Position numbers and translations under genes: made by a program
Shown here: piece by piece, positions 1 to 64,000 of the stretch
Position numbering within the stretch: position 1 is the first letter of the stretch
How the letters are laid out: each line of letters starts with the position of its first letter
The notes under the pieces: model-generated
Databases searched by the model: none
Seen by the model: the letters and a program-made list of their open reading frames with translations, nothing else
Told to the model about the DNA's origin: nothing
Source of the DNA: Punctularia strigosozonata HHB-11173 SS5
Taxonomy: Eukaryota; Basidiomycota; Agaricomycetes; Corticiales; Punctulariaceae
Length of the DNA: 64,000 nucleotides
Direction of reading: 5' to 3'
Assembly (NCBI RefSeq): GCF_000264995.1
Contig: NW_006767441.1
Span: 1,500,370 to 1,564,369 of the forward strand

Positions 1-365
1 TGAGTGTTCTCGTCGAACAACAAGACGAGCAGATCAACACCATCGAAGCCACCACGCAAAACGTCGAAAAGGATACCGAAGCCGGGTAAGACGGATTTCC
101 GCTTGGGTCGGGAGCCACGCCACTCAACTCACGGTTTTCTCCTTGCAGTCTCGGATACACCGAGAAGGCGGTCGATTCCGCTCGGGGCGCACGGAAGAAG
201 CGATGGATCTGCTTCTGGATCACCCTCGTCCTCATCATCATCATCGTCATCATCATCGTGGTCAAGGTCGTCATCCCCGCGATCAACAACCACAACAACA
301 GCAGCAGCGGTGGGGGTTCTAAGACCGTCACGGCGTCGCCATCCGCCACGGCGACCTCGTCCTGA
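1..365 (+). CDS. Plasma-membrane syntaxin (Sso-type t-SNARE), 3' end only
   Basis: This is the C-terminal end of a Qa-SNARE; the 5' part lies outside the window. The frame opens one base before position 1 at a Met (MSVLVEQQDEQINTIEATTQ), runs to 85, is cut by an intron at 86-148 and resumes to a TGA at 363-365. Visible parts are the second half of the SNARE helix, a basic juxtamembrane stretch (ARKKRWICFW) and one strongly hydrophobic Ile/Val membrane anchor. Syntaxins of this type sit in the plasma membrane and pair with SNAP-25-like and VAMP partners in exocytosis. About 30 residues rich in Ser, Asn, Gly and Thr follow the anchor, which is long for a tail-anchored SNARE. The complete gene at 32353-33737 is a paralogue with the matching intron in the same phase and an exon border at the same Met. 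Confidence 0.9.
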
Positions 366-1414
366 TCGCTCGACGGAGGGCAGTGCCCGCCCGCAACGAA
401 CGGTCTTCATACGTAGTATTTATGTGCCACATCGGACTTCGTTTATGCGGATACATGGATCCTTGTCTTCGCCTGATATATTCCCGGATCTATACCATCC
501 ACTCCTTCGATGTGACGACTTGTTCATTTCTCTTACACATACGACCGCCAGCCTACATGTAGCTCTGGCATAATATAGGAGCACCTTGGCCCCGCCCAGA
601 AACGAGATTGCGACCCGCGTTTGAGTGCCTTGACTCTGTGACGAGTGGACGGTTGGCGTAATAAGTGACCAGCTGCCGTCATGTTTCAGATGTTACTTGC
701 AAGGAAGACAAGGTGATTGTCAGTTCCTCTGCTTCGAAGCTCGACTCCGACTTCATTGCGACGTATGCATGTACATACAATTTTCTGCTGTTGTTGCTCG
801 GCAGTCTTATTATGCCGTACAAAGAAATGCCCAACACGACCAACGTGTGAACGTTGTGTGAACTTCGGCCTCACACGAGGCTCACGTCCACGGCACAGAA
901 GAGGGCTGCATTGTGCAAGAATGCTACATAGATCGGATAACGTTGTTCCTTTCCTCGGGCTGCTGTACGCTGAGACAGACGTAGTGCCACGGTTCCAGGG
1001 CGGCCGAATGTCCACCAGAGAGAAAAGGGATGTTGGATGACACGGTGCTGCACAACGTCGGACTGACGGAGCTGAATGGGTAAAGCTTGTTGCTGGAAGG
1101 GGGGTTATCGTGGTTATCCGGCAACGGCCCTTGTCGGAGTATAAGAGGCGCGGGGTCCCCACGTGAGGCGCGCTAATCCGGTGCAACCGTCGGGAAGTGG
1201 ATCTCGATCCCTCCGCTTACGCGTCCTCCTATCCCTCCCTTAAAGCAGCTGTTGGGGTGTGCTCGTCTCAGTCATCTTCACCCACTGCCCTCTCAGACTT
1301 GAGCTTCACACTCCCCCGTTCTACTTCCCTCCTCCGTCGGTAAGTATCTGTCTGCTGTGTGTGTCTTGGTTGTGGACCCTGTTCTCACCGACGGTAGCCT
1401 ATCCCAGACACATC
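366..1414. other. Intergenic region, syntaxin 3' flank and AN1 promoter
   Basis: No gene could be supported here. Frames on both strands are short, have odd composition and match nothing I recognise. The last 200 bases before 1415 are rich in C and T (runs of cctccc and ttccctcc), typical of fungal core promoters, and a TATA-like tataagag lies near 1140. Confidence 0.5.
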
Positions 1415-1709
1415 ATGCCTGCCAAGAAGCGCTGCCAGCTCCAGGGCGAAACCCCTTGCAACTCGGCCGTCCTCCGCATCGTAGGGCAATGCCCACACTG
1501 TCGCATGGAGTTCTGCGGAACAGTGAGTAGTATCTTGATCGTGTGCGGGTTCCCGGGACTTCCGCTGACGGATGCCTCGTGGACAGCATCGACTGCCTGA
1601 ACACCATGCCTGCAACAACCTGGAGAGCTGCCGTCAGCAGGCGTTTGAGAAGAATAAGCTGAAGCTCGAGTCGGAGAGGACAGTGGCGTCCAAGATGGGC
1701 GTCGCATGA
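1415..1709 (+). CDS. Small AN1-type zinc-finger protein
   Basis: Two exons (1415-1522 and 1587-1709) with a GT-AG intron encode 76 residues. The protein is almost entirely an AN1 zinc finger: Cys in RCQLQG, CPHC, then FC, and the closing His/Cys set HRLPEHHAC followed by C in LESCRQQ. The intron falls between FCGT and HRLPEHH, and only splicing brings the zinc ligands together. A charged helix (KNKLKLESERT) ends the protein. AN1 fingers are found in stress-response and ubiquitin- or proteasome-linked proteins; a stand-alone finger of this size is a common fungal type of poorly known role. The start is the only ATG that opens the finger in frame. Confidence 0.85.
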
Positions 1710-2645
1710 GACGGGACGGATGCTGCCGCCTTTCTCCCCCTATCCCTCCCATGTCCACATACCCCCGTCACGATTTATTCCATTCCCCCCATCTATCACA
1801 TTCATACACTCCGCCTCCTCTCCCCGCGCTTCAGTACATCACGGACGCATTACCACTATACCTGCACGCCATCCCCCTCCCGTTTGGGTATTATGTCGGA
1901 TACATACTCCGTAGAGCTTGTTATATTATAATCGAAGCCACAGCGCTTTGTGTATATGGATTCCGTCGGATTTGAGCAATGTTGCCATGTATATCCAAGG
2001 AACATCCTCGGCTTGACCACGTATACCGACATGCTGCTTGCGTGCCGCCAATGCGCGGCTGCGAGCTGTTCCGTTCACCTCCGGAACGTGGCGCTTGAGC
2101 GGTGGATGCGGTGCAGGTCACCCGCGTAATGCCGCTCGGGCGCAGCGGGGTCACAGGGAACACCGTGCGGGGTCGCGCCTGACCCAGACTCCAGAACGTT
2201 GCCAAGGGGCGAGCTGGGGACATGGACCTCAAAAGCCGCTTGTCGATAAAACCCCATAGATCGCCAAACGATCGCAATCCACCCCCCGTATTACCCTTCT
2301 CTTTTGCGAGCCTCCTCACTGGTTGGTCGTCGGGCCACAGGTAAATCACGTGGAAAATATCATCCCCCCGCACTTCGCCTGAGGCAGGATCAACAGCAAC
2401 GAATCTCGGGGAGGATCGTGATTCACGGTTGTTGACTATTTGAAGGTGAATAACCGGTGTTGGCGCCCGCTTGGTACCCACATTCCTGAGTTGTTTTGCG
2501 TTCCTTGGTCTGCGATGGCCGACAGATTGAAACAGGTGCTGAAGCACGTATCCACTCCGATGGCCGAGTCAGCAGGTCGGTGTCGGTCTTGCTCGTCCGA
2601 TTTCGCGATTGCTTTGTGTTGCGACACCATCGTTGAACGCGTACG
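1710..2645. other. Intergenic region with an unassigned minus-strand open frame
   Basis: A 208-codon frame lies on the minus strand at 1921-2547. Part of it (about 2230-2460) looks protein-like, with the stretches PRFVAVDPASGEVRGDDIF and HVIYLWPDDQPVRRLAKEKG, while the rest is Arg/Pro/Ser-rich and resembles a chance frame. I recognise no family and see no clear exon set. It may be a small gene, a gene fragment or a chance frame. The rest of the interval holds the AN1 3' flank and the promoter of the aminotransferase. Confidence 0.3.
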
Positions 2646-4417
<1,772 letters not shown>

Positions 4418-5269
4418 ACCAGTGGTAGCAATTATACATAGTTAGACTCAGGCCCACGTAGCCATTAGACCCGCCCAACGTGTAACTCGGAATAGACTCG
4501 CCAGACTCTGATATCCCCGCGCCGGCCGGATGCCGGGACGCAAGCTTCTGTCATTGGGCCCAATGAGGCAGCCCGGCGGCACAGAAGAGGAAGGCGAAGG
4601 GGGATGATGACGCAGGTTTGTTTGGCGGAGGCGATGACATCACCGAAAATGGGCCAAATCAGTGGCCCCCGTCTAGACGCTCTCAGCCCCCCATGGACGA
4701 CATCAGCACACACAACCCTCCTCCGTCGCGCTCGCACAATCATTTTGTTGGGCGTGGTGTCCGGGAACGCCTGCCCTTGCTCCGTTGAAGCGCCGCGCCA
4801 ATTCCCTTCGCCTTGTCCCTCGACCCCGTCCCCCTCCTGCTCAGCGGTGCCGTGCGCGCGTTCGTTTGCTCTTCCGAACACATTTTCTCTCGTTCCTCAC
4901 CGCGTCGTCGTCTCTCGTCGAGCTCGCCCTCGTGTGCGTGTCCCCCCTCCGGACGGCGATCGACGTAATCTGCTGCTCGCCGCGCGGTCCGTGCGCGCCT
5001 GTTCATTCCCATTTCCTCGCTCCCTCGCCTCGCACCTCGCTTGGAGCCAGTCACCTCTTGACCGTCTCGCGCACCCACACTGCAGAGGTGCTGCGTCATA
5101 GACAACAAGCTAGCTCATCTCCGAGGCCGGAGATCCACTCGCGCGGCGGCACGAAATACCTCTTCCTGGATGAGTTCACGCGTGCGCGCGGCTAGAAAGC
5201 GTCAAGAGAGACAGAAGTACGTGTCTCGCTCTCACCCTTCCCGCTCTTTCTCTGTCTTGGTATTTTCGC
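4418..5269. other. Intergenic region upstream of the PP4R1-like gene
   Basis: No gene is supported. The stretch 4780-5260 is strongly pyrimidine-rich with repeated tcctc and ccctcg runs, fitting a promoter and 5' leader. Long open frames here have low-complexity Arg/Ser/Pro content and are chance frames in C-rich DNA. An upstream leader intron for the next gene is possible (gtacgtgtc near 5217) but cannot be settled. Confidence 0.5.
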
Positions 5270-8200
5270 ATGCTCAAGCTCTCCCGGATGGGACCGTCAG
5301 TGTCTTCCCTCTTCCTTCGTAGAAGATCGCCGCACGGCAGCCCCGACGCTGCCGGCCAACCCCCGTCGTCGCCGACGTCCCCGCCGCGGCTCCCAGAGGC
5401 GTCTTTCCAGCACGGCCTGACCCTGTCCTCGACCCTCACCCCGGGCGCATCGCCGCTGCTTATGCCCGGGGCCTACCGCTCCGGCTCGCCCTCGCGCGGT
5501 CCGCTGGGCGCCCCGCGTTTTTCTGAAGGCAGCTTTGCCACCGGCCAGCCGCCCGCCTCCCCGCTTCTGCAGATACCGGGGACGTACCCTCTGACGCCCG
5601 ATACCGGCCCCGGGCCCGCCTCTCCCCTCTCGTCGTATTCTCCAGGCGCCCCCGCCTCTACCACTACCACTACCTCCTCCTCCTCCTCCGCCCCGTCACA
5701 GCACCAACCTAATAATAGATCGAGTTCTTCGCCGTTCTCCCCCGGCCCGGCGCCTCTCTCGGCCTATCGAGAAGCGATGCTTTCCCCGGGGCTCGGAGAA
5801 TACGCGACGGCGCCGTCGACCCCGGAAGAACAGGCGATGGGCGCGTCGACGGAGCCCCCGTTAGACGCCTATCCGTTTCCGAACGCGGACGCCGCCGCCG
5901 CGGCGAATCCGCCGGCCGACTTTGATATGTACGACGACGACACGCTGAACACGCTCGAGAAGATATGGCTCTTTTCCAGGAGCGAGGCGACGTTTCATCG
6001 GTACGTTAGCACCACGGTCCTCGGACCAACTTTTTTTTCTTCTCGATACCCCCTCCCCCGTGCCGGCGCATGCCGAAATCTATAAAAAAAACTACGGTTT
6101 TTCCACTGTATACGATCTGTCTCGGTCCCATTTTCACGTATATGGCTCTAACGTCGTGAGAAATACAGGGTCTTTATCGTGCATTCTCTGCCGGATTTTC
6201 TGGACGACGTGACGCCGACGGAAGCCGTCGATTATGTGCTGCCGTTAGTCAGCAGTCTGGCTATGGACGAAGGTGATTGTCCCTCCCATTCGCATGAACC
6301 CGCTACATGAGCTACATAGAACTCGCAGAGGACGCGGTGAAGGAGGCTCTGGCCGCCGAATTGGTCCGGATCGCGTGGTGGTTCCTCACGGTAAACGTCT
6401 CCCCTGCTTCACGTATTATCACGCATACGTTTCTTTAAACTGATATTTATCGCACGTCGCTTTTGTTAGCATTGTCAAGTGGTGGATTACGAGCCAGGGG
6501 AGGGCACGGAGAATCCGACGCTGTTGCCGGTGCAGGCCTTCACGCCCATCCTGGGCACCCTGCTCCTCTGCCCCAGCCCCGCCGTGGCTACCTCCTCCCG
6601 ACGGGCCGTCGTCGAGCTCCTCAGCGAAATCCGCAAAGCGGACGAGGGCGAGGTGGAGCCGGGTCTGTTTGGCGAGGAGGAAAGGCATCTGTTTAGGCAG
6701 GAGCTGCTGGAGAGCGTCGTGGTCGGCATGGCGAGGCTCGACGTGTCCGATCGCCCGTCGTCCTCGCATAGCGACGCTCGCGGCCCCGCTCTGCAAACGC
6801 AACCGCAGACGAATCCGTACTTTCCCGACGTGCCCGCCGCTCCCGCCGCCTCTACCCCCGCGTCGCGCTCCGCCCCGGGATCCCCCACGCTTGCGCGGAA
6901 TGCGCAGGGGGTTGGTGGGGAACGAGCGCAGGGTATACCGACGACGGTGGTTACGGATACGGACCCTGCGATGACCGGGCAGGCCCGCGGCGGGTCGCCT
7001 GCGGACGTGAGGATGACGCCGTCGGAGGATCCGGACGATGCGAGCGAACAGGCGGCGATGGGCCGGTTGTCGAGCATGAGCTTGATGGCGGCTGTGACAG
7101 CCAGCGGTGAGTGATTAGCTGCCCGGATCTTGTGCGGTTGGTGCGGGTTGTGGTGACCGAGGGTTACGGCTTTAACAGGGTCCGTGGACGACGACGCGAG
7201 GGCGGAGTTTGTGGGCGAGGTGACGAGGGCGGGACGAGATCCGGTGTACTGGGTGAGACGCGAGGCCTCTTTTGCATTGGGAGCTTTGGCGAAGGTCGTC
7301 CCGTTCGAGATCGTCACCGGGTCATTGGTAAGTCTATTCGCATGTCATCGGAGGAGACGTTTTTCGTCCTGATCTTGTGTGCACGGTATACAGTTGCCTT
7401 TGTTCGAGGCGCTCTGTCACGATCCGACGTGGCATGTGCGCCATTCCGCGCTGTTCGCGTTCCCCGCCATATTGTCCCGGTTGCAGCCCAGGGAACGAAG
7501 GAGCCTCGCGATGGGCATCGTCTTTTCGCTGTCGGCCGACCCGGCACCCGCGGTGCAGTCGGGCGTTCTGGAGGCGCTGGGCGAAGTGATACACTCTTTT
7601 CGCGACGATCCCGGTGGACCGCCGTACGACCTCTTGCGGTTGTTTCTCGGGAGGCCGGAAGATCGAGAGTTTTGGAAGAACCGGATACGGTCGCTCGGAC
7701 TCTCGCCCCAGCCGCAGGCGCCGCCGTCGGACCCGACGTCCCCGTTTGCGGGATCGGGCACGGCGTTTTTCGACGATCCGGCGAGGCCTCTGATATGCGC
7801 GTTCAACTTTCCGGCCGTTACGCTGACCCTGGGAAGGGACCGGTGGCACGAACTGCGCGATTTCTACGCGACTCTGGCGAGGAGCGAGGTCGTCAAGGTC
7901 CGCCGATCGCTCGCCGCCAGCGCGGGAGAAATTGCGAAGATCGTCGGTCCGGAGAACGCTCGGCGGGACGTCCTGCCGATGTGGTTCGAAGCGGTCCGGA
8001 GCGAAGAGGCTGATCTGCGCCTGAGGGCGGTGGAGTGCTTGGGGACGCTGGCGCAATCGCTAGGGCCCACGGAACGGGCGGATTTGCTGGTCTCGCTCCA
8101 GCGGATATGGGTCGATAACCTCCGAGGATGGCGGGAACGCGAGACCGTCGCCGGATCGCTCGACGAGCTCGTGCCGCTGATGGGCGAGAAACCTGGCATA

Positions 8201-8955
8201 TTGCGGTCGCTGTTGTTGAAGGCGCTGCAGGATTCGGTGGCCGCCGTCCGGCAGGCCGCTATCAATATGGTACGCCCGCCCCGGCGACGCTCTCCCCCCA
8301 ATCCGTTCGGACAATCTGACGAATCACGTATATTTACCAGGTTCCCAAGTTTTGCGTGGCGTTTGGTAACCGGCCGACCGTTATACGTGACATCCATGAA
8401 GATATCAACCGGCTTGCCCGTGCGCCGTCCTACCGGTACCGGATGACGTATGTTGATGTTCTAGACACCCATGCTTCTGGTCTGGGGATCTGATGTGTTG
8501 GATTCCCTTTCCTAGGTTTGTTGCTTGCAGGCAGGCGTTGGTACTTGCGCCGGGCGGCGAGTCGACTCTGGCCGACAGTCACTTCTGGAAGCTCATCGGT
8601 CAGCTGGCAGATGACCAGATCACCAACGTCCGCATCGGTGTGGCGCGCTTATTGGGGATCATTTGCGGTAAGAAAGAGAAACACGCGGCGCGTTCCGCTC
8701 CTTGTGGTGGCACAGTTGACTGACGACCGAAAAAAAAAACATGACTCTCCCTCAGATCGTTTCTTCTCCGACGCCTCCAAAATGCCATCGCATATCATGG
8801 ACATCCTCGTCCGCGTCGCGCACGACGAGAGCAAAGAGGTGCAGTCTTACGTCTCCGTGCACTGGGATCGGCCGCGGAACCCGGTTCCGAGCGACCTCGC
8901 CACCTTCTCCCGCCCGCCGCCCACCCCGTCGGTGACGTCAGCTGCAGATGCGTAG
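5270..8955 (+). CDS. HEAT/ARM-repeat protein, PP4R1-like phosphatase regulatory subunit
   Basis: The first 200 residues are a Ser/Pro-rich low-complexity region starting MLKLSRMGPSV. A helical-repeat region follows: VFIVHSLPDFLDDVTPTEAV, then a disordered linker with SPADVRMTPSEDPDD, then many HEAT-like units such as YWVRREASFALGALAKVVPF, WHVRHSALFAFPAILSRL and VQSGVLEALGEVIHSF. Protein phosphatase 4 regulatory subunit 1 has this plan and acts as a scaffold for the PP4 catalytic subunit. About ten exons can be spliced with GT-AG introns, for example 8273-8340, with AINM joined to VPKFCVAFGNRP, and near 8670-8755, with GIIC joined to DRFFSDASKMP. The 3' end is less sure: the frame stops at 8955, but the last stretch could instead splice at about 8932 to an acceptor near 8982 and run further. 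Confidence 0.75.
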
Positions 8956-9851
8956 CCCGGCTTTGCTCACGTTCCCACGCAGTCTGCGGTGAACAACTTC
9001 TTTTCACGGGCCGGCCAAAAAGCGGCTATACGCAGTCCCCTCGAGCTTCCAGCAGCAGCGCTAACGTCGGTGTGTCGCACGACCAAGGTGCCGCGGGGCC
9101 CGAGAGGTCGTTCTCGCCGCCGAAACGATGTACTCCGACGCCTCCGCTGAAGATGCCCTTGCCGTTCAGCGGTAGTCCTCGCCTATACGTGGATTGGGAC
9201 CAGTGCCGCTCACAAGAAGATGGGATTCACCGCCTTCCAGCGGCGCTGATCGTTAATTATCTCGATGGGTTTCGTCTGCGAGGCCCATGTACCGAACGGA
9301 GCGTTATATATATTCCCCACCTTAACTTGCCTTTCTTGGAAGACCCGGCATTTTTTATATACCACCGTATGCACTTGGTGCTTCTCGATAGGTCCCCCCC
9401 ATTATAGTAGATGGCTCGCACTTCATCCCGTATCGGTTCGCATACGATATCTTTCCCATACATACATACTACCTAACAGGAGTGATCGCACCCTCGTCTA
9501 CGACATGCTGCTACGCATGCACGGACCTTTCTTCACTCGTAATGTTCTGCAGTCATGCTACCACCCACACCACAGACGCACAAAAAACTGTATCCATAGA
9601 CGAGATCGGATGTATAATACATCGGATTCTGCGCAAGCGACGGTGCGCGTCGGACGGACAGCGTGGAGGGTTCGGATGGCTTCTGGTGCACGAACAAATA
9701 TCGCCTTATTCGCCTTCTCCCGCAGTATGGATCCGCCGCTCCCGCGTCTCTGATAGACAGTGTCAAGTCCACGTCCGATTTCGGCCAGACCCGACAGCCT
9801 TCGCCCGCGGCGGCGCTCTCAGGATATGTACCGCGGCCATCTTCTTTCTTC
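8956..9851. other. Convergent 3' region between the PP4R1-like and FUN14 genes
   Basis: Shared 3' flank of two genes that point at each other. An open plus-strand frame near 9000-9400 begins Ser/Pro-rich (VSHDQGAAGPERSFSPPKR) and could be an alternative 3' exon of the PP4R1-like gene, but it then turns into unlikely sequence. Nothing else is supported. Confidence 0.35.
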
Positions 9852-10737
9852 TCAACCAATCCTGAGACCGAGAGCCAGGCCGGCGACGAAGCTGGCACGC
9901 TGTTGGAAGTTGGCGGTGAGGAAATCGACCAGCCAGCGGTATAAAGAGATCACGTTGGGCGCCCTCCTAAATCCCATGTTGAGCGACACGTTCGCGGACA
10001 GCAACTATTAGGGGACGCTGGAGGGGAAAGGGAGCTTACTTGGTTCCCGTGGCGGGATCGGTCGTGTAGAACAGGTTCTCGAAGCGGCTTCCCATGGCGC
10101 TCCAGTCTACCTTAACTACGGATCGCGAGCCCATGTACTATAGCCAACCGAGCGCTTTGTCAGCCCCCGATCGCGTTCACATGCAATCGAAGAAACGACG
10201 TGAACCTGTAAGAGGACGAATACGCCTCCGAGAACGAACGCGAGCGCTTTCGCGCCTTTCTTGATGAACACCCCCGCACAGACGCCGCAGACGGTGCCAA
10301 ACGAGAGCTCGTACACGTTCACGCTCGACTGCGGCGGGGGAGGAAGAGGGGCTGCCGGTGGAGGGGCTGCCGCGGATGAAAAAATATGAACATCGGGTAT
10401 GAACGTGAGACTTTGCACCCATTGAGGTATGAACAGGCGTACGTTCGCAATGCAATGGCTGGGATAGCTGAAGCGCGGACACGCCGAGACCAACTCCGAC
10501 GACGGTAGCTCCCTTGAGCCAGGAAGAGTTGGCGCGTCCTGGGTGTGGCCCAGATCGAGCCTGCGACTTCAGAACGGATAGACCATGAGATGAGGAGAGT
10601 TGCCTCCGCGCTGACGCCTGCGCGAACGAGGAGTTGGTAGCGAGACGTGAGCAGACGGGTCTGGAGGCGAGTTGCGGAGCACGTTGTCCGAGTCGCGGAT
10701 GCGCGGCGCATAGGCGCCTCATAGCGTAAGCTTGCAT
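9852..10737 (-). CDS. FUN14-domain mitochondrial outer-membrane protein
   Basis: Four exons give about 220 residues. The first 80 or so are rich in Arg, Ser and Ala with no acidic run (MQAYAMRRLCAAHPRLGQRA), as expected of a mitochondrial signal. A hydrophobic segment (WLKGATVVGVGLGVSALQL) follows, then a proline-rich linker, and the FUN14 core: YELSFGTVCGVCAGVFIKK, ALAFVLGGVFVLLQYMGS and the C-terminal amphipathic and hydrophobic end (ASFVAGLALGLRIG). The FUN14 family includes FUNDC1, an outer-membrane mitophagy receptor in animals; fungal members are less studied. The third intron ends with gatttag and joins TGTK to RAPNVISLYRWLVDF. It is convergent with the PP4R1-like gene. Confidence 0.88.
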
Positions 10738-11352
10738 ATTGGCGACTTGTCCGGATGGTAAATCCGATGGGTGATGAGCGTTTGGACGACAAGGGTTTGT
10801 GGGTTAGAGGGTCGGATGGTTGAAAGCGCAAGCGACTCCGCTGTAGACTTCACATACGTCATACGTCATAACGCGTTATACACGGAGGCACGGCTCGTGA
10901 TCGCGTCTGTGTGATGCACTGGTTCAACCACTGGTTCAAACGTTAACACTTCCACCCAAGAGCTCGTCTGTTGTCGCCTGGTCTCGGTCAGCTCTTGCAG
11001 GAATTTCTGCAGGATAACGCAGTACTCGTAATAAATTGTGGGAATGATACACCTCCCACATTCATACTCGAAGATGAACGACGAGTTCAGGCATTCATAC
11101 ACATAAATATCTTTGGCGCTGATCGAGCGTTGGCAGGTTCCTGTCCCTGCTGGAGTGGCATTTTGGGAGCGTACATGCGGCTATGTGACCCTGAGAGTAT
11201 ACTCCCAATAGGGGAAAGGTGCGATGAGTGGAAGGTAACGCGGAAGAGCGAGGGATGTGATGCTGGGGGAGATCATGAAAGCATGCTGCGGAAGGATCAG
11301 ATTTGTTATGGAGTGCAGGTGAAGGTGTTTGTCTCCTGGATGGATGCGATGA
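10738..11352. other. Intergenic region
   Basis: Holds the FUN14 promoter side and the 3' flank of the small EF-hand-like gene. Short frames on both strands have no recognisable content. I see no RNA gene or repeat. Confidence 0.5.
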
Positions 11353-12090
11353 TTACTCCATATCCTCACGCCGCGTGGCGACTAGTCGCAGTCGGCGGTC
11401 GAATCCGTGACTCGACTGAACGAAATCATGAGGGCTAGTATAAACGCAATAGACCACGGTTGCTTACTAGATCTCGCCACGTCTCCTCTTCGTCATTTTC
11501 GGTCTGCAATTGATATATTTGCAGAAAACCCTTATACCTGGCGTTAATGTTCCGGTGTGAACAACAATGGATGTTTAAACATGATTGCTGACAACGTACG
11601 TGAGTTGTCCGTCGTCAGTTACATCAAGAAATTCCGTCAGTTCGTCTATTGTCTCCTGAGAAAACGGTTGTCCGTTTGTATCCCGTGCCCATGCATCTAA
11701 GCCTAGCGCACGGACAGTTGAGTGCTCGACCTCATTTCGCAGTAAAAGATCTTCTTACCTTCCCGATTGAGCACTGCGCCATCAGGTGGCGTAAGGAGAA
11801 TTGAATCCCGGTGGCTGTCGTTAGCGAACGGACAGGGCGGGGTGCAGTATTTCGCGAAAATGTGTTTGAGACACTGTTCAAGCTGCGAAGGGTTTGATCA
11901 ATCATTTCTGATACTTTCATAATAAATCGTAACCGCGCACCTGTTCGGAGATCGCTCCATCTTCATCTAGCAATTGCACGTCTTGCGCATTGCGACGTCC
12001 CTGACGCGAGTCCGGCTCGGGGGTTTCGGGACGAGGGGACTGATAGCGAGAGAAGTCAAAAGAATCAGCGCTGTCCTGTACGGAGCTCAT
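11353..12090 (-). CDS. Small EF-hand-like acidic protein, function unknown
   Basis: Five exons (11941-12090, 11759-11882, 11600-11696, 11468-11537, 11353-11415) splice without loss of frame to 167 residues; no single frame shows the gene. The N-terminus is a disordered Ser/Pro/Asp-rich tail (MSSVQDSADSFDFSRYQSPR). The core carries a helix LEQCLKHIFAKYC, a segment with DTNGQPFSQETIDELTEFLD, and a degenerate calcium loop DVTDDGQLTYKG followed by the helix FLQIYQLQTENDEEETW. Position 12 of the loop is Gly instead of Glu/Asp, so calcium binding is doubtful. It ends SSHGFDRRLRLVATRREDME. I do not know its role. Only 167 bases separate its start from that of PRP28 on the other strand, so the two probably share a promoter. 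Confidence 0.75.
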
Positions 12091-12257
12091 AGCTTCGGCT
12101 CTTGATTAGAGTAGTAACACGAAGAGCCCAAGCTACGGCTCAGGGGGATGGCTTTGAGAGAGCAAGGAAATAGCACAGCCACAGTATAGCTGCCGTTTGG
12201 GCCGGGGTGACCGTGACTCTCTCCCTGCTCAACTCGACATCGGATCTGCTTGGACTC
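12091..12257. promoter_or_regulatory. Shared divergent promoter, EF-hand-like gene and PRP28
   Basis: The 167 bases between two divergent start codons must hold both core promoters and both 5' leaders. No strong TATA box is visible. Confidence 0.5.
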
Positions 12258-15200
12258 ATGGCGACGAGAGGACAACCGCTTTCTATCGAGAGCTTGCTAG
12301 AAAAGCAGAAGGCGGAGAAAGAAGCTGCGGCAAAGGTACGTTCCCTCCTTCCACGATTGCTCAAGCTCATGTCGCGTCTACGCAACATAGCCAAAATTCC
12401 TATCGAAAGAGGAACGTGCCAAACTCGCGATAGCCAAACGTGCCCAGGAGATTAAGGAAGAAAAGGAAAGGGAGGAGCAGGCGCGACGGCAGCGCGAAGC
12501 ACTCGAGCGTGAGGCGGAGGAGCTGCGCAGGCGGGAAAGAGACAGGGAGTATGGATCGAGGTATGGCAGCGGGAACGGTGGGCGATGTGCGTTCTGGATA
12601 TTTCTCTCCGGTGACGGCCATGATTCTCATCACTGCTTGTACTATACAGACGAGGACCGTGATCGCGACCGCGACCGCGACCGCCACGGCCGGGACAGAG
12701 ACGACAGGTATGGCCGGCGTGATGATCGACGAGATAGCAGACGCCCACCTCCACCTCCACCTGCAGCTCAGGATGAGCGCAAATATCAAGGTGTACCTAC
12801 GGGGCCTCGTGCCGACCGAAGCGGCAAGCCATCTGACTCCTCTGCACCGTCCTCTTCTACCCACTCCCCGGTCCCTGGTGGCTCGAATGGCAATGGCAAC
12901 GAAGAATATACGCCTTCCATGACGGAATCCGAAATTAGCGCTATACGGTCGCGTTACCTCGGCGTCGACAAGAAGAAGCGGAAGATTCGCAAGATGAACG
13001 ACCGCAAATTCGTTTTCGACTGGGATGAGGGCGACGACACCTTGTCGGCTTCTGGTCCGCAACCCCTAGAGCTGCAGAATCGTGCTGGGGTCATGTTTGG
13101 GAGGGGACACCTTGCCGGTATGGACGACGGCGGAGGGACGGGCGCCGGGGCGGGCACAAACGGCAAGGTGGATGCGAGTGCGGATGCGCTGGAGAGGAGG
13201 AGGGCGGCGAAAGGCGCGGCGGACGAGAGGCATTGGTCAGAGAAGAAGCTGGAGGAGATGAGAGAGCGTGATTGGCGTATCTTCCGGGAGGACTTCAGCA
13301 TCGCCGCGAGAGGTGGTCAAATCCCGCACCCGCTCCGGTCATGGGAGGAATCAGATATACCAGCTCAAATACTGGAAATCGTCGATTCGATCGGTTACAA
13401 GGAACCGTCACCTATCCAACGGCAGGCTATTCCTATTGGTCTGCAGAACCGCGATGTTATTGGCATTGCTGAGACTGGTGAGTGCAGCGTCACAATATCA
13501 TCTTATTGATAGCACTCATGGTTCATCAAAGGCTCCGGAAAGACCGCGGCGTTTGTTATCCCTATGCTCGCATTCATATCCAAGCTACCTGCATTCACCG
13601 AAGAAAACCGGCATCTGGGTCCTTATGCGTTGATTATGGCGCCGACGCGCGAGTTGGCGCAACAGATCGAGTCGGAGGCCCGCAAATTTGCCACACCACT
13701 CGGGTACAAATGTGTCTCGATTGTCGGAGGTGTAAGTGCATCGTGCGGAGATGCATCCGCTTGGATCACTAATCTCTCATTGTTCTGTTTTCCGTAGCGT
13801 GCAGTCGAAGAGCAACAGTTCAACCTCCGGGAAGGAGCAGAAATCATCATCGCCACGCCCGGTCGTCTGAAGGACGTTCTTGAACGCCATGTTCTCGTCC
13901 TTTCCCAATGCCGCTACGTCGTCATGGACGAAGCCGACCGCATGGTGAACCTGGGTTTCGAAGCCGACCTCTTATTCATCCTCGACAAACTGCCCTCCGA
14001 AGCCATGGCCGGCGAGGAGTCCACGACCGCGATGGAGGTCGATGAAGAGGGCGGGACCAACGTTGTTGTGACGAAGGGTAGGACTCGGGTAACGACGTTA
14101 TTCAGTGCCACGATGCCGCCGCCTGTCGAGCGAATCGCGAAGAAATACCTCAGGAAGCCCGCGGTGGTGACGATTGGTGAGGCCGGTAGAGCCGTGGATA
14201 CGGTTGAGCAGCGGGTCGAATTTGTCAGCGGAGACGAAAAGAAGAAGCAGAAGATGCTGGAGATTCTCAACAGCAACCAGTATGCGCCACCGATCATCGT
14301 ATTCGTCAACCAGAAGAAGACGGCGGACATGGTGGCGAAAGACCTCCAACGCGCTGGCGTAAGTCCTTTCTTACCGGCTATTGTTTTGTTTGCTTATTCG
14401 TCACCCTAGTGGAGCGCGGCAACCCTACATTCCGGCAAGAACCAAGAACAGCGAGAGGCGGCGCTGCAATCACTACGTGACGGTCACGCCGACATCCTAG
14501 TCGCCACGGACTTGGCTGGTCGTGGTATCGACGTGCCCGATGTCACGCTCGTCATCAACTACCAGATGGCCAACACTATCGAAGCATACGTTCATCGTAT
14601 TGGTGAGTTCCCTTTTTGCATCTTATTTTCCTCTCTTGCTCTCTGCCGTGTGCGTTTTGCGCCGGGACCTGACAGCCGGTTGTGCACGCCTTTCTTCCTT
14701 GTCGTTCCGTCGCTGCAGTTCAGCGTTCCCTTCATACGTTGTGTACCCCGAGACCTCCCGGTGTCCGGCGGGGTGTTCGCGACGCGCGTTACCCACGACC
14801 GTCGTGCAGCCTTGCTATTCGTACCCTAATCCCTTCTTCACCTTCTCGCCGCGCGGTTGCCGGAGCCATCGGTCCCCGGCTCAGCATTCGATTTTCGAAA
14901 CTCTCTTTCTCTTCTCCGTGCTCCTGTTAGCCGTGCCTTTGGCTTTCTTTCTTTTACATCCGGTCTCGGGGCTCCATGCCCTAGACGTCTATCCGTCAAG
15001 GTCTTCTACGCGTACAAGGATTTACTATTGATATGCACGACCAACTTACGCTCAAGTATCGTTGCGACGGACGCTCACTTTCATTTTCGACAGGTCGTAC
15101 TGGACGTGCGGGCAAGCAAGGCACGGCGATCACGTTCCTGACCAATGAGGATGCCGAGGTTATGTACGTCATTTCCCTTATCACCGCCTTTTCTTTCACT

Positions 15201-15464
15201 CGTTGGCCATGCTCCTGCATTACCTTCTCATGGGGCTCCCGCCCCCCTTGTTCGGGTGTATACCCGCTCAGCATGTTGTCGCATGTGTCCATTAAGGATA
15301 GGAGCATCGTATTGACGACTGTTTGGCGCAGGTACGATCTTAAGCAAGAGATCTCGAAGAGTCCTGTGAGTAAAATGCCTGTCGAGCTCGCGAGGCACGA
15401 GGCGGCGCAACACAAGGTAACGAGGGAGATGAAGAGGAAACGGGACGCGGAGGACGAGGATTGA
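12258..15464 (+). CDS. PRP28: DEAD-box pre-mRNA splicing helicase PRP28 (DDX23 family)
   Basis: PRP28 displaces U1 snRNA from the 5' splice site so that U6 can pair there. The N-terminus is a charged RS/RD-rich region ([20 protein letters not shown], then RD repeats near 12660-12710). The core has the F/Q motif ([32 protein letters not shown]), motif I AETGSGKT assembled across an intron, [40 protein letters not shown] and [11 protein letters not shown]. The N-terminal block [17 protein letters not shown] is typical of PRP28. The start [20 protein letters not shown] fits family N-termini better than the in-frame frame upstream. The intron at 14603-15093 is 491 bases, by far the longest here, and splits motif VI. 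The gene ends [10 protein letters not shown]. Confidence 0.95.
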
Positions 15465-17292
15465 GCCTAATGCCTTCGGATACTCGTGACGACGGCTGCG
15501 ATGTGAGTCGTAGGCTATAATCTTGCTTTCTGTGCAGAATGATATCATATGCTGCTCGCGGTTGAGCATCGCAGAATCACCGACGATTCGGTTTTCCAGG
15601 CGGAAACTCGACAGGGCATCGGCAGCCTGGACCGTCGGGTGCCATCTCGGTTACTCAAATGGTGGTTTAGCTTCAACCTTGAGCTCCACCATTCTGTGAA
15701 CCCCCCACAATTCCACAGGAATGCATGCTGTGCGTACTGAACGATTGCGGTTGATGAAACCTAGGCACCTGGCGGTGCTCCGGGGTCGCAACCGAAACGC
15801 GGGCCTAAACCATCTCTATATCCATATTGGCCCTATCTTGAGCGTCCGCTGCTCGGCAGGAGTCCGCTCCATATGGCCCTCAGGAAGGGAGCCGTGCCAA
15901 TGGATCCAGTATATAAGGCGCGCCGCGATGCCGTCGCGTGCCGCTCAGGCCGGATGCGCGCCGAGGATCCCGATTCGCATCCCGGTGCGGCAGCTTATAC
16001 ATCGTCAACAATGCTCCCGTATTGCGATTGGTGTAAGGTGTGGTGCAGCGTGTAAGGTGGATGATGAACTTTATGAAACTTTGGGTGAGACTGGGAAGGA
16101 GTCGAGGGCGGATTGGCGGCTTGGCATGTAACGCAAAGCTGTGGCCGAAAGCGGAGGGAACCTTGCGTGAAAGTGCGGGCTGGAAAGCCTTACAACGCCA
16201 CCCGGTGTCAGCGTGCTGAGCCAAACGTCCATATCTTCCGAGCCGTGCACGTTTGCTACGCTACGAGATGCTACTGGGCTACCTGATATAGAGGACGATG
16301 GTCATACTCGAAACCACGACGAAAGATGGACGAGAGTGATCGTGAATGGTAGGACATCGAGATATGAGCTCTTGGCGCCTTCGAAACCGCTTCGGTCGGT
16401 CTTTCCTGCGACGTGCGGTGCTTCTCGGTGTGGATCACACAAAGACCGGTAAACGACAGCCGTGGTTGACGGACGGTATGAATGCTCGGCGCTGAGCCCT
16501 TCAATCCACCGAGAAGTGTGTTGATTCACATCTTGAGCTGCTTGGCGTTGCACTAACAGGGAACTATGTATCGAGGGTCTTACGACTTGGAGTCGCATCT
16601 GGACCAATTTGATTGGTCGGGGACCATGAGAAGGAGGGCGCATCGTGTTACAACGGGTTCTGAATTCGGATCGGGCCTCGGCGGTGTACCATGGCATTTT
16701 CCCTGCGTGCAGACGAGTTGGTGACCGGTTCCGTGTCAAGTTGACCAGCCCCAAAACGTTCCTTTGCGTGGTCAGCGGGTCAAATGGACGATAAAATGAC
16801 GATGAGCGGGTGGCATATTTACGTGAAATACTTAATGGGCGAGGCCTGCAAGCAGAGTGTATATGGTCCCAGGAATAGTATTCATTGATGATTGCGCAGT
16901 CTGGGGTCAGGTGGCAGTCAGCGTCATTGTGGGGGAATGTCAGCGCCTCTGGGTCCCAGGATCAGCAGCATCGAGACACCCGAGGCGTTATTGCCGCCCA
17001 AAGTCCGGGATATTGTTGCAGAGAAATCGCGTCGAACAATAATACTATGTCGAAGTGCGACTGAAAGTGAACGGGCGTCGCAAAAGAGATTATTCGTCGG
17101 AGGAGGTAGACGGAGGAGGGTGATGTGATCGGGGGGATGACGATGGCGCCGGGTGGGTGCAAGCTGAGCGGCCAAGGTGCCGAAGATCTCCGGTCCGATG
17201 CGGCCAACGGGCGGGATCAGTGAGCGCGAGCCCCCGTCGCTGATGGATAACTCCCTCCTCCTCCAACGAGCCCCTCCTCACCGACCCCCACG
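15465..17292. other. Long gene-free region between PRP28 and the kinase gene
   Basis: About 1.8 kb without a gene I can support. Frames on both strands are short, overlap each other and lack family motifs or consistent splice chains. The last 100 bases before the kinase start are C-rich and probably promoter. No tRNA or repeat was recognised. Confidence 0.45.
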
Positions 17293-20200
17293 ATGCTCTC
17301 CGCGCGGCCCATGCAGCCCGTCGTCCCCGACGACGTCGACACCGACGTCGCCGATCGCCCGCCGCAGCCGTCGCCCTCGACCGACATGCTCGCCCCCCAT
17401 GGCCACAGTGCCTCACAGGTACGCTTCCCCTCGCCGCACCGCCCGGCTCCAGCCCAACTCATTCGTCGATCTACATCTACATCTTCCGCGTTCCCAATTA
17501 CATCTACGTCCCCGTCCACATCCAGAACGGCGCCGCAAACAGCACCCCGCCCCGGAACCGCCGCACGTCTTTCTTCCGCGGCACGCCCAAGCCCTCCGCG
17601 CCGGCCACCCCGCTGCAGCCCGGCACGCCCACCAGCGAGCACCCGCCGGCCTCCAGCAGCTCGCGCTTCTCCTTCGTGAGCCGCAAGCCGAGCTTCCAGA
17701 TCCGCTCGTCCTCGCCGACGCCTGACGATCCCAACAACAATACCGCCACGGCCGTAAATGGCAACGGCAACAACCCCGCCAGCCCGCCAGGCAAGGGCAA
17801 GCACGCCCCCGGGCACGGTCCGCTGCACGACCTCAAGCGGTTCCTGAACCACCACCTTCCCCATCACAATAATCACCACCACCTGGAAGGCGCATCGGGC
17901 GCCTCCTCGTCTATGCCGTCCGGAGGCTCCACCCGCCCTCTCAACACCGCCGCGCACTCCCCGCCCGAAGAGCCGTACGAGCTCCCCGCGAACCAGCGCC
18001 GGGGCGAGGACTTCGACAAGCACACCGACCTGCCGCACCCGAACGGGTCCGTCAAGGGCCGCTTCTTCCGGCGCAAGGACAAGGAAGCGGAGAGCACCAA
18101 ATCGGGGCAGGCGTCCCCGACGAAGGCGCATCCGCGCTCGGCGCAGGGCACGCCCTCCCCGCCGCGCCCGGGTACGCCCGATCCGTCGACGGCGAGCGGG
18201 ACGCAGACGCAGGGCACCGTCAGGCGCGTCGACTCGCACTCCACGAGCGTCACGCAGTACACGTATACCTCGACCGCGACGGACGCGAGCGAGTCGTCTA
18301 CCGCCGCGCACACGATGGAGGAGAGCACGACGGGCCCGTCCGAAGCGCATTCGCTGACGCCGTCCCAACGTCCGTTGCCCAAGTCGCGCAAAAACTCGGG
18401 CCACAAGGAAAAGGACAAGGACGGGTCGCACGCGCCCATCGTGTCCCTGCACGATGCCACGCACGCTCATATTGGCAAGAAGTATGGCAAGTGGGGGCGC
18501 GTCCTCGGCAGCGGCGCGGGCGGCACCGTCAGGTTGATCAAGAGCTCGACGAAGATGGGCGGCGCGACCTATGCTGTGAAGGAGTTTAGACCGAAGAGGC
18601 CTGGGGAGAGCGAGAAAGAGTACCAGAAGAAGTTGACGGCCGAGTTCTGCGTGGGGAGCGTGCTCAAGCATCGCAATGTGATAAGAACGGTGGATATCGT
18701 GCAGGATCACGGGCATTACTACGAGGTGAGGGTTTATTTTATCGCTGATCATCTGCGCGCCATGCATTGAGATCGAATGACGCTGACGATGGATATTTTC
18801 GTGCCGCAGGTCATGGAGTACGCGCCTTACGACCTATTCTCGGTCGTGATGTCGGGCAAAATGTGCCGGCCCGAGATCTACTGCGTCTTCCGCCAGATCT
18901 GCGACGGCGTGCACTACCTGCACTCGATCGGGCTCGCGCACCGCGACCTCAAGCTGGACAACTGCGTGATGACGACGGACAACGTCGTGAAGCTCATCGA
19001 CTTTGGCACCGCGACGCTGTTCCACTATCCCGGCTCGTCGGACCCGGATAGCGTGACGCTCGCGACGGGCGTGGTCGGCAGCGACCCGTACCTCGCCCCG
19101 GAGGTGTTGGAGGATAAGCCGTACGACCCGAGGAAGACGGACGTGTGGAGCGTGGCTATCATTTTTATGTGTATGGTGCTGAGGCGGTTCCCGTGGACGA
19201 TCCCGGATCGGAAGACGGACGCGAGTTTCAGGGCGTTTGTCAGCGCGCACCCGGATCTGGCCAAGCCGAAGAAGGAGCGGAGGAAGAAGAAGAGCATAGA
19301 AGCGGGCGAAAGCAAGCCAGAAGAGAAGACGGCGCAACAGGCGGAGGCGCAAAAGAAAGTGGAGGGAGTGAAGGTCACGGACTTCGTGGACCAGCCGGAG
19401 CCGGTCAACGGCGACGCGAAGGAGTCGAGAGCGGGGCAGCGCCAGAGTTCCTCTTCTTCTGGAAGCAGTAGTGGCTCGAGTTCCAGCGAGGGACACGGGC
19501 AACAACAAAAAGAGCCTCAAGAGCCTCAGCAACCGCCGCAACCACATTCGCACACAAACGGCAAGGGTCCCTCGCAGAGCTACGACGAAGTCCGGCGGCG
19601 TGAACGTATCCGGCGCTCGCTGCAGCATGCTGCGGCGACGGGCAAGTCGACCGCGACACTCCCGGCGCTGCTGTCGCTCGACGAGATAGGCGGCGCGGGT
19701 GGCGCGCTGATGCTGCATACGAGCGACTCTCCGTCGTCGCTCAATGTCGGCGAGGACAGGACGATGGACCCCAGTGTACTCCGATTCGGGCGACCCGCCG
19801 CCAGCACGGAGTCGTTGCCCGCGTCGCCGCTGCTCAGCCCAGCTGCGGGCTACTCGATGATGCCCATGACCGACGAGCCCGCGCAGATATCGAGGACGCA
19901 GGGCGAGGAGGGCGAGGGGTGGTACGGAGAGGACGTGCAGACGCCGAAGATGAAGCCCGTCATGCCCCCTCGCGTCCGCGCGAGCACTTTCCACGGCCCG
20001 CTGAGCCCCGTCGCGGACAAGGAGAAAGAGCAGGACGAAGCGGTCTCGCCCAACGGCAAGCGCTCGCGATCGCCGGTCGTGCGCAGGGAACAGCCGAAGC
20101 CGAAGGAGAACGCGAGGGAGAAGAAGGCCTCCGATGCGGGCTCGACGTCTACGGGCGCGACGATGCACGCGTCGAAGACGCCGACGGCGCCGCGCCGGAA

Positions 20201-20582
20201 GCGCGTGGACTCGAGCGCGTCCGTCGCCACCTTCCACGGGGGAGGATCGGAGTCGGTGTTCCGCCTGCTGCCGCGTGAGTCGCGGCCCGCGATCCGGCGG
20301 ATGATGCACATCGACCCGTCCGCGCGGTGCACGCTCGACGATCTGCTGGGCTCGTTGAGCGGCGTCGCGTGCAACGTGTGCGGTGCTACGGGCGGGGAGG
20401 AGGGCTGTCGCTGCCCGAAGTCGAGGGAGGAAGACGAGGAGGAGGACGAGGAGGAGGAAGAGGAGGGCCTGGACGAGTGGTTGACGGGCATCGTGCCGTG
20501 TTCGGAGCCCGGGGTGCAGCCGAACCACGTCCACATCAAGGTTGCGGTGGAGGAAAAGGCGCATAAAAGGAGGTTCTTCTAG
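17293..20582 (+). CDS. Ser/Thr protein kinase of the HAL4/HAL5 (NPR-like) fungal group
   Basis: Three exons (17293-17418, 17526-18725, 18810-20582) give 1032 residues. A 390-residue Ser/Thr/Pro- and His-rich N-terminus leads into the kinase domain. Visible are the glycine loop [10 protein letters not shown], the ATP-site Lys in [23 protein letters not shown] and YLAPEVL, so it should be active. After [15 protein letters not shown] the C-lobe is split by roughly 300 low-complexity residues before [20 protein letters not shown] and LDDLL complete the fold. The tail has Cys pairs ([15 protein letters not shown]), an acidic run and a basic end (EKAHKRRFF). HAL4/HAL5 kinases of yeast stabilise nutrient and potassium transporters at the plasma membrane; that role is inferred from the family. 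Confidence 0.88.
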
Positions 20583-21631
20583 CGGGCGCCGCGCGATAGC
20601 GAGGGATCACGCTGGGGAGTCGACCACGAACCGATCGCAGAGACGACGAATATGACACGCATAAACACAAGTATAAACCGAAATGTACTCGCGCGCACGC
20701 AGACGCAAACGGGGCGCTGTACATTATATCACTCATCCATTGTTTCACGAACCCTTATCCTCTCTTCTTCAAATGTCACTACATATGACGAGCTCTACAG
20801 AAGACGAACTGCTATGCCCTCCTCATTATTGATGCGCGGACCCGCAGCTACGGATTTTATTCGCTCCGATACATATATTGTGCTATGTCATGTTCTTTTA
20901 CATATATACATCTAGACACCCAATATGCACTGTAGTCCGGTTTCTTTTTCCACGAAGAGCGACTGATAAGGGGTGCTAGAGATGGGCCGAGATTTCGAGC
21001 CGCGACGATCGCCAGCTCGCGAAGCCTAACCGAGATCGTGGTTGGACCATTCTGAATCGACCGTGACAGCGAGCTCGATTGTCCGCCCTGCTCTTGCAAG
21101 CCGACGGGACAGGTTTCATACTACCCTTGGATAAAGACCCGGATGGGTCTGCGCAACACAGCAGCTGAATCCGCGCCATGTGGATGGATCTCCGCTGCAG
21201 CGTTGCGGTTAGGGCTGCTTATTCCCTTGTTTCCTCATAATTTACATTCTCGAGGGATCGAGAGCGAAGGGATGTAACTGACAATTACCTGAGCTTGCTC
21301 TGGTATCTCAAAAGTGAATATTATGTAGGGATGTACCTGACAATCAGTAGCAGTGCATGTGTCATACGCAAGTCCGGTTGTGTGGACATGCATTCGCGAA
21401 GTTGACGAATCCGTGGAGTGTCATCAAATGCAAGGCTTTCAGCATCGTTTAATTATATTTTCTCGACCACCGGGAGGACGCTGGGTTTTGAGGTAAAACA
21501 GAAGCGGAACCGAGCGTTCGTGTTACCGTTCTTTCCCTAGTATCTACACACAATAACTTTACAACAGGCAGACGCGCGCGCACCAATACGGACACACGAC
21601 AGACACTGGTCTAACACATATTGAAGGTGCT
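20583..21631. other. Convergent gap between the HAL-type kinase and the pseudokinase
   Basis: About 1 kb, AT-richer than the flanking genes, with no supported gene. It holds the 3' flanks of two genes that point at each other. Confidence 0.5.
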
Positions 21632-23759
21632 TTAGGCAAGCACTGACCGTTTGTGTACCCGTGTCTTCCTTGGAGCCAGGTTTGTGCTCAAATGGTTCAG
21701 CTCAGCCACAATATTCTTGAAACTCGGGCGTTCAGTAGGATCGATTTCCCAACACCGATGCAACAGCTTCCACGTGTCGTCTGCTATGTGCGGCAACCGC
21801 ATCGGTCGTATGCCGTCGTCGATCAGATCACGCAACTCGTCCATAGTAAGCTTGGGGACGGAGCGCCTCCACATAATCAGCGCCTATTCAAGGACGACGT
21901 TATTACGCACACTCGAACTCTCTCGGTCGCAAACCTTGCCTCGAAGCATGCACAACCAAAGAGCCATGCGTCGGTCGCGGGGCTCCAAGGCTCTAAGGGA
22001 GATGCGATGCAATCCATATTCGAGAGCGAACCGTCCTGCATATATGTCGATGACCATGCACTATCCAGTTTTATATGTCCTTGGGCGTCCAATAGGATTC
22101 CGCACTGGTGATGATTACGTTCAGCTGATCATCCCAACATGAACCACAAAGCAGCTCACACAACGGAAGTTCTTGTGAATAACACCCTGCGAATGCAAGG
22201 ATTGAATGGATTGGGCGACTTCGTGCAACTTCGTAGCACGTGTCAGAGATGACGATGTGCGCGGAGGCGAGTACGCACTTGCTGATATACCGATGCTGTC
22301 TGATGTCGTGTTATCCATGCCAGCATGTTTCCGTTCTGCGTTCGAGGAGCTGCTGTCATAAATAGCTTCTGTGGGCCATCGGCGTCGACGTAATTGACAT
22401 CGATGCTCTCAGCATGAGAATGGACGGACCCGCGCCATGTAAGAATGGCACAATAGAAGGTCTAGGAGTCAAGGAATGAGATCTAGTCCGCAGGTCTATC
22501 AAGAGTGTCATCACCTCCGCACGGCGAACAGTCGATGGCTCGTTATCCCAAATAACTTCAGGAGCATTGCAATAGTAGGTCGATTCGACCCCGTCGAAGG
22601 CGCGCTCGGGGAGCGCCACTGATGATCGACTAGCTTGATACCAAATCTCGATCAAGGCACCCAGGACGACATGACTGGGCATTGTGACGTCCGCAGGGAA
22701 AAGTAGGAACAGCACCATCTAGTGTGGCAGTTTTGAGAAAGGACGAAGGGAGCCTGCAAATAGAGACATACATTATATAATGACCATATATTAGCCTCCA
22801 CTTCAGCTGCGCGAATGTACAGAATCGGTGAAAGGGGGAAGATAGCGAATCGGCTATCCAACGGAAGCGAAGCTAGGAAATCTGCGGTGTCGCGAGAAAA
22901 CGCTACAGACAGCCACGTCAGCAGGGGAAGGGGGCGAACACAATATTCGGGGCATACAAAACGCCATAGGCTCTTGCAGTTGAATCCGGAGTTCGTTGAG
23001 AGCCTCCACAAGCGATGGACTGTCTGCGGCGAGTAAATCCAAGGAACCAAACCTTGCTTCCAAACTGACGTCGAGTTTGTGGAAGGAGACAAGACGAAGA
23101 CGGCATGGCTCTCCTAATAGCTTGATGAACGCGACAAGGTAGCATGTGGCAACAGCTGCATTCCACGGGTGATCATCTCTGACGAGCATGAACGGGTAAC
23201 AATTCGTGAGTACATTGATGGCATGATGAATGCCTAGGCTCAGCACTTACCGTACGGTTTCAGAGAGTTTCTTGCACAATTCCCAAAACAGTTGTCTGAG
23301 GTTAACAGTGTCCAAACTGTTATAGTAGAGGCCATCGCCTGCGGACGAGCCAAATAGGGCAAACAGCAGGTGAGGGAGGCAATGAGGACAAGACATCTTT
23401 TGCATATAGTCCAGGATTTTCGAACATTGTGGTCGCCGCCAGTCTCGAAGGTATTTCAGAAACGAGTCTGCGTTGGCTTTGCAATCCATATTCTCCGAGG
23501 TGAGCTTAGCGCGCGTCGAATAGGAGATGAGAATACCAGCGTAGGAATTGATGAAGCGGACGAGCAATTTGCGAAGGAAGTTTGCTACAGCAGCAGTTGG
23601 ACCCTGTCCGAGACGCTCCCCCGTCCCAGCCAACACCTTCATGATGGCTTCCCCTCCTCTGCTAATCGCGCTGCCGAGCACACGCCCTGCGCCCGTGAGG
23701 TTGGTTCTCGTGCTGTCGGTCGTAGAGATGATTTCGAGCTCAAATTTCGAACCTTGCAT
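21632..23759 (-). CDS. Pseudokinase with novel N-terminal module
   Basis: Eight exons (23251-23759, 22958-23178, 22772-22902, 22515-22718, 22279-22461, 22160-22228, 21940-22104, 21632-21883) join in frame to 577 residues. Residues 1-240 form a module also found in the gene at 50049-51975: TDSTRTNLTGAGRVLGSAIS, SRGGEA, then MSCPHCLPHLLFAL and KLLGEPCRLRLVSF. The rest is a kinase fold: hinge region KLFMTAAPRTQNGNMLAWIT, helix LHEVAQSIQSLHSQGVIH, and C-lobe helices ending CWEIDPTERPSFKNI, which resembles tyrosine-kinase-like enzymes. All catalytic motifs are replaced: HRDLKPEN reads HKNFRCCG and DFG reads SAW (KLDSAW). It should not phosphorylate. Intron 7 has a GC donor (gcaagg). The start is uncertain, because a stretch like the paralogue's leader lies just upstream in another frame. 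Role unknown; signalling or cell-death scaffolding is possible. Confidence 0.8.
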
Positions 23760-24165
23760 CGTCCAACCACGCCGGTGCTCCTGTCAGTCTGATCCGGTGT
23801 TCCTTCGCCTCATTCTCCGACGTAGACGAAATACTCGCATTCATGGAGGTGGCCCAATCTCAAAGGAGCCAAGCGGTGATAGACAGAGGGAAAACCAGTG
23901 CTGCAATTTTGAGGTTCATGATGGGGTATGGAGAGGCTATGTATCTGTGCGACTGTAGTGCTCGACCGTGAGTTTCAATCCCGTCGCCGCGCTGAGCGGA
24001 GGAGGAGAACAAGCTATTGAGCGCGTGACCGTGACATATGCGCGGAAGCAGTGGCAGTCACTGACGCGTTATCCTGCGCGCGAGGCGTTACGCATAACGC
24101 GTTCCTGTATCTGTGTTTGCTGCCACCGACGCGTTCGTAGGACCGCATAACCGCGCTTGAACGCC
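23760..24165. promoter_or_regulatory. Divergent region between the pseudokinase and PRI2
   Basis: About 400 bases hold both promoters. On the minus strand at about 23765-23844 an ATG-led stretch with EHRIRLTGAPAWL resembles DHRIRAILTGIPSHL at the start of the 51975 gene, so part of this region may be old or current coding sequence of the pseudokinase gene. Confidence 0.45.
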
Positions 24166-26019
24166 ATGTTTTCCGCTCGCGAGAGGAGGAATTACGGTCA
24201 GGTGGAGGTTCATAACGACCCCAAGCGCAGATACCCATACAGGCTCAACTTGTGAGCAAATCCTCTCCGTCGAGCTTTCGCGCTCATCGCCTCTGAATAC
24301 GTAGCTACGACCGCCCGCCATTGGAGGACGTGACGATTGAAGAGTTCGAGACATTCGCTCTCGACAGACTTCGCGTCCTTGCTGGGATAGAATCCTCGTT
24401 CGTACGCAATCGGACGTACGATGAACTCAAGAGCGTCACGAGCGCGCACTGTAAGAAGTATTTGCCTTTGGCGGCCAACACGGCGAAGTCGGTTGACACG
24501 GATGCGGAGCGGAGAAAAGATCACATCGGACACTTCGTGTTAAGGCTGGCGTTCTGCAGATCGTGAGCGTCTCTGCGTTAGGTTAGACGCGGTTTTGACG
24601 GGAGGTTATGTTGATATAGGGAGGAGCTACGAAGACGGTTCTTGAAGGCTGAGACCACGCTCTTCAGAGTTCGCTTCGACGAAGATGACAGTAAAGAACG
24701 CGAGAGTTTTTTGAAAACCAAGGAGATGAACTGGATTGACGTAAGCTGCAATTCCGCGTATAACGCATTCTTGCCCATACGTTCTACCCCGCTGCAGGTC
24801 ACCGACGAGGAGAAGTCAATGTACAGGGATCAGCTGATGGCTGCTTGCGACTTCACAAAGGAGAAACTCGCGGCGGAGCGTTTTGTAAAGGTCAGTCACG
24901 CTTTGCTATCCCTCCAACCCAATCGGTCTCACTCAAGCCCGCCATGAAAGGTACGATGGACTCGCGTCCCCGATTTGGTGGAGAAGCGGCGGGTATTCCT
25001 CAAGCAGGGAATGGCATGGGTCCCCAGTTCTCAGCAGTCTAGCATCGTGTTCCAAGCTTTCCAGTCTTCGCTCGAGGAAGCTCTCAAAGTACGCTGCTTA
25101 CCCAGACTCCACAAAGGGACACTAACAACTTGCAACTTTATATAGGCGACCTCGAAACACTTCTCCCGCTTGGATGAAGACACGCGTATCGTGCCCCTCC
25201 TCGACAACTTGTCGCGCGGCTTCCTCGCCGGTGTTCCCTCGGAATGGTCCGACGCGACCTCAAACCCATCTGGAGACGAGATCAAGGCCGAGATGGTTGA
25301 CGACCTCGCAAGGAAATATTTCCCTATGTGCATGCGGCACTTGCACGATGAGCTCAAGAAGGACAGGCATCTCAAGCACTTCGGACGTTTGCAGTATGGG
25401 CTGTTCCTGAAGGTATGGGTCGCAAGGCCAATCAGAAACTGCTACATGCTGAAGACTTGTCCTCAGGTACTCGGGTTGTCCATAGACGAGGCCATCACGT
25501 TCTGGCGGCGGTCCTTCAGTAACATGACGGACGACAAGTTTAACAAAGAGTACAAATATAACATCAGGCACTCCTACGGTCTCGAGGGCAAACGCGCTAA
25601 CTACCCCGCCAAAAGGTAGCCGGTGGTTGTCGCATAACCCGCGACCGACGTGATACTGATCGATTCACCACAGTTGCCTCCAAATTCTCCAATCCCAACC
25701 CTCCTCCCAAGATTCGCACGGATGTCCGTACCGGCACTTCTCCCCGGACAACCTTCAGGCGGCACTCCTCGCTGCCTACCAGACCCAAGGCCTGTCGACA
25801 TCCGACATGCCTGAGATCATGCATGCCGTCAAGTCGGGCCACTATCACGTCGCGTGCACGCGCGTATTCGAGATAACGCATGCAGCGGTAGGCATCAAGA
25901 AGGGAGAAGGTGTTGGTGGTGGCGAAAGCGTAACGCATCCCAACGAGTACGCGGCACGAAGCAGGGAGCTGGAGAAAGCTAAGGCGAAGGAGGCAGAGGA
26001 GATCATGCTAGTAGAGTGA
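24166..26019 (+). CDS. PRI2: DNA primase large subunit
   Basis: PRI2 works with the small primase subunit and DNA polymerase alpha to make RNA-DNA primers at replication forks. Six to eight exons give about 500 residues. The first exon reads MFSAREERR-like basic sequence to KRRYPYRLNL and joins YDRPPLEDVTIEEFETFALD, the classic primase-large N-terminus. The iron-sulphur domain has four candidate Cys ligands: FPMCMRHLH, AKSCLQILQ, HGCPYRHF and HVACTRVFE. The stretches RLQYGLFLKVLGLSIDEAI and RHSYGLEGKRANY are diagnostic. It ends with a charged helix (EYAARSRELEKAKAKEAEE). The start codon is divergent from the pseudokinase gene. Confidence 0.94.
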
Positions 26020-26325
26020 TCCAGAATCAGCACAAATCACTCCGATTTTTGTTTTCGCCGCACACGTCTCACTGGTTAGATTGCTATAACTACCATATGT
26101 TACATTAGGTTGCGGAACTTGTATCATCAGCTACTATCACCAACGTCGTCGCGGGGCAGCGAGACAATACAGATACATGAGGAACGAGCAACAAAACGCG
26201 ATGCATGCATGGCTAATATAGATACAACATGGGGTGTCATCGAATCCCTTGGAAGATAGCGAACACAAAGCATCTAGAAAAGCTCAAAGCAGATCATAAT
26301 TCAGAAAACAGACTCATCATAAACC
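26020..26325. other. Convergent 3' flank between PRI2 and the low-complexity gene
   Basis: About 300 AT-richer bases between two stop codons that face each other. No gene is seen. Confidence 0.6.
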
Positions 26326-29300
26326 TCATTTGCTGGGACGGCGGCGCTGCAAGCGCCCGCTCGCCGCTCTGGCAAGTGGAATGCGGGCCTCCAAGACATC
26401 ATCGGGAGGATCCTCTTCCACGTCGAACGTCACTCCAGGACGTACCCTGCGGGTGCCTGAACCACGCCCGCGAAGCGAGGTTTCGCCGTTGTTGCGCCAT
26501 TCTTCCGCTGCATTGAGAGGATCCCGCGTCGGCAGTGGTTGTACGCTGGTGGTCAGCATGGTGCTCGTCAACGTGGACATCGATGGGTGAGTAGAAAGAC
26601 CGTTGAGCTACAAAGGTAGGTCAACCGTCTCGAACCGGAGGACGTGAGGAATAAACTTACAGCTGTCCCGTCCATAGCTTCCAGAGACGCCGCGGACATG
26701 GTACGATGACGCTTCGGGGCCAGGAATCTGAAGTTAGGCTTGAATGTTTTGCCCGCAGGGCTCCTCTTCTCCGTCGAAGGGATGTTCAAAGGAATCGTCA
26801 AAGTGGGAGGAACGTTGCCTTTGGTGGAAACTGGCGGAGGCACGACCTTCGTATCGACCGTCCGCCGCACGTCGGGAAGCACGCTCTCACGCTTGTACCG
26901 ATCATCTTGTCGCGACGTCTCCCGCCTCAAGGTATCGCTCGACCCCTGCTGTTGCGATGTATACCACGTCTGCTGCGGGTTCTTGATATCGGAGCTCTTG
27001 GGCCCGGAACTGAAGAAGCGAGAGAACACGCCTTTCTTCTTGCGCTCTTGAGAGCTGTCGCGCGACCCCGGAGGTGCGGATGGGGCCCGCCCATAGGCTG
27101 CCTGAGCCACTGAGCTCGACGAGTTATTCCGTCGGCCGTGCGCGTCTACCGAAGCTCGCGAAGGCATGAGGTGTCGCAACGCGTCCATGCGAGAGCTTTC
27201 AGTATCTGACAGTGTGCGGCCACGCCCCTGGCCGGAGGGAGCCGCCATTTGCGGGGGTACAGGGTGGGTCTGCGAACGCTTCGGCGGCTGCTTGGACAGT
27301 TTGCTCGGTTTGCGTACTGGTGCCTCACCCATGATTGACGCGGCGCGGAGGCTGCCAGTATCCTTCGTGTCCTGGGAGTCACGGGATGGGTTGCGCCCGA
27401 TCATCCCTGAAAACCACGGTTGGCTGTTCTCCTTATTGCGAGACTGGCGATGGATGCTGGAATCCTTAGACGGATTCTTTGGTACTGACGTCGGAGGCAT
27501 TTCATGCGTCTGGGGGAATACGGAGTGGGCAGAATTGGGGTTGGAAATCTGAGGAGGTTGTTGAGTTCGAGGTTCGCGCAGCGTTGGACCATGTTGTATA
27601 GGCGACGTAACGGAGGGGTATGGGGCTGACGCCTGAGGAGAACCTACATGGTGGGGATCGGAGCGTGGGTTAGCGCCGGATATGGGTAACGTTGACGGAT
27701 GTTGTTGTTGATGAGACACGGGGGTATGCATGACTTGAGATGGCTGGTTAGGTCGGTGGGCTCCTGGCCCCGGATGAGAATTAGAGCTTGAGCTATGGGA
27801 ATTGGAGGCTCCAGACTGAACGGAAGGAGCAGCAGCCATAACAGGTTTGCTGGATGACGAGGCGGTATGGGCGATGGGCTGCGCGGCAATGCTGGCATGG
27901 ATTGATTGAGGTGTAGCAGGCGGCAGGGTCTTGTTGCCCATAACGTTACTCGACGGTGTGAGGAATGGAGGCGTTCCCGCCGTCCTGCCACTTGAAGGAG
28001 TGGAAGGCGTCTCAATCACAGGAAACTTCGGTGCTGGGCCCTCTCTACTCGGTGGTTTGGCATTTGTACTTGCCAAGCCCGGTCCTGCACCAGGATAGAC
28101 ATTTTCCCAGCCTGACCTGTTCGACGGAGCAACTGGGATCCCTGTAGGATCATGGTCAGCATAAGTGCTCTAAGAAACTTTGGATCGTTCTACCTGTGGT
28201 AGCGCTACGCTGCGACAGTTGCGCGGTCGTTGGGTAGACTCCGGCGACCCCTTGAGCATGTTGCTGCACATGAGGGGCGGGGGACGGCATTGAATTTGAA
28301 TGGTGGACAGGCACAGGTCGACCCATATCTGCTTCAGGTCGGTTTCTATATGGCGATGGCGACGCCATTGCTGTCGGAGGCGCACTCATTGGCCCGGGAT
28401 ATGGTGCATTGTGCTTGGACGGGTCGACCGAAGCGACGGGAGTCGAGCTGTTCCCAGCGCCATGAACCTGTTCTCGACTGCCGTTGGATGGATTGGTGGA
28501 TACGCCGAGTATGGTGTTGGCGGAAGCTTGGTAGTTAGAGGATGTGACCGTTGTGGCCGCAGTGTCGACAGTGGTAGCGATAGAAAGCCCAGGAGACTGC
28601 AGAGACCGCCTTCCTTGATCATAAGAGGGCTGTTTGAGCAGATCCGGCCGCGTTGAGTATGTATCGGGGACTGCTTGAGGTTGTGCGACATGATGGGCTT
28701 GCGTCGGCACGGCCCCTCCGCCATGCATGTTATTCGCCCCTGCAACAGCATACGATCCCGTGGACGATGGCAAGACACCACCTTTCTGTGCAAGGTCGCG
28801 GGACTCCGGAGGCGACACATTGTTGGAATAGATCGCTTGGCCTGTATGAGAATTCGCATAGCGCACTCCCTGCTGCACTGCCTGAGCGCGGTCCTGATAT
28901 CTCTGAGACTCTGCAAGCTGGTACTGGACAGCCGATGTTTGCTGTGATCCACTCCCGCTATAACCCTGCGGTGAATACCCGCCAATAGCTGCATTAGCAG
29001 TCGGAGGTGGGGAGCGAGCTTGTTCCAGGCTGGATCTCTCCCTTCTTCCTTGCCCCGGACTGCCATTGCTGGCGCTCGTATGCACCTGACGATCATCTCG
29101 AGGAGCGTTGGTCTCATTCCTGTGCGCCGGATGGTCAGGCTGTACGCTCGGAGCCCCGGTAGCTCGATTGTTCGATGTCGCCATGGGAGCAGACGGATGA
29201 TTCGAAGATAGCTGCTGTTGTAGCGTGCCCTGCAGACCGCTTAACGGACTAATCGGTGATTGCAGTTGCCTATAAGGGTCTTGCAGGGGCGGGCTCCAGC

Positions 29301-31204
29301 TAGCATATGCGGCAGCTGACGTCGCAGGCTGGGTGGTTGTAGCGAGGCCCGCTTGGGTGGCGCGAGCATTATGCATTGCTGCATTATGCGTGGTCGCATA
29401 TTGCATCGAAGCTGGATTGTTGGATTGCGGTGCGCCAGGTTGAACGGTAGCAGAGGGCCGATGGGCTTCGCGTCGGGACCGGGGATCGTCCACCCCGTGT
29501 TTGCCGGACTGAGGGTCCTTCTGAGGATACAGCATGAATTTGGTCGAGGTGCTGCCATGCTTGGACTTTGCTTCCGCGGGAGGATGTGTCTGCGCATGAT
29601 TGATGGGGTGATTCGGAGCTTGGACAGGTTGGGAGTGTCCTTGCGAGTTGGAGGTTTGGACAGGCTGTGGTGTGGGTGTTTTGCGTGATGAGCGCGAAAA
29701 TATATTCGGTAGAAACCTCGACTGTGAGAAGGATGGTGAGAACACGGGTACCTCGGACTAAGGAAAGGATTTGCCTCGTTTGACTGTTTCGTCTCTTTCG
29801 AAGAAGGAACGGCGGCGGCGGGATTCGCGGCGGGATACTGAGGTCGACTAGTACCGGAGGAGGGTTGCCTATCCTTCGAAGGCCGGTCACGCGCGGTTGA
29901 ATCAATACTTGTGCGCTGTGTAGGTATTGGTATGGACGAACGACCGAAATCATCGAGTCGAACTCACAGCATCTCGTTCTCTAACTCTCTCATTCTCGCT
30001 TTCTGAGAACGCTGCGTTTTGATCCCGAGATACCTTGGTGGCTTTCGATGACGCGGGTACAGTCTGAGAATGGCCCAACACACGATCATCCGCGGGTCTA
30101 GTCGGCTGTGCAGGGGCTACAGCCCCCGCCGGAGTCCTGTGAGTCGAACTGAAATCCGCCTGATGTTGAAAGGGTTGACTCGGTGGGACTGAGTTCGCAC
30201 TTGGGACGGACGATGAACCTTGTGGCACAGGGGCACGGGACCGCGACTTCGATGTTATGTCAAAATCGGCAGTCAGAATGAGCAATGTCGAAACGCACCG
30301 AATGAACCCTGTCATCGCTGTAGTACTTCTTATGACCTTCGGCAGCAGAGAACATCCTACGATTGGAGCTGTCGCTATCCGATTCCTTGCCGCGCATATC
30401 CGTGGACATGGGTACGTTCTGTGCATAAGTGGGTCGATGTCGAGGGTCTCGGGCCCGATCCTTCGTCCTATCCCGATACTGCTCTTCGTATTGACGCGTT
30501 CGATCTCTACTCCTTTCCCGCTCCATTTCATCTCGCTGTCGTCGTATCTTCTCCCTATCACTCTCGTCTGTGTCCCGACCCGTGTCCCTGTATCGCTCCT
30601 CCCGGCGCCTATCGCTTTCCTTCGTTTCCCGACGCGAAGACGCATCCCTTGTTCTGGGTTCCTTGGATGCGTACTGTGCACCTTGTTGTGTCGGGGCTGC
30701 AGGCACTGGATAAGGAGCAGATGTTTGTGTGGGCTGAGGCGTGGCTGATCCTGGGCGCCTGTCCTTATCGTCGAGTTTCTCCTTCGAAGAGGTCTTGCCG
30801 GGTCGAGTTTGCTGCATGTATGCGCGCAATTGATACACGTCTGGATACACGTTCGTGGGTGTAGGCGTCTGTGAGGGGGTTGGCCGGCCTTGCGAAGAAC
30901 CGTAGGTCGCCGCATTGGATGAGACCTCTCCACGAACATGAGATGAGGACGGGTTCGTGCCGGTTGGTTGTTGCACTCGATTCGAGGTGGACGCATAGTA
31001 CTGCTGGGGGTTCGAAGGTTGGGGAGTGGCTCGCGCGTCGGACGCGTATTCACGAGTCGAACCCTGAGCCCGCGGTGTGCTGTCCTGACCGCGGTGAGAC
31101 TTGCGTGTCGTTCTTTGTGGTTGTTCAGAATTAGACGCCGGCGGAGACCACAATAGGGCGGGTTGGGCATGCTGATCAAAGTCAGCTCGTCGTGCACTGT
31201 TCAT
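26326..31204 (-). CDS. Very large Ser/Pro/Gln-rich low-complexity protein, unknown role
   Basis: About six exons encode roughly 1,500 residues, nearly all disordered. Exon 1 (30299-31204) starts MNSARRADFDQHAQPALLWS and includes a highly charged Arg/Glu/Asp segment (KIRRQRDEMERERSRDRTR). Exon 2 is 29968-30246. Later exons are Ser/Gln/His/Pro-rich, with short ordered-looking blocks such as QERKKKGVFSRFFSSGPKS, FKPNFRFLAPKRHRTMSAAS, WENVYPGAGPG and, at the very end, DPLNAAEEWRNNGETSLRGR with RRVRPGVTFDVEEDPPDD. The last blocks look most constrained. I could not fix the splice between the third and fourth exons near 29750, so the exon count is provisional. I recognise no family. Disorder with basic patches would suit a scaffold or RNA- or cytoskeleton-linked role, but that is only inference. 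Confidence 0.65.
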
Positions 31205-32352
31205 CTAGAGGGCGAAGCGCGGTCCTGGCTGTGACCACAGGGCTCCCCTGGGCCAGCGCTCAGAGAGGTTTCGTACAGAAGCTCAGATACGACGGAAAAC
31301 GCGGGGACCTCGAGCCAGAACATGAGGCGACGCCTGGTTGGGCACGCTTCTTGAACACGACCGCCAACTTGCGTGTAACTCTGTTTCGGTGGCACCGCCG
31401 CTCGGACATATCTGAGCGCCGAAGTTGATTTGATCTATGCACGCCCGCGAAATATCACGATTGGACAGCTACGACAGCCTATGAACGCCCTATTTGCAAA
31501 TTCATAACAATGGATAGCTCTTGAAAACTCAAACAACGTTGACAAAATGGCCAATTCAGTTGAATGTTTTGCATACACTGCATAAACGCAACTCGAGCTA
31601 TCTCACACGCTCTCGAGGCCGTGAGCTATCGGCGATAACGTCGAACAACCGACGAATTGCATAGTAGAGTAATAGTCCGGTTGGCTATTTACAGTCTTGT
31701 ACTAGTCAGCTCCAACACTGAGTGAAGTTTCAACATAATATTGATGATTTCCTGCTAAGAGATAACGATGGATGCAAGAGTATGCTATCATCGTGACCAC
31801 CGCAGGTGCGCAGATCACCGCGACTTATCCATACCTGCGGAACAGCGAAACGGCGATGTCCCCGAGCTCAAGGCGAGCCTGAAGATAGCCATGGCGTTGA
31901 ATCTTATCTTCCACACTGTTGACGTTAACCTGCAGTAGGACAGCGGCAAGGCTATTGGGGGCTAAGCTGCCTGCGAAGACAGTTTAAGGGCATGGGTCTG
32001 CCAGAGGAGCGATGTGAACAGCAAGTCGAGGACGTTTCGACGGGCATGAACCTGCTCGATGGCTACGTGCCACCGTCCAGGATGGAAGTCGAGCTTCGAG
32101 AGCCTGCTGAGTGCGCTGCGAGATGACACAAGAGCAAAGGAGGCGATCGTTGTCGCTGTGCTGGATCGAGTGTCACAGACGTTCCGTCACAAGCGGAAGC
32201 GCAGTATACGTCACACCCGCGCGGCTCATACGATCCCTTGAGCGGCTCCACGTTCGACGGACGGCCTGCCCTTGGTTCCCTGTCCAATTATCTCTCCTTT
32301 TACCTATCATCCTAATAACACCTAATTCCCCTCCTGATATCTGATACCAAGG
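31205..32352. other. Gene-free region, promoters of two divergent genes
   Basis: About 1.15 kb, AT-richer in the middle (31430-31760). No supported gene. The last 80 bases before the syntaxin start are pyrimidine-rich (ctctccttttacctatcatcc), like a fungal core promoter. Confidence 0.5.
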
Positions 32353-33737
32353 ATGGCTGCTCGCGATCGGTTGGCCGCTATGCGCGTACGTTGCTGTCAC
32401 TCCTACCTCACCGCTTCGCGCGCGATGGGCGCTAAGGGATGCTGTCTGTAAATCATAGGCCCAAAGGCAGGGAAACAGCTTCCAAGGGCAGAATCCTGCA
32501 ACGATGGCCCAGCAGCAACAACAACCCGCCTACGAAATGACTGGCTTGCATCAACCCGCCCCGGGGCCAACCGTCATCAACGGGAACGGTTCTTTCGCCG
32601 CGGAGAGCGCGCCTGTGGAAGGCCTTGCTGGGTTTCAACAGGAGGTAGGTGGTACTACAGTGGCCACGAAAAATAGAGAATGAACATGGAAGCTTGTAGG
32701 TTGGGAGCATCCAGGACCAGATTCGCGAATTCGAGGCGAACGTCGCGAGGATATCCGAGTTGCACTCGGTCTCGCTGAACGCCATGGATGAGGCTGCAAC
32801 CCGTCAGAATTTGGCGCTTCTAGACGACCAGGTCGCTCAGACGCGAACCCTGAGCAATGCCATCAAGCTGCGAATACAGGCGCTGACAGACAAACCCACG
32901 GCCGGTGTTGACAAGAGGCTGCGTAAGAATCAGGTTCGTACCTTTGATCTTGCACCTTTGGACGATCTTGCTAACCATGATCAACAGCTGACGTTGATCA
33001 GCAATAAATTCAGGGACGCCCTGCAGAACTACCAGAACGTCGAGAGAGATTACCGGAAGCGGTACAAAGAGCGCGTCGAGCGTCAATTCAAAATCGGTAT
33101 GTAGCCGTTTGATACCTCCCTGACGCCTTGTTTGCTGATTGGCCTCCAGTGAAGCCGGATGCGACGGCGGAAGAGGTTGCTGCGGTTGTCAACGACGACT
33201 CCGGCGGACAAAGCCAGATATTCGCCCAAGCAGTGAGTACCATGACCGAAATATCTGAATACGACTTCCTAACTTGTTCCTGTAGCTTGCCAACTCTGAG
33301 CGATGGGGCGAGTCGCGCGCTGCCTATCGAGAAGTGCAGGAGCGACACGAGGAAATCCGTAGGATTGAACAGACTATGGGCGAGCTGGCGCAGCTTTTCA
33401 ACGATGTGAGCACGCTAATCATGACCGAATTGCACTGTTACTTACACTTGTCCTAGATGAGCGTCCTTATCAACCAACAACAAGAGCAAATCGACATTAT
33501 CGAGCAGACGACGGAAGGTGTCTCGAAGGATGCCGAAGCAGGGTATGCTTTGCTTTGCTCAGATAGCCCTGTACGTACTAACTAGCCGTTTGCAGAACCG
33601 AGCAAGTGGAAAAGGCCGTCAAGCACGCGCGGGCAGCCAGGAGGAAACGCTGGATCTGCTTCTGGCTGACATTGCTCCTGCTCGCCATCGTCGCCATCGT
33701 CGTGGCGGTCGTCGTCACCCAAAATACCCATCACTAG
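32353..33737 (+). CDS. Plasma-membrane syntaxin (Sso1/2-type t-SNARE)
   Basis: A complete Qa-SNARE for exocytosis. The first exon is tiny (MAARDRLAAMR). The Gln/Ala-rich N-terminal tail (MAQQQQQPAYEMTGL) leads into the Habc regulatory helices (IQDQIREFEANVARISELHS, NYQNVERDYRKRYKERVERQ) and the SNARE helix (ERHEEIRRIEQTMGELAQLF, then MSVLINQQQEQIDIIEQTTE), a basic border RAARRKRWICFW and one membrane anchor ending VVVTQNTHH. Introns split it into about seven exons. The exon starting at MSVLINQQ and the phase-2 intron after DAEAG match the partial gene at 1-365, so the two are duplicates. Unlike that copy, this one ends about seven residues after its anchor, the normal state for a tail-anchored SNARE. 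Confidence 0.93.
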
Positions 33738-34172
33738 TGGAAACAAGTGTGATACGTCACGCTTGTACTATTATCGAATGTACATACCAGCGGTCTCGGT
33801 GTGGAATGGGCGGGACATACTATGGTATCTATTGGACTGTTCGCATTTAATGCATGACGACTGCGCGTAGTAGATTTTCGTCCTTGCTGAATATACTTTA
33901 ATGTCACCTCTATGCGTGTACACGAGCTCAGCAATCTGCGTGTGCCACCGCAGTGATTCGCAGCAGTCCATGTATACAAGTATCGTCCCAGGGCTGTCCA
34001 AGTGCTGCTGACGCGAAGGGAATTGACTCATCGGTGGGAAAGTGAGATCCTCGGCTAATGTGCCGAGGTATATGTTTGCGTAATGCGGCGTACGGCACTA
34101 GCGCCCGCCTGCGCGATCGACCGCCCCGCCAACTCTCCCCGGTCTTGCACTGTGACACAACGACTCCGAACG
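33738..34172. other. Intergenic region, syntaxin 3' flank and PIS promoter
   Basis: 435 bases without a supported gene. An in-frame leader (MRRTALAPACAIDRP) could extend the next gene to 34083, but that codon set looks non-native and the ATG at 34173 is preferred. Confidence 0.5.
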
Positions 34173-35211
34173 ATGAGCAAGAATACCGAGGACGCGCGTA
34201 CCAGCACTGAAGGCTCTTCGTTTGTCGAGGTCACAAATCCCAAACATGCGGTGGACCTTGCCACAAAGCAGTCCTACTCTGAAAATGTCTTCCTTTTCCT
34301 ACCGAATATCATCGGTACGTGATGAACGCGGAGAGTAACCCATGCGGGTGCTCGTTCATGCTAACATACTGCCTTATTAATTCCCTGCAGGGTATATGCG
34401 CGTCGTTCTGGCCGCAATGGCGCTGTATTACATGAGCTATCACCCGAAATACTGCACAGTGGCGTACGCGCTCTCCCAATTACTGGATGCAGCGGACGGA
34501 TACGCTGCGCGAGCTTTGGGACAAACATCGAGGTTCGGGGCGGTCCTTGACATGGTGGTGGATAGGTGCGCGATACGCTTCCCACTATTCCAGCCCTCGG
34601 AATGATAACACGCACTCTTGTCGCAACACAGGTGCACGACGTCTGGCCTGTTGGTTTTCTTAGCGACTGCGTACCCGAAATGGGCCTTGTTCTTCCAGTT
34701 CCTTATCTCGCTCGACTTCGCCAGTCACTATATGCACATGTATAGGTTCGTCATCGGTCGCCTGCGATGACAGATATCCGAAGTTTAGCATTCCTCCGGT
34801 AGTTCGCTTCTCACAGGATCCAAGAGCCATAAGAACATCCAGAGCGATGTCAGTCGCATCCTTCGATTCTATTACACGAACAAGGTAAGCATTGTACTTC
34901 CACAGGCCATCTCATGATTTAACGCATTTCGTTGGCAGAATGTACTCTTCGCCGTGTGTGCTGGAAATGAAGCCTTCTATCTCGGCCTGTACCTCCAGAA
35001 ATGGGTCCGTGGACCGCTCTTCCTCCTACCCGGCCTGGAATGGGCCGGCCCCTGGACGTGGGCCAACCTCCTTACTTGGGTCTCATGCCCCATCTTCATC
35101 TACAAGAACGTTGTCAACTTCGTTCAGCTATGGAAGGCGTCGAAGATCCTCGTCGGCGTGGATCTTGCCGACAGAGCGAAGGAACGGGCGACCGCGGAGA
35201 AGAAAACATGA
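34173..35211 (+). CDS. PIS1: Phosphatidylinositol synthase (CDP-diacylglycerol-inositol phosphatidyltransferase)
   Basis: This ER membrane enzyme joins CDP-diacylglycerol and myo-inositol to make phosphatidylinositol. Five exons; the protein starts MSKNTEDARTSTEGSSFVEV and has hydrophobic segments through its length. The CDP-alcohol phosphotransferase signature DG-x2-AR-x8-G-x3-D-x3-D is complete, in DAADGYAARALGQTSRFG and AVLDMVVDR at about 34490-34566. Other family marks are ENVFLFLPNIIGYMRVVLAA, FISLDFASHYMHMY with SKSHKNIQSD, and LFAVCAGNEAFYLGLYL. The last part carries hydrophobic helices and a charged cytosolic end (DLADRAKERATAEKKT). Phosphatidylserine synthase, a relative with the same signature, lies at 54924-55788. 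Confidence 0.94.
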
Positions 35212-35721
35212 CAAGTCGACTTCCGACTCTCGCGTCACACCTTGGACTATATGCGAACCACTGCATCTACCTCTATAACTCGTTTTCGTCATTATACGTA
35301 TATTTAACTGTATAGAAAGACAAATCATATAATGCCAGCTAGATGCCGGGTTTTCGTCTCCTCCGCGCAGTATGGTTTCTCTTCGATTCTAGCTTCGCAT
35401 TCAATGAGACTCCGACGCTGGCGGTCGTCGCAGGTCTGAATTTTCTCTTGGGTTACGATGACGTCATGAACATCTTGCATACGCCATCCTGCCGTATACG
35501 GATGGGCCTGTGAGCTTTTTCAGGTGTCACGAACCATCTCGGCTTTGCCAGAATCATGAGAACGGTCAAGGAACGGTTTACCCACACCGGGATGAGTAAG
35601 GTGTGCTGCCGGGAAAACTACACTGTCTATGGCAAACGCCCTTGCCACGATGAGTATATAACCGGACTGCGAAATATGGAGCCCAAAGCGTATCGTACGT
35701 CTATCCCTGGAAACAGCCACC
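35212..35721. other. Intergenic region, PIS 3' flank and Hsp31 promoter
   Basis: About 500 bases with no gene. A minus-strand frame at 35520-35873 runs over the first exons of the Hsp31 gene and is judged a shadow. Confidence 0.55.
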
Positions 35722-36790
35722 ATGCCTTCCAAGATCCTGTTCGTCTTCACATCCTGCAACAAGACCCTCACAGGGGCGCCCACGGTAAACGGAACAGGAC
35801 ACATCTCAGAATGAACGTCTATGCTGAATCGTAGTATCTGACCAGGGTTGGTATCTACCCGAGGTAAGATCACTGTGGTCTGAGTAAGACCCGCATTAAC
35901 GAAGAGATATTAGGCTGCGCACCCATACTATGTGCTTTCGCCTGCGCACCATATCGACTTCGCGTCTCCCGCCGGAGCAAACCCACCAATCGATGAATCG
36001 AGCGTGCAGGTACGTTTTGTGCCCTTGTGCGACATTTGGCATTCACATCTGAGATGACATTGTTCATCAGGCGTTCAAAGACGACACAAAGAGCACCAAA
36101 TTCCTTACCGACGAGACCGTCAAAGCCAAGTTCGCGAGCGCCAAGAAGTTGTCGGAGGTCAACGTCGACGACTACGACGCTATTTTCTACGTTGGAGGAC
36201 ACGGTCCCGTCATTGACCTCGCGTCAGACGAGACCAACGCGAAGCTAGCGAGCCAGGTACGTTTGGAGAACGTCGGCCCCGTATGCCTGTACTAATACGC
36301 CGACGTTGTCAGTTCTTCCGAGCAGGCAAGATCACGTCTGCCGTATGCCACGGACCAGCGTAAGTGCACAGCCCATAGCCAAGATTGCGATCGCGATGCT
36401 GATGACTTTACCAGGGCTTTGGCGGGCGCGACGGACGCCAGCGGCAAGTCCATCTTCGATAGGAAAGCGTTCACGGGCTTCTCCAATGTAGAAGAGGAGC
36501 AGGCTGGCAAAGTGAAGGTAAGCTCCCTTGCACAGTCTGTCTGGCTCCAGACGCTGAGCGAAGTTCAGGATGTTCCGTTCTTGCTGGAAGACAAGCTCAC
36601 GACGCTCGGGGGCAAGTACGAGAAGGCGGATAAACCATGGGGTGTAAGTCCGGTGTCGCTCCCTGCAGTTGCGTATATTGATATAGAGTTTCTTCAGCCC
36701 CATGTCGTTGTATCTGGAAACTTGTACACTGGTCAGAATCCAGCCTCGGCCAAGCCTCTAGCGGAGGCTATCCTCAAGGCTTTGGCATGA
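35722..36790 (+). CDS. Hsp31/DJ-1 superfamily protein (PfpI-like, glyoxalase III type)
   Basis: The exons give MPSKILFVFTSCNKTLTGAP, then GWYLPE from an 18-base exon at 35846-35863, then AAHPYYVLSPAHHIDFASPA and NPPIDESSVQ (35914-36009), FYVGGHGPVIDLASD, and ITSAVCHGPAALAG with the nucleophilic Cys-His pair. Yeast Hsp31 of this build is a glutathione-independent glyoxalase and holding chaperone that deals with methylglyoxal and oxidative stress. The Glu ending the microexon sits where Hsp31 proteins keep a conserved Glu near the reactive Cys. The end NLYTGQNPASAKPLAEAILK is typical. The true start was found only through splicing; earlier frames miss the first two exons. Confidence 0.9.
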
Positions 36791-37631
36791 GCAACAGAGC
36801 ATCGTAACGTCGCAATGAAAGCTCACATTGTACCATATTGTGATGTCATCATACTTACCTTGCTAAGGACATCCAACACGCGATGCGCTTTGTTCGTTAT
36901 CTTTGAACACGTAGCAAAGCCCTAGTAGAAACGCGTACACGTGTCAGACACGCATACGGCACATACAATGCCACTGCTCGACATAGCAGACGGCAATAAT
37001 GTCAGCTCGTTCTACAATGCGCGATGATAGACTCCGCATCTCGTGATAGGCCCATCGCGTTCTTAAGGAGTATTCTTGTTACGTAGGAAATTGGGGCGAA
37101 GCGAATAGTATGCAGACGAAGACAGCGACGAGCAAAACGGCCACCCGAGTCGTGCCGAGACTTGCCGAGGACCAACGCGGGCGCTCGTTTCTTACACTGT
37201 TCAGACTTGCAGACAGAAGTACCTCGACAAATTTTCTCATAGACATCGCCAGCTGGTCCATTCGCCCGAACGCTACCCAATATGCACCAGCAATAGGCAT
37301 ATGATCAACTTTCTCGACGACCACCGGACATCGTCAATGGTTTCAATCAATCGATACTGCACACATTTGAATCCATTGGGTGGTTGCGGAACGTACGGTG
37401 CATTGTGTGGCGGAAATCTGCTTGAGCTATTACACAGCCCTCATACTATAGACTCAACAATCCCCGACAGAGTTGATCATGATGCGCAGCGCTTACTGTA
37501 CACGGGCGACAGATGCTTCGCGCGGTCGTCCGTAATTTGAAGGACCCGGTGCTTTAACCCTTTTCTTCTGCCTCATATCCGTGACCAGTCCTCACACACT
37601 TCGCGACCTATCCAGGTCGTGCCGTCACATC
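36791..37631. other. Intergenic region
   Basis: About 840 AT-richer bases between the Hsp31 and F-box genes. Short frames on both strands have no recognisable content; in particular there is no trace of the N-terminal module that precedes the F-box part in the 51975 gene. Confidence 0.45.
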
Positions 37632-38891
37632 ATGGCACAAAAGCTGGCGCCGGAGATACTCAGCGAGATCATCTCCTACATCGGACAGGACGGCCAGAAA
37701 CGAGTCGACACGTTGCGCAACTTGGCCCTGGCCTCTCGAGCGTTGCGCCCGCAGGCACAGGCCGCCATCTTCCGCACCCTGGACATCGACGATCCCCGCA
37801 TCCTGGATGCCATCGCGTCTTCCATCAGCGGATCACCCGTGCTGGGCTCCTACGTGCGCAACCTGCGCCTCAGCTTCAGCTTTCACCGGAGCGGAGACTG
37901 GCCGGAAGGCCTATCGCAGATTTCGGCGCACCTCACAGCCTTGCGCGACGTGAGGATAGAAGGGATGTCGTGGGCCGAACTCGGCGCAAACGCGAGACGA
38001 GCTATTCTTCAGGCCCTCTCACCTGTGTCGTCCCTCGTTTTGCGGAGCTGCGAATTCCCGCACGCGCGATCCGTACTCGACATCGCGCTCGCCTGCCGGA
38101 ACCTCGAATCTCTCAGCGTCCTCTCCCATGCACGGCGGGCGGTGGAGGTCGAACCTAGTAGGACTACCTCTCTGTATCCCATAACCCCATCATTCTCGTC
38201 GCTCAAGCACATCGAACTCGGAACGGATCTTCGGCTCGCGACCGTCGTCAGCGACGCACTGCTCGAATCCACAATGTTCAACCTAACCTCGGTAACGATC
38301 CGTCTATGGTCGATAAAGGAAGGGGACTTGACCTCTATGACCCTGCATCGCCTGTTTGCTCGGCTGACCCTCCGAACGACGTACCTTCACGTGTCGAAGC
38401 GAGCGTGCGATGTGTGCGCCTCGGGCGACAGCACCCCGCCATGGCCATCCGACGATAGATTCCTAACGATGCTGGTACCGAATGCCACCATCGGTAACGA
38501 GGATAAACGCGATACTGCCACCGAGCTCGAGACATGGTTCGGCGACGTCCTGTCCATCGTATATACGCGCGGGGTCCTCCGGATGATGTTGAACTTTGAC
38601 GAGCGCGACGCCCCGTCCGATTCGTGGGACGCGCTCCGCCGGCTCTTGATCCATCCGCGGCTGTCGTCGCTCACTACCGTGCACCTCGACGTCGGGTGGG
38701 CTCCTCCAGAGGACGAATCGTCTGCGTCACGTTCCGACGAAGGTGGGCAGATGGAAGCGAGGATGCGTCGCGACCTCGTCGACCGGCTTTCCGGTCTCAA
38801 CGCGAACCCGACGTATCATGTCAACGCGTGCCCTCCGATGGAGGGGATCTGGTATCGTCCGCTTTGGCCCGATGAACTGGAGGGGCATTGA
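37632..38891 (+). CDS. F-box / leucine-rich protein without N-terminal module
   Basis: A single exon of 419 residues starting MAQKLAPEILSEIISYIGQD, an F-box-like start where the LAPEIL..II pattern would bind Skp1. It is followed by leucine-rich repeats of loose spacing (VRNLRLSFSF, LTALRDVRIEGMSW, VSSLVLRSCEF, LESLSVLSHA, LKHIELGTDLRLATV). F-box proteins recruit targets to SCF ubiquitin ligases; such families are strongly expanded in Agaricomycetes. It aligns along nearly its whole length with the C-terminal part of the gene at 50049-51975 (for example AQAAIFRTLDIDDPRILDAI against AQAAMFRAIDVDKPRILDAV) and runs about 100 residues further. Lack of introns is unusual for this window. The substrate is unknown. 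Confidence 0.8.
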   Translation: MAQKLAPEILSEIISYIGQDGQKRVDTLRNLALASRALRPQAQAAIFRTLDIDDPRILDAIASSISGSPVLGSYVRNLRLSFSFHRSGDWPEGLSQISAHLTALRDVRIEGMSWAELGANARRAILQALSPVSSLVLRSCEFPHARSVLDIALACRNLESLSVLSHARRAVEVEPSRTTSLYPITPSFSSLKHIELGTDLRLATVVSDALLESTMFNLTSVTIRLWSIKEGDLTSMTLHRLFARLTLRTTYLHVSKRACDVCASGDSTPPWPSDDRFLTMLVPNATIGNEDKRDTATELETWFGDVLSIVYTRGVLRMMLNFDERDAPSDSWDALRRLLIHPRLSSLTTVHLDVGWAPPEDESSASRSDEGGQMEARMRRDLVDRLSGLNANPTYHVNACPPMEGIWYRPLWPDELEGH

Positions 38892-39222
38892 CGATCTCGA
38901 GGAAGGAAGCATAGGATCGGGATATGACAGGACGCGATCTTACGGTTACGATCCATATACCGGCTATCGTACGTGGCACGCGCCGACATCCTTCATGTAT
39001 AAGTACCCCGAGCGCTGGACATGCACTGTGATCAGTGGTACCTCCGATGAAACCTGCAATGTATATAGATATGGAGCTTCGGAATCATACGCGCTAGGAT
39101 GGTCGCTGACTTACGTACGCCGCTTGTCGCGTGTGTGGCAAAAAGCCCGTCTCGCGCGACGCAAGGCGCGACGCGTCTCACCTTCTATTTCTCTGCCTCC
39201 AGCCCCCTGACGCGCGACCTCC
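38892..39222. other. Intergenic region before NSE1
   Basis: 330 bases with no supported gene. The final stretch near 39180-39215 is pyrimidine-rich and probably the NSE1 core promoter. Confidence 0.55.
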
Positions 39223-40668
39223 ATGGCGTACCAAAAGGTCTCCGCCAAAGATGTCTCCCGCCTCTTCCTACAAGCCGTCATATCGCGGCGGGTCATGACC
39301 ACCCCGCTCGCGAAAGCCGTGTGGAAACGATGCGTCGAGTCCGTGAAAGGTGCGCGCCAAGGCATCCCCCTTAATATCCTACGCCGGGCTCGACTCTGAA
39401 GACACAGCGCCTCCCCCCCATTGGCAGCCGCGGATCCCGGACTGAACATACGCTACTCTGGCGACGGCCCCGCGTGGGACGCGTTCGTGCAGGAGATCAA
39501 CCAGCAGCTCGACCCTCTCCACCTCGAGTTCCGGTACATGTACGACGAAGCGATCGGAAAAGATTCGTATGCCCTCGTAAGGCTCAGCCCAACACGATCC
39601 AGCGCGAGGCTACTGGACATCAATTTTTTTAAAATTTCTTTCTGCTTTTGCTTGTAGATCAACAGAAGAGGAGACGATATCGCGCAACTGGCGACCGAGT
39701 ACAGCGCGCTGGAGATCTCGTACATCAAAGCTATAGTGCGCCGCGCCGCCCCCTCTACTACTTAAAACCAACTAACGCCCGATATCGTTCGTCTTTTTTT
39801 TTTTGTCGTTGCTCAAAAAACAAAACCTCCGGTGCCGCAGATAGAACAGATTATGCTGGCCCCCAATCACGCCTTCTGCTGCTCCTCCCTCGTAGCGTTG
39901 CGCGAGGTGAGCAATCTGAAGAGCAACATGTCCAAGTCCCAGGCGGAGGTCGTCCTCGGCAGCCTCGTCGCCAGGGGGTGGCTCCTCAAGAGCAAGTACG
40001 CCGCTTTCTTTGCTTTCTTGCGAACGGATCCTCCTGATCTCCCCCATGCGCGCGCACACAGGAAGGGCAGATACATGCTCTCGTCCCGCGGCCTGCTGGA
40101 GCTGAACCCGTACCTGAAGGACACGTACCCCGACGACTGCCTGGAATGTACCATCTGCTCCGACGTACGCGCCCCGCGCCCCTCTCATCTTTCTCCCCCC
40201 CTTCTCCTTCTTTAAACTCCATCGTTTCGCTCACTTTTTTTTCGCAGCTGGTCACCCAGGGCATCAACTGCCGAACGCGCAACTGCCAAGTGTACATGGT
40301 GAGTGAAGCCCGCCCCCCAACCACGGATTTCGTCCCGTCGTTCTAAACCCGTGAGGCAGCACCATCGCTGCTACGAAAGATACACGCGCAGCGGGCGCAC
40401 GGTCTGCCCCGCCTGCGAAGCGTCGTGGGCGAGCGAGGAAGAGAAACGGGCGCTCGTGCCCGTCGGCGAGCGCGCGTTCCAAGACGGGCAGGAATCGGGA
40501 CGCCGGCTGCGCAGAGCGACGTCGGACGACGACGAAGGAGGGGCGGAGTACGACGCGGAGGCGATGGACGCGACGCAGACTCAGACGCAGACGCAGGCTC
40601 GATCGCAGACACCGGAAGAACCCTCGCAGCCTCCCCGCGCGAACGGCCGGCGCAAATCAAGACGGTGA
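39223..40668 (+). CDS. NSE1: SMC5/6 complex subunit NSE1 (RING-like)
   Basis: NSE1 binds NSE3 and NSE4 in the SMC5-SMC6 complex and acts in DNA repair and replication-fork stability. Seven or so exons: MAYQKVSAKDVSRLFLQAVI, DPLHLEFRYMYDEAIGKDSY, RRGDDIAQLATEYSALEISY, then winged-helix pieces (SKSQAEVVLGSLVARGWLL, GRYMLSSRGLLELNPYLKD) and the RING-like zinc finger with CLECTICSD, INCRTRNCQVYMHHRCY and TVCPACEASW (C4HC3 spacing). The C-terminal 70 residues are disordered, with a TQTQTQTQ run and a basic end. The gene converges on the AAA ATPase, with only 110 bases between stop codons, so the 3' UTRs probably overlap. Confidence 0.92.
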
Positions 40669-40778
40669 CGCGGGGGTTTTCCCCCGCCTTTCTTCTGACG
40701 ATTAACCACTGGTTACGACTGCTTAGCGTATTATTGCCCTATTCTTTATGTATGAACCGGTTTTTCGCCGCCCGCCCG

Positions 40779-43700
40779 CTACCTGCTCGCGGACGCCTGC
40801 TCCGTCGTGGCCGGCGACGGCGACGGCGCGACGTGCCCCTCCTGCACGCCGCCCCCGTCGCCGTTCGCGATCGCGAACCCGAACCGGCCCTTGCCCCACA
40901 CCTGCAGCTTCTTCTCCTTGCGGCCCTCGCCAAACTCGGCGTTCCACTTGCGGAGGTCGGCGAGCGTGCCGAGCGCCTCGCTCGCGGACGGCGTGATCTC
41001 CGAGAGCGCCTTCTTGAAGTGCCGCGCCGCGATCTCGCGCGTCGCTTTCTCGCTGCCGCGGTCCGGTGGGCCTGCCGCGTCCGCCGCCTCGCTTTCGTCG
41101 TCCTTGGTTCGCGGGGTGCTGTCCGACTTTTGGGGTTCGGTGTCCAAAGCCGAAGAGGCGGCGGCGGGTTCCACGAGTCGATCGCCGCCGTCCGCGACGC
41201 CTTCCGCGGTGGGTCCAGCGGCGTTCTCGGCAGGAGGATCCGCCACCGTCACAGAAGGTTCCGGTGGTGCGCTCGAGACCGCCCAGGGCACGGAGACTCG
41301 CTCTTTGACGGCGTCCAGCGCGGCGGCCACGCAGAGGTCTGGGCGAACAGATTTACGGTCGTATGAGCACCAAATCAGGAAAACGCGGTGCCTCGCCCCG
41401 GCGCTGCCCCAGACTCACGTTTGAGATCCGACCCGGAGAAGGTCTCGGTCTGCTTCGCGAGCGCCTTGAGGTCGACGTCCGGCGCCAGCGTCTCGTCGCG
41501 CAGGAGGATCTTGAGGATCTCTGCGGGCGCGGCGCAAGTCAGGTCAGGTGAGAGCAAAACGACCCAAAAAAGAAAAAAATCACCTTCGCGCTCCTTCTCC
41601 CCCGGCAAGTCGATCAGCAGCCGGCGCGGCAGGCGACGCAGGACGGCGTCGTCGAGGTCGAACGGCCGGTTCGTGGCCCCGATCACCACCACGTTGTCCT
41701 CCCGGGACGACCACAGGCCGTCCATCTCCTGCATGAACTCGGTGAGCACGCCGCGGTGCGCGATCGCCCCGCCCGACTCGCGCCCGGACGCGCGCGCCCC
41801 GAAGAGCGCGTCGATCTCGTCCACGAACACGACGCACGGCGCGAGCCGGCGCGCGAGCGAGAAGAGGGACTTGACGAGCTTCTCGCCCTCGCCGACGTAC
41901 TGCCGGGATTTTGGGTGTCAATGAGCGACGGTTTTTTCAAATACTTGAGAGTGTAGAGCCACAGAGGGAGATGGAGGAGGAAAAGGGGGGGGGGAACTCA
42001 CCATGTCCATCACGTCGGAGGGCGCGACGGCGAGCATCCGGCAACCGGCCTCGCCTGCGACCGCCTTGGCGAGCAGCGTCTTACCGGTCCCGGGCGGGCC
42101 GAAGAGGAGGCAGCCCGTCATACCGTGTTCCTTCAGAATGCCGTGGTTGAACGCGTCCGGGTAGAGTAACGGTAGCGACACGATCGTCCGCACGGCGTCG
42201 ATGGTGTGCGCGGGCAAATGCACCTGGCTGAACGACGTCGGAACAGTGGCTAGATAGAGAAAGTGTCGTCAATACCATCCTGTCCAAGACGTGTGTCTCG
42301 TCCTAGAGGACGACCGCGGGGGGCTTGAGACTCACAAGGCTGGACGATGCATCCCAGCAGCCGCTGCTCGTGCTGGTCGAGGTCCGGATCGCGCCTCACG
42401 CGCTCGATGACCTCGTCGTTATCCTTCCCGACCGCCCCGGGCCCTTCCTCGTCCTTCGCCTCCTTCCTGTCCTCCCGCGCCGCCTGCGCCGCCCACGCCC
42501 TTCGCACCTCCCCCTGCGTCCTCATCGCGCGCCACGCGGCGCACACCGCGTCCCACCCGATCGGCGTCGGCTCCAAGCTCGGCTTCGCTCCCGCGCTCGC
42601 GGGGTCGTACGCGCCCCCGACGGCGCGATCCGCGACGCGCCGCACCGCGTCCCACGTCTCGATCCTCCGCCCCCACTCCGCCCACATCTTCTCCGCCTCT
42701 TCCTGCTGCCGCCCCTCTCCCTCTCCCTCTCCCTCTCCCTCTACCTCCTCGTCCTCGTCCTCCGCCCGGCGCATCGCCGCCGGCTCCGCGTCCGCCAACG
42801 CCCCGCCCGCCGCAGCGATCCCCATCCGCATCGTCAGCACGTTCACCTCCCTCCTCCTCGCCACCCGACACGCCCTCTCCGCGCTCCCGCTCCTCGCGCT
42901 CGGCACCACGAACGCCGCCTTCCAAAACCCGCTCGCCCCTCCCGTCCCGCTCCCGCTCCCGCTCCCGTTCCCGCCTCCTCCGCTCGCGGCGCGCAACACG
43001 TCCTGCAGCGCCGCAGGCAGACCCGCGAGTCCCGAGGGCGGCGCGCCGACGACGACGACCGCGCCCTCCCCATCGGCGCCCGATCCGCCACTACCACCGC
43101 CACCGCCCTCGGAGCCGGACGCGGAGGACAGCCGGGGCAGATCGTCGAGCCACGCGGTGCCGCCGCCGCGCTCCCACCGCCGCAGGCGCTGCCGTAACCG
43201 CCGCTCGCGCGCCGCGTCGGACGCCGCGTCTTCGGCCCACGCGTCGCGGCCCGCCGTCGCGCGCGCGCCGGAGGTGAGGGGCGCGGAGCCGGCGGAGCGG
43301 CTTGTGAGCAGGCTCACGAGGCCCGCCGCTGCGCCGCCGCTGTGGGAGGAGGAAGGGGAGGAGGAGGAGGAAGGGGTGAGCGGGGGCGTCATGCCGAAGA
43401 CGATGACCATCGGGTCGGAGACGGGCGAGGTGGAGCGCGAGATGGGGCCTTGGCGGCGCGCGCGTACGGCGGCGAGGAGGGGGGGGTACCAGGTGGGGGA
43501 GGAGGCGGCGAGGGTGGGGAAGTCGCGGATGTAGATGATGCGCGGGCGGCGGCGGCGGGGGGAGGGGAGGGGGTGGGGTGGTGGTGGTGTCCGAGTCGGA
43601 GGAATTGGGGGTGGTGGGAGAGGGAGATGGTGGTGGAGGAGGAGGAGGGGGCGCGAGGTTGACGAGCTCGTCGAAGAAGGCTTTGAGGCGGGAGGAGGAC

Positions 43701-44772
43701 GCGCTCCGTGCGCTGGCGGCGAGGAAGGTGCGTCCGCCGCTGCCTGCCCGGCCCGACGCGGTCGGGGACGAGATCTGGATCGTCATGCGCGAGGGGAAGG
43801 CGAAGGGCTCCGTGTCGTCTTCGTCGCCGTCCTCGATCGCGGCGGACCGGGTGGACGAAGGGGGCGCGGGGGCGGACGGCGCGGGCACGTGCGACGTGAA
43901 GTGGAGCGGGTTGGGCGAGAGCTGGAGGACGTTCGCTGCGGGAGTGAGAGAGAGAGAGGGAGAGAGACGGTTAGGGTATTTGTGAGACGGTGGGACGGTG
44001 TGGACGACGGCTTACCTTTGCCGAATTGGCCGTGCTCGCCGGCGGCGAGTTGGACGGCGTCGAGGACGACGACGTCCGCGCCGGTGCGGCGCGCGAGCTC
44101 GCGCACGGTCTCGTCCAGGACGTAGTCCCCGCCTTCGATCGGGCAGTAGAGCCCGAGCGTGGGCTCGACGGTGGGGCCTCTGGGGGAGGCGTAGATCGAG
44201 CGGTGCTGGGTCTGGGGGTGGAGCGCGATGCGGAAGTCGCTCAGGACCTCGTCGAAGATGGGGGCCGGGGGCAGCGCGGCCGGGTTGGGCGCCGGCAAGT
44301 CGTGGTCGGCGCTCCAGAGGACGTGCAGGCCCGGGGGTAGGGGCGGGTTTGACGGAGATGAGGAGCTGGTGGTGGTGGTGCTGCTGCTGCTGGCAGACTC
44401 TTTGGGGGCCGAGCGTGTCCTCCGACGCGGTTTTTCTGGCTCGGGCTCGGGCTCGGGATCCTCTGGCGGTGTGGCGCCCGAGGCGGTGACGTCCTGCACG
44501 GGCTCAGGCGGCTCGGATTCGTCGACATTGGGTTGTATGGGGCTCTGCGTCTGTTCAGAAGACAAGGACGAGGCCGCAGGAGCAGACGAGGCGCTGGTGG
44601 TGGTGGTGGTGGTGCCGGTACGGTAGGCGCGCGCGACGTGCGGCGGGGGCTTGCGCGGGAGACGGCGCGAGGTCGTCGGGTGGAAGAGGCGCGACGAGGA
44701 CTTGGGGGCTGCTGGGGTCGACGGCGCGAGCAGGACCCGGGAGTGGCGGACGAGCGCTGCTTGGGACCGCAT
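40779..44772 (-). CDS. Mitochondrial-type AAA+ ATPase (ATAD/MSP1-spastin-like)
   Basis: The start [20 protein letters not shown] opens a long Arg/Ser/Pro-rich, acid-free stretch, a convincing mitochondrial signal. A conserved N-domain follows ([40 protein letters not shown]), then [20 protein letters not shown], and long Gly/Ser/Glu-rich inserts between 42.4 and 43.9 kb. The AAA core sits near the C-terminus: Walker [21 protein letters not shown], Walker [12 protein letters not shown], sensor-1 and box VII region [20 protein letters not shown] and [16 protein letters not shown], with [17 protein letters not shown] after. Such ATPases extract or unfold membrane proteins; whether this one lies in the matrix or on the outer membrane is open. 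The inserts and very high GC create long antisense frames that are not genes. Confidence 0.82.
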
Positions 44773-46599
44773 ACAAGCCTCGGTGCAGACGACTTTCTTT
44801 TCGTGCCAGGCCTCCGGAAGGAGAGAGGCGATCAATGCTTGGTCACCTGCATTGAACTGCCACGGAGAGCACTGCAATGGCTGTGGTAAGCAGCGTCACT
44901 GCCACTGTCAGTGTCGCTTGCCATCAGCGCTCGGGGATGGTCGTGGGAGTGCACTGAAGATTTACTGAACGTGGTGAGATTTGCTTCCGGCACCCGGATG
45001 CGGTTTCACCAGGTCTTCATGGGCTCGCCGGTGGGTGTTCGTTCAACGCTCAAATAGCACATCGCATACCAGTCATCGATACAGAATACTGCTAGCTGTT
45101 CTATGAAGTAGACCAGATAAACCACCGAACGGACTTTGCCCCTAAAAGCCTCCGCACGAAACAGCACCGCCGCCCGATTCGGACTTCCATCTGGCCCCCT
45201 CGTGATGTTCTCAGTCCAGGCCGGCCGTGCAACTCGCCGGCGGGCGACCACGAACTCAAAGCAAATCGAGCGGGGAGACGCAGTCCCTGAGGCAAAATCA
45301 TCGCAAGATAAGGCCAAAGCGCTATGTTTACCGACCCTCCCATATGGTGCTCGACGCGATTTTTGGGACCCACCTCGTTGACCGTTGTTGGATCCATATG
45401 ACCTGGTTTGCGTAGCGAAAGCCACGCACCGCCGAGGAAGGAGTTCGAACGCTTTTTCCGCGATCTCTCGCATCAGCAGTCCCAAGATGCCGGCCAGAAT
45501 CCGTGGACGCCCCACAGACGCAAAAAAAAACCCCCGCTTGCTCCTCCTCCCCCCATCCCCGTACATACTCGTATTGATGGAAACTGCCGGGCTCTCCGAC
45601 CTGCGATCAACGTATGTACATAAACGGTCACCTAACTTTACTTATCTCGAAGCGAAATCCGTACATCTGAGTCGGACGCGCGGCGATCTCGCCTAACGCA
45701 TGGGGGGTTCCCTGGGGTTCCGCAAGCCATTTTACCATCTTGGGCGATGGCGGGCATCAGAAAACCCACGTTGGCGCGGGAACCGCTTCTTTTTACGTGA
45801 CACGCCCCGCGGGATGGCCGGTGATATCGCCCCAGCTGATGATGATACGCCGCTGTTTCGGCTACTCACCGGCGTTCACAGAGCCACAAGCTTGCGTTAA
45901 TCTCACATGGGCGCGCAAACAACGGTCTGGAAACGCTGTCGAACGCCACAAAGGAGGACTCGGGGCAATCATGAAATGTCCAAGTGAAAAATGAAGGCGT
46001 CACCTCGGGCGGTCCGGGCTGACGGGAAGTCCCCCCTTTTGCAAATGCTCGGAGAAGGGAAGGTTTTGGCTACTGTACCAGGTGTCTGCAACGGGAAGGA
46101 GCGCTGCGAAGGCTGGCTTGTGTGGGCTTGGGGTCCTTTTCCTCCCCCGGCTCCTTCTTCGATCTTCGGCGGACGGCTGCATGTCACTCTGCAACCGCTC
46201 GCCGGAAACAGCAATCCCCAGCACAAACCGCGGCGGCGCATTTCTGGGGCGGGGGGGAACTTGCGCGGGATCACGGACTCGAGGCGCGGCGGGGGCGGAC
46301 ACGCCAGGGGAGGCCAAGGGGGCGTGTGTGAACGGACGTGTCCGCCGGCCACGCCCTCTCGCGCGCGCCCGCCTTCTCTTTCCCGCCGAAGACGAAGAGA
46401 AGATAGATGAGACCTGGCGACCCCGCCACGGCCGGACGTTGGCTGGCTGGCTGCTGTCTTCATCATCATCATCTCCCTTCCTTCCCGTTTCTCTCATCCC
46501 ACCCTCCTTCCCCCTTCCCCTTTACCCCCTGTTCACCGGCTGCAACGTCCCGCGTACGCGTTCAGCCCGCCGAGGAAGGACGCCGCCAACGACGCCAAC
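44773..46599. other. Long intergenic region between divergent AAA and MFS genes
   Basis: About 1.8 kb with no gene I can support. A 186-codon minus-strand frame (45006-45566) has no recognisable content. The stretch 46480-46545 before the MFS start is an almost pure pyrimidine tract and probably the core promoter; 46458-46470 holds a short (cat)n run. Confidence 0.45.
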
Positions 46600-49205
46600 A
46601 TGTCCGAGCATAGCATGGAGCTGGTGAGCCGCCGCGCCCGCGCGCGTAGTCCCCCTCGTGGCGTTCCGGTTTATTGATCAGGGTTTGATCACCGTCTCGC
46701 CACCACCTCCCCCCCTCTTCGCGCGCATCATAGTCTAGAGCCGCCGTAGGGGGCACCACCTCGAGGACGCCGACGCTGGACGGAGAGCAGAGGGACTCAC
46801 ACAACGGACGGCCGTCCGCGGAAAAGTCGAGCTCGAGGTTGACGTCGCAGAGCCCGGAGGTCGTGGTCCAGGCGCCGAGCGCGGCGCCCCCGGCGATGAT
46901 CTTTCCGGAGGGCGGGACCGTGGCGTGGTTGACCGTGACCGGCGCGTGAGTGTGGCCATTATACTTACTCGGACCGTCCTCGCGCGTGCTCAACGGGTTT
47001 TCTCTTCGCGCACCTTTTTTTTTTCTTCAGATGGCTGATGCAATTCTGTTCGTTTGGGTGAGATACGCGCGGTTTTATATGCGCGGTTAAAGATCGGGGA
47101 TCTGACGAATCATCACCCACCCCGCCCCGCCCAGTCTCATCACCGCGTTCGGTGTATACCAAGGTAGGGAGGCGAGCTTGTGATGGTATGACGGGGTTCC
47201 GCTGACCGGGGATCGCAAAGATTACTACGTGCGGACATACCTCAGCCACAACACAAACTCGCAAATCAGGTTCGTCCCCCGGAAAAAAACACCACTTTGG
47301 GATTCTCATGTTTTCCAACCACCTCTCCACACAGCTGGATAGGCAGTTTTAACCTCTTCATCGTTCTTTCTCTCGGTCTGGTCACCGGCCGGGCATTCGA
47401 CAATGGCTACTTGTGAGAGGAGTTTTACCTGCGGCTCGCGGAGAGCGCCGAGCGCTGACTGGATGGTTGCAGCCACCACCTAGCCATCGGAGGCTCCGTG
47501 CTCATCGTCTTTTCGCTGTTCATGCTTTCGATAACCCACATGAATCATTATTATCAGGTGCGCTCCTCGTTCGTTTCCCCCACGGGAAGGTTCCTGTTTC
47601 TATATCATATTGACCACCCCCACCTGGCCCTTTTTACAGGTTTTCTTGGCCCAGGGCGTCGGAGTGAGTGACTCCTCCTACCCTCCTCCTCTTTGCCTCG
47701 GGCGCTGACGCATCACCGGTGCGGTTTCTTCTTATTTTTCTTTCGACAGCTCGGCGTCGGCCTCGGGATGGTGTACGTTCCGAGCCTCGGTATCGCGGCG
47801 CACTATTTCCAGCGCCGGCGGGCGCTCATGATGGGCCTCGTCTCGTCCGGCGCGCCGATCGGCGGCATCATCCACCCCATCATGCTCAACAAGCTCTTCA
47901 ACAACCCCTCCATCGGCTTCCACACCGGCGTCCGCGTCAACGCAGGTGCGTCGCGTCCTCCCCCCCTCCCCCACCCATCCTTTCCCCCATATCCATATGC
48001 ATTCGTAAAAATTTGGTGGGCATACGCTGACTGTGGTGTGTGGGCTGCGGCGACAAAAAAAAACAGCGATGATCGCGGGACTGCTGCTGATCGCGAACGC
48101 GTTCATGCGCCCGCGGTTGGTGAACAAGAAGACGGGCGCGTTCGTGCCCGCGTCGCTGCTGCGCCAGTTTGCGACCGACACGCCGTACCTGCTCACGGTG
48201 CTCTCCATCACCCTCGTCCTCTTCGGCCTCTTCTTCCCCCAGTTTTACATCCAGCTCGACGCGATCGAGCACCACGTCGACAGCACGTTCGCGTTTTACA
48301 CCGTCGCGGTAAAGTATCCATATATAAACAAGCCATTGATCCTTGTCCGTCGATGGTGTTGCTGATGCCGGGGTGTGTGTGCAGATCATGAACGCGGCCA
48401 GCTTTGTCGGCCGGGTCGTGCCCAGCTTCATCGCGCACAATTTTGGGGTGATCAACATGATGCTCGCGTGCACGCTCGCCTGCGGCGTGCTCATCTTCGC
48501 CATGCTCGGCGTCACCGGCATCGGGGGCACGATCGCCTTTTCGATCCTCTACGGTTTCTTCTCCGGCTCTTGTACGTGTCTCCCTTATTATATATATATA
48601 TATATGGACCCGCCCTCTCACCTATCCAATGCCGCTCGTTGTGCCTTGAATCCTAGATATCGCCCTGTTCGCACCGATGTGCGCGACGTTGTCGTCGAGT
48701 TTTGCGGAAATAGGGTACGTTTGCCGGGCGTTTTTGACGCGCCTTTTGCCCCCCCCCCTTTTTTTCGCGTTCGTCCCGTATACCGTTACTCACGCGCCGA
48801 CGCCCCCCGGCCACGTTTTTAGCGCGAGGATGGGCGTCGCATATGCCGTGTCGGGTACGTCGAAAAAAATCTAAATCACCGCGCTTACCACGAACGCGCG
48901 CGGCCCTCGTCTCTGGAAACCGTGTTGGCCCCTTTTCTCAAACCTGCTGCGTTATTTTTTTTAGGAGTCGCCGGCCTCGTCGGCTCGCCTATATCCGGCG
49001 CGCTGCTCGGCTCTGACCCGCTACGCTACCGCTGGTGGCGGCCCATCGTCTTCTCGGGGGTGAGTCCCGATTGTACTTTCCGCGCGTTGGAGCCGGGGTC
49101 GCTGAAAATCTTCGTGATCCCTAGGTCTGCGTCACCGCCGGCGGCGTGCTGACGATCGCGATACGGACGATGGTCGCCCGACGGAAGAACTCGCACAAGG
49201 TCTAA
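46600..49205 (+). CDS. MFS transporter, monocarboxylate-transporter-like
   Basis: More than ten small exons encode a twelve-helix transporter of the MCT-like MFS group, which in fungi moves monocarboxylates, riboflavin or related acids across the plasma membrane. The short first exon (MSEHSMEL) joins a disordered N-tail and then FPEGGTVAWLTVTGA, the signature that opens helix 1, followed by SLITAFGVYQ, DYYVRTYLSHNTNSQIS, WIGSFNLFIVLSLGLVTGRA, LGVGLGMVYVPSLGIAAHYF, QRRRALMMGLVSSGAPIGGI, LLTVLSITLVLFGLFFPQFY, IMNAASFVGRVVPSFIAHNF and GVAGLVGSPISGALLG. It ends VARRKNSHKV. One intron contains a (TA)n run near 48588-48605. The gene is recognised only after splicing. The substrate cannot be read from sequence. 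Confidence 0.88.
48588..48605. repeat. (TA)n microsatellite in an MFS intron
   Basis: About 18 bases of alternating T and A within an intron of the transporter gene. Confidence 0.8.
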
Positions 49206-50048
49206 GCCAGCACCTCTCGCCGAAATGTTTTTACCATATGTCCGCATTGGCATGGCCCGGAAAGTGCAAAAAAATGCTTAATAGGGAAGAGGACGAAAAC
49301 GCCGCCGAGAATGGGGCGGAGAGTGGGCTCTCCTCCTTTATGTGTGATCTTTTTGTGTTTCTTGGTGCACATAGGAGGATGTTCCTCCCCGAGGTTTCTT
49401 GTCGGACGCTGCTGCATTCGTTTCTCGTTTATTGGCCGCGGACGGACGTGGGATTCCGCGCTCTTGCCACATTAACATCCATATCCATCCATACATTCCT
49501 CATCGTCATTCGTCATCGTCATCGTGTCTATCGCTCACGCACCTCGTTTTTTTTTTCGCATTATCGTATATAGTCTCCCTGCTGTACTATCGCTGTCGGA
49601 TGCGTTTCCTACGTTAGTCGCAATCGCTCTCGGAAATCAAATACGGAATCATAATTAAACGTGTTTCGAAAGGTTAGAAAACTATAATAATGAAGAAGTT
49701 GATCTGTACTATCCAGTCATCCGTGAAGTTCAGGACAGGAGTTGGCTTTTTGTTTTGGCTGTAAGTAACGTCCGGCGTGCACTGCGCCTTATCTGATCGC
49801 TTTCTGTAGTTGTCCGCCGGCGACTCCGCTGAAATGACTTTACTTAGCCCGTAAAAGCGCTCTGTAGCGAATCCCTAATGGCTCGCCGTGAGCGTGAGAT
49901 GGGGTGTGGTGCAAATGGCTGATCGTAACCTACCTGCGAACCAAACCTATTCGCTCGTTTGTCCCCTGGCCCCTTCCGATTTTTTGCCCAATCACTGACC
50001 GTGGGAGACTCATGGTCTGACCGCGGGAGTGTTCAAACTGATCGAGGA
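49206..50048. other. Convergent gap between the MFS and module-F-box genes
   Basis: About 840 bases, AT-rich at 49550-49700, without a supported gene. Near 50050-50140 GC-rich sequence with two copies of the short word gccgaact and a ccccnggggg palindrome forms the 3' end of the F-box frame and may not be original coding sequence. Confidence 0.45.
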
Positions 50049-51975
50049 TCACTTGGCGAACTTCCCACGGGCCCGAACTTGGAGGGTGTCCCCTGTCCCC
50101 AGGGGGTCTGGCCGAACTTCCGGCCGAAAAACTACAGTAGTCAGTTCGGCGCCCCAGCGATCGTCGAATTCTGACGACAGGAGGAAGTTGGATTGATGTA
50201 TGACGGATAGAATATCGTTGAGCCATTCCTTGAACCCGGTAGGGGCCTTGCAGATGGTCATGGGAACCCGGAACGAGACGAACCACAGGCGGTCGACGCG
50301 ACACCCTCCGCTGCAGATCGGTTGGATATCTGGGGTCTGGTGGAGAAAGATTTCTGGAAATATTCTCAAGTGATGATGCAAGGTTATGGGCGCTTTGTTC
50401 TCCTTCATCGTTCCCCACAGACAGATCGTTTTCGGTATGTGAGAGAGCTTCGTCGGGCCGAATAATGCGTCATAGAGGATACTTGCGAGCCGCATATCGC
50501 CTCCGAATTCAATGTGTCGGAGGGAAGGTAGCGAAGGGGTTTGGGAAGCCTGCCTACTCAGCGTTTCGTGCGATCCGACATGCCCCGCCTGCAGTAGTAC
50601 GGAGTTGCGCACGGCGAAGGTTGTCAGGTTCTGACAGGCGAGCATGATGTCGATCAAGCTTTGCGTCCGCGGGAATGAACAGTCTTGCAGCGACAGGATC
50701 GATATCTGGGAGAGGACCCGGAGGATGATTCGCCTGGTATCCGCGTGAAGCTCGGACCACTTCATCCCGCCCAACGACATCCCACGCAGGGTGCCGAGGT
50801 GCGCGAAACACTGTGATAAACTTAGCAACCAGCTTTCCTTACTACCGGTCTCGAGGTCGAGGTGAAGCTCGCGCACGCACGAGCCCAGCTTAGGCGATAG
50901 CTTGACCGAGTGTATGACCGCGTCTAGGATCCGAGGTTTGTCAACGTCTATGGCACGGAACATAGCGGCTTGGGCTAGTTGTTGTAGCTCACGACAGCTT
51001 GATGCCATGTTGCTCAACGTAGCGAGCCGACCTTCTTTATCGAGATCGATATAGGAAATGACTTTTTGGATCGTCTCTGGACTCAGTTCGAGAAGGTGAG
51101 CTCGACCCATCTTCGAGGCGGCAAGTTGGCCTTGGAGCTCACGGAGAGACTCCACAAGCGATAAGCTATTTGCGCTTAATGCGTTCAAGGGATTCAGTCG
51201 TTCTTCCAATGCGTCACGCAGCCCGTAGACCGAGACAAGTTGAGCGCGACATGGTTCCCCCAACACCTTGACGAGAGCGCTAGCGTATCGCGTGGCCAAA
51301 AGGACGTTTCCAAGTATTGGATTAGTTCTGAGAGCAAGATGTTTTAGCGCGACGAGGACAGCCCATGCCTATCAACGCTCACCGTATGGTCATCGTCAGC
51401 TTCTCACATAAATCGTGGAAATGCTGCCTACTTTCACCGAGATCAAGATGACCAGGCGGCGAAGAACTACAGAGGGCGAATTGTATTCCTGGCATGCACA
51501 GGGGACAAGATATGCTCCGTAGATGACGCACAATCTGCGGGAATCGGGGTCGTCCCGTAGCTCGTAGATAAAGCAACAGTTCGTAAGCACCATAAGAGCA
51601 ACGGGCAACGCTTTGTTGGTGTATTTCCCTTCCTTCTGTGAGAAAGGGGGAAGTATGGACTGCACCGTTACAGCTAAGGTGAGGGATGGCACGGATGAGG
51701 AAGTGAGTAAGGAAGCGAGCTACTGCGACGTTCAGTCCACGCCGGAACACTCGCTCTCCGGTTGCCGTTATCAACTTCGTCAAAGCTTGTCCCCCTCTGC
51801 TCATAGCATTCCCAACTACGCGCCCCGCACCGGTGAGATTCGTGATGGTGCTGTCAGTCATAGACAGGGCCTCGAGCTCGAGTTCGATGGACGAACGATC
51901 TTCGAGTTCGGTGGCCAAGTGTGAGGGTATTCCAGTCAATATGGCCCTGATACGGTGATCTTGAGAGGGTAACAT
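50049..51975 (-). CDS. N-terminal module plus F-box / leucine-rich protein
   Basis: Two exons (51383-51975, 50049-51327) give 623 residues. Residues 1-250 are the same module as in the pseudokinase gene: DHRIRAILTGIPSHL, TDSTITNLTGAGRVVGNAMS, ISCPLCMPGIQFAL, KVLGEPCRAQLVSV and SLVESLRELQGQL. The single intron falls at the same residue and phase (R in TMTIR / SETVR) as intron 1 of the pseudokinase gene. From about residue 255 an F-box (LLELSPETIQKVISYI) and leucine-rich stretches follow, homologous to the gene at 37632-38891. After EFDDRWG the similarity stops and about 35 unrelated residues (VVFRPEVRPDPLGTG) lead to the stop, so the C-terminus seems shortened or replaced. Likely an SCF adaptor with an extra regulatory or sensing region; function unknown. 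Confidence 0.78.
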
Positions 51976-52692
51976 ATCGAAGTCGATTATGTTGAAAGCG
52001 TGTCAATATGTCCCAAGGGTCGAGAGAAAAAGGTTAGCAGGCTGGCCCAGGGCACTAGTGCGATACTTATGGGTAGGAAGTAGAAGAGTACAGCGTACGT
52101 GATGCAGCGCCCCCCCCGTTCACAATCAGGCCGAATGCGCTAAATGCGCGGTACAGCAAACTGAACTGAATGGTTATATTTTCGTATTCGTCTTCCAGGC
52201 GCACTGGTTATCTGGTCAAGGTCACTCCGTTTCGGTCTGGAAGAATGGGGTTAGCGGAAAAGCCGAGACACGGCACGATTTGCATGGCCTGCTATGAGTA
52301 TCGTTCATATGCTGTGCGATGCGAAAGAAAGCCGCATCGCTCTAGCACAGCGTGTTCGAATGCAGCCGGAAGAAGTGAACTTGAGTATTCTGCGTCGACA
52401 GACTGCAAAAAAGAAAGGACGTGCACTGACACCTATGATGAGCCCTGTTTCCGAAAAGGTTGAGTTGGTCAAAACCATGGCCGGGGAAGCAGCCACAGTG
52501 CTCTGTGGTCCTGATACTGTACTCATTGCTCTGCGTAAGGATCGTCGTGGGGATCACACAACTGCCCACCGCTATATCGTGCCTGTGCGGCACGCACAGC
52601 CCCGATCGACTCGCCGTCCCACAGCCTCGCGCTTGCAAACCCCTTATGTCGAATTGATCTCGAGCTTTTTTGCGCTCCCTGTCTGCCCGTTC
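51976..52692. other. Intergenic region before the aspartic protease
   Basis: About 700 bases. An open plus-strand frame from 52294 runs in frame into the protease start, but its composition is unlike a secreted protein and a clear signal peptide starts at 52693, so it is taken as leader sequence. Confidence 0.5.
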
Positions 52693-54584
52693 ATGCGTCT
52701 CCTCAGTTATCTGCTCGCGGGCGTCGCCGTCCAGCATGTCGCAGCTGCAAGAATAGCCATGCACGCGCGGGAAGCCGGTGCGCGACTCCGACGAAGAGGG
52801 AACATCTTCGGGCAGTCGACGCTCACCGACTCCTCCGACTTTTCGTACTACACGAACATAACCCTCAACGGCGACTCGTTCTCTGTGTTGATAGATACCG
52901 GAAGGTCCGCCCGGAAGTTCCCGTTGGATGAGATGATACCCTGACGATCTTTACTGCATGTGCGTAGCTCGGACCTATGGGTCGCAGGCTCGGTCTCCAA
53001 CGCGAATGATACAGGATACACGTCCGGAGTGACCTACGCGGTCGGATCTGTGTCGGGCCCGGTCATGACGGCCGACCTCGAGTTCGCGGGCTACACTGTC
53101 AAGTCGCAGGCGTTCCGTAAGCGCTTGTGGTAGCGCTACTGTTTGAGCCCATACTGACTCTACCCTTGAATATAGTTCAAGTTGACCCTTCGAGCGACAA
53201 TCCGTCCGGGACGGGCCTCATCGGCCTGGGACCGAACAACGGCTCCAACATCTTCGAAACCACGAACGGGCTCTCGTCCGCGGACGCTCCCCTCGACCGC
53301 ATCTTCCGCCAGAACACGTCCACGCCCAATTTCCTCACCGTTCTGCTCGGCCGCAAGGATGACCCGTCGGATCCGTGGCCGGGCGACTTGACGGTCGGCG
53401 AGTATCTCGCCGGGTACGAGGACGTGCAGAACCAGCCCCACCTCGAGGTCACCCAGGTCGCGATCGACGAGTCTGGCAATCAGCACTGGCAGACGTTGCT
53501 GGACGAGGACGGGATCATCGGTCCGAACGGTAAGAAGATCACCACCACGTCCACGGTGAACGACACGACCACACCCAAACAGCTGAACGGTACGTGGCCA
53601 ATCATCGTGGTTTGGAGATGTCGTTCTCACTGCACGCCCATGTAGTGGTCTTCGATACCGGTTAGTGCTCGATGCACGGGTGAAGCCCAAGGATGCTAAT
53701 AGTCTTCTGCAGGCTTCTCCATCCCGCAGGTGCCCAAGGCAGTAGCAGACGCCATCTACGGAGACGTCTCCGGTGCGAAGCTGCAGAACGTGTCTGGGAT
53801 CGGGAGCATCTACGTTCTCCCCTGCAAAACCGAGCTGAACCTTACCTTTGTCTTCGGCGGCAAAAACTTCTCGATCCACCCGCTCGACGTCGTCCTCGAC
53901 GCCCTGAGCGACTCGGACGACTGCGTCGGCGCCTTCCAGCCGATGTCCACCGACACCGGCGGCCTCTTCGACGCCATCTTCGGCATGGCCTTCCTCCGGA
54001 ACGCCTACCTCCTCGTCAACTTTGGCGACTTCGTCGACGACGCGAACACGACCGCGGACCCGTTCGTGCAGCTGCTCTCCGTCACGAACGACACGGCCGA
54101 GATGCACAAGGACTTCGTCAAGGTCCGCTCCAGCTCCTCCTCGTCCTCGTCCTCGAGCGGGAAGAGCTGGTTCGACCAGCACCGGAAGGCCATCATCATC
54201 GCCATCATCGTTGTCGCCGCGGTCGTCGCGGTCTTCTTCCTCTCGCGGAGCCGCCGGTCCAGAGGTCTGAAGACGGGCACCGGTGCCGGTTTGCGCCCTG
54301 GCGGCGCGACCTCCTACATCCCGCTCAGCACCCCTGCCCCGCCCGCCGCGACGGACTTGCACTACTCGGCGCCGCCGGCGTACCAGCCATACACCCCGCC
54401 ATCCGGGCCGCCCCCACCTGCAGGCGCCTCGCCATATGCTCCGCCCTCCGGTCCTCCCCCTGGCGCGGCGGGCGCCTCGCCGTACGCTCCGCCCTCCGGC
54501 CCGCCCCCCTCCAACGCATACGCGCCGCCGCCGGGCCCACCTCCGCCAGCGCCGTACGCGGACCCTTTCCGTGATCATCACTAA
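52693..54584 (+). CDS. Membrane-anchored pepsin-like aspartic protease
   Basis: Five exons (52693-52904, 52968-53116, 53176-53589, 53646-53660, 53713-54584) give 553 residues. A signal peptide (MRLLSYLLAGVAVQHVAAA) and a short basic pro-like region precede the A1-family fold. The first catalytic motif is DTGSSDLW, assembled across intron 1; the second, VVFDTGFSIPQVP, has its Asp in a 15-base microexon. Cys pair candidates are VLPCKTE and DDCVGAF. Several N-x-T/S sites suggest glycosylation. After a Ser run a transmembrane helix (AIIIAIIVVAAVVAVFFL) and a basic stop (SRSRRSRG) anchor it, leaving a cytosolic tail of about 100 residues with repeated ASPYAPPSGPPP units. Family A1 enzymes are usually secreted or GPI-anchored in fungi; a true transmembrane anchor with such a tail is a less common, surface-tethered form. 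Confidence 0.92.
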
Positions 54585-54923
54585 GCTGTTGCTGCCGCTG
54601 CTCGCTCGCTCGTTTACTTGCTAGGCATCTCTCGTGTTTACGCACCGCTACGTTTGCTATCATCATCGCCATCCCGGACTCGTCTGCGTTGCCCCCAATG
54701 TAACGGATGTATTTATTAGCAAATCCTCGTTGTCAGTTGCTTATATACTAAAGTCGCGTTTATATGAGTGGTTACATGCGTCGTCGTCGGGGCTAGAGTT
54801 GTGCGTATGGGGGGGGGGGTCGTTCGCGGAGCCGTCCAGGAGTTGAGTCCAGGTAAATCGAGAGAGAGAGAGAGAGAGAGAGAGAATGGATAAAGCAGGA
54901 GCAACAGCGGACAATCACCGCCG
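54585..54923. other. Convergent gap between the protease and PSS genes
   Basis: About 340 bases with no gene. Holds a G run near 54810-54820 and a GA microsatellite near the PSS stop. Confidence 0.55.
54858..54885. repeat. (GA)n microsatellite
   Basis: About 28 bases of GA in the 3' flank of PSS. A shorter GA run (about 55315-55328) lies inside a PSS intron. Confidence 0.85.
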
Positions 54924-55788
54924 TCAGGGCTTGGGCACGCGCAGCGTCTTGCTGACCATCGCGGCCGCCCAGGCGGCGAACACGGCGCTCACGACGTGCA
55001 CCTCGCCCCGGCCCCCGGGCGCGCCCCAGAGCGTGACGGTGCCGAGCGGGAGCCCGCGCTGGCCGTCGACGTACCCCTGGCGTGCGAAGAGCGCGAGTAC
55101 GCCGACGAGGACGAGCGAGGACGGGATGGGGAGCCCCTCGAAGTAGGACGCCTTGCCGCCCTTGCCCTTCGGGATGAGCGCGGCGGTCACGTTGAAGCGC
55201 GCGAGGCGGGCGAGGCCGCAGCAGATGAAGCCGGTGAGGACGACGGTGTCGAGGTAGGTGTTCAGCCCGACGATGAACGCGCATAGCGCCGGGGCCACGC
55301 CGAACGAGATCTAGAGTGAGAGAGAGAGCAGAAAGAAGATCAGCAAAGGGGACGCAAGTGAGGCGATGAGACTTGCCAAGTCCGCCAGACTGTCGAGCTC
55401 CTGGCCGAGCATGCTCGCCGATTTTCGCCACCGCGCGACGCGTCCGTCCAAGAAGTCAAAGAAGAGACCCGCGAGCGGGAACCCAAGCGCCATCCACAGG
55501 TAATCCTCGTCTTTGCTCTGGAGGTACCGCGCGGACGAGAACACGGAGAAGGAACCGCACACGCCGTTCATAATCGTCACCAGATCCGCTAGCCGGAAGT
55601 TCCTGTACGCGCCCCCGTCAGCAATGTTCACGGGCACGAACCCCCCAGCTCGAGAGACGAACACACGCTTACCGAACCAGCGAAAAGTGACCGTCCGTCT
55701 CCGCAAACGCCTTCAGCGCGTGGTGCTCCTCGCTCTCGCCATTCTCCTGCGGTTTCGTGCTGTTCAAGTTGGCTCTTCGTTGGCTCAT
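54924..55788 (-). CDS. CHO1: Phosphatidylserine synthase (CDP-diacylglycerol-serine type)
   Basis: This ER enzyme makes phosphatidylserine from CDP-diacylglycerol and serine, the first step toward PE and PC in fungi. Three exons: [20 protein letters not shown] to TDGHFSLVR, then [20 protein letters not shown] to ELDSLADL, then [15 protein letters not shown] to the end [10 protein letters not shown]. The CDP-alcohol phosphotransferase signature is whole: [19 protein letters not shown] and DSLAD fit DG-x2-AR-x8-G-x3-D-x3-D. Hydrophobic helices follow ([33 protein letters not shown]). The first intron's acceptor is the gcgtacag before NFRLAD, which restores the usual [11 protein letters not shown] core. 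It is convergent with the aspartic protease. Confidence 0.94.
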
Positions 55789-56246
55789 GGCTTGGTCGTG
55801 CGTTGGGTCGTGATCGTGGAGTGGTGCAAGAGACCGTGTCTCTCTTGGTCTTATTGTAGGGCCTTGTCCGAAAAGCCACCCCTCCGCGCGGTGGCTAATT
55901 CGGCACCGCCTTCGCGAAGACGTCATTGCAAGATTCTCAGCCCTGAGCCCACTGACGCGCTTGGACGACGATGCATACGGTAACGACGCTCGCGAGTATA
56001 TGTACGATAGAGGCCTGTACGCAGCTGGATGCAGGGGTATATATCATAGGTCACAAGCAGCGTGCGCGTAACAGGAGATATCAAGGAGCTCATACAAGCT
56101 GGATCTGTACAAGTATGTAAAGAACTAGAGGGGTACGCATGTGTATGAGAGCGGGAGTACAGGAGCGACCGCCAGTCAAACTGCAGTATCGTGTGCTACC
56201 ACGAAAAGGAGTACAAAGAACCATTTCGCCACCGACGATCCCCCGA
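55789..56246. other. Intergenic region between PSS and RTS1
   Basis: About 460 bases holding the PSS promoter and RTS1 3' flank; nothing else seen. Confidence 0.55.
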
Positions 56247-58770
56247 TCACGACGGACCGTTCAGTCCGAGCTTGTCGTCTAAGCTTCGGTGCGCTTGCAG
56301 ATCCCGGAGCACCGTGGGATCCACTGTCAGAGACAAGGATGATTGAGATCTATCCCATGGAATGGGGAATAAGAGAGTTCTCTCACCAGGTAAGACGCTC
56401 TTGCGTCGCATATGCGGTCCATGGGCGCTCGTCGGCGACATTTCCGTGTTGATCTCAGGGAACCCGTGCTGATCACAGACGGTTCATCAGCACGACCCGG
56501 ACGCATCATATAAAACAAACTCACGTCGATCCCGGGATCCGCCATCGGCACGCGTTCGAGCCCGCTCTCGTCGAGGTCGTGCGGCATCTCGGCGTCGATC
56601 GACGCTGCGTTGAGCTCCATGGACAAGTCCGCGATGTCCTGGTCGTCGATCGGCTGCGGAGGCGGTGGGGGCACTGGCTCGTCTTCCTGGAAGCCGGGAG
56701 GGAGGTGCCCGTGTGCGTTCTGCGCCGCCTTCTCACGCAGTTTCTTCCATTGCTCGTATCGTTGTACGGCATGGTTCTGCTCCCTGTTCAATCAATCGAC
56801 CTTCCGTCAGTATCAAAGACATCGAGACGAAGAAGGAGCGAGGAACGCACTCGAGCTTCTTTTGCTTATATTGATGCATGCAATCGTCAAAGAGGTCTGG
56901 GTTGATCTCCATGAATAATTTGAGCGCATTGTACACCATTCCATGTATGGTCCTAAACAAGAGCCATCAGTATCTGAAGCACGACGCGTCAATCATGAGT
57001 ACATACCGATTCCAGTGCGACTTGGAATTCGTATATAGCGCCGGGAAGACGATGGGGAGGATGACCGCCAGGTTATCGCTCATGAGGTTCACGATGTACT
57101 CGTTGTTCCAGTACAAGAGCGCTCGCTCGGCGACTTGGAAGTGCTGGCTGTTGATGCACCTCGTCAGCTGCCGGAACAGCGGCACCTGTATTTTCTGGAA
57201 CTCGGCCGGGTCGATCACGTCCAGTATCTCCTCCATCTCGTTCAGGAACATGACCTCCTTCGGCGAGTTGACCTTGGGCCAGTACCGGAGCAGGCCGAGC
57301 ACGACGTCCTCCGCGAGCGCGGCGTCCTTCTCGAGGAACTGGACGACGCAGTACGCGAGCTGGGGGTGGTACAGACTGAGGGACTTGACCTTGTGGAGGG
57401 GGAGGAGGACGCGGGTGAGGAAGATCTTGTGCTCGTCCTTGAGCGGGAGCGCGAAGCCGTTGATGATCGAGCCCAGGATCTCGAGCAGCTCCGCGATGCC
57501 GTTGTGGCGCTCGGTCTCGTACACGAAGTGGAAGAAGACGTTGTTGATCGAGCGCCGGATGAAGGCGCGCAGGTTGAGGAACTTGCCGTAGATCCGGTGG
57601 AGCGTCGTCTTGAGGAAGTCGCGCTCGCGCGGGTCCTCCGAATCGAAGAGCTCGAGCAGGTTCAGCACGAAGGACTGGTCGATGTACCGCTTCGCGAGGT
57701 TGGTGTTGAAGTCGGGCGACTCGACGAAGCGGAGGAAGAACTCGTAGACGATCTGGAGGTGCGGCCAGGCGAGCTCGAGCACCGGCTCGTCCTCCTCCGG
57801 GTCAAAGGCGTCGCCGGTCGGGTTGACCGGCGGGGGTATCGAACGGAACAAGTTGGTGGCGAACTGCGCGGGCGCGGTGAGACCGGATGCCGCAGTCATG
57901 CAACGTAGCGAACGGGAACAAACTGACCATGCCAACGACCTCGGGGTATACGCTTTCGGTGATCACACCTCGCTGGGTAGTGATGTACTCAAGCATCTCG
58001 TGCAACGTCTGAGCCTTGATCTGCTTGCCCTTCAACTCCGCGCTCGCGTCGTTGAAGTCAAATATCACCCGGCACTGATGCAGTTTCTTAAGGAACAGCT
58101 GCGGGCGCTCGCTCGGTGCAGTCTCTGTGAACCGGTAAAACGGGTTACGATAAGACGAGAGGGAACGTCATTCATGGAGGGGCGCGACTGACCCATAAAC
58201 GGCGGCAGCCGCTCGATCTCGACCTTCTCGTTCGGCACGAAGCGGCTGCTGCGCTGCTTGCGGGGCGGCTTGCCCACAATCGGGATAGTGTCTTTAGGGC
58301 TCCTGAGACGGTTGAGCGCGTTGACGCGCGGCGGTGTGGCCTCGCTGCTGAGGCCGACGGGTGGCCGCTCGGGCGAGCCAAAACCGCCGCCGCCTCGTGC
58401 GTCGGCGGGGTCGGGCACGACGACGATCGGGGGCGCAGGCTGCGTCTTATCTTGCGCGTATCGACGGTCAGGGGCCGGAGGCGGCGCCTGCGAGCCCGTC
58501 CTTGCGGGCGCGCCGTTGCTCCCGTCGCTCAGGCTGCTCGACGCGGAGATGGGCCGCGGGAGCGGCTTCGCGATGGGCGGCGGCGGGGCGGCTGCTGCTG
58601 CCGCTGCCGCTGCGCTAGAGGCCTTGGCGTCCTTCTTGGACGAGGCCGAATCCTGGGATTTGGTGCGGCTAAGCTGCTTATTAGAAGGGGGCGCAATCGC
58701 GGAGTGAGCGAGGCGGGTTCGCGATACGGAGGCTGGCGGCGCGCACCAGGGTCTTCTTGAGTCCCTTCAT
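56247..58770 (-). CDS. RTS1: PP2A regulatory subunit B56 (B')
   Basis: B56 subunits direct the PP2A phosphatase to substrates; yeast Rts1 works in stress response, septin control and centromere cohesion. A first exon of MKGLKKTL joins a disordered Ala/Pro/Ser-rich N-tail through a short intron. The core then reads [108 protein letters not shown]-like, [55 protein letters not shown] and [20 protein letters not shown], the full B56 HEAT-like array. The C-terminal tail is acidic and proline-rich. The 3' end has two possible forms around 56345-56390, differing by an optional last intron. With the PP4R1-like gene, two PP2A-family regulators lie in this window. Confidence 0.95.
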
Positions 58771-59210
58771 GCTGTGTTAGTCGCGCCCGTCGACTGACAA
58801 ATGGTGTATGAGCCGTGTCTGGGCCGTTGTGCGCGATGAGGAGGGAGTGGCTAACGAGTCTACTGCCCCAATCGATGCAACGTTGAAGAATGCGTGATGC
58901 AGTCACTGGCCGTGTCACGCCCCGCCTGCGGGCTCGGCTTCGGCGCCTGTTGCGGTACTTTTGTTCCCTACAGCCTTTGCCCTGCAACCAGCACCGTCTC
59001 CTGGTCTCCTGCGCTTCACCTCGAATATATACCCAGCGACATCCCGGCCCTTTCTTTGTCTCAGCGTCTCCGGTAGGTGCAACAAACCATTGCGGTTCGA
59101 CTAGTTGAGCGCTGATCGGCGTATGAATGGCCAGACCGCCTTCAGGTACATATTACTCGCCTCATTGGCTGCTGCGCTCCTTCTGAGCTCGCGGTTTTTG
59201 GTCGCAAGCC
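58771..59210. promoter_or_regulatory. Divergent promoter region, RTS1 and the 59211 gene
   Basis: 440 bases between divergent start codons; must hold both promoters. No clear TATA box or other element is recognised. Confidence 0.5.
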
Positions 59211-60488
59211 ATGGCAGGCAAGTCCTTCCGGAACAACGAGCCCTCGTCAAGTGTCTCACCGTCGACCTCTCCAGCTATCTATGCCGTGTACACCTCGCCC
59301 AACCATCCGCCGATACCCAACCACCTCCCGACCCTCATCGTCACGCCCCATGGTGAGCACCCCGCGTGTTTTGTCCCCGGGACAACAATGACCTACTCCC
59401 TCCCCAGGCCAACCGCAGAATATCCTCTACTCGTACATCCACACCAACTTCGTACGTCGCACCCTTGCTCGGTCGCCGGCTCGCTTACCGATCCTCGTCG
59501 TCTCACGCAGAACGCCGAAAACTACCTCCTGACGCCCTCCCCCCAGGGCGACCTCTGCGTCGCCAAACTCTTCCCGCCCCGCCCGCCGCCGCACGGCGCC
59601 GGCAAAGCCTCCGCCTCCGACCCCGGGCACGGGCCAGGGTCCAGCGGCTCGAACCCCCGCGTCGTCCGCTGCGAAGCCTCTCGCAACCTGAAATGGTCCA
59701 TCGCCAACACGGGCGTCATCTCGCCCATCTACAAGCTCGCGCTGCCCGCCCCGGACGGCGCCCCGGACCTGCCCCTCTTCCAGATCTCCAAGCCGAACCC
59801 CAACGCCGCGTTCTGGTCCATGTTCTACTTCGCCTACGCCGGCCACAACATCCCGCCCAAGCGGATCGAGTTTGGCAAGATCCAGAAGAACCCGCCCGGG
59901 CCCGGCGGCGGCGGCACGCGCATCAGCATCACCGGCAAGACGCCCGAGGAGAAGGCCGTCTGGCAGACGCTCGGCGAGGGCAACGAGGACTGCGTCGAAT
60001 GGGTCGTCCTTTGCGCCGCCCTCAACCTCCTCGAGTCAGTCCTCCATAGTTCTCGTCTCTTCCGTCGCGACAGCACCGCTAACCTATTCATACTCAGTGA
60101 TGAGATCATGAAAGCCGCCGAGAAGAACCCTGCCGTCCGCCCCGCCCCTGTCGCACTGCAAGACCCCGGCGCGGTCACCCCTGCCCGCAGCGCCTCCGTC
60201 CCCGCCCCCGGCCCTGGCCCGGGGCGTGGTGCTCCGCCACCCATGGTGCGCGGTGGACCTCCTCCCGGTGGACGCGGCGGTCCCCCTCCAGGGCGCGGCG
60301 GGTACGGCCCCGGACCCGGCCCCGGAGGCTTCGCACCTCCTCCCCAGGGCTACGCCGGAGGACCGCGGCCGGTCGTGGGCGGACCCCCGCCGCAGGGCTA
60401 CGCGCCAGGCCCGGGCGGACGGCCGATGCCACAGGGCCCGCCGATGCAGCAGGGCCCACCGCCGCAGGTGCAGCCTCGCCGGTTCTGA
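59211..60488 (+). CDS. Conserved proline/glycine-rich fungal protein, unknown role
   Basis: Four exons. Splicing joins LIVTPHG to QPQNILYSYIHTNF and then NAENYLLTPSPQGDLCVAKL. The N-terminal 250 residues look like a real fold with strongly constrained blocks: RCEASRNLKWSIANTGVISP, LFQISKPNPNAAFWSMFYFA, YAGHNIPPKRIEFGKIQKNP and EEKAVWQTLGEGNEDCVEWV. After an intron at about 60035-60100 the protein becomes disordered and built of GPGPG, GGPPP and GRGGPPPGRGG units, ending QVQPRRF. GRGG stretches suggest possible arginine methylation or RNA contact, but that is inference. I do not recognise a named family. It is divergent from RTS1 and convergent with citrate synthase. Confidence 0.8.
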   Translation: MAGKSFRNNEPSSSVSPSTSPAIYAVYTSPNHPPIPNHLPTLIVTPHGEHPACFVPGTTMTYSLPRPTAEYPLLVHPHQLRTSHPCSVAGSLTDPRRLTQNAENYLLTPSPQGDLCVAKLFPPRPPPHGAGKASASDPGHGPGSSGSNPRVVRCEASRNLKWSIANTGVISPIYKLALPAPDGAPDLPLFQISKPNPNAAFWSMFYFAYAGHNIPPKRIEFGKIQKNPPGPGGGGTRISITGKTPEEKAVWQTLGEGNEDCVEWVVLCAALNLLESVLHSSRLFRRDSTANLFILSDEIMKAAEKNPAVRPAPVALQDPGAVTPARSASVPAPGPGPGRGAPPPMVRGGPPPGGRGGPPPGRGGYGPGPGPGGFAPPPQGYAGGPRPVVGGPPPQGYAPGPGGRPMPQGPPMQQGPPPQVQPRRF

Positions 60489-60935
60489 TCGCGTCTGCTG
60501 GCGGAGTCGGGCCCCTCACGCCTTTTCGCTGTGTTGTACCGGGATACCCGCACGGCCCGTATTTCACGTTGCCTTTCTCGCTGGGTTTGTTGCAGTCCTT
60601 GTGGTCGTTTTTTTAAATTCCGGACTGAGCGTTAAGTACATGATATCTTTCCCTTCTTCTCTCAAGCCCTTCGTTTATCTCACACACTCGTTCAGAAAGA
60701 CCTCGCTATCGGTCTTCTTCCTTACTTTTTCCTCTTGTATCTCTTGTGCGCATTCGGGGTTACAACAGTTTGGGTCCTCATCTTTCTTCCATCCCTCCGC
60801 CGCGGGCTGCAGCCCGTGCAGGTTAAACGTCAGTTAAGCACGTAAACATCAATGTTGTACAGTATATATCTTTCGACCCTCCGTCCTCCGACCAACGCAG
60901 AAAGAAGAAATCCAACTTCCGTTCGAAAGCCCACT
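60489..60935. other. Convergent 3' region between the 59211 gene and citrate synthase
   Basis: About 450 bases, T/C-rich, no gene seen. Confidence 0.55.
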
Positions 60936-63041
60936 ACTTGATCAACTTCTGGAGCTCGGCGATGGACACGGCTGCGCAAACAGGGCGGTCATTACGTCGC
61001 CAATCCACGCAGAGCAGGGCGGACACCCAAGCAACAAGAAAAAAAACGCACATTTTGGTCGCTCGATCGGCAGGCCGAACGCGCGTGCCCAGACGAGCTG
61101 CGTGAGCGCGCCGAGCGCGCGGCTGACGCCGAAGATGACGGTGTAGTACTTGAACTGGGTGAGGCCGTAGTGGTACAGCACGCAGCCGCTCGCGGCGTCC
61201 ACGTTCGGATACGGGTTCTTCGTCTGCGGGAGAAAACCATTCCGTGAGTACCCCTCGCGAGGGCCAGTTCTCGGAATAACACACAGGAAACGCATACCTT
61301 CCCGTGCTCTTTCAAGACGGCGGGGGCGACTTCGAAGGTCTGAGAAGGCGGCGTCAGCTACATGGCGTTTCCTTCCGGACGGAAAACATATTGCGGGGCC
61401 TCACCTGCTTGACGAGTTGCACAGCGGGGCTCGCCATCAAGTCCGGCCGCGTCTCGCAGAACTGGAGGAGGGCGGTGAACCGCGGATCTGGACTCCTCAG
61501 CACGCCGTGGCCGTAGCTGATCCACGCAGAAAGGTTCGTTCAGTGCGCGTCCCGCTCTATCGCCGCAAGGTTGTCACGCTGGCTCACCCGGGAACGACCT
61601 GTCCGCTCTTGAGCGTGCGCCAGAGGTAATCCTTGATGTTGTCGTGCGTGATCTCGTTCCCGAGCTCTTTCTGCATCGTCATCTGCCACCGGAGGACTTC
61701 CTGGTTGGCGAGGCTGTCGAAGTGACGCTTGGTCTAACCACTGATTCTCAGGTAGGTGTGCGAGAGCCAACATACCCGTGCAGGGGTCCAGCAAGAGCAC
61801 AAAGCGCGGCGGAGTAGCTGATGAAAGGATCAGATAGCGTCGAACCGACCAGGTCTAGATACCCGTAAGCTCTGTATTCCTTGGGGAGACCGTTCTAAAC
61901 ACGTACGAGCGGTGTGGGCAGAAGCGTTTCCGCCTTCGTGATCGCCGTGAATGGCGATGTATAACCGGAGATACTCGGTCATGTCCTTGTTGTCTGCAAA
62001 CCCACTGTCAGCTTAGCAGTGGATGAATATTATGGCAACATACCTCCGTAGCCAAGCATGGCCGCGTAGTTCCCTGTGAATCAAGGTCGGAGTTGATCAT
62101 CTCGCACGACCCACGCTTCAACGCCAACCCTCACCGATGAGATCTAGGTTCTTGTCCACCTTCGGGGCGGGCAATTCGGGCTTGTACACGTTGCGGTAGA
62201 TGCGCGCAGCCAGGGCGGGAAGCTTGGCGATGAGCGACATGCAGTCCTCGAGCATGACGGACCAGTACTCGGACTTCTTCATGCCCTTCTCGTACGCCGC
62301 CTGGAACTTGGAGTCGTGGTTCATCGAGGCGACGCCGATGGCGAGCTGGGTCATCGGGTGCAGGGTCGTTGGCAGCCTGAACATAATGCAGAGTCGATCA
62401 ATCCGACATCCTACACATCTGCATGGGACGTACGAGTCGACGAGTTTCTCGATGTGTGCGGGCAGCTCGCCCTGTTCCGCGAGCTCCGCGGAGAGCTGAC
62501 GGACCTGGGCCTCCGTTGGGATCTGTCCGGTGAGCAGGAGCCATAGCATGCTCTCCGGGAGGATCTCTTTGCCACCCGGCGCAGCCGGGAGTTTGCCCTG
62601 GCAGTCGGGAATGCTGAGCCCATGGAAACGAATACCCTAACAAATTCGCGTTAGATACAAGTGAGTCGACCACTGTAAGGAGAGGGATTGCGGACCGACC
62701 TCATTCGGGTCAAGGACGGACGCCTCCCAGAGCATGCTCTTCAGCCCGCGCATGCCACCGATGATGTTCTCGACCTTGATGTCGCCGACGACGGCAGAGC
62801 CGTGCTCAGCCCGGAGCTTCTTGAGGGCCTCCTGCTTAGCAGGTACAACCTCTTGCAGCGTCTCCCTCAACGTCTGGCCGCCCACCGTTCCGCGTCAGTA
62901 CTCGCATTTCACTGATACCGTGCTCGGCGAGGCGCAAGGGATAGTCACCTTGGTCGACGCGCATCGTCTTTGCAACGCCTGCGCGCCCGAGAACGAGCGT
63001 ACGGCCGTACGAACATTGCGGGCAGAAACGGATCTGAACAT
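60936..63041 (-). CDS. CIT1: Citrate synthase, mitochondrial
   Basis: Condenses acetyl-CoA and oxaloacetate to citrate in the TCA cycle. Nine or so exons. The first encodes an Arg/Ser/Ala-rich matrix signal ([20 protein letters not shown]) and joins [20 protein letters not shown]. Family blocks: [53 protein letters not shown], the active-site His regions [14 protein letters not shown] and [14 protein letters not shown], and the catalytic Asp in [18 protein letters not shown]. The protein ends [10 protein letters not shown] with no peroxisomal SKL signal, which supports the mitochondrial form. Its start is only 278 bases from that of SEC66 on the other strand. Confidence 0.96.
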
Positions 63042-63319
63042 GGTCGTAGTCGGAGAAGGAGGTCAGTCAAACAGTATCACAAGACATGCCTCGCACGCTC
63101 CTGAGTGTCGGCCGAGCTTCTAACACCCTGATCTGAGGTCACAAGGTTGAAAGGCTGCCCCCGCCGGCGGGACAAATGCGGGGTAAAGCTTCCCGGGTCA
63201 CCGGTGGGGGCTGTGCTAAACCACGTGGCCACTAAGATGTGAGATGAATCGCGCTGGCGCGCCAGCTCACTCAGACCGCCGCTGGCCTGCTTGCTGAGAG
63301 CTCCGTTCCTTCGTCCGCC
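63042..63319. promoter_or_regulatory. Shared divergent promoter, CIT1 and SEC66
   Basis: 278 bases between divergent start codons. It contains an accggtggg and several short GC palindromes (ccgccggcgg near 63160) but no element I can name with confidence. Confidence 0.45.
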
Positions 63320-64000
63320 ATGGCGAGCATCCTCGTCCCCGTTCTCTACGTTATCATCGTATTCGGCGGACTCTTCGTCTTCAGCACCTTATACCGCAAA
63401 CGTCTAGCCAGTACGCAATCCCGCTCCGATCACCGTTTCAATACCACGCTGAAAGTCCTTTCTTCTGCTCTTCGGCCGTACTTGCAGCCAAATTCATCGA
63501 CCCTTACTTCCCGTCGCACCCAGAACGCGACACGTACGTCACCCTTCTCCAGCGGCAAGATCCACCGACGCCGGACCCGATCCTCAAAGCCGCCCTCGTC
63601 CGGCGCGCCATGGCCGACGTCGCGCGCGTCCTCCGCATCCGCGAGGACAAACCCGCGCTCCAAAACCTGCTCCAGAAGGGCTCCATCGGCGACGACTTCT
63701 GGAACAGCCTGCTCGCGGCCGAGAAGGAGCTCGAGGCGGAGATCATGGAGGTCGTCGCCGAGGCCAACTCGTTCGTCGACGGCTGGGGCACCATCATCTT
63801 CGAGACCGCCAGCCAGATGATCGCGAACGAGAAGATGCGGGGCCTGATGGAGAACACGCCCGCCGCGCGAACGGAGAAAGGTCAGCTAGCCCAGCGCGGT
63901 CCTATACCCCTGCGTGGCGTGCTGACTGTAACGTTTACACAGAGCTTTTGTATGGAAAGAAGGCCAAGCAACGGCCTCCATTGACGGCGGCGGACCTCCA
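63320..64000 (+). CDS. SEC66: SEC66-like subunit of the SEC62/63 ER translocation complex, 5' part
   Basis: The gene runs off the window. Exon 1 is MASILVPVLYVIIVFGGLFV and FSTLYRKRLA, one membrane helix with a basic cytosolic border. After an intron (about 63413-63490) come AKFIDPYFPSHPERDTYVTL, LQRQDPPTPDPILKAALVRR, the helix AMADVARVLRIREDKPALQN and WNSLLAAEKELEAEIMEVV. A further intron (about 63879-63943) leads to ELLYGKKAKQRPPLTAADL at the edge. Sec66 (Sec71) is a single-span ER protein that helps Sec63 with post-translational import. The YFPSHPERDTYVTLLQ block and overall order fit the family. Confidence 0.88.

Follow-up and report, generated by a model that had tools for sequence, protein, structure and literature searches.

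The window analysed here, a stretch of 64,000 nucleotides of Punctularia strigosozonata HHB-11173 SS5 DNA, carries on its minus strand an eight-exon gene whose putative product consists of an N-terminal module, a linker and a kinase domain predicted to be catalytically dead. The same module is found again in a two-exon paralogue, where it precedes an unlike C-terminal domain, and a homologue of the latter domain is encoded by a stand-alone gene without the module (Table 1).

Table 1. Coordinates of the dead-kinase gene, its paralogue and the stand-alone gene in the window
Feature	Position	Strand	Remarks
Dead-kinase gene	23759 -> 21632	minus	eight-exon chain, exactly 577 residues and stop
Upstream frame	23740..23844	minus	MNASISS...EHRIRLTGAPAWLDDARFEI; frame differs from exon 1; overlaps the ATG of the first-pass annotation; matches paralogue N-terminus
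Exon 1	23251..23759	minus	ATG of the first-pass annotation at 23759; first part of N-terminal module, with TDSTRTNLTGAGRVLGSAISRGG; paralogue alignment
Exon 2	22958..23178	minus	module end (LGEPCRLRLVS...SLVEALNELRIQL); paralogue alignment
Exon 3	22772..22902	minus	linker; no Pfam match, no Lys
Exon 4	22515..22718, may reach ~22430	minus	putative degenerate N-lobe, lacking Lys and a Gly-rich loop
Exon 5	22279..22461; 5' end uncertain (22461, 22407 or 22368 by version translated)	minus	beta5, hinge, C-lobe start (KLFMTAAPRTQNGNMLAWI)
Exon 6	22160..22228	minus	alpha-E and catalytic loop; HRDLKxxN site HKNFRC|CG (22177-22160 and 22104-22099)
Exon 7	21940..22104	minus	DFG site SAW (22062-22054); alpha-F DAWLFG
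Intron 7, as in the first-pass annotation	21884..21939	minus	GC-AG (GCAAGG...GAATAG); one of 6 frame-compatible joins
Exon 8	21632..21883	minus	end of C-lobe, CWEIDPTERPSF, stop codon
Paralogue, rebuilt	51975-50049	minus	two exons, 623 residues
Paralogue exon 1	51383..51975	minus	same N-terminal module, open N-terminus
Paralogue exon 2	50049..51327	minus	module end, then unlike C-terminal domain in the same exon
Stand-alone gene	37632..38891	plus	single exon; no module; homologue of the C-terminal domain of the paralogue

The dead-kinase gene is adjoined by a Ser/Thr kinase gene (17244-20582, plus strand, two open stretches), which is predicted to be active, as HRDLKLDN and DFG are readable, and which matches PF00069 in its second stretch (5.2e-30) and, below the cut-off, in its first (1.8e-06). 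On the other side of the dead-kinase gene lies a DNA primase large subunit (25146-25616, plus strand; PF04104, 1.1e-38). Housekeeping-type genes identified by Pfam are a PP2A B56 subunit (56970-57962, minus strand) and, on the plus strand, a DEAD-box helicase (13798-14406), a DDX23-like part (12391-13506), a syntaxin (32700-33101) and HEAT repeats (7373-8443).

Exon chain and start of the dead-kinase gene

The first-pass annotation of this DNA had eight exons joining cleanly to 577 residues. The length is reproduced exactly, but the clean joining is not, as the exon 4/5 join is ambiguous and the exon 7/8 join needs either a GC donor or an intron of 35 nt. Each of the eight exons has an open frame as used and obtains its best codon score there, a score that penalises stops in other frames, with a small margin for exon 5 (-0.19 vs -0.25). 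Five of the seven introns are of the GT-AG type with G at position +5, the exceptions being introns 4 and 7. Intron 4 as originally chosen (22514-22462) starts with GTGATG and excises VMTLLIDLRTRSHSLTP, which prolongs the open frame of exon 4; the next 54 bases after the excised part, a short stretch carrying little weight, score -0.08 per codon in the exon 4 frame vs -0.28 in the frame of exon 5 as first annotated. Within the stretch searched, 15 stop-free and frame-compatible GT/GC..AG joins are available for exon 4/5. For exon 7/8 there are six, of which five use a GC donor and the remaining one is a GT intron just 35 nt long, and among them the GC-AG intron of Table 1 is the most plausible.

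Three versions of the exon 4/5 join, including the original one, and two of the exon 7/8 join were translated, and the 35-nt version of the latter was left out of the Pfam scan. The full chain as first annotated scores 57.5 bits, two alternative pieces from exon 4 onwards score 60.0 and 60.1 bits, and a read-through piece in which X marks the doubtful junction scores 59.8 bits, the pieces being shorter than the full chain. In every exon 4/5 version the match begins at position 84 or 85 of the profile, and the scores do not discriminate among these versions. Support for the order and phases of exons 5-8 comes from the uninterrupted kinase C-lobe that they encode together (PF07714, 1.7e-15).

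The ATG at which exon 1 was made to begin is probably not the ancestral start. Directly upstream of it another frame reads EHRIRLTGAPAWLDD, which matches DHRIRAILTGIPSHL at the N-terminal end of the paralogue. When the three upstream frames are compared with the first 40 residues of the paralogue, the best one scores 38 (the others 20 and 24), a score reached by 19 of 20000 shuffles. As this upstream frame matches the N-terminus of the paralogue, the original start was probably located further upstream, and either the frame has since changed or the assembly contains an error.

Kinase domain

Sequence comparison confirms the C-terminal part of the protein as a kinase domain of the tyrosine-kinase-like type, predicted to be catalytically dead. 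The PF07714 match (E 1.7e-15; 57.5 bits, cut-off 23.1) extends over residues 397-556 and profile positions 84-258 of 258, i.e. the C-lobe only, and PF00069 reaches 29.1 bits, just under its cut-off of 31.7. With an alternative 580-residue chain as the phmmer query, EGFR, let-23, BTK and FGFR4 are the best PDB matches (best 60 of 1350 listed), and the best matches of the C-lobe alone are likewise tyrosine kinases (best 60 of 329 listed). The Pfam families Kdo and Kinase-like were dropped for the C-lobe, as both are below the cut-off.

In all three alignments listed (EGFR, let-23 and 6mny), the catalytic loop reads HKNFRCCG, where Asn faces the HRD aspartate and Gly faces the loop asparagine. 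The DFG aspartate faces Ser in two of the three (let-23 and 6mny) and a gap in the alignment with EGFR, and the DFG site as a whole reads SAW against 6mny and is interrupted by a gap in the let-23 alignment. Both replacements previously described for this protein (HRDLKPEN by HKNFRCCG, and DFG by SAW) are present. The C-lobe keeps the histidine of HRD, the alpha-F Asp/Trp/Gly/Glu, CW and RPSF, all of which we take to be structural residues; the same three alignments leave the APE position unclear. As the fold is retained and the chemistry is gone, this pattern suggests a loss of catalysis in a protein on which selection was still acting.

No N-lobe is recognised by Pfam in four versions of the chain, in exon 4 alone or in a piece comprising exons 3-4. 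The 146 residues from residue 241 to KLFMT contain neither Lys nor GxGxxG, nor does the whole open frame of exon 4. The VAIK lysine and the Gly-rich loop are absent from the presumed N-lobe stretch, an absence that is defined by the stretch scanned, as the N-lobe itself is unrecognised. The earlier statement that the kinase half keeps its hinge and helices holds from the hinge onward, but not before it, where no N-lobe is recognised in any version.

N-terminal module and its paralogue

A tblastn search with the module within the 64-kb window retrieves one relative, in two pieces (51885-51382 and 51308-51123; E 2.8e-38), from which the paralogue was rebuilt. Residues 31-266 of the paralogue align to residues 5-237 of the dead-kinase protein with a local score of 393 (maximum of 54 in 200 shuffles), and the residue is identical at 103 of the 228 aligned codons. 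Both modules contain the common core TDSTxTNLTGAGRVxGxAxSRGG and SCPxCxP, and the paralogue has an intron at the identical place and phase as intron 1 of the dead-kinase gene. The two copies align without a frame break inside exon 1 from residue 5 on, and most of their differences fall at codon position 3 (0.42/0.33/0.61 for the three positions), which together argue for protein-level constraint on the module for at least part of its history. The pair formed with the stand-alone gene differs much like the module pair (0.47/0.35/0.50), so recent constraint on the dead-kinase copy is not implied.

From residue ~270 on, and within the same exon, the paralogue continues as a different domain, which matches the stand-alone gene with a score of 485 (maximum of 56 in 200 shuffles); the dead-kinase protein has no such match, as it scores 31 against the same gene, under the shuffle mean of 38.7. 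Judged by these alignments, the module is common to unlike C-terminal partners. The C-terminal domain of the paralogue may be F-box/LRR-like, a label given by its sequence pattern. With two full-length proteins and three short pieces as queries, Pfam yields no F-box or LRR family at E<=10, in searches whose HMMER filters drop most matches above E 0.1, and the stand-alone gene has no Pfam match. EF-hand (E 0.005 and worse) and MA3 (0.19) were dropped as weak for pieces of the paralogue, as was a myosin fusion match for its second exon (E 1.2).

When the open frames of at least 25 residues in the window are searched with a profile of both modules, no third copy emerges; the four strong matches all lie in the two genes and the rest have E values of at least 4.7. 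Beyond the window, an alignment of the two module first exons used as the query gave 39 pattern-matched stretches in viral_contigs and 75 in genome_contigs, 0 of which were confirmed, in collections that are viral, bacterial and archaeal and have little bearing on fungi. The informative new fact of this analysis is the paralogue with another C-terminal domain. A module standing before a dead kinase and, 28 kb away, before another domain would show domain shuffling within one genome stretch, and its occurrence in two genes with unlike domains would give a direct route to the partner of the module.

Predicted fold of the module

The first exon of the paralogue's module, modelled from a two-sequence alignment with the dead-kinase copy, is predicted to be all-helical with low confidence (mean pLDDT 58.7 in the best of five models, range 42.1-58.7), and one helix of 30 residues spans the Gly-rich block in this model. 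The model of the second exon of the paralogue is unusable (mean pLDDT 35.5). A Foldseek search with the weak model of module exon 1 returns 78 matches at E<=10 (50 of the 78 listed), none of them at E<=0.001. The module has no significant match in Pfam, no match above the cut-off in NCBIfam and no significant match in the PDB, which contains MLKL and HeLo chains. A PDB profile search with module exon 1 yields only two matches at E<=10, both to alpha-amylase and at chance level (E 1.6 and 1.7). Med31 (E 0.09 and 0.22) and, in the NCBIfam search, a phosphatase model (E 0.02; 14.2 bits vs a cut-off of 336) were dropped.

The description of a dead kinase behind a new N-terminal module is borne out, as the dead kinase is present and the module has no significant match in the libraries searched. 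Kinship of the module with MLKL or HeLo is unsupported by sequence similarity in Pfam, NCBIfam or the PDB and by any significant Foldseek match, which agrees with the earlier caution that no homology to the MLKL bundle was claimed. By these searches, the module is neither shown to be a helical bundle nor barred from being one. Its most hydrophobic 19-residue segments listed (1.47 at residue 177 of the dead-kinase protein and 1.39 at residue 202 of the paralogue) are located in the last part of the module and not at the N-terminus, and the highest value listed for the dead-kinase protein (1.67 at residue 288) falls in the linker.

Putative function and alternative explanations

As the module occurs with different partner heads, the simplest reading is an adaptor carrying client-binding heads. 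We assign a probability of roughly 0.45 to an adaptor family with exchangeable C-terminal domains, in which the present member would be a pseudokinase scaffold, possibly decaying. This fungal family, with two copies here, would be characterised by a helical N-terminal module of ~235-265 residues ahead of the exchangeable domain, which in the dead-kinase member would be a tyrosine-kinase-like kinase domain stripped of its catalytic motifs and in the paralogue a domain also occurring as a separate gene. On this view, the module would associate either with a shared partner or with another copy of itself. The C-terminal domain, represented here by the preserved dead-kinase C-lobe, would hold a specific client and would not phosphorylate it. 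What is observed are the two copies of the module, their unlike C-terminal halves and the catalytic losses; from them we infer expression, binding, scaffold function and a lineage-specific family. Against the adaptor reading, frame damage may lie behind the exon 4/5 join and the N-terminus, with the consequence that no protein may be produced; moreover, the N-lobe is not recognised, the APE position is unclear, the module fold comes from the two-sequence model, the codon-position differences are matched in the stand-alone gene pair, and two copies (n = 2) are too few to gauge the frequency of shuffling. A more far-reaching and unlikely version is that the module founds an undescribed family of fungal adaptors whose swappable heads (pseudokinase, F-box-like, perhaps others) recruit clients to a helical hub, possibly in non-self recognition.

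The dead-kinase copy may be starting to decay, and a pseudogene is a doubtful alternative to the adaptor, though a likelier one than the two below. In this case a once intact module-kinase gene would be decaying, and the odd joins would be debris, as would part or all of the motif losses. It would account for the paralogue N-terminus being matched in another frame upstream of and overlapping the ATG, for exons 7 and 8, whose joining takes a GC donor or else an intron of 35 nt, and for the exon 4/5 region, where none of the joins listed combines a good donor with retention of both PSIVPFLHGAG and SIDVNYVDADGPQ. However, the catalytic loss looks selective, as structural residues of the C-lobe are kept, which is not expected of neutral decay, and all eight exons are open and score best in the frame used, with the reservations on that score given above. 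GC-AG introns, moreover, occur in fungi. If the gene is broken, it would be an example of an exon chain which, needing only to stay open, hides decay.

Errors of sequencing or assembly behind the odd joins of an intact pseudokinase gene are quite improbable. The paralogue and the stand-alone gene are open from start to stop and the problems of the dead-kinase gene are small and local, but at least two separate problems would have to fall within ~2 kb of one gene, with none seen in the two related genes.

Least probable is an MLKL-like executioner, in which a helical, membrane-acting N-terminal domain is restrained by a pseudokinase switch: the order of module and dead kinase, the predicted helices (the 30-residue one included) and the mention, in a review (PMC12881547), of some fungal HeLo-like domains in proteins with kinase or pseudokinase domains, which are thus already in print, speak for it, but the module has no significant library or Foldseek match (the latter with a weak model), its hydrophobic segments are not N-terminal and the paralogue carries it without a kinase. 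As the sole relative found joins the module to a non-kinase domain, the module is not tied to a pseudokinase switch, and as it has more than one kind of partner domain, membrane attack under pseudokinase control is thought unlikely. The MLKL-like layout proposed in the first-pass annotation is therefore unsupported beyond the order of the parts, and of the membrane- or partner-acting unit proposed there the partner-acting option survives.

Comparison with known systems

Animal and plant MLKL, fungal HeLo/HELL and the MLKL-like N-termini described in basidiomycetes (in a fungal NLR study, PMC9815663) resemble the dead-kinase protein in placing an N-terminal part that is helical, by prediction in the present protein, ahead of a dead kinase. 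They differ in that the module has no detectable sequence similarity to them, occurs without a kinase in the paralogue and contains no strongly hydrophobic N-terminal helix. A literature search, made without a name for the module, found no paper on it, and absence from print is not claimed.

FslK are fungi-specific kinases near tyrosine kinases, which are expanded in Agaricomycetes and mostly have complete catalytic domains that are likely active, according to PMC3937382. The present C-lobe, compared with FslK by description only, resembles them in that its best listed PDB matches are tyrosine kinases, but lacks the catalytic motifs which, according to that study, most FslK members retain.

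From pseudokinases with a tyrosine-kinase-like C-lobe in general, the protein differs in its unrecognisable N-lobe and in an N-terminal module that has no significant library match. With them, it shares a C-lobe that is kept and the loss of the HRD aspartate, the loop asparagine and the DFG aspartate.
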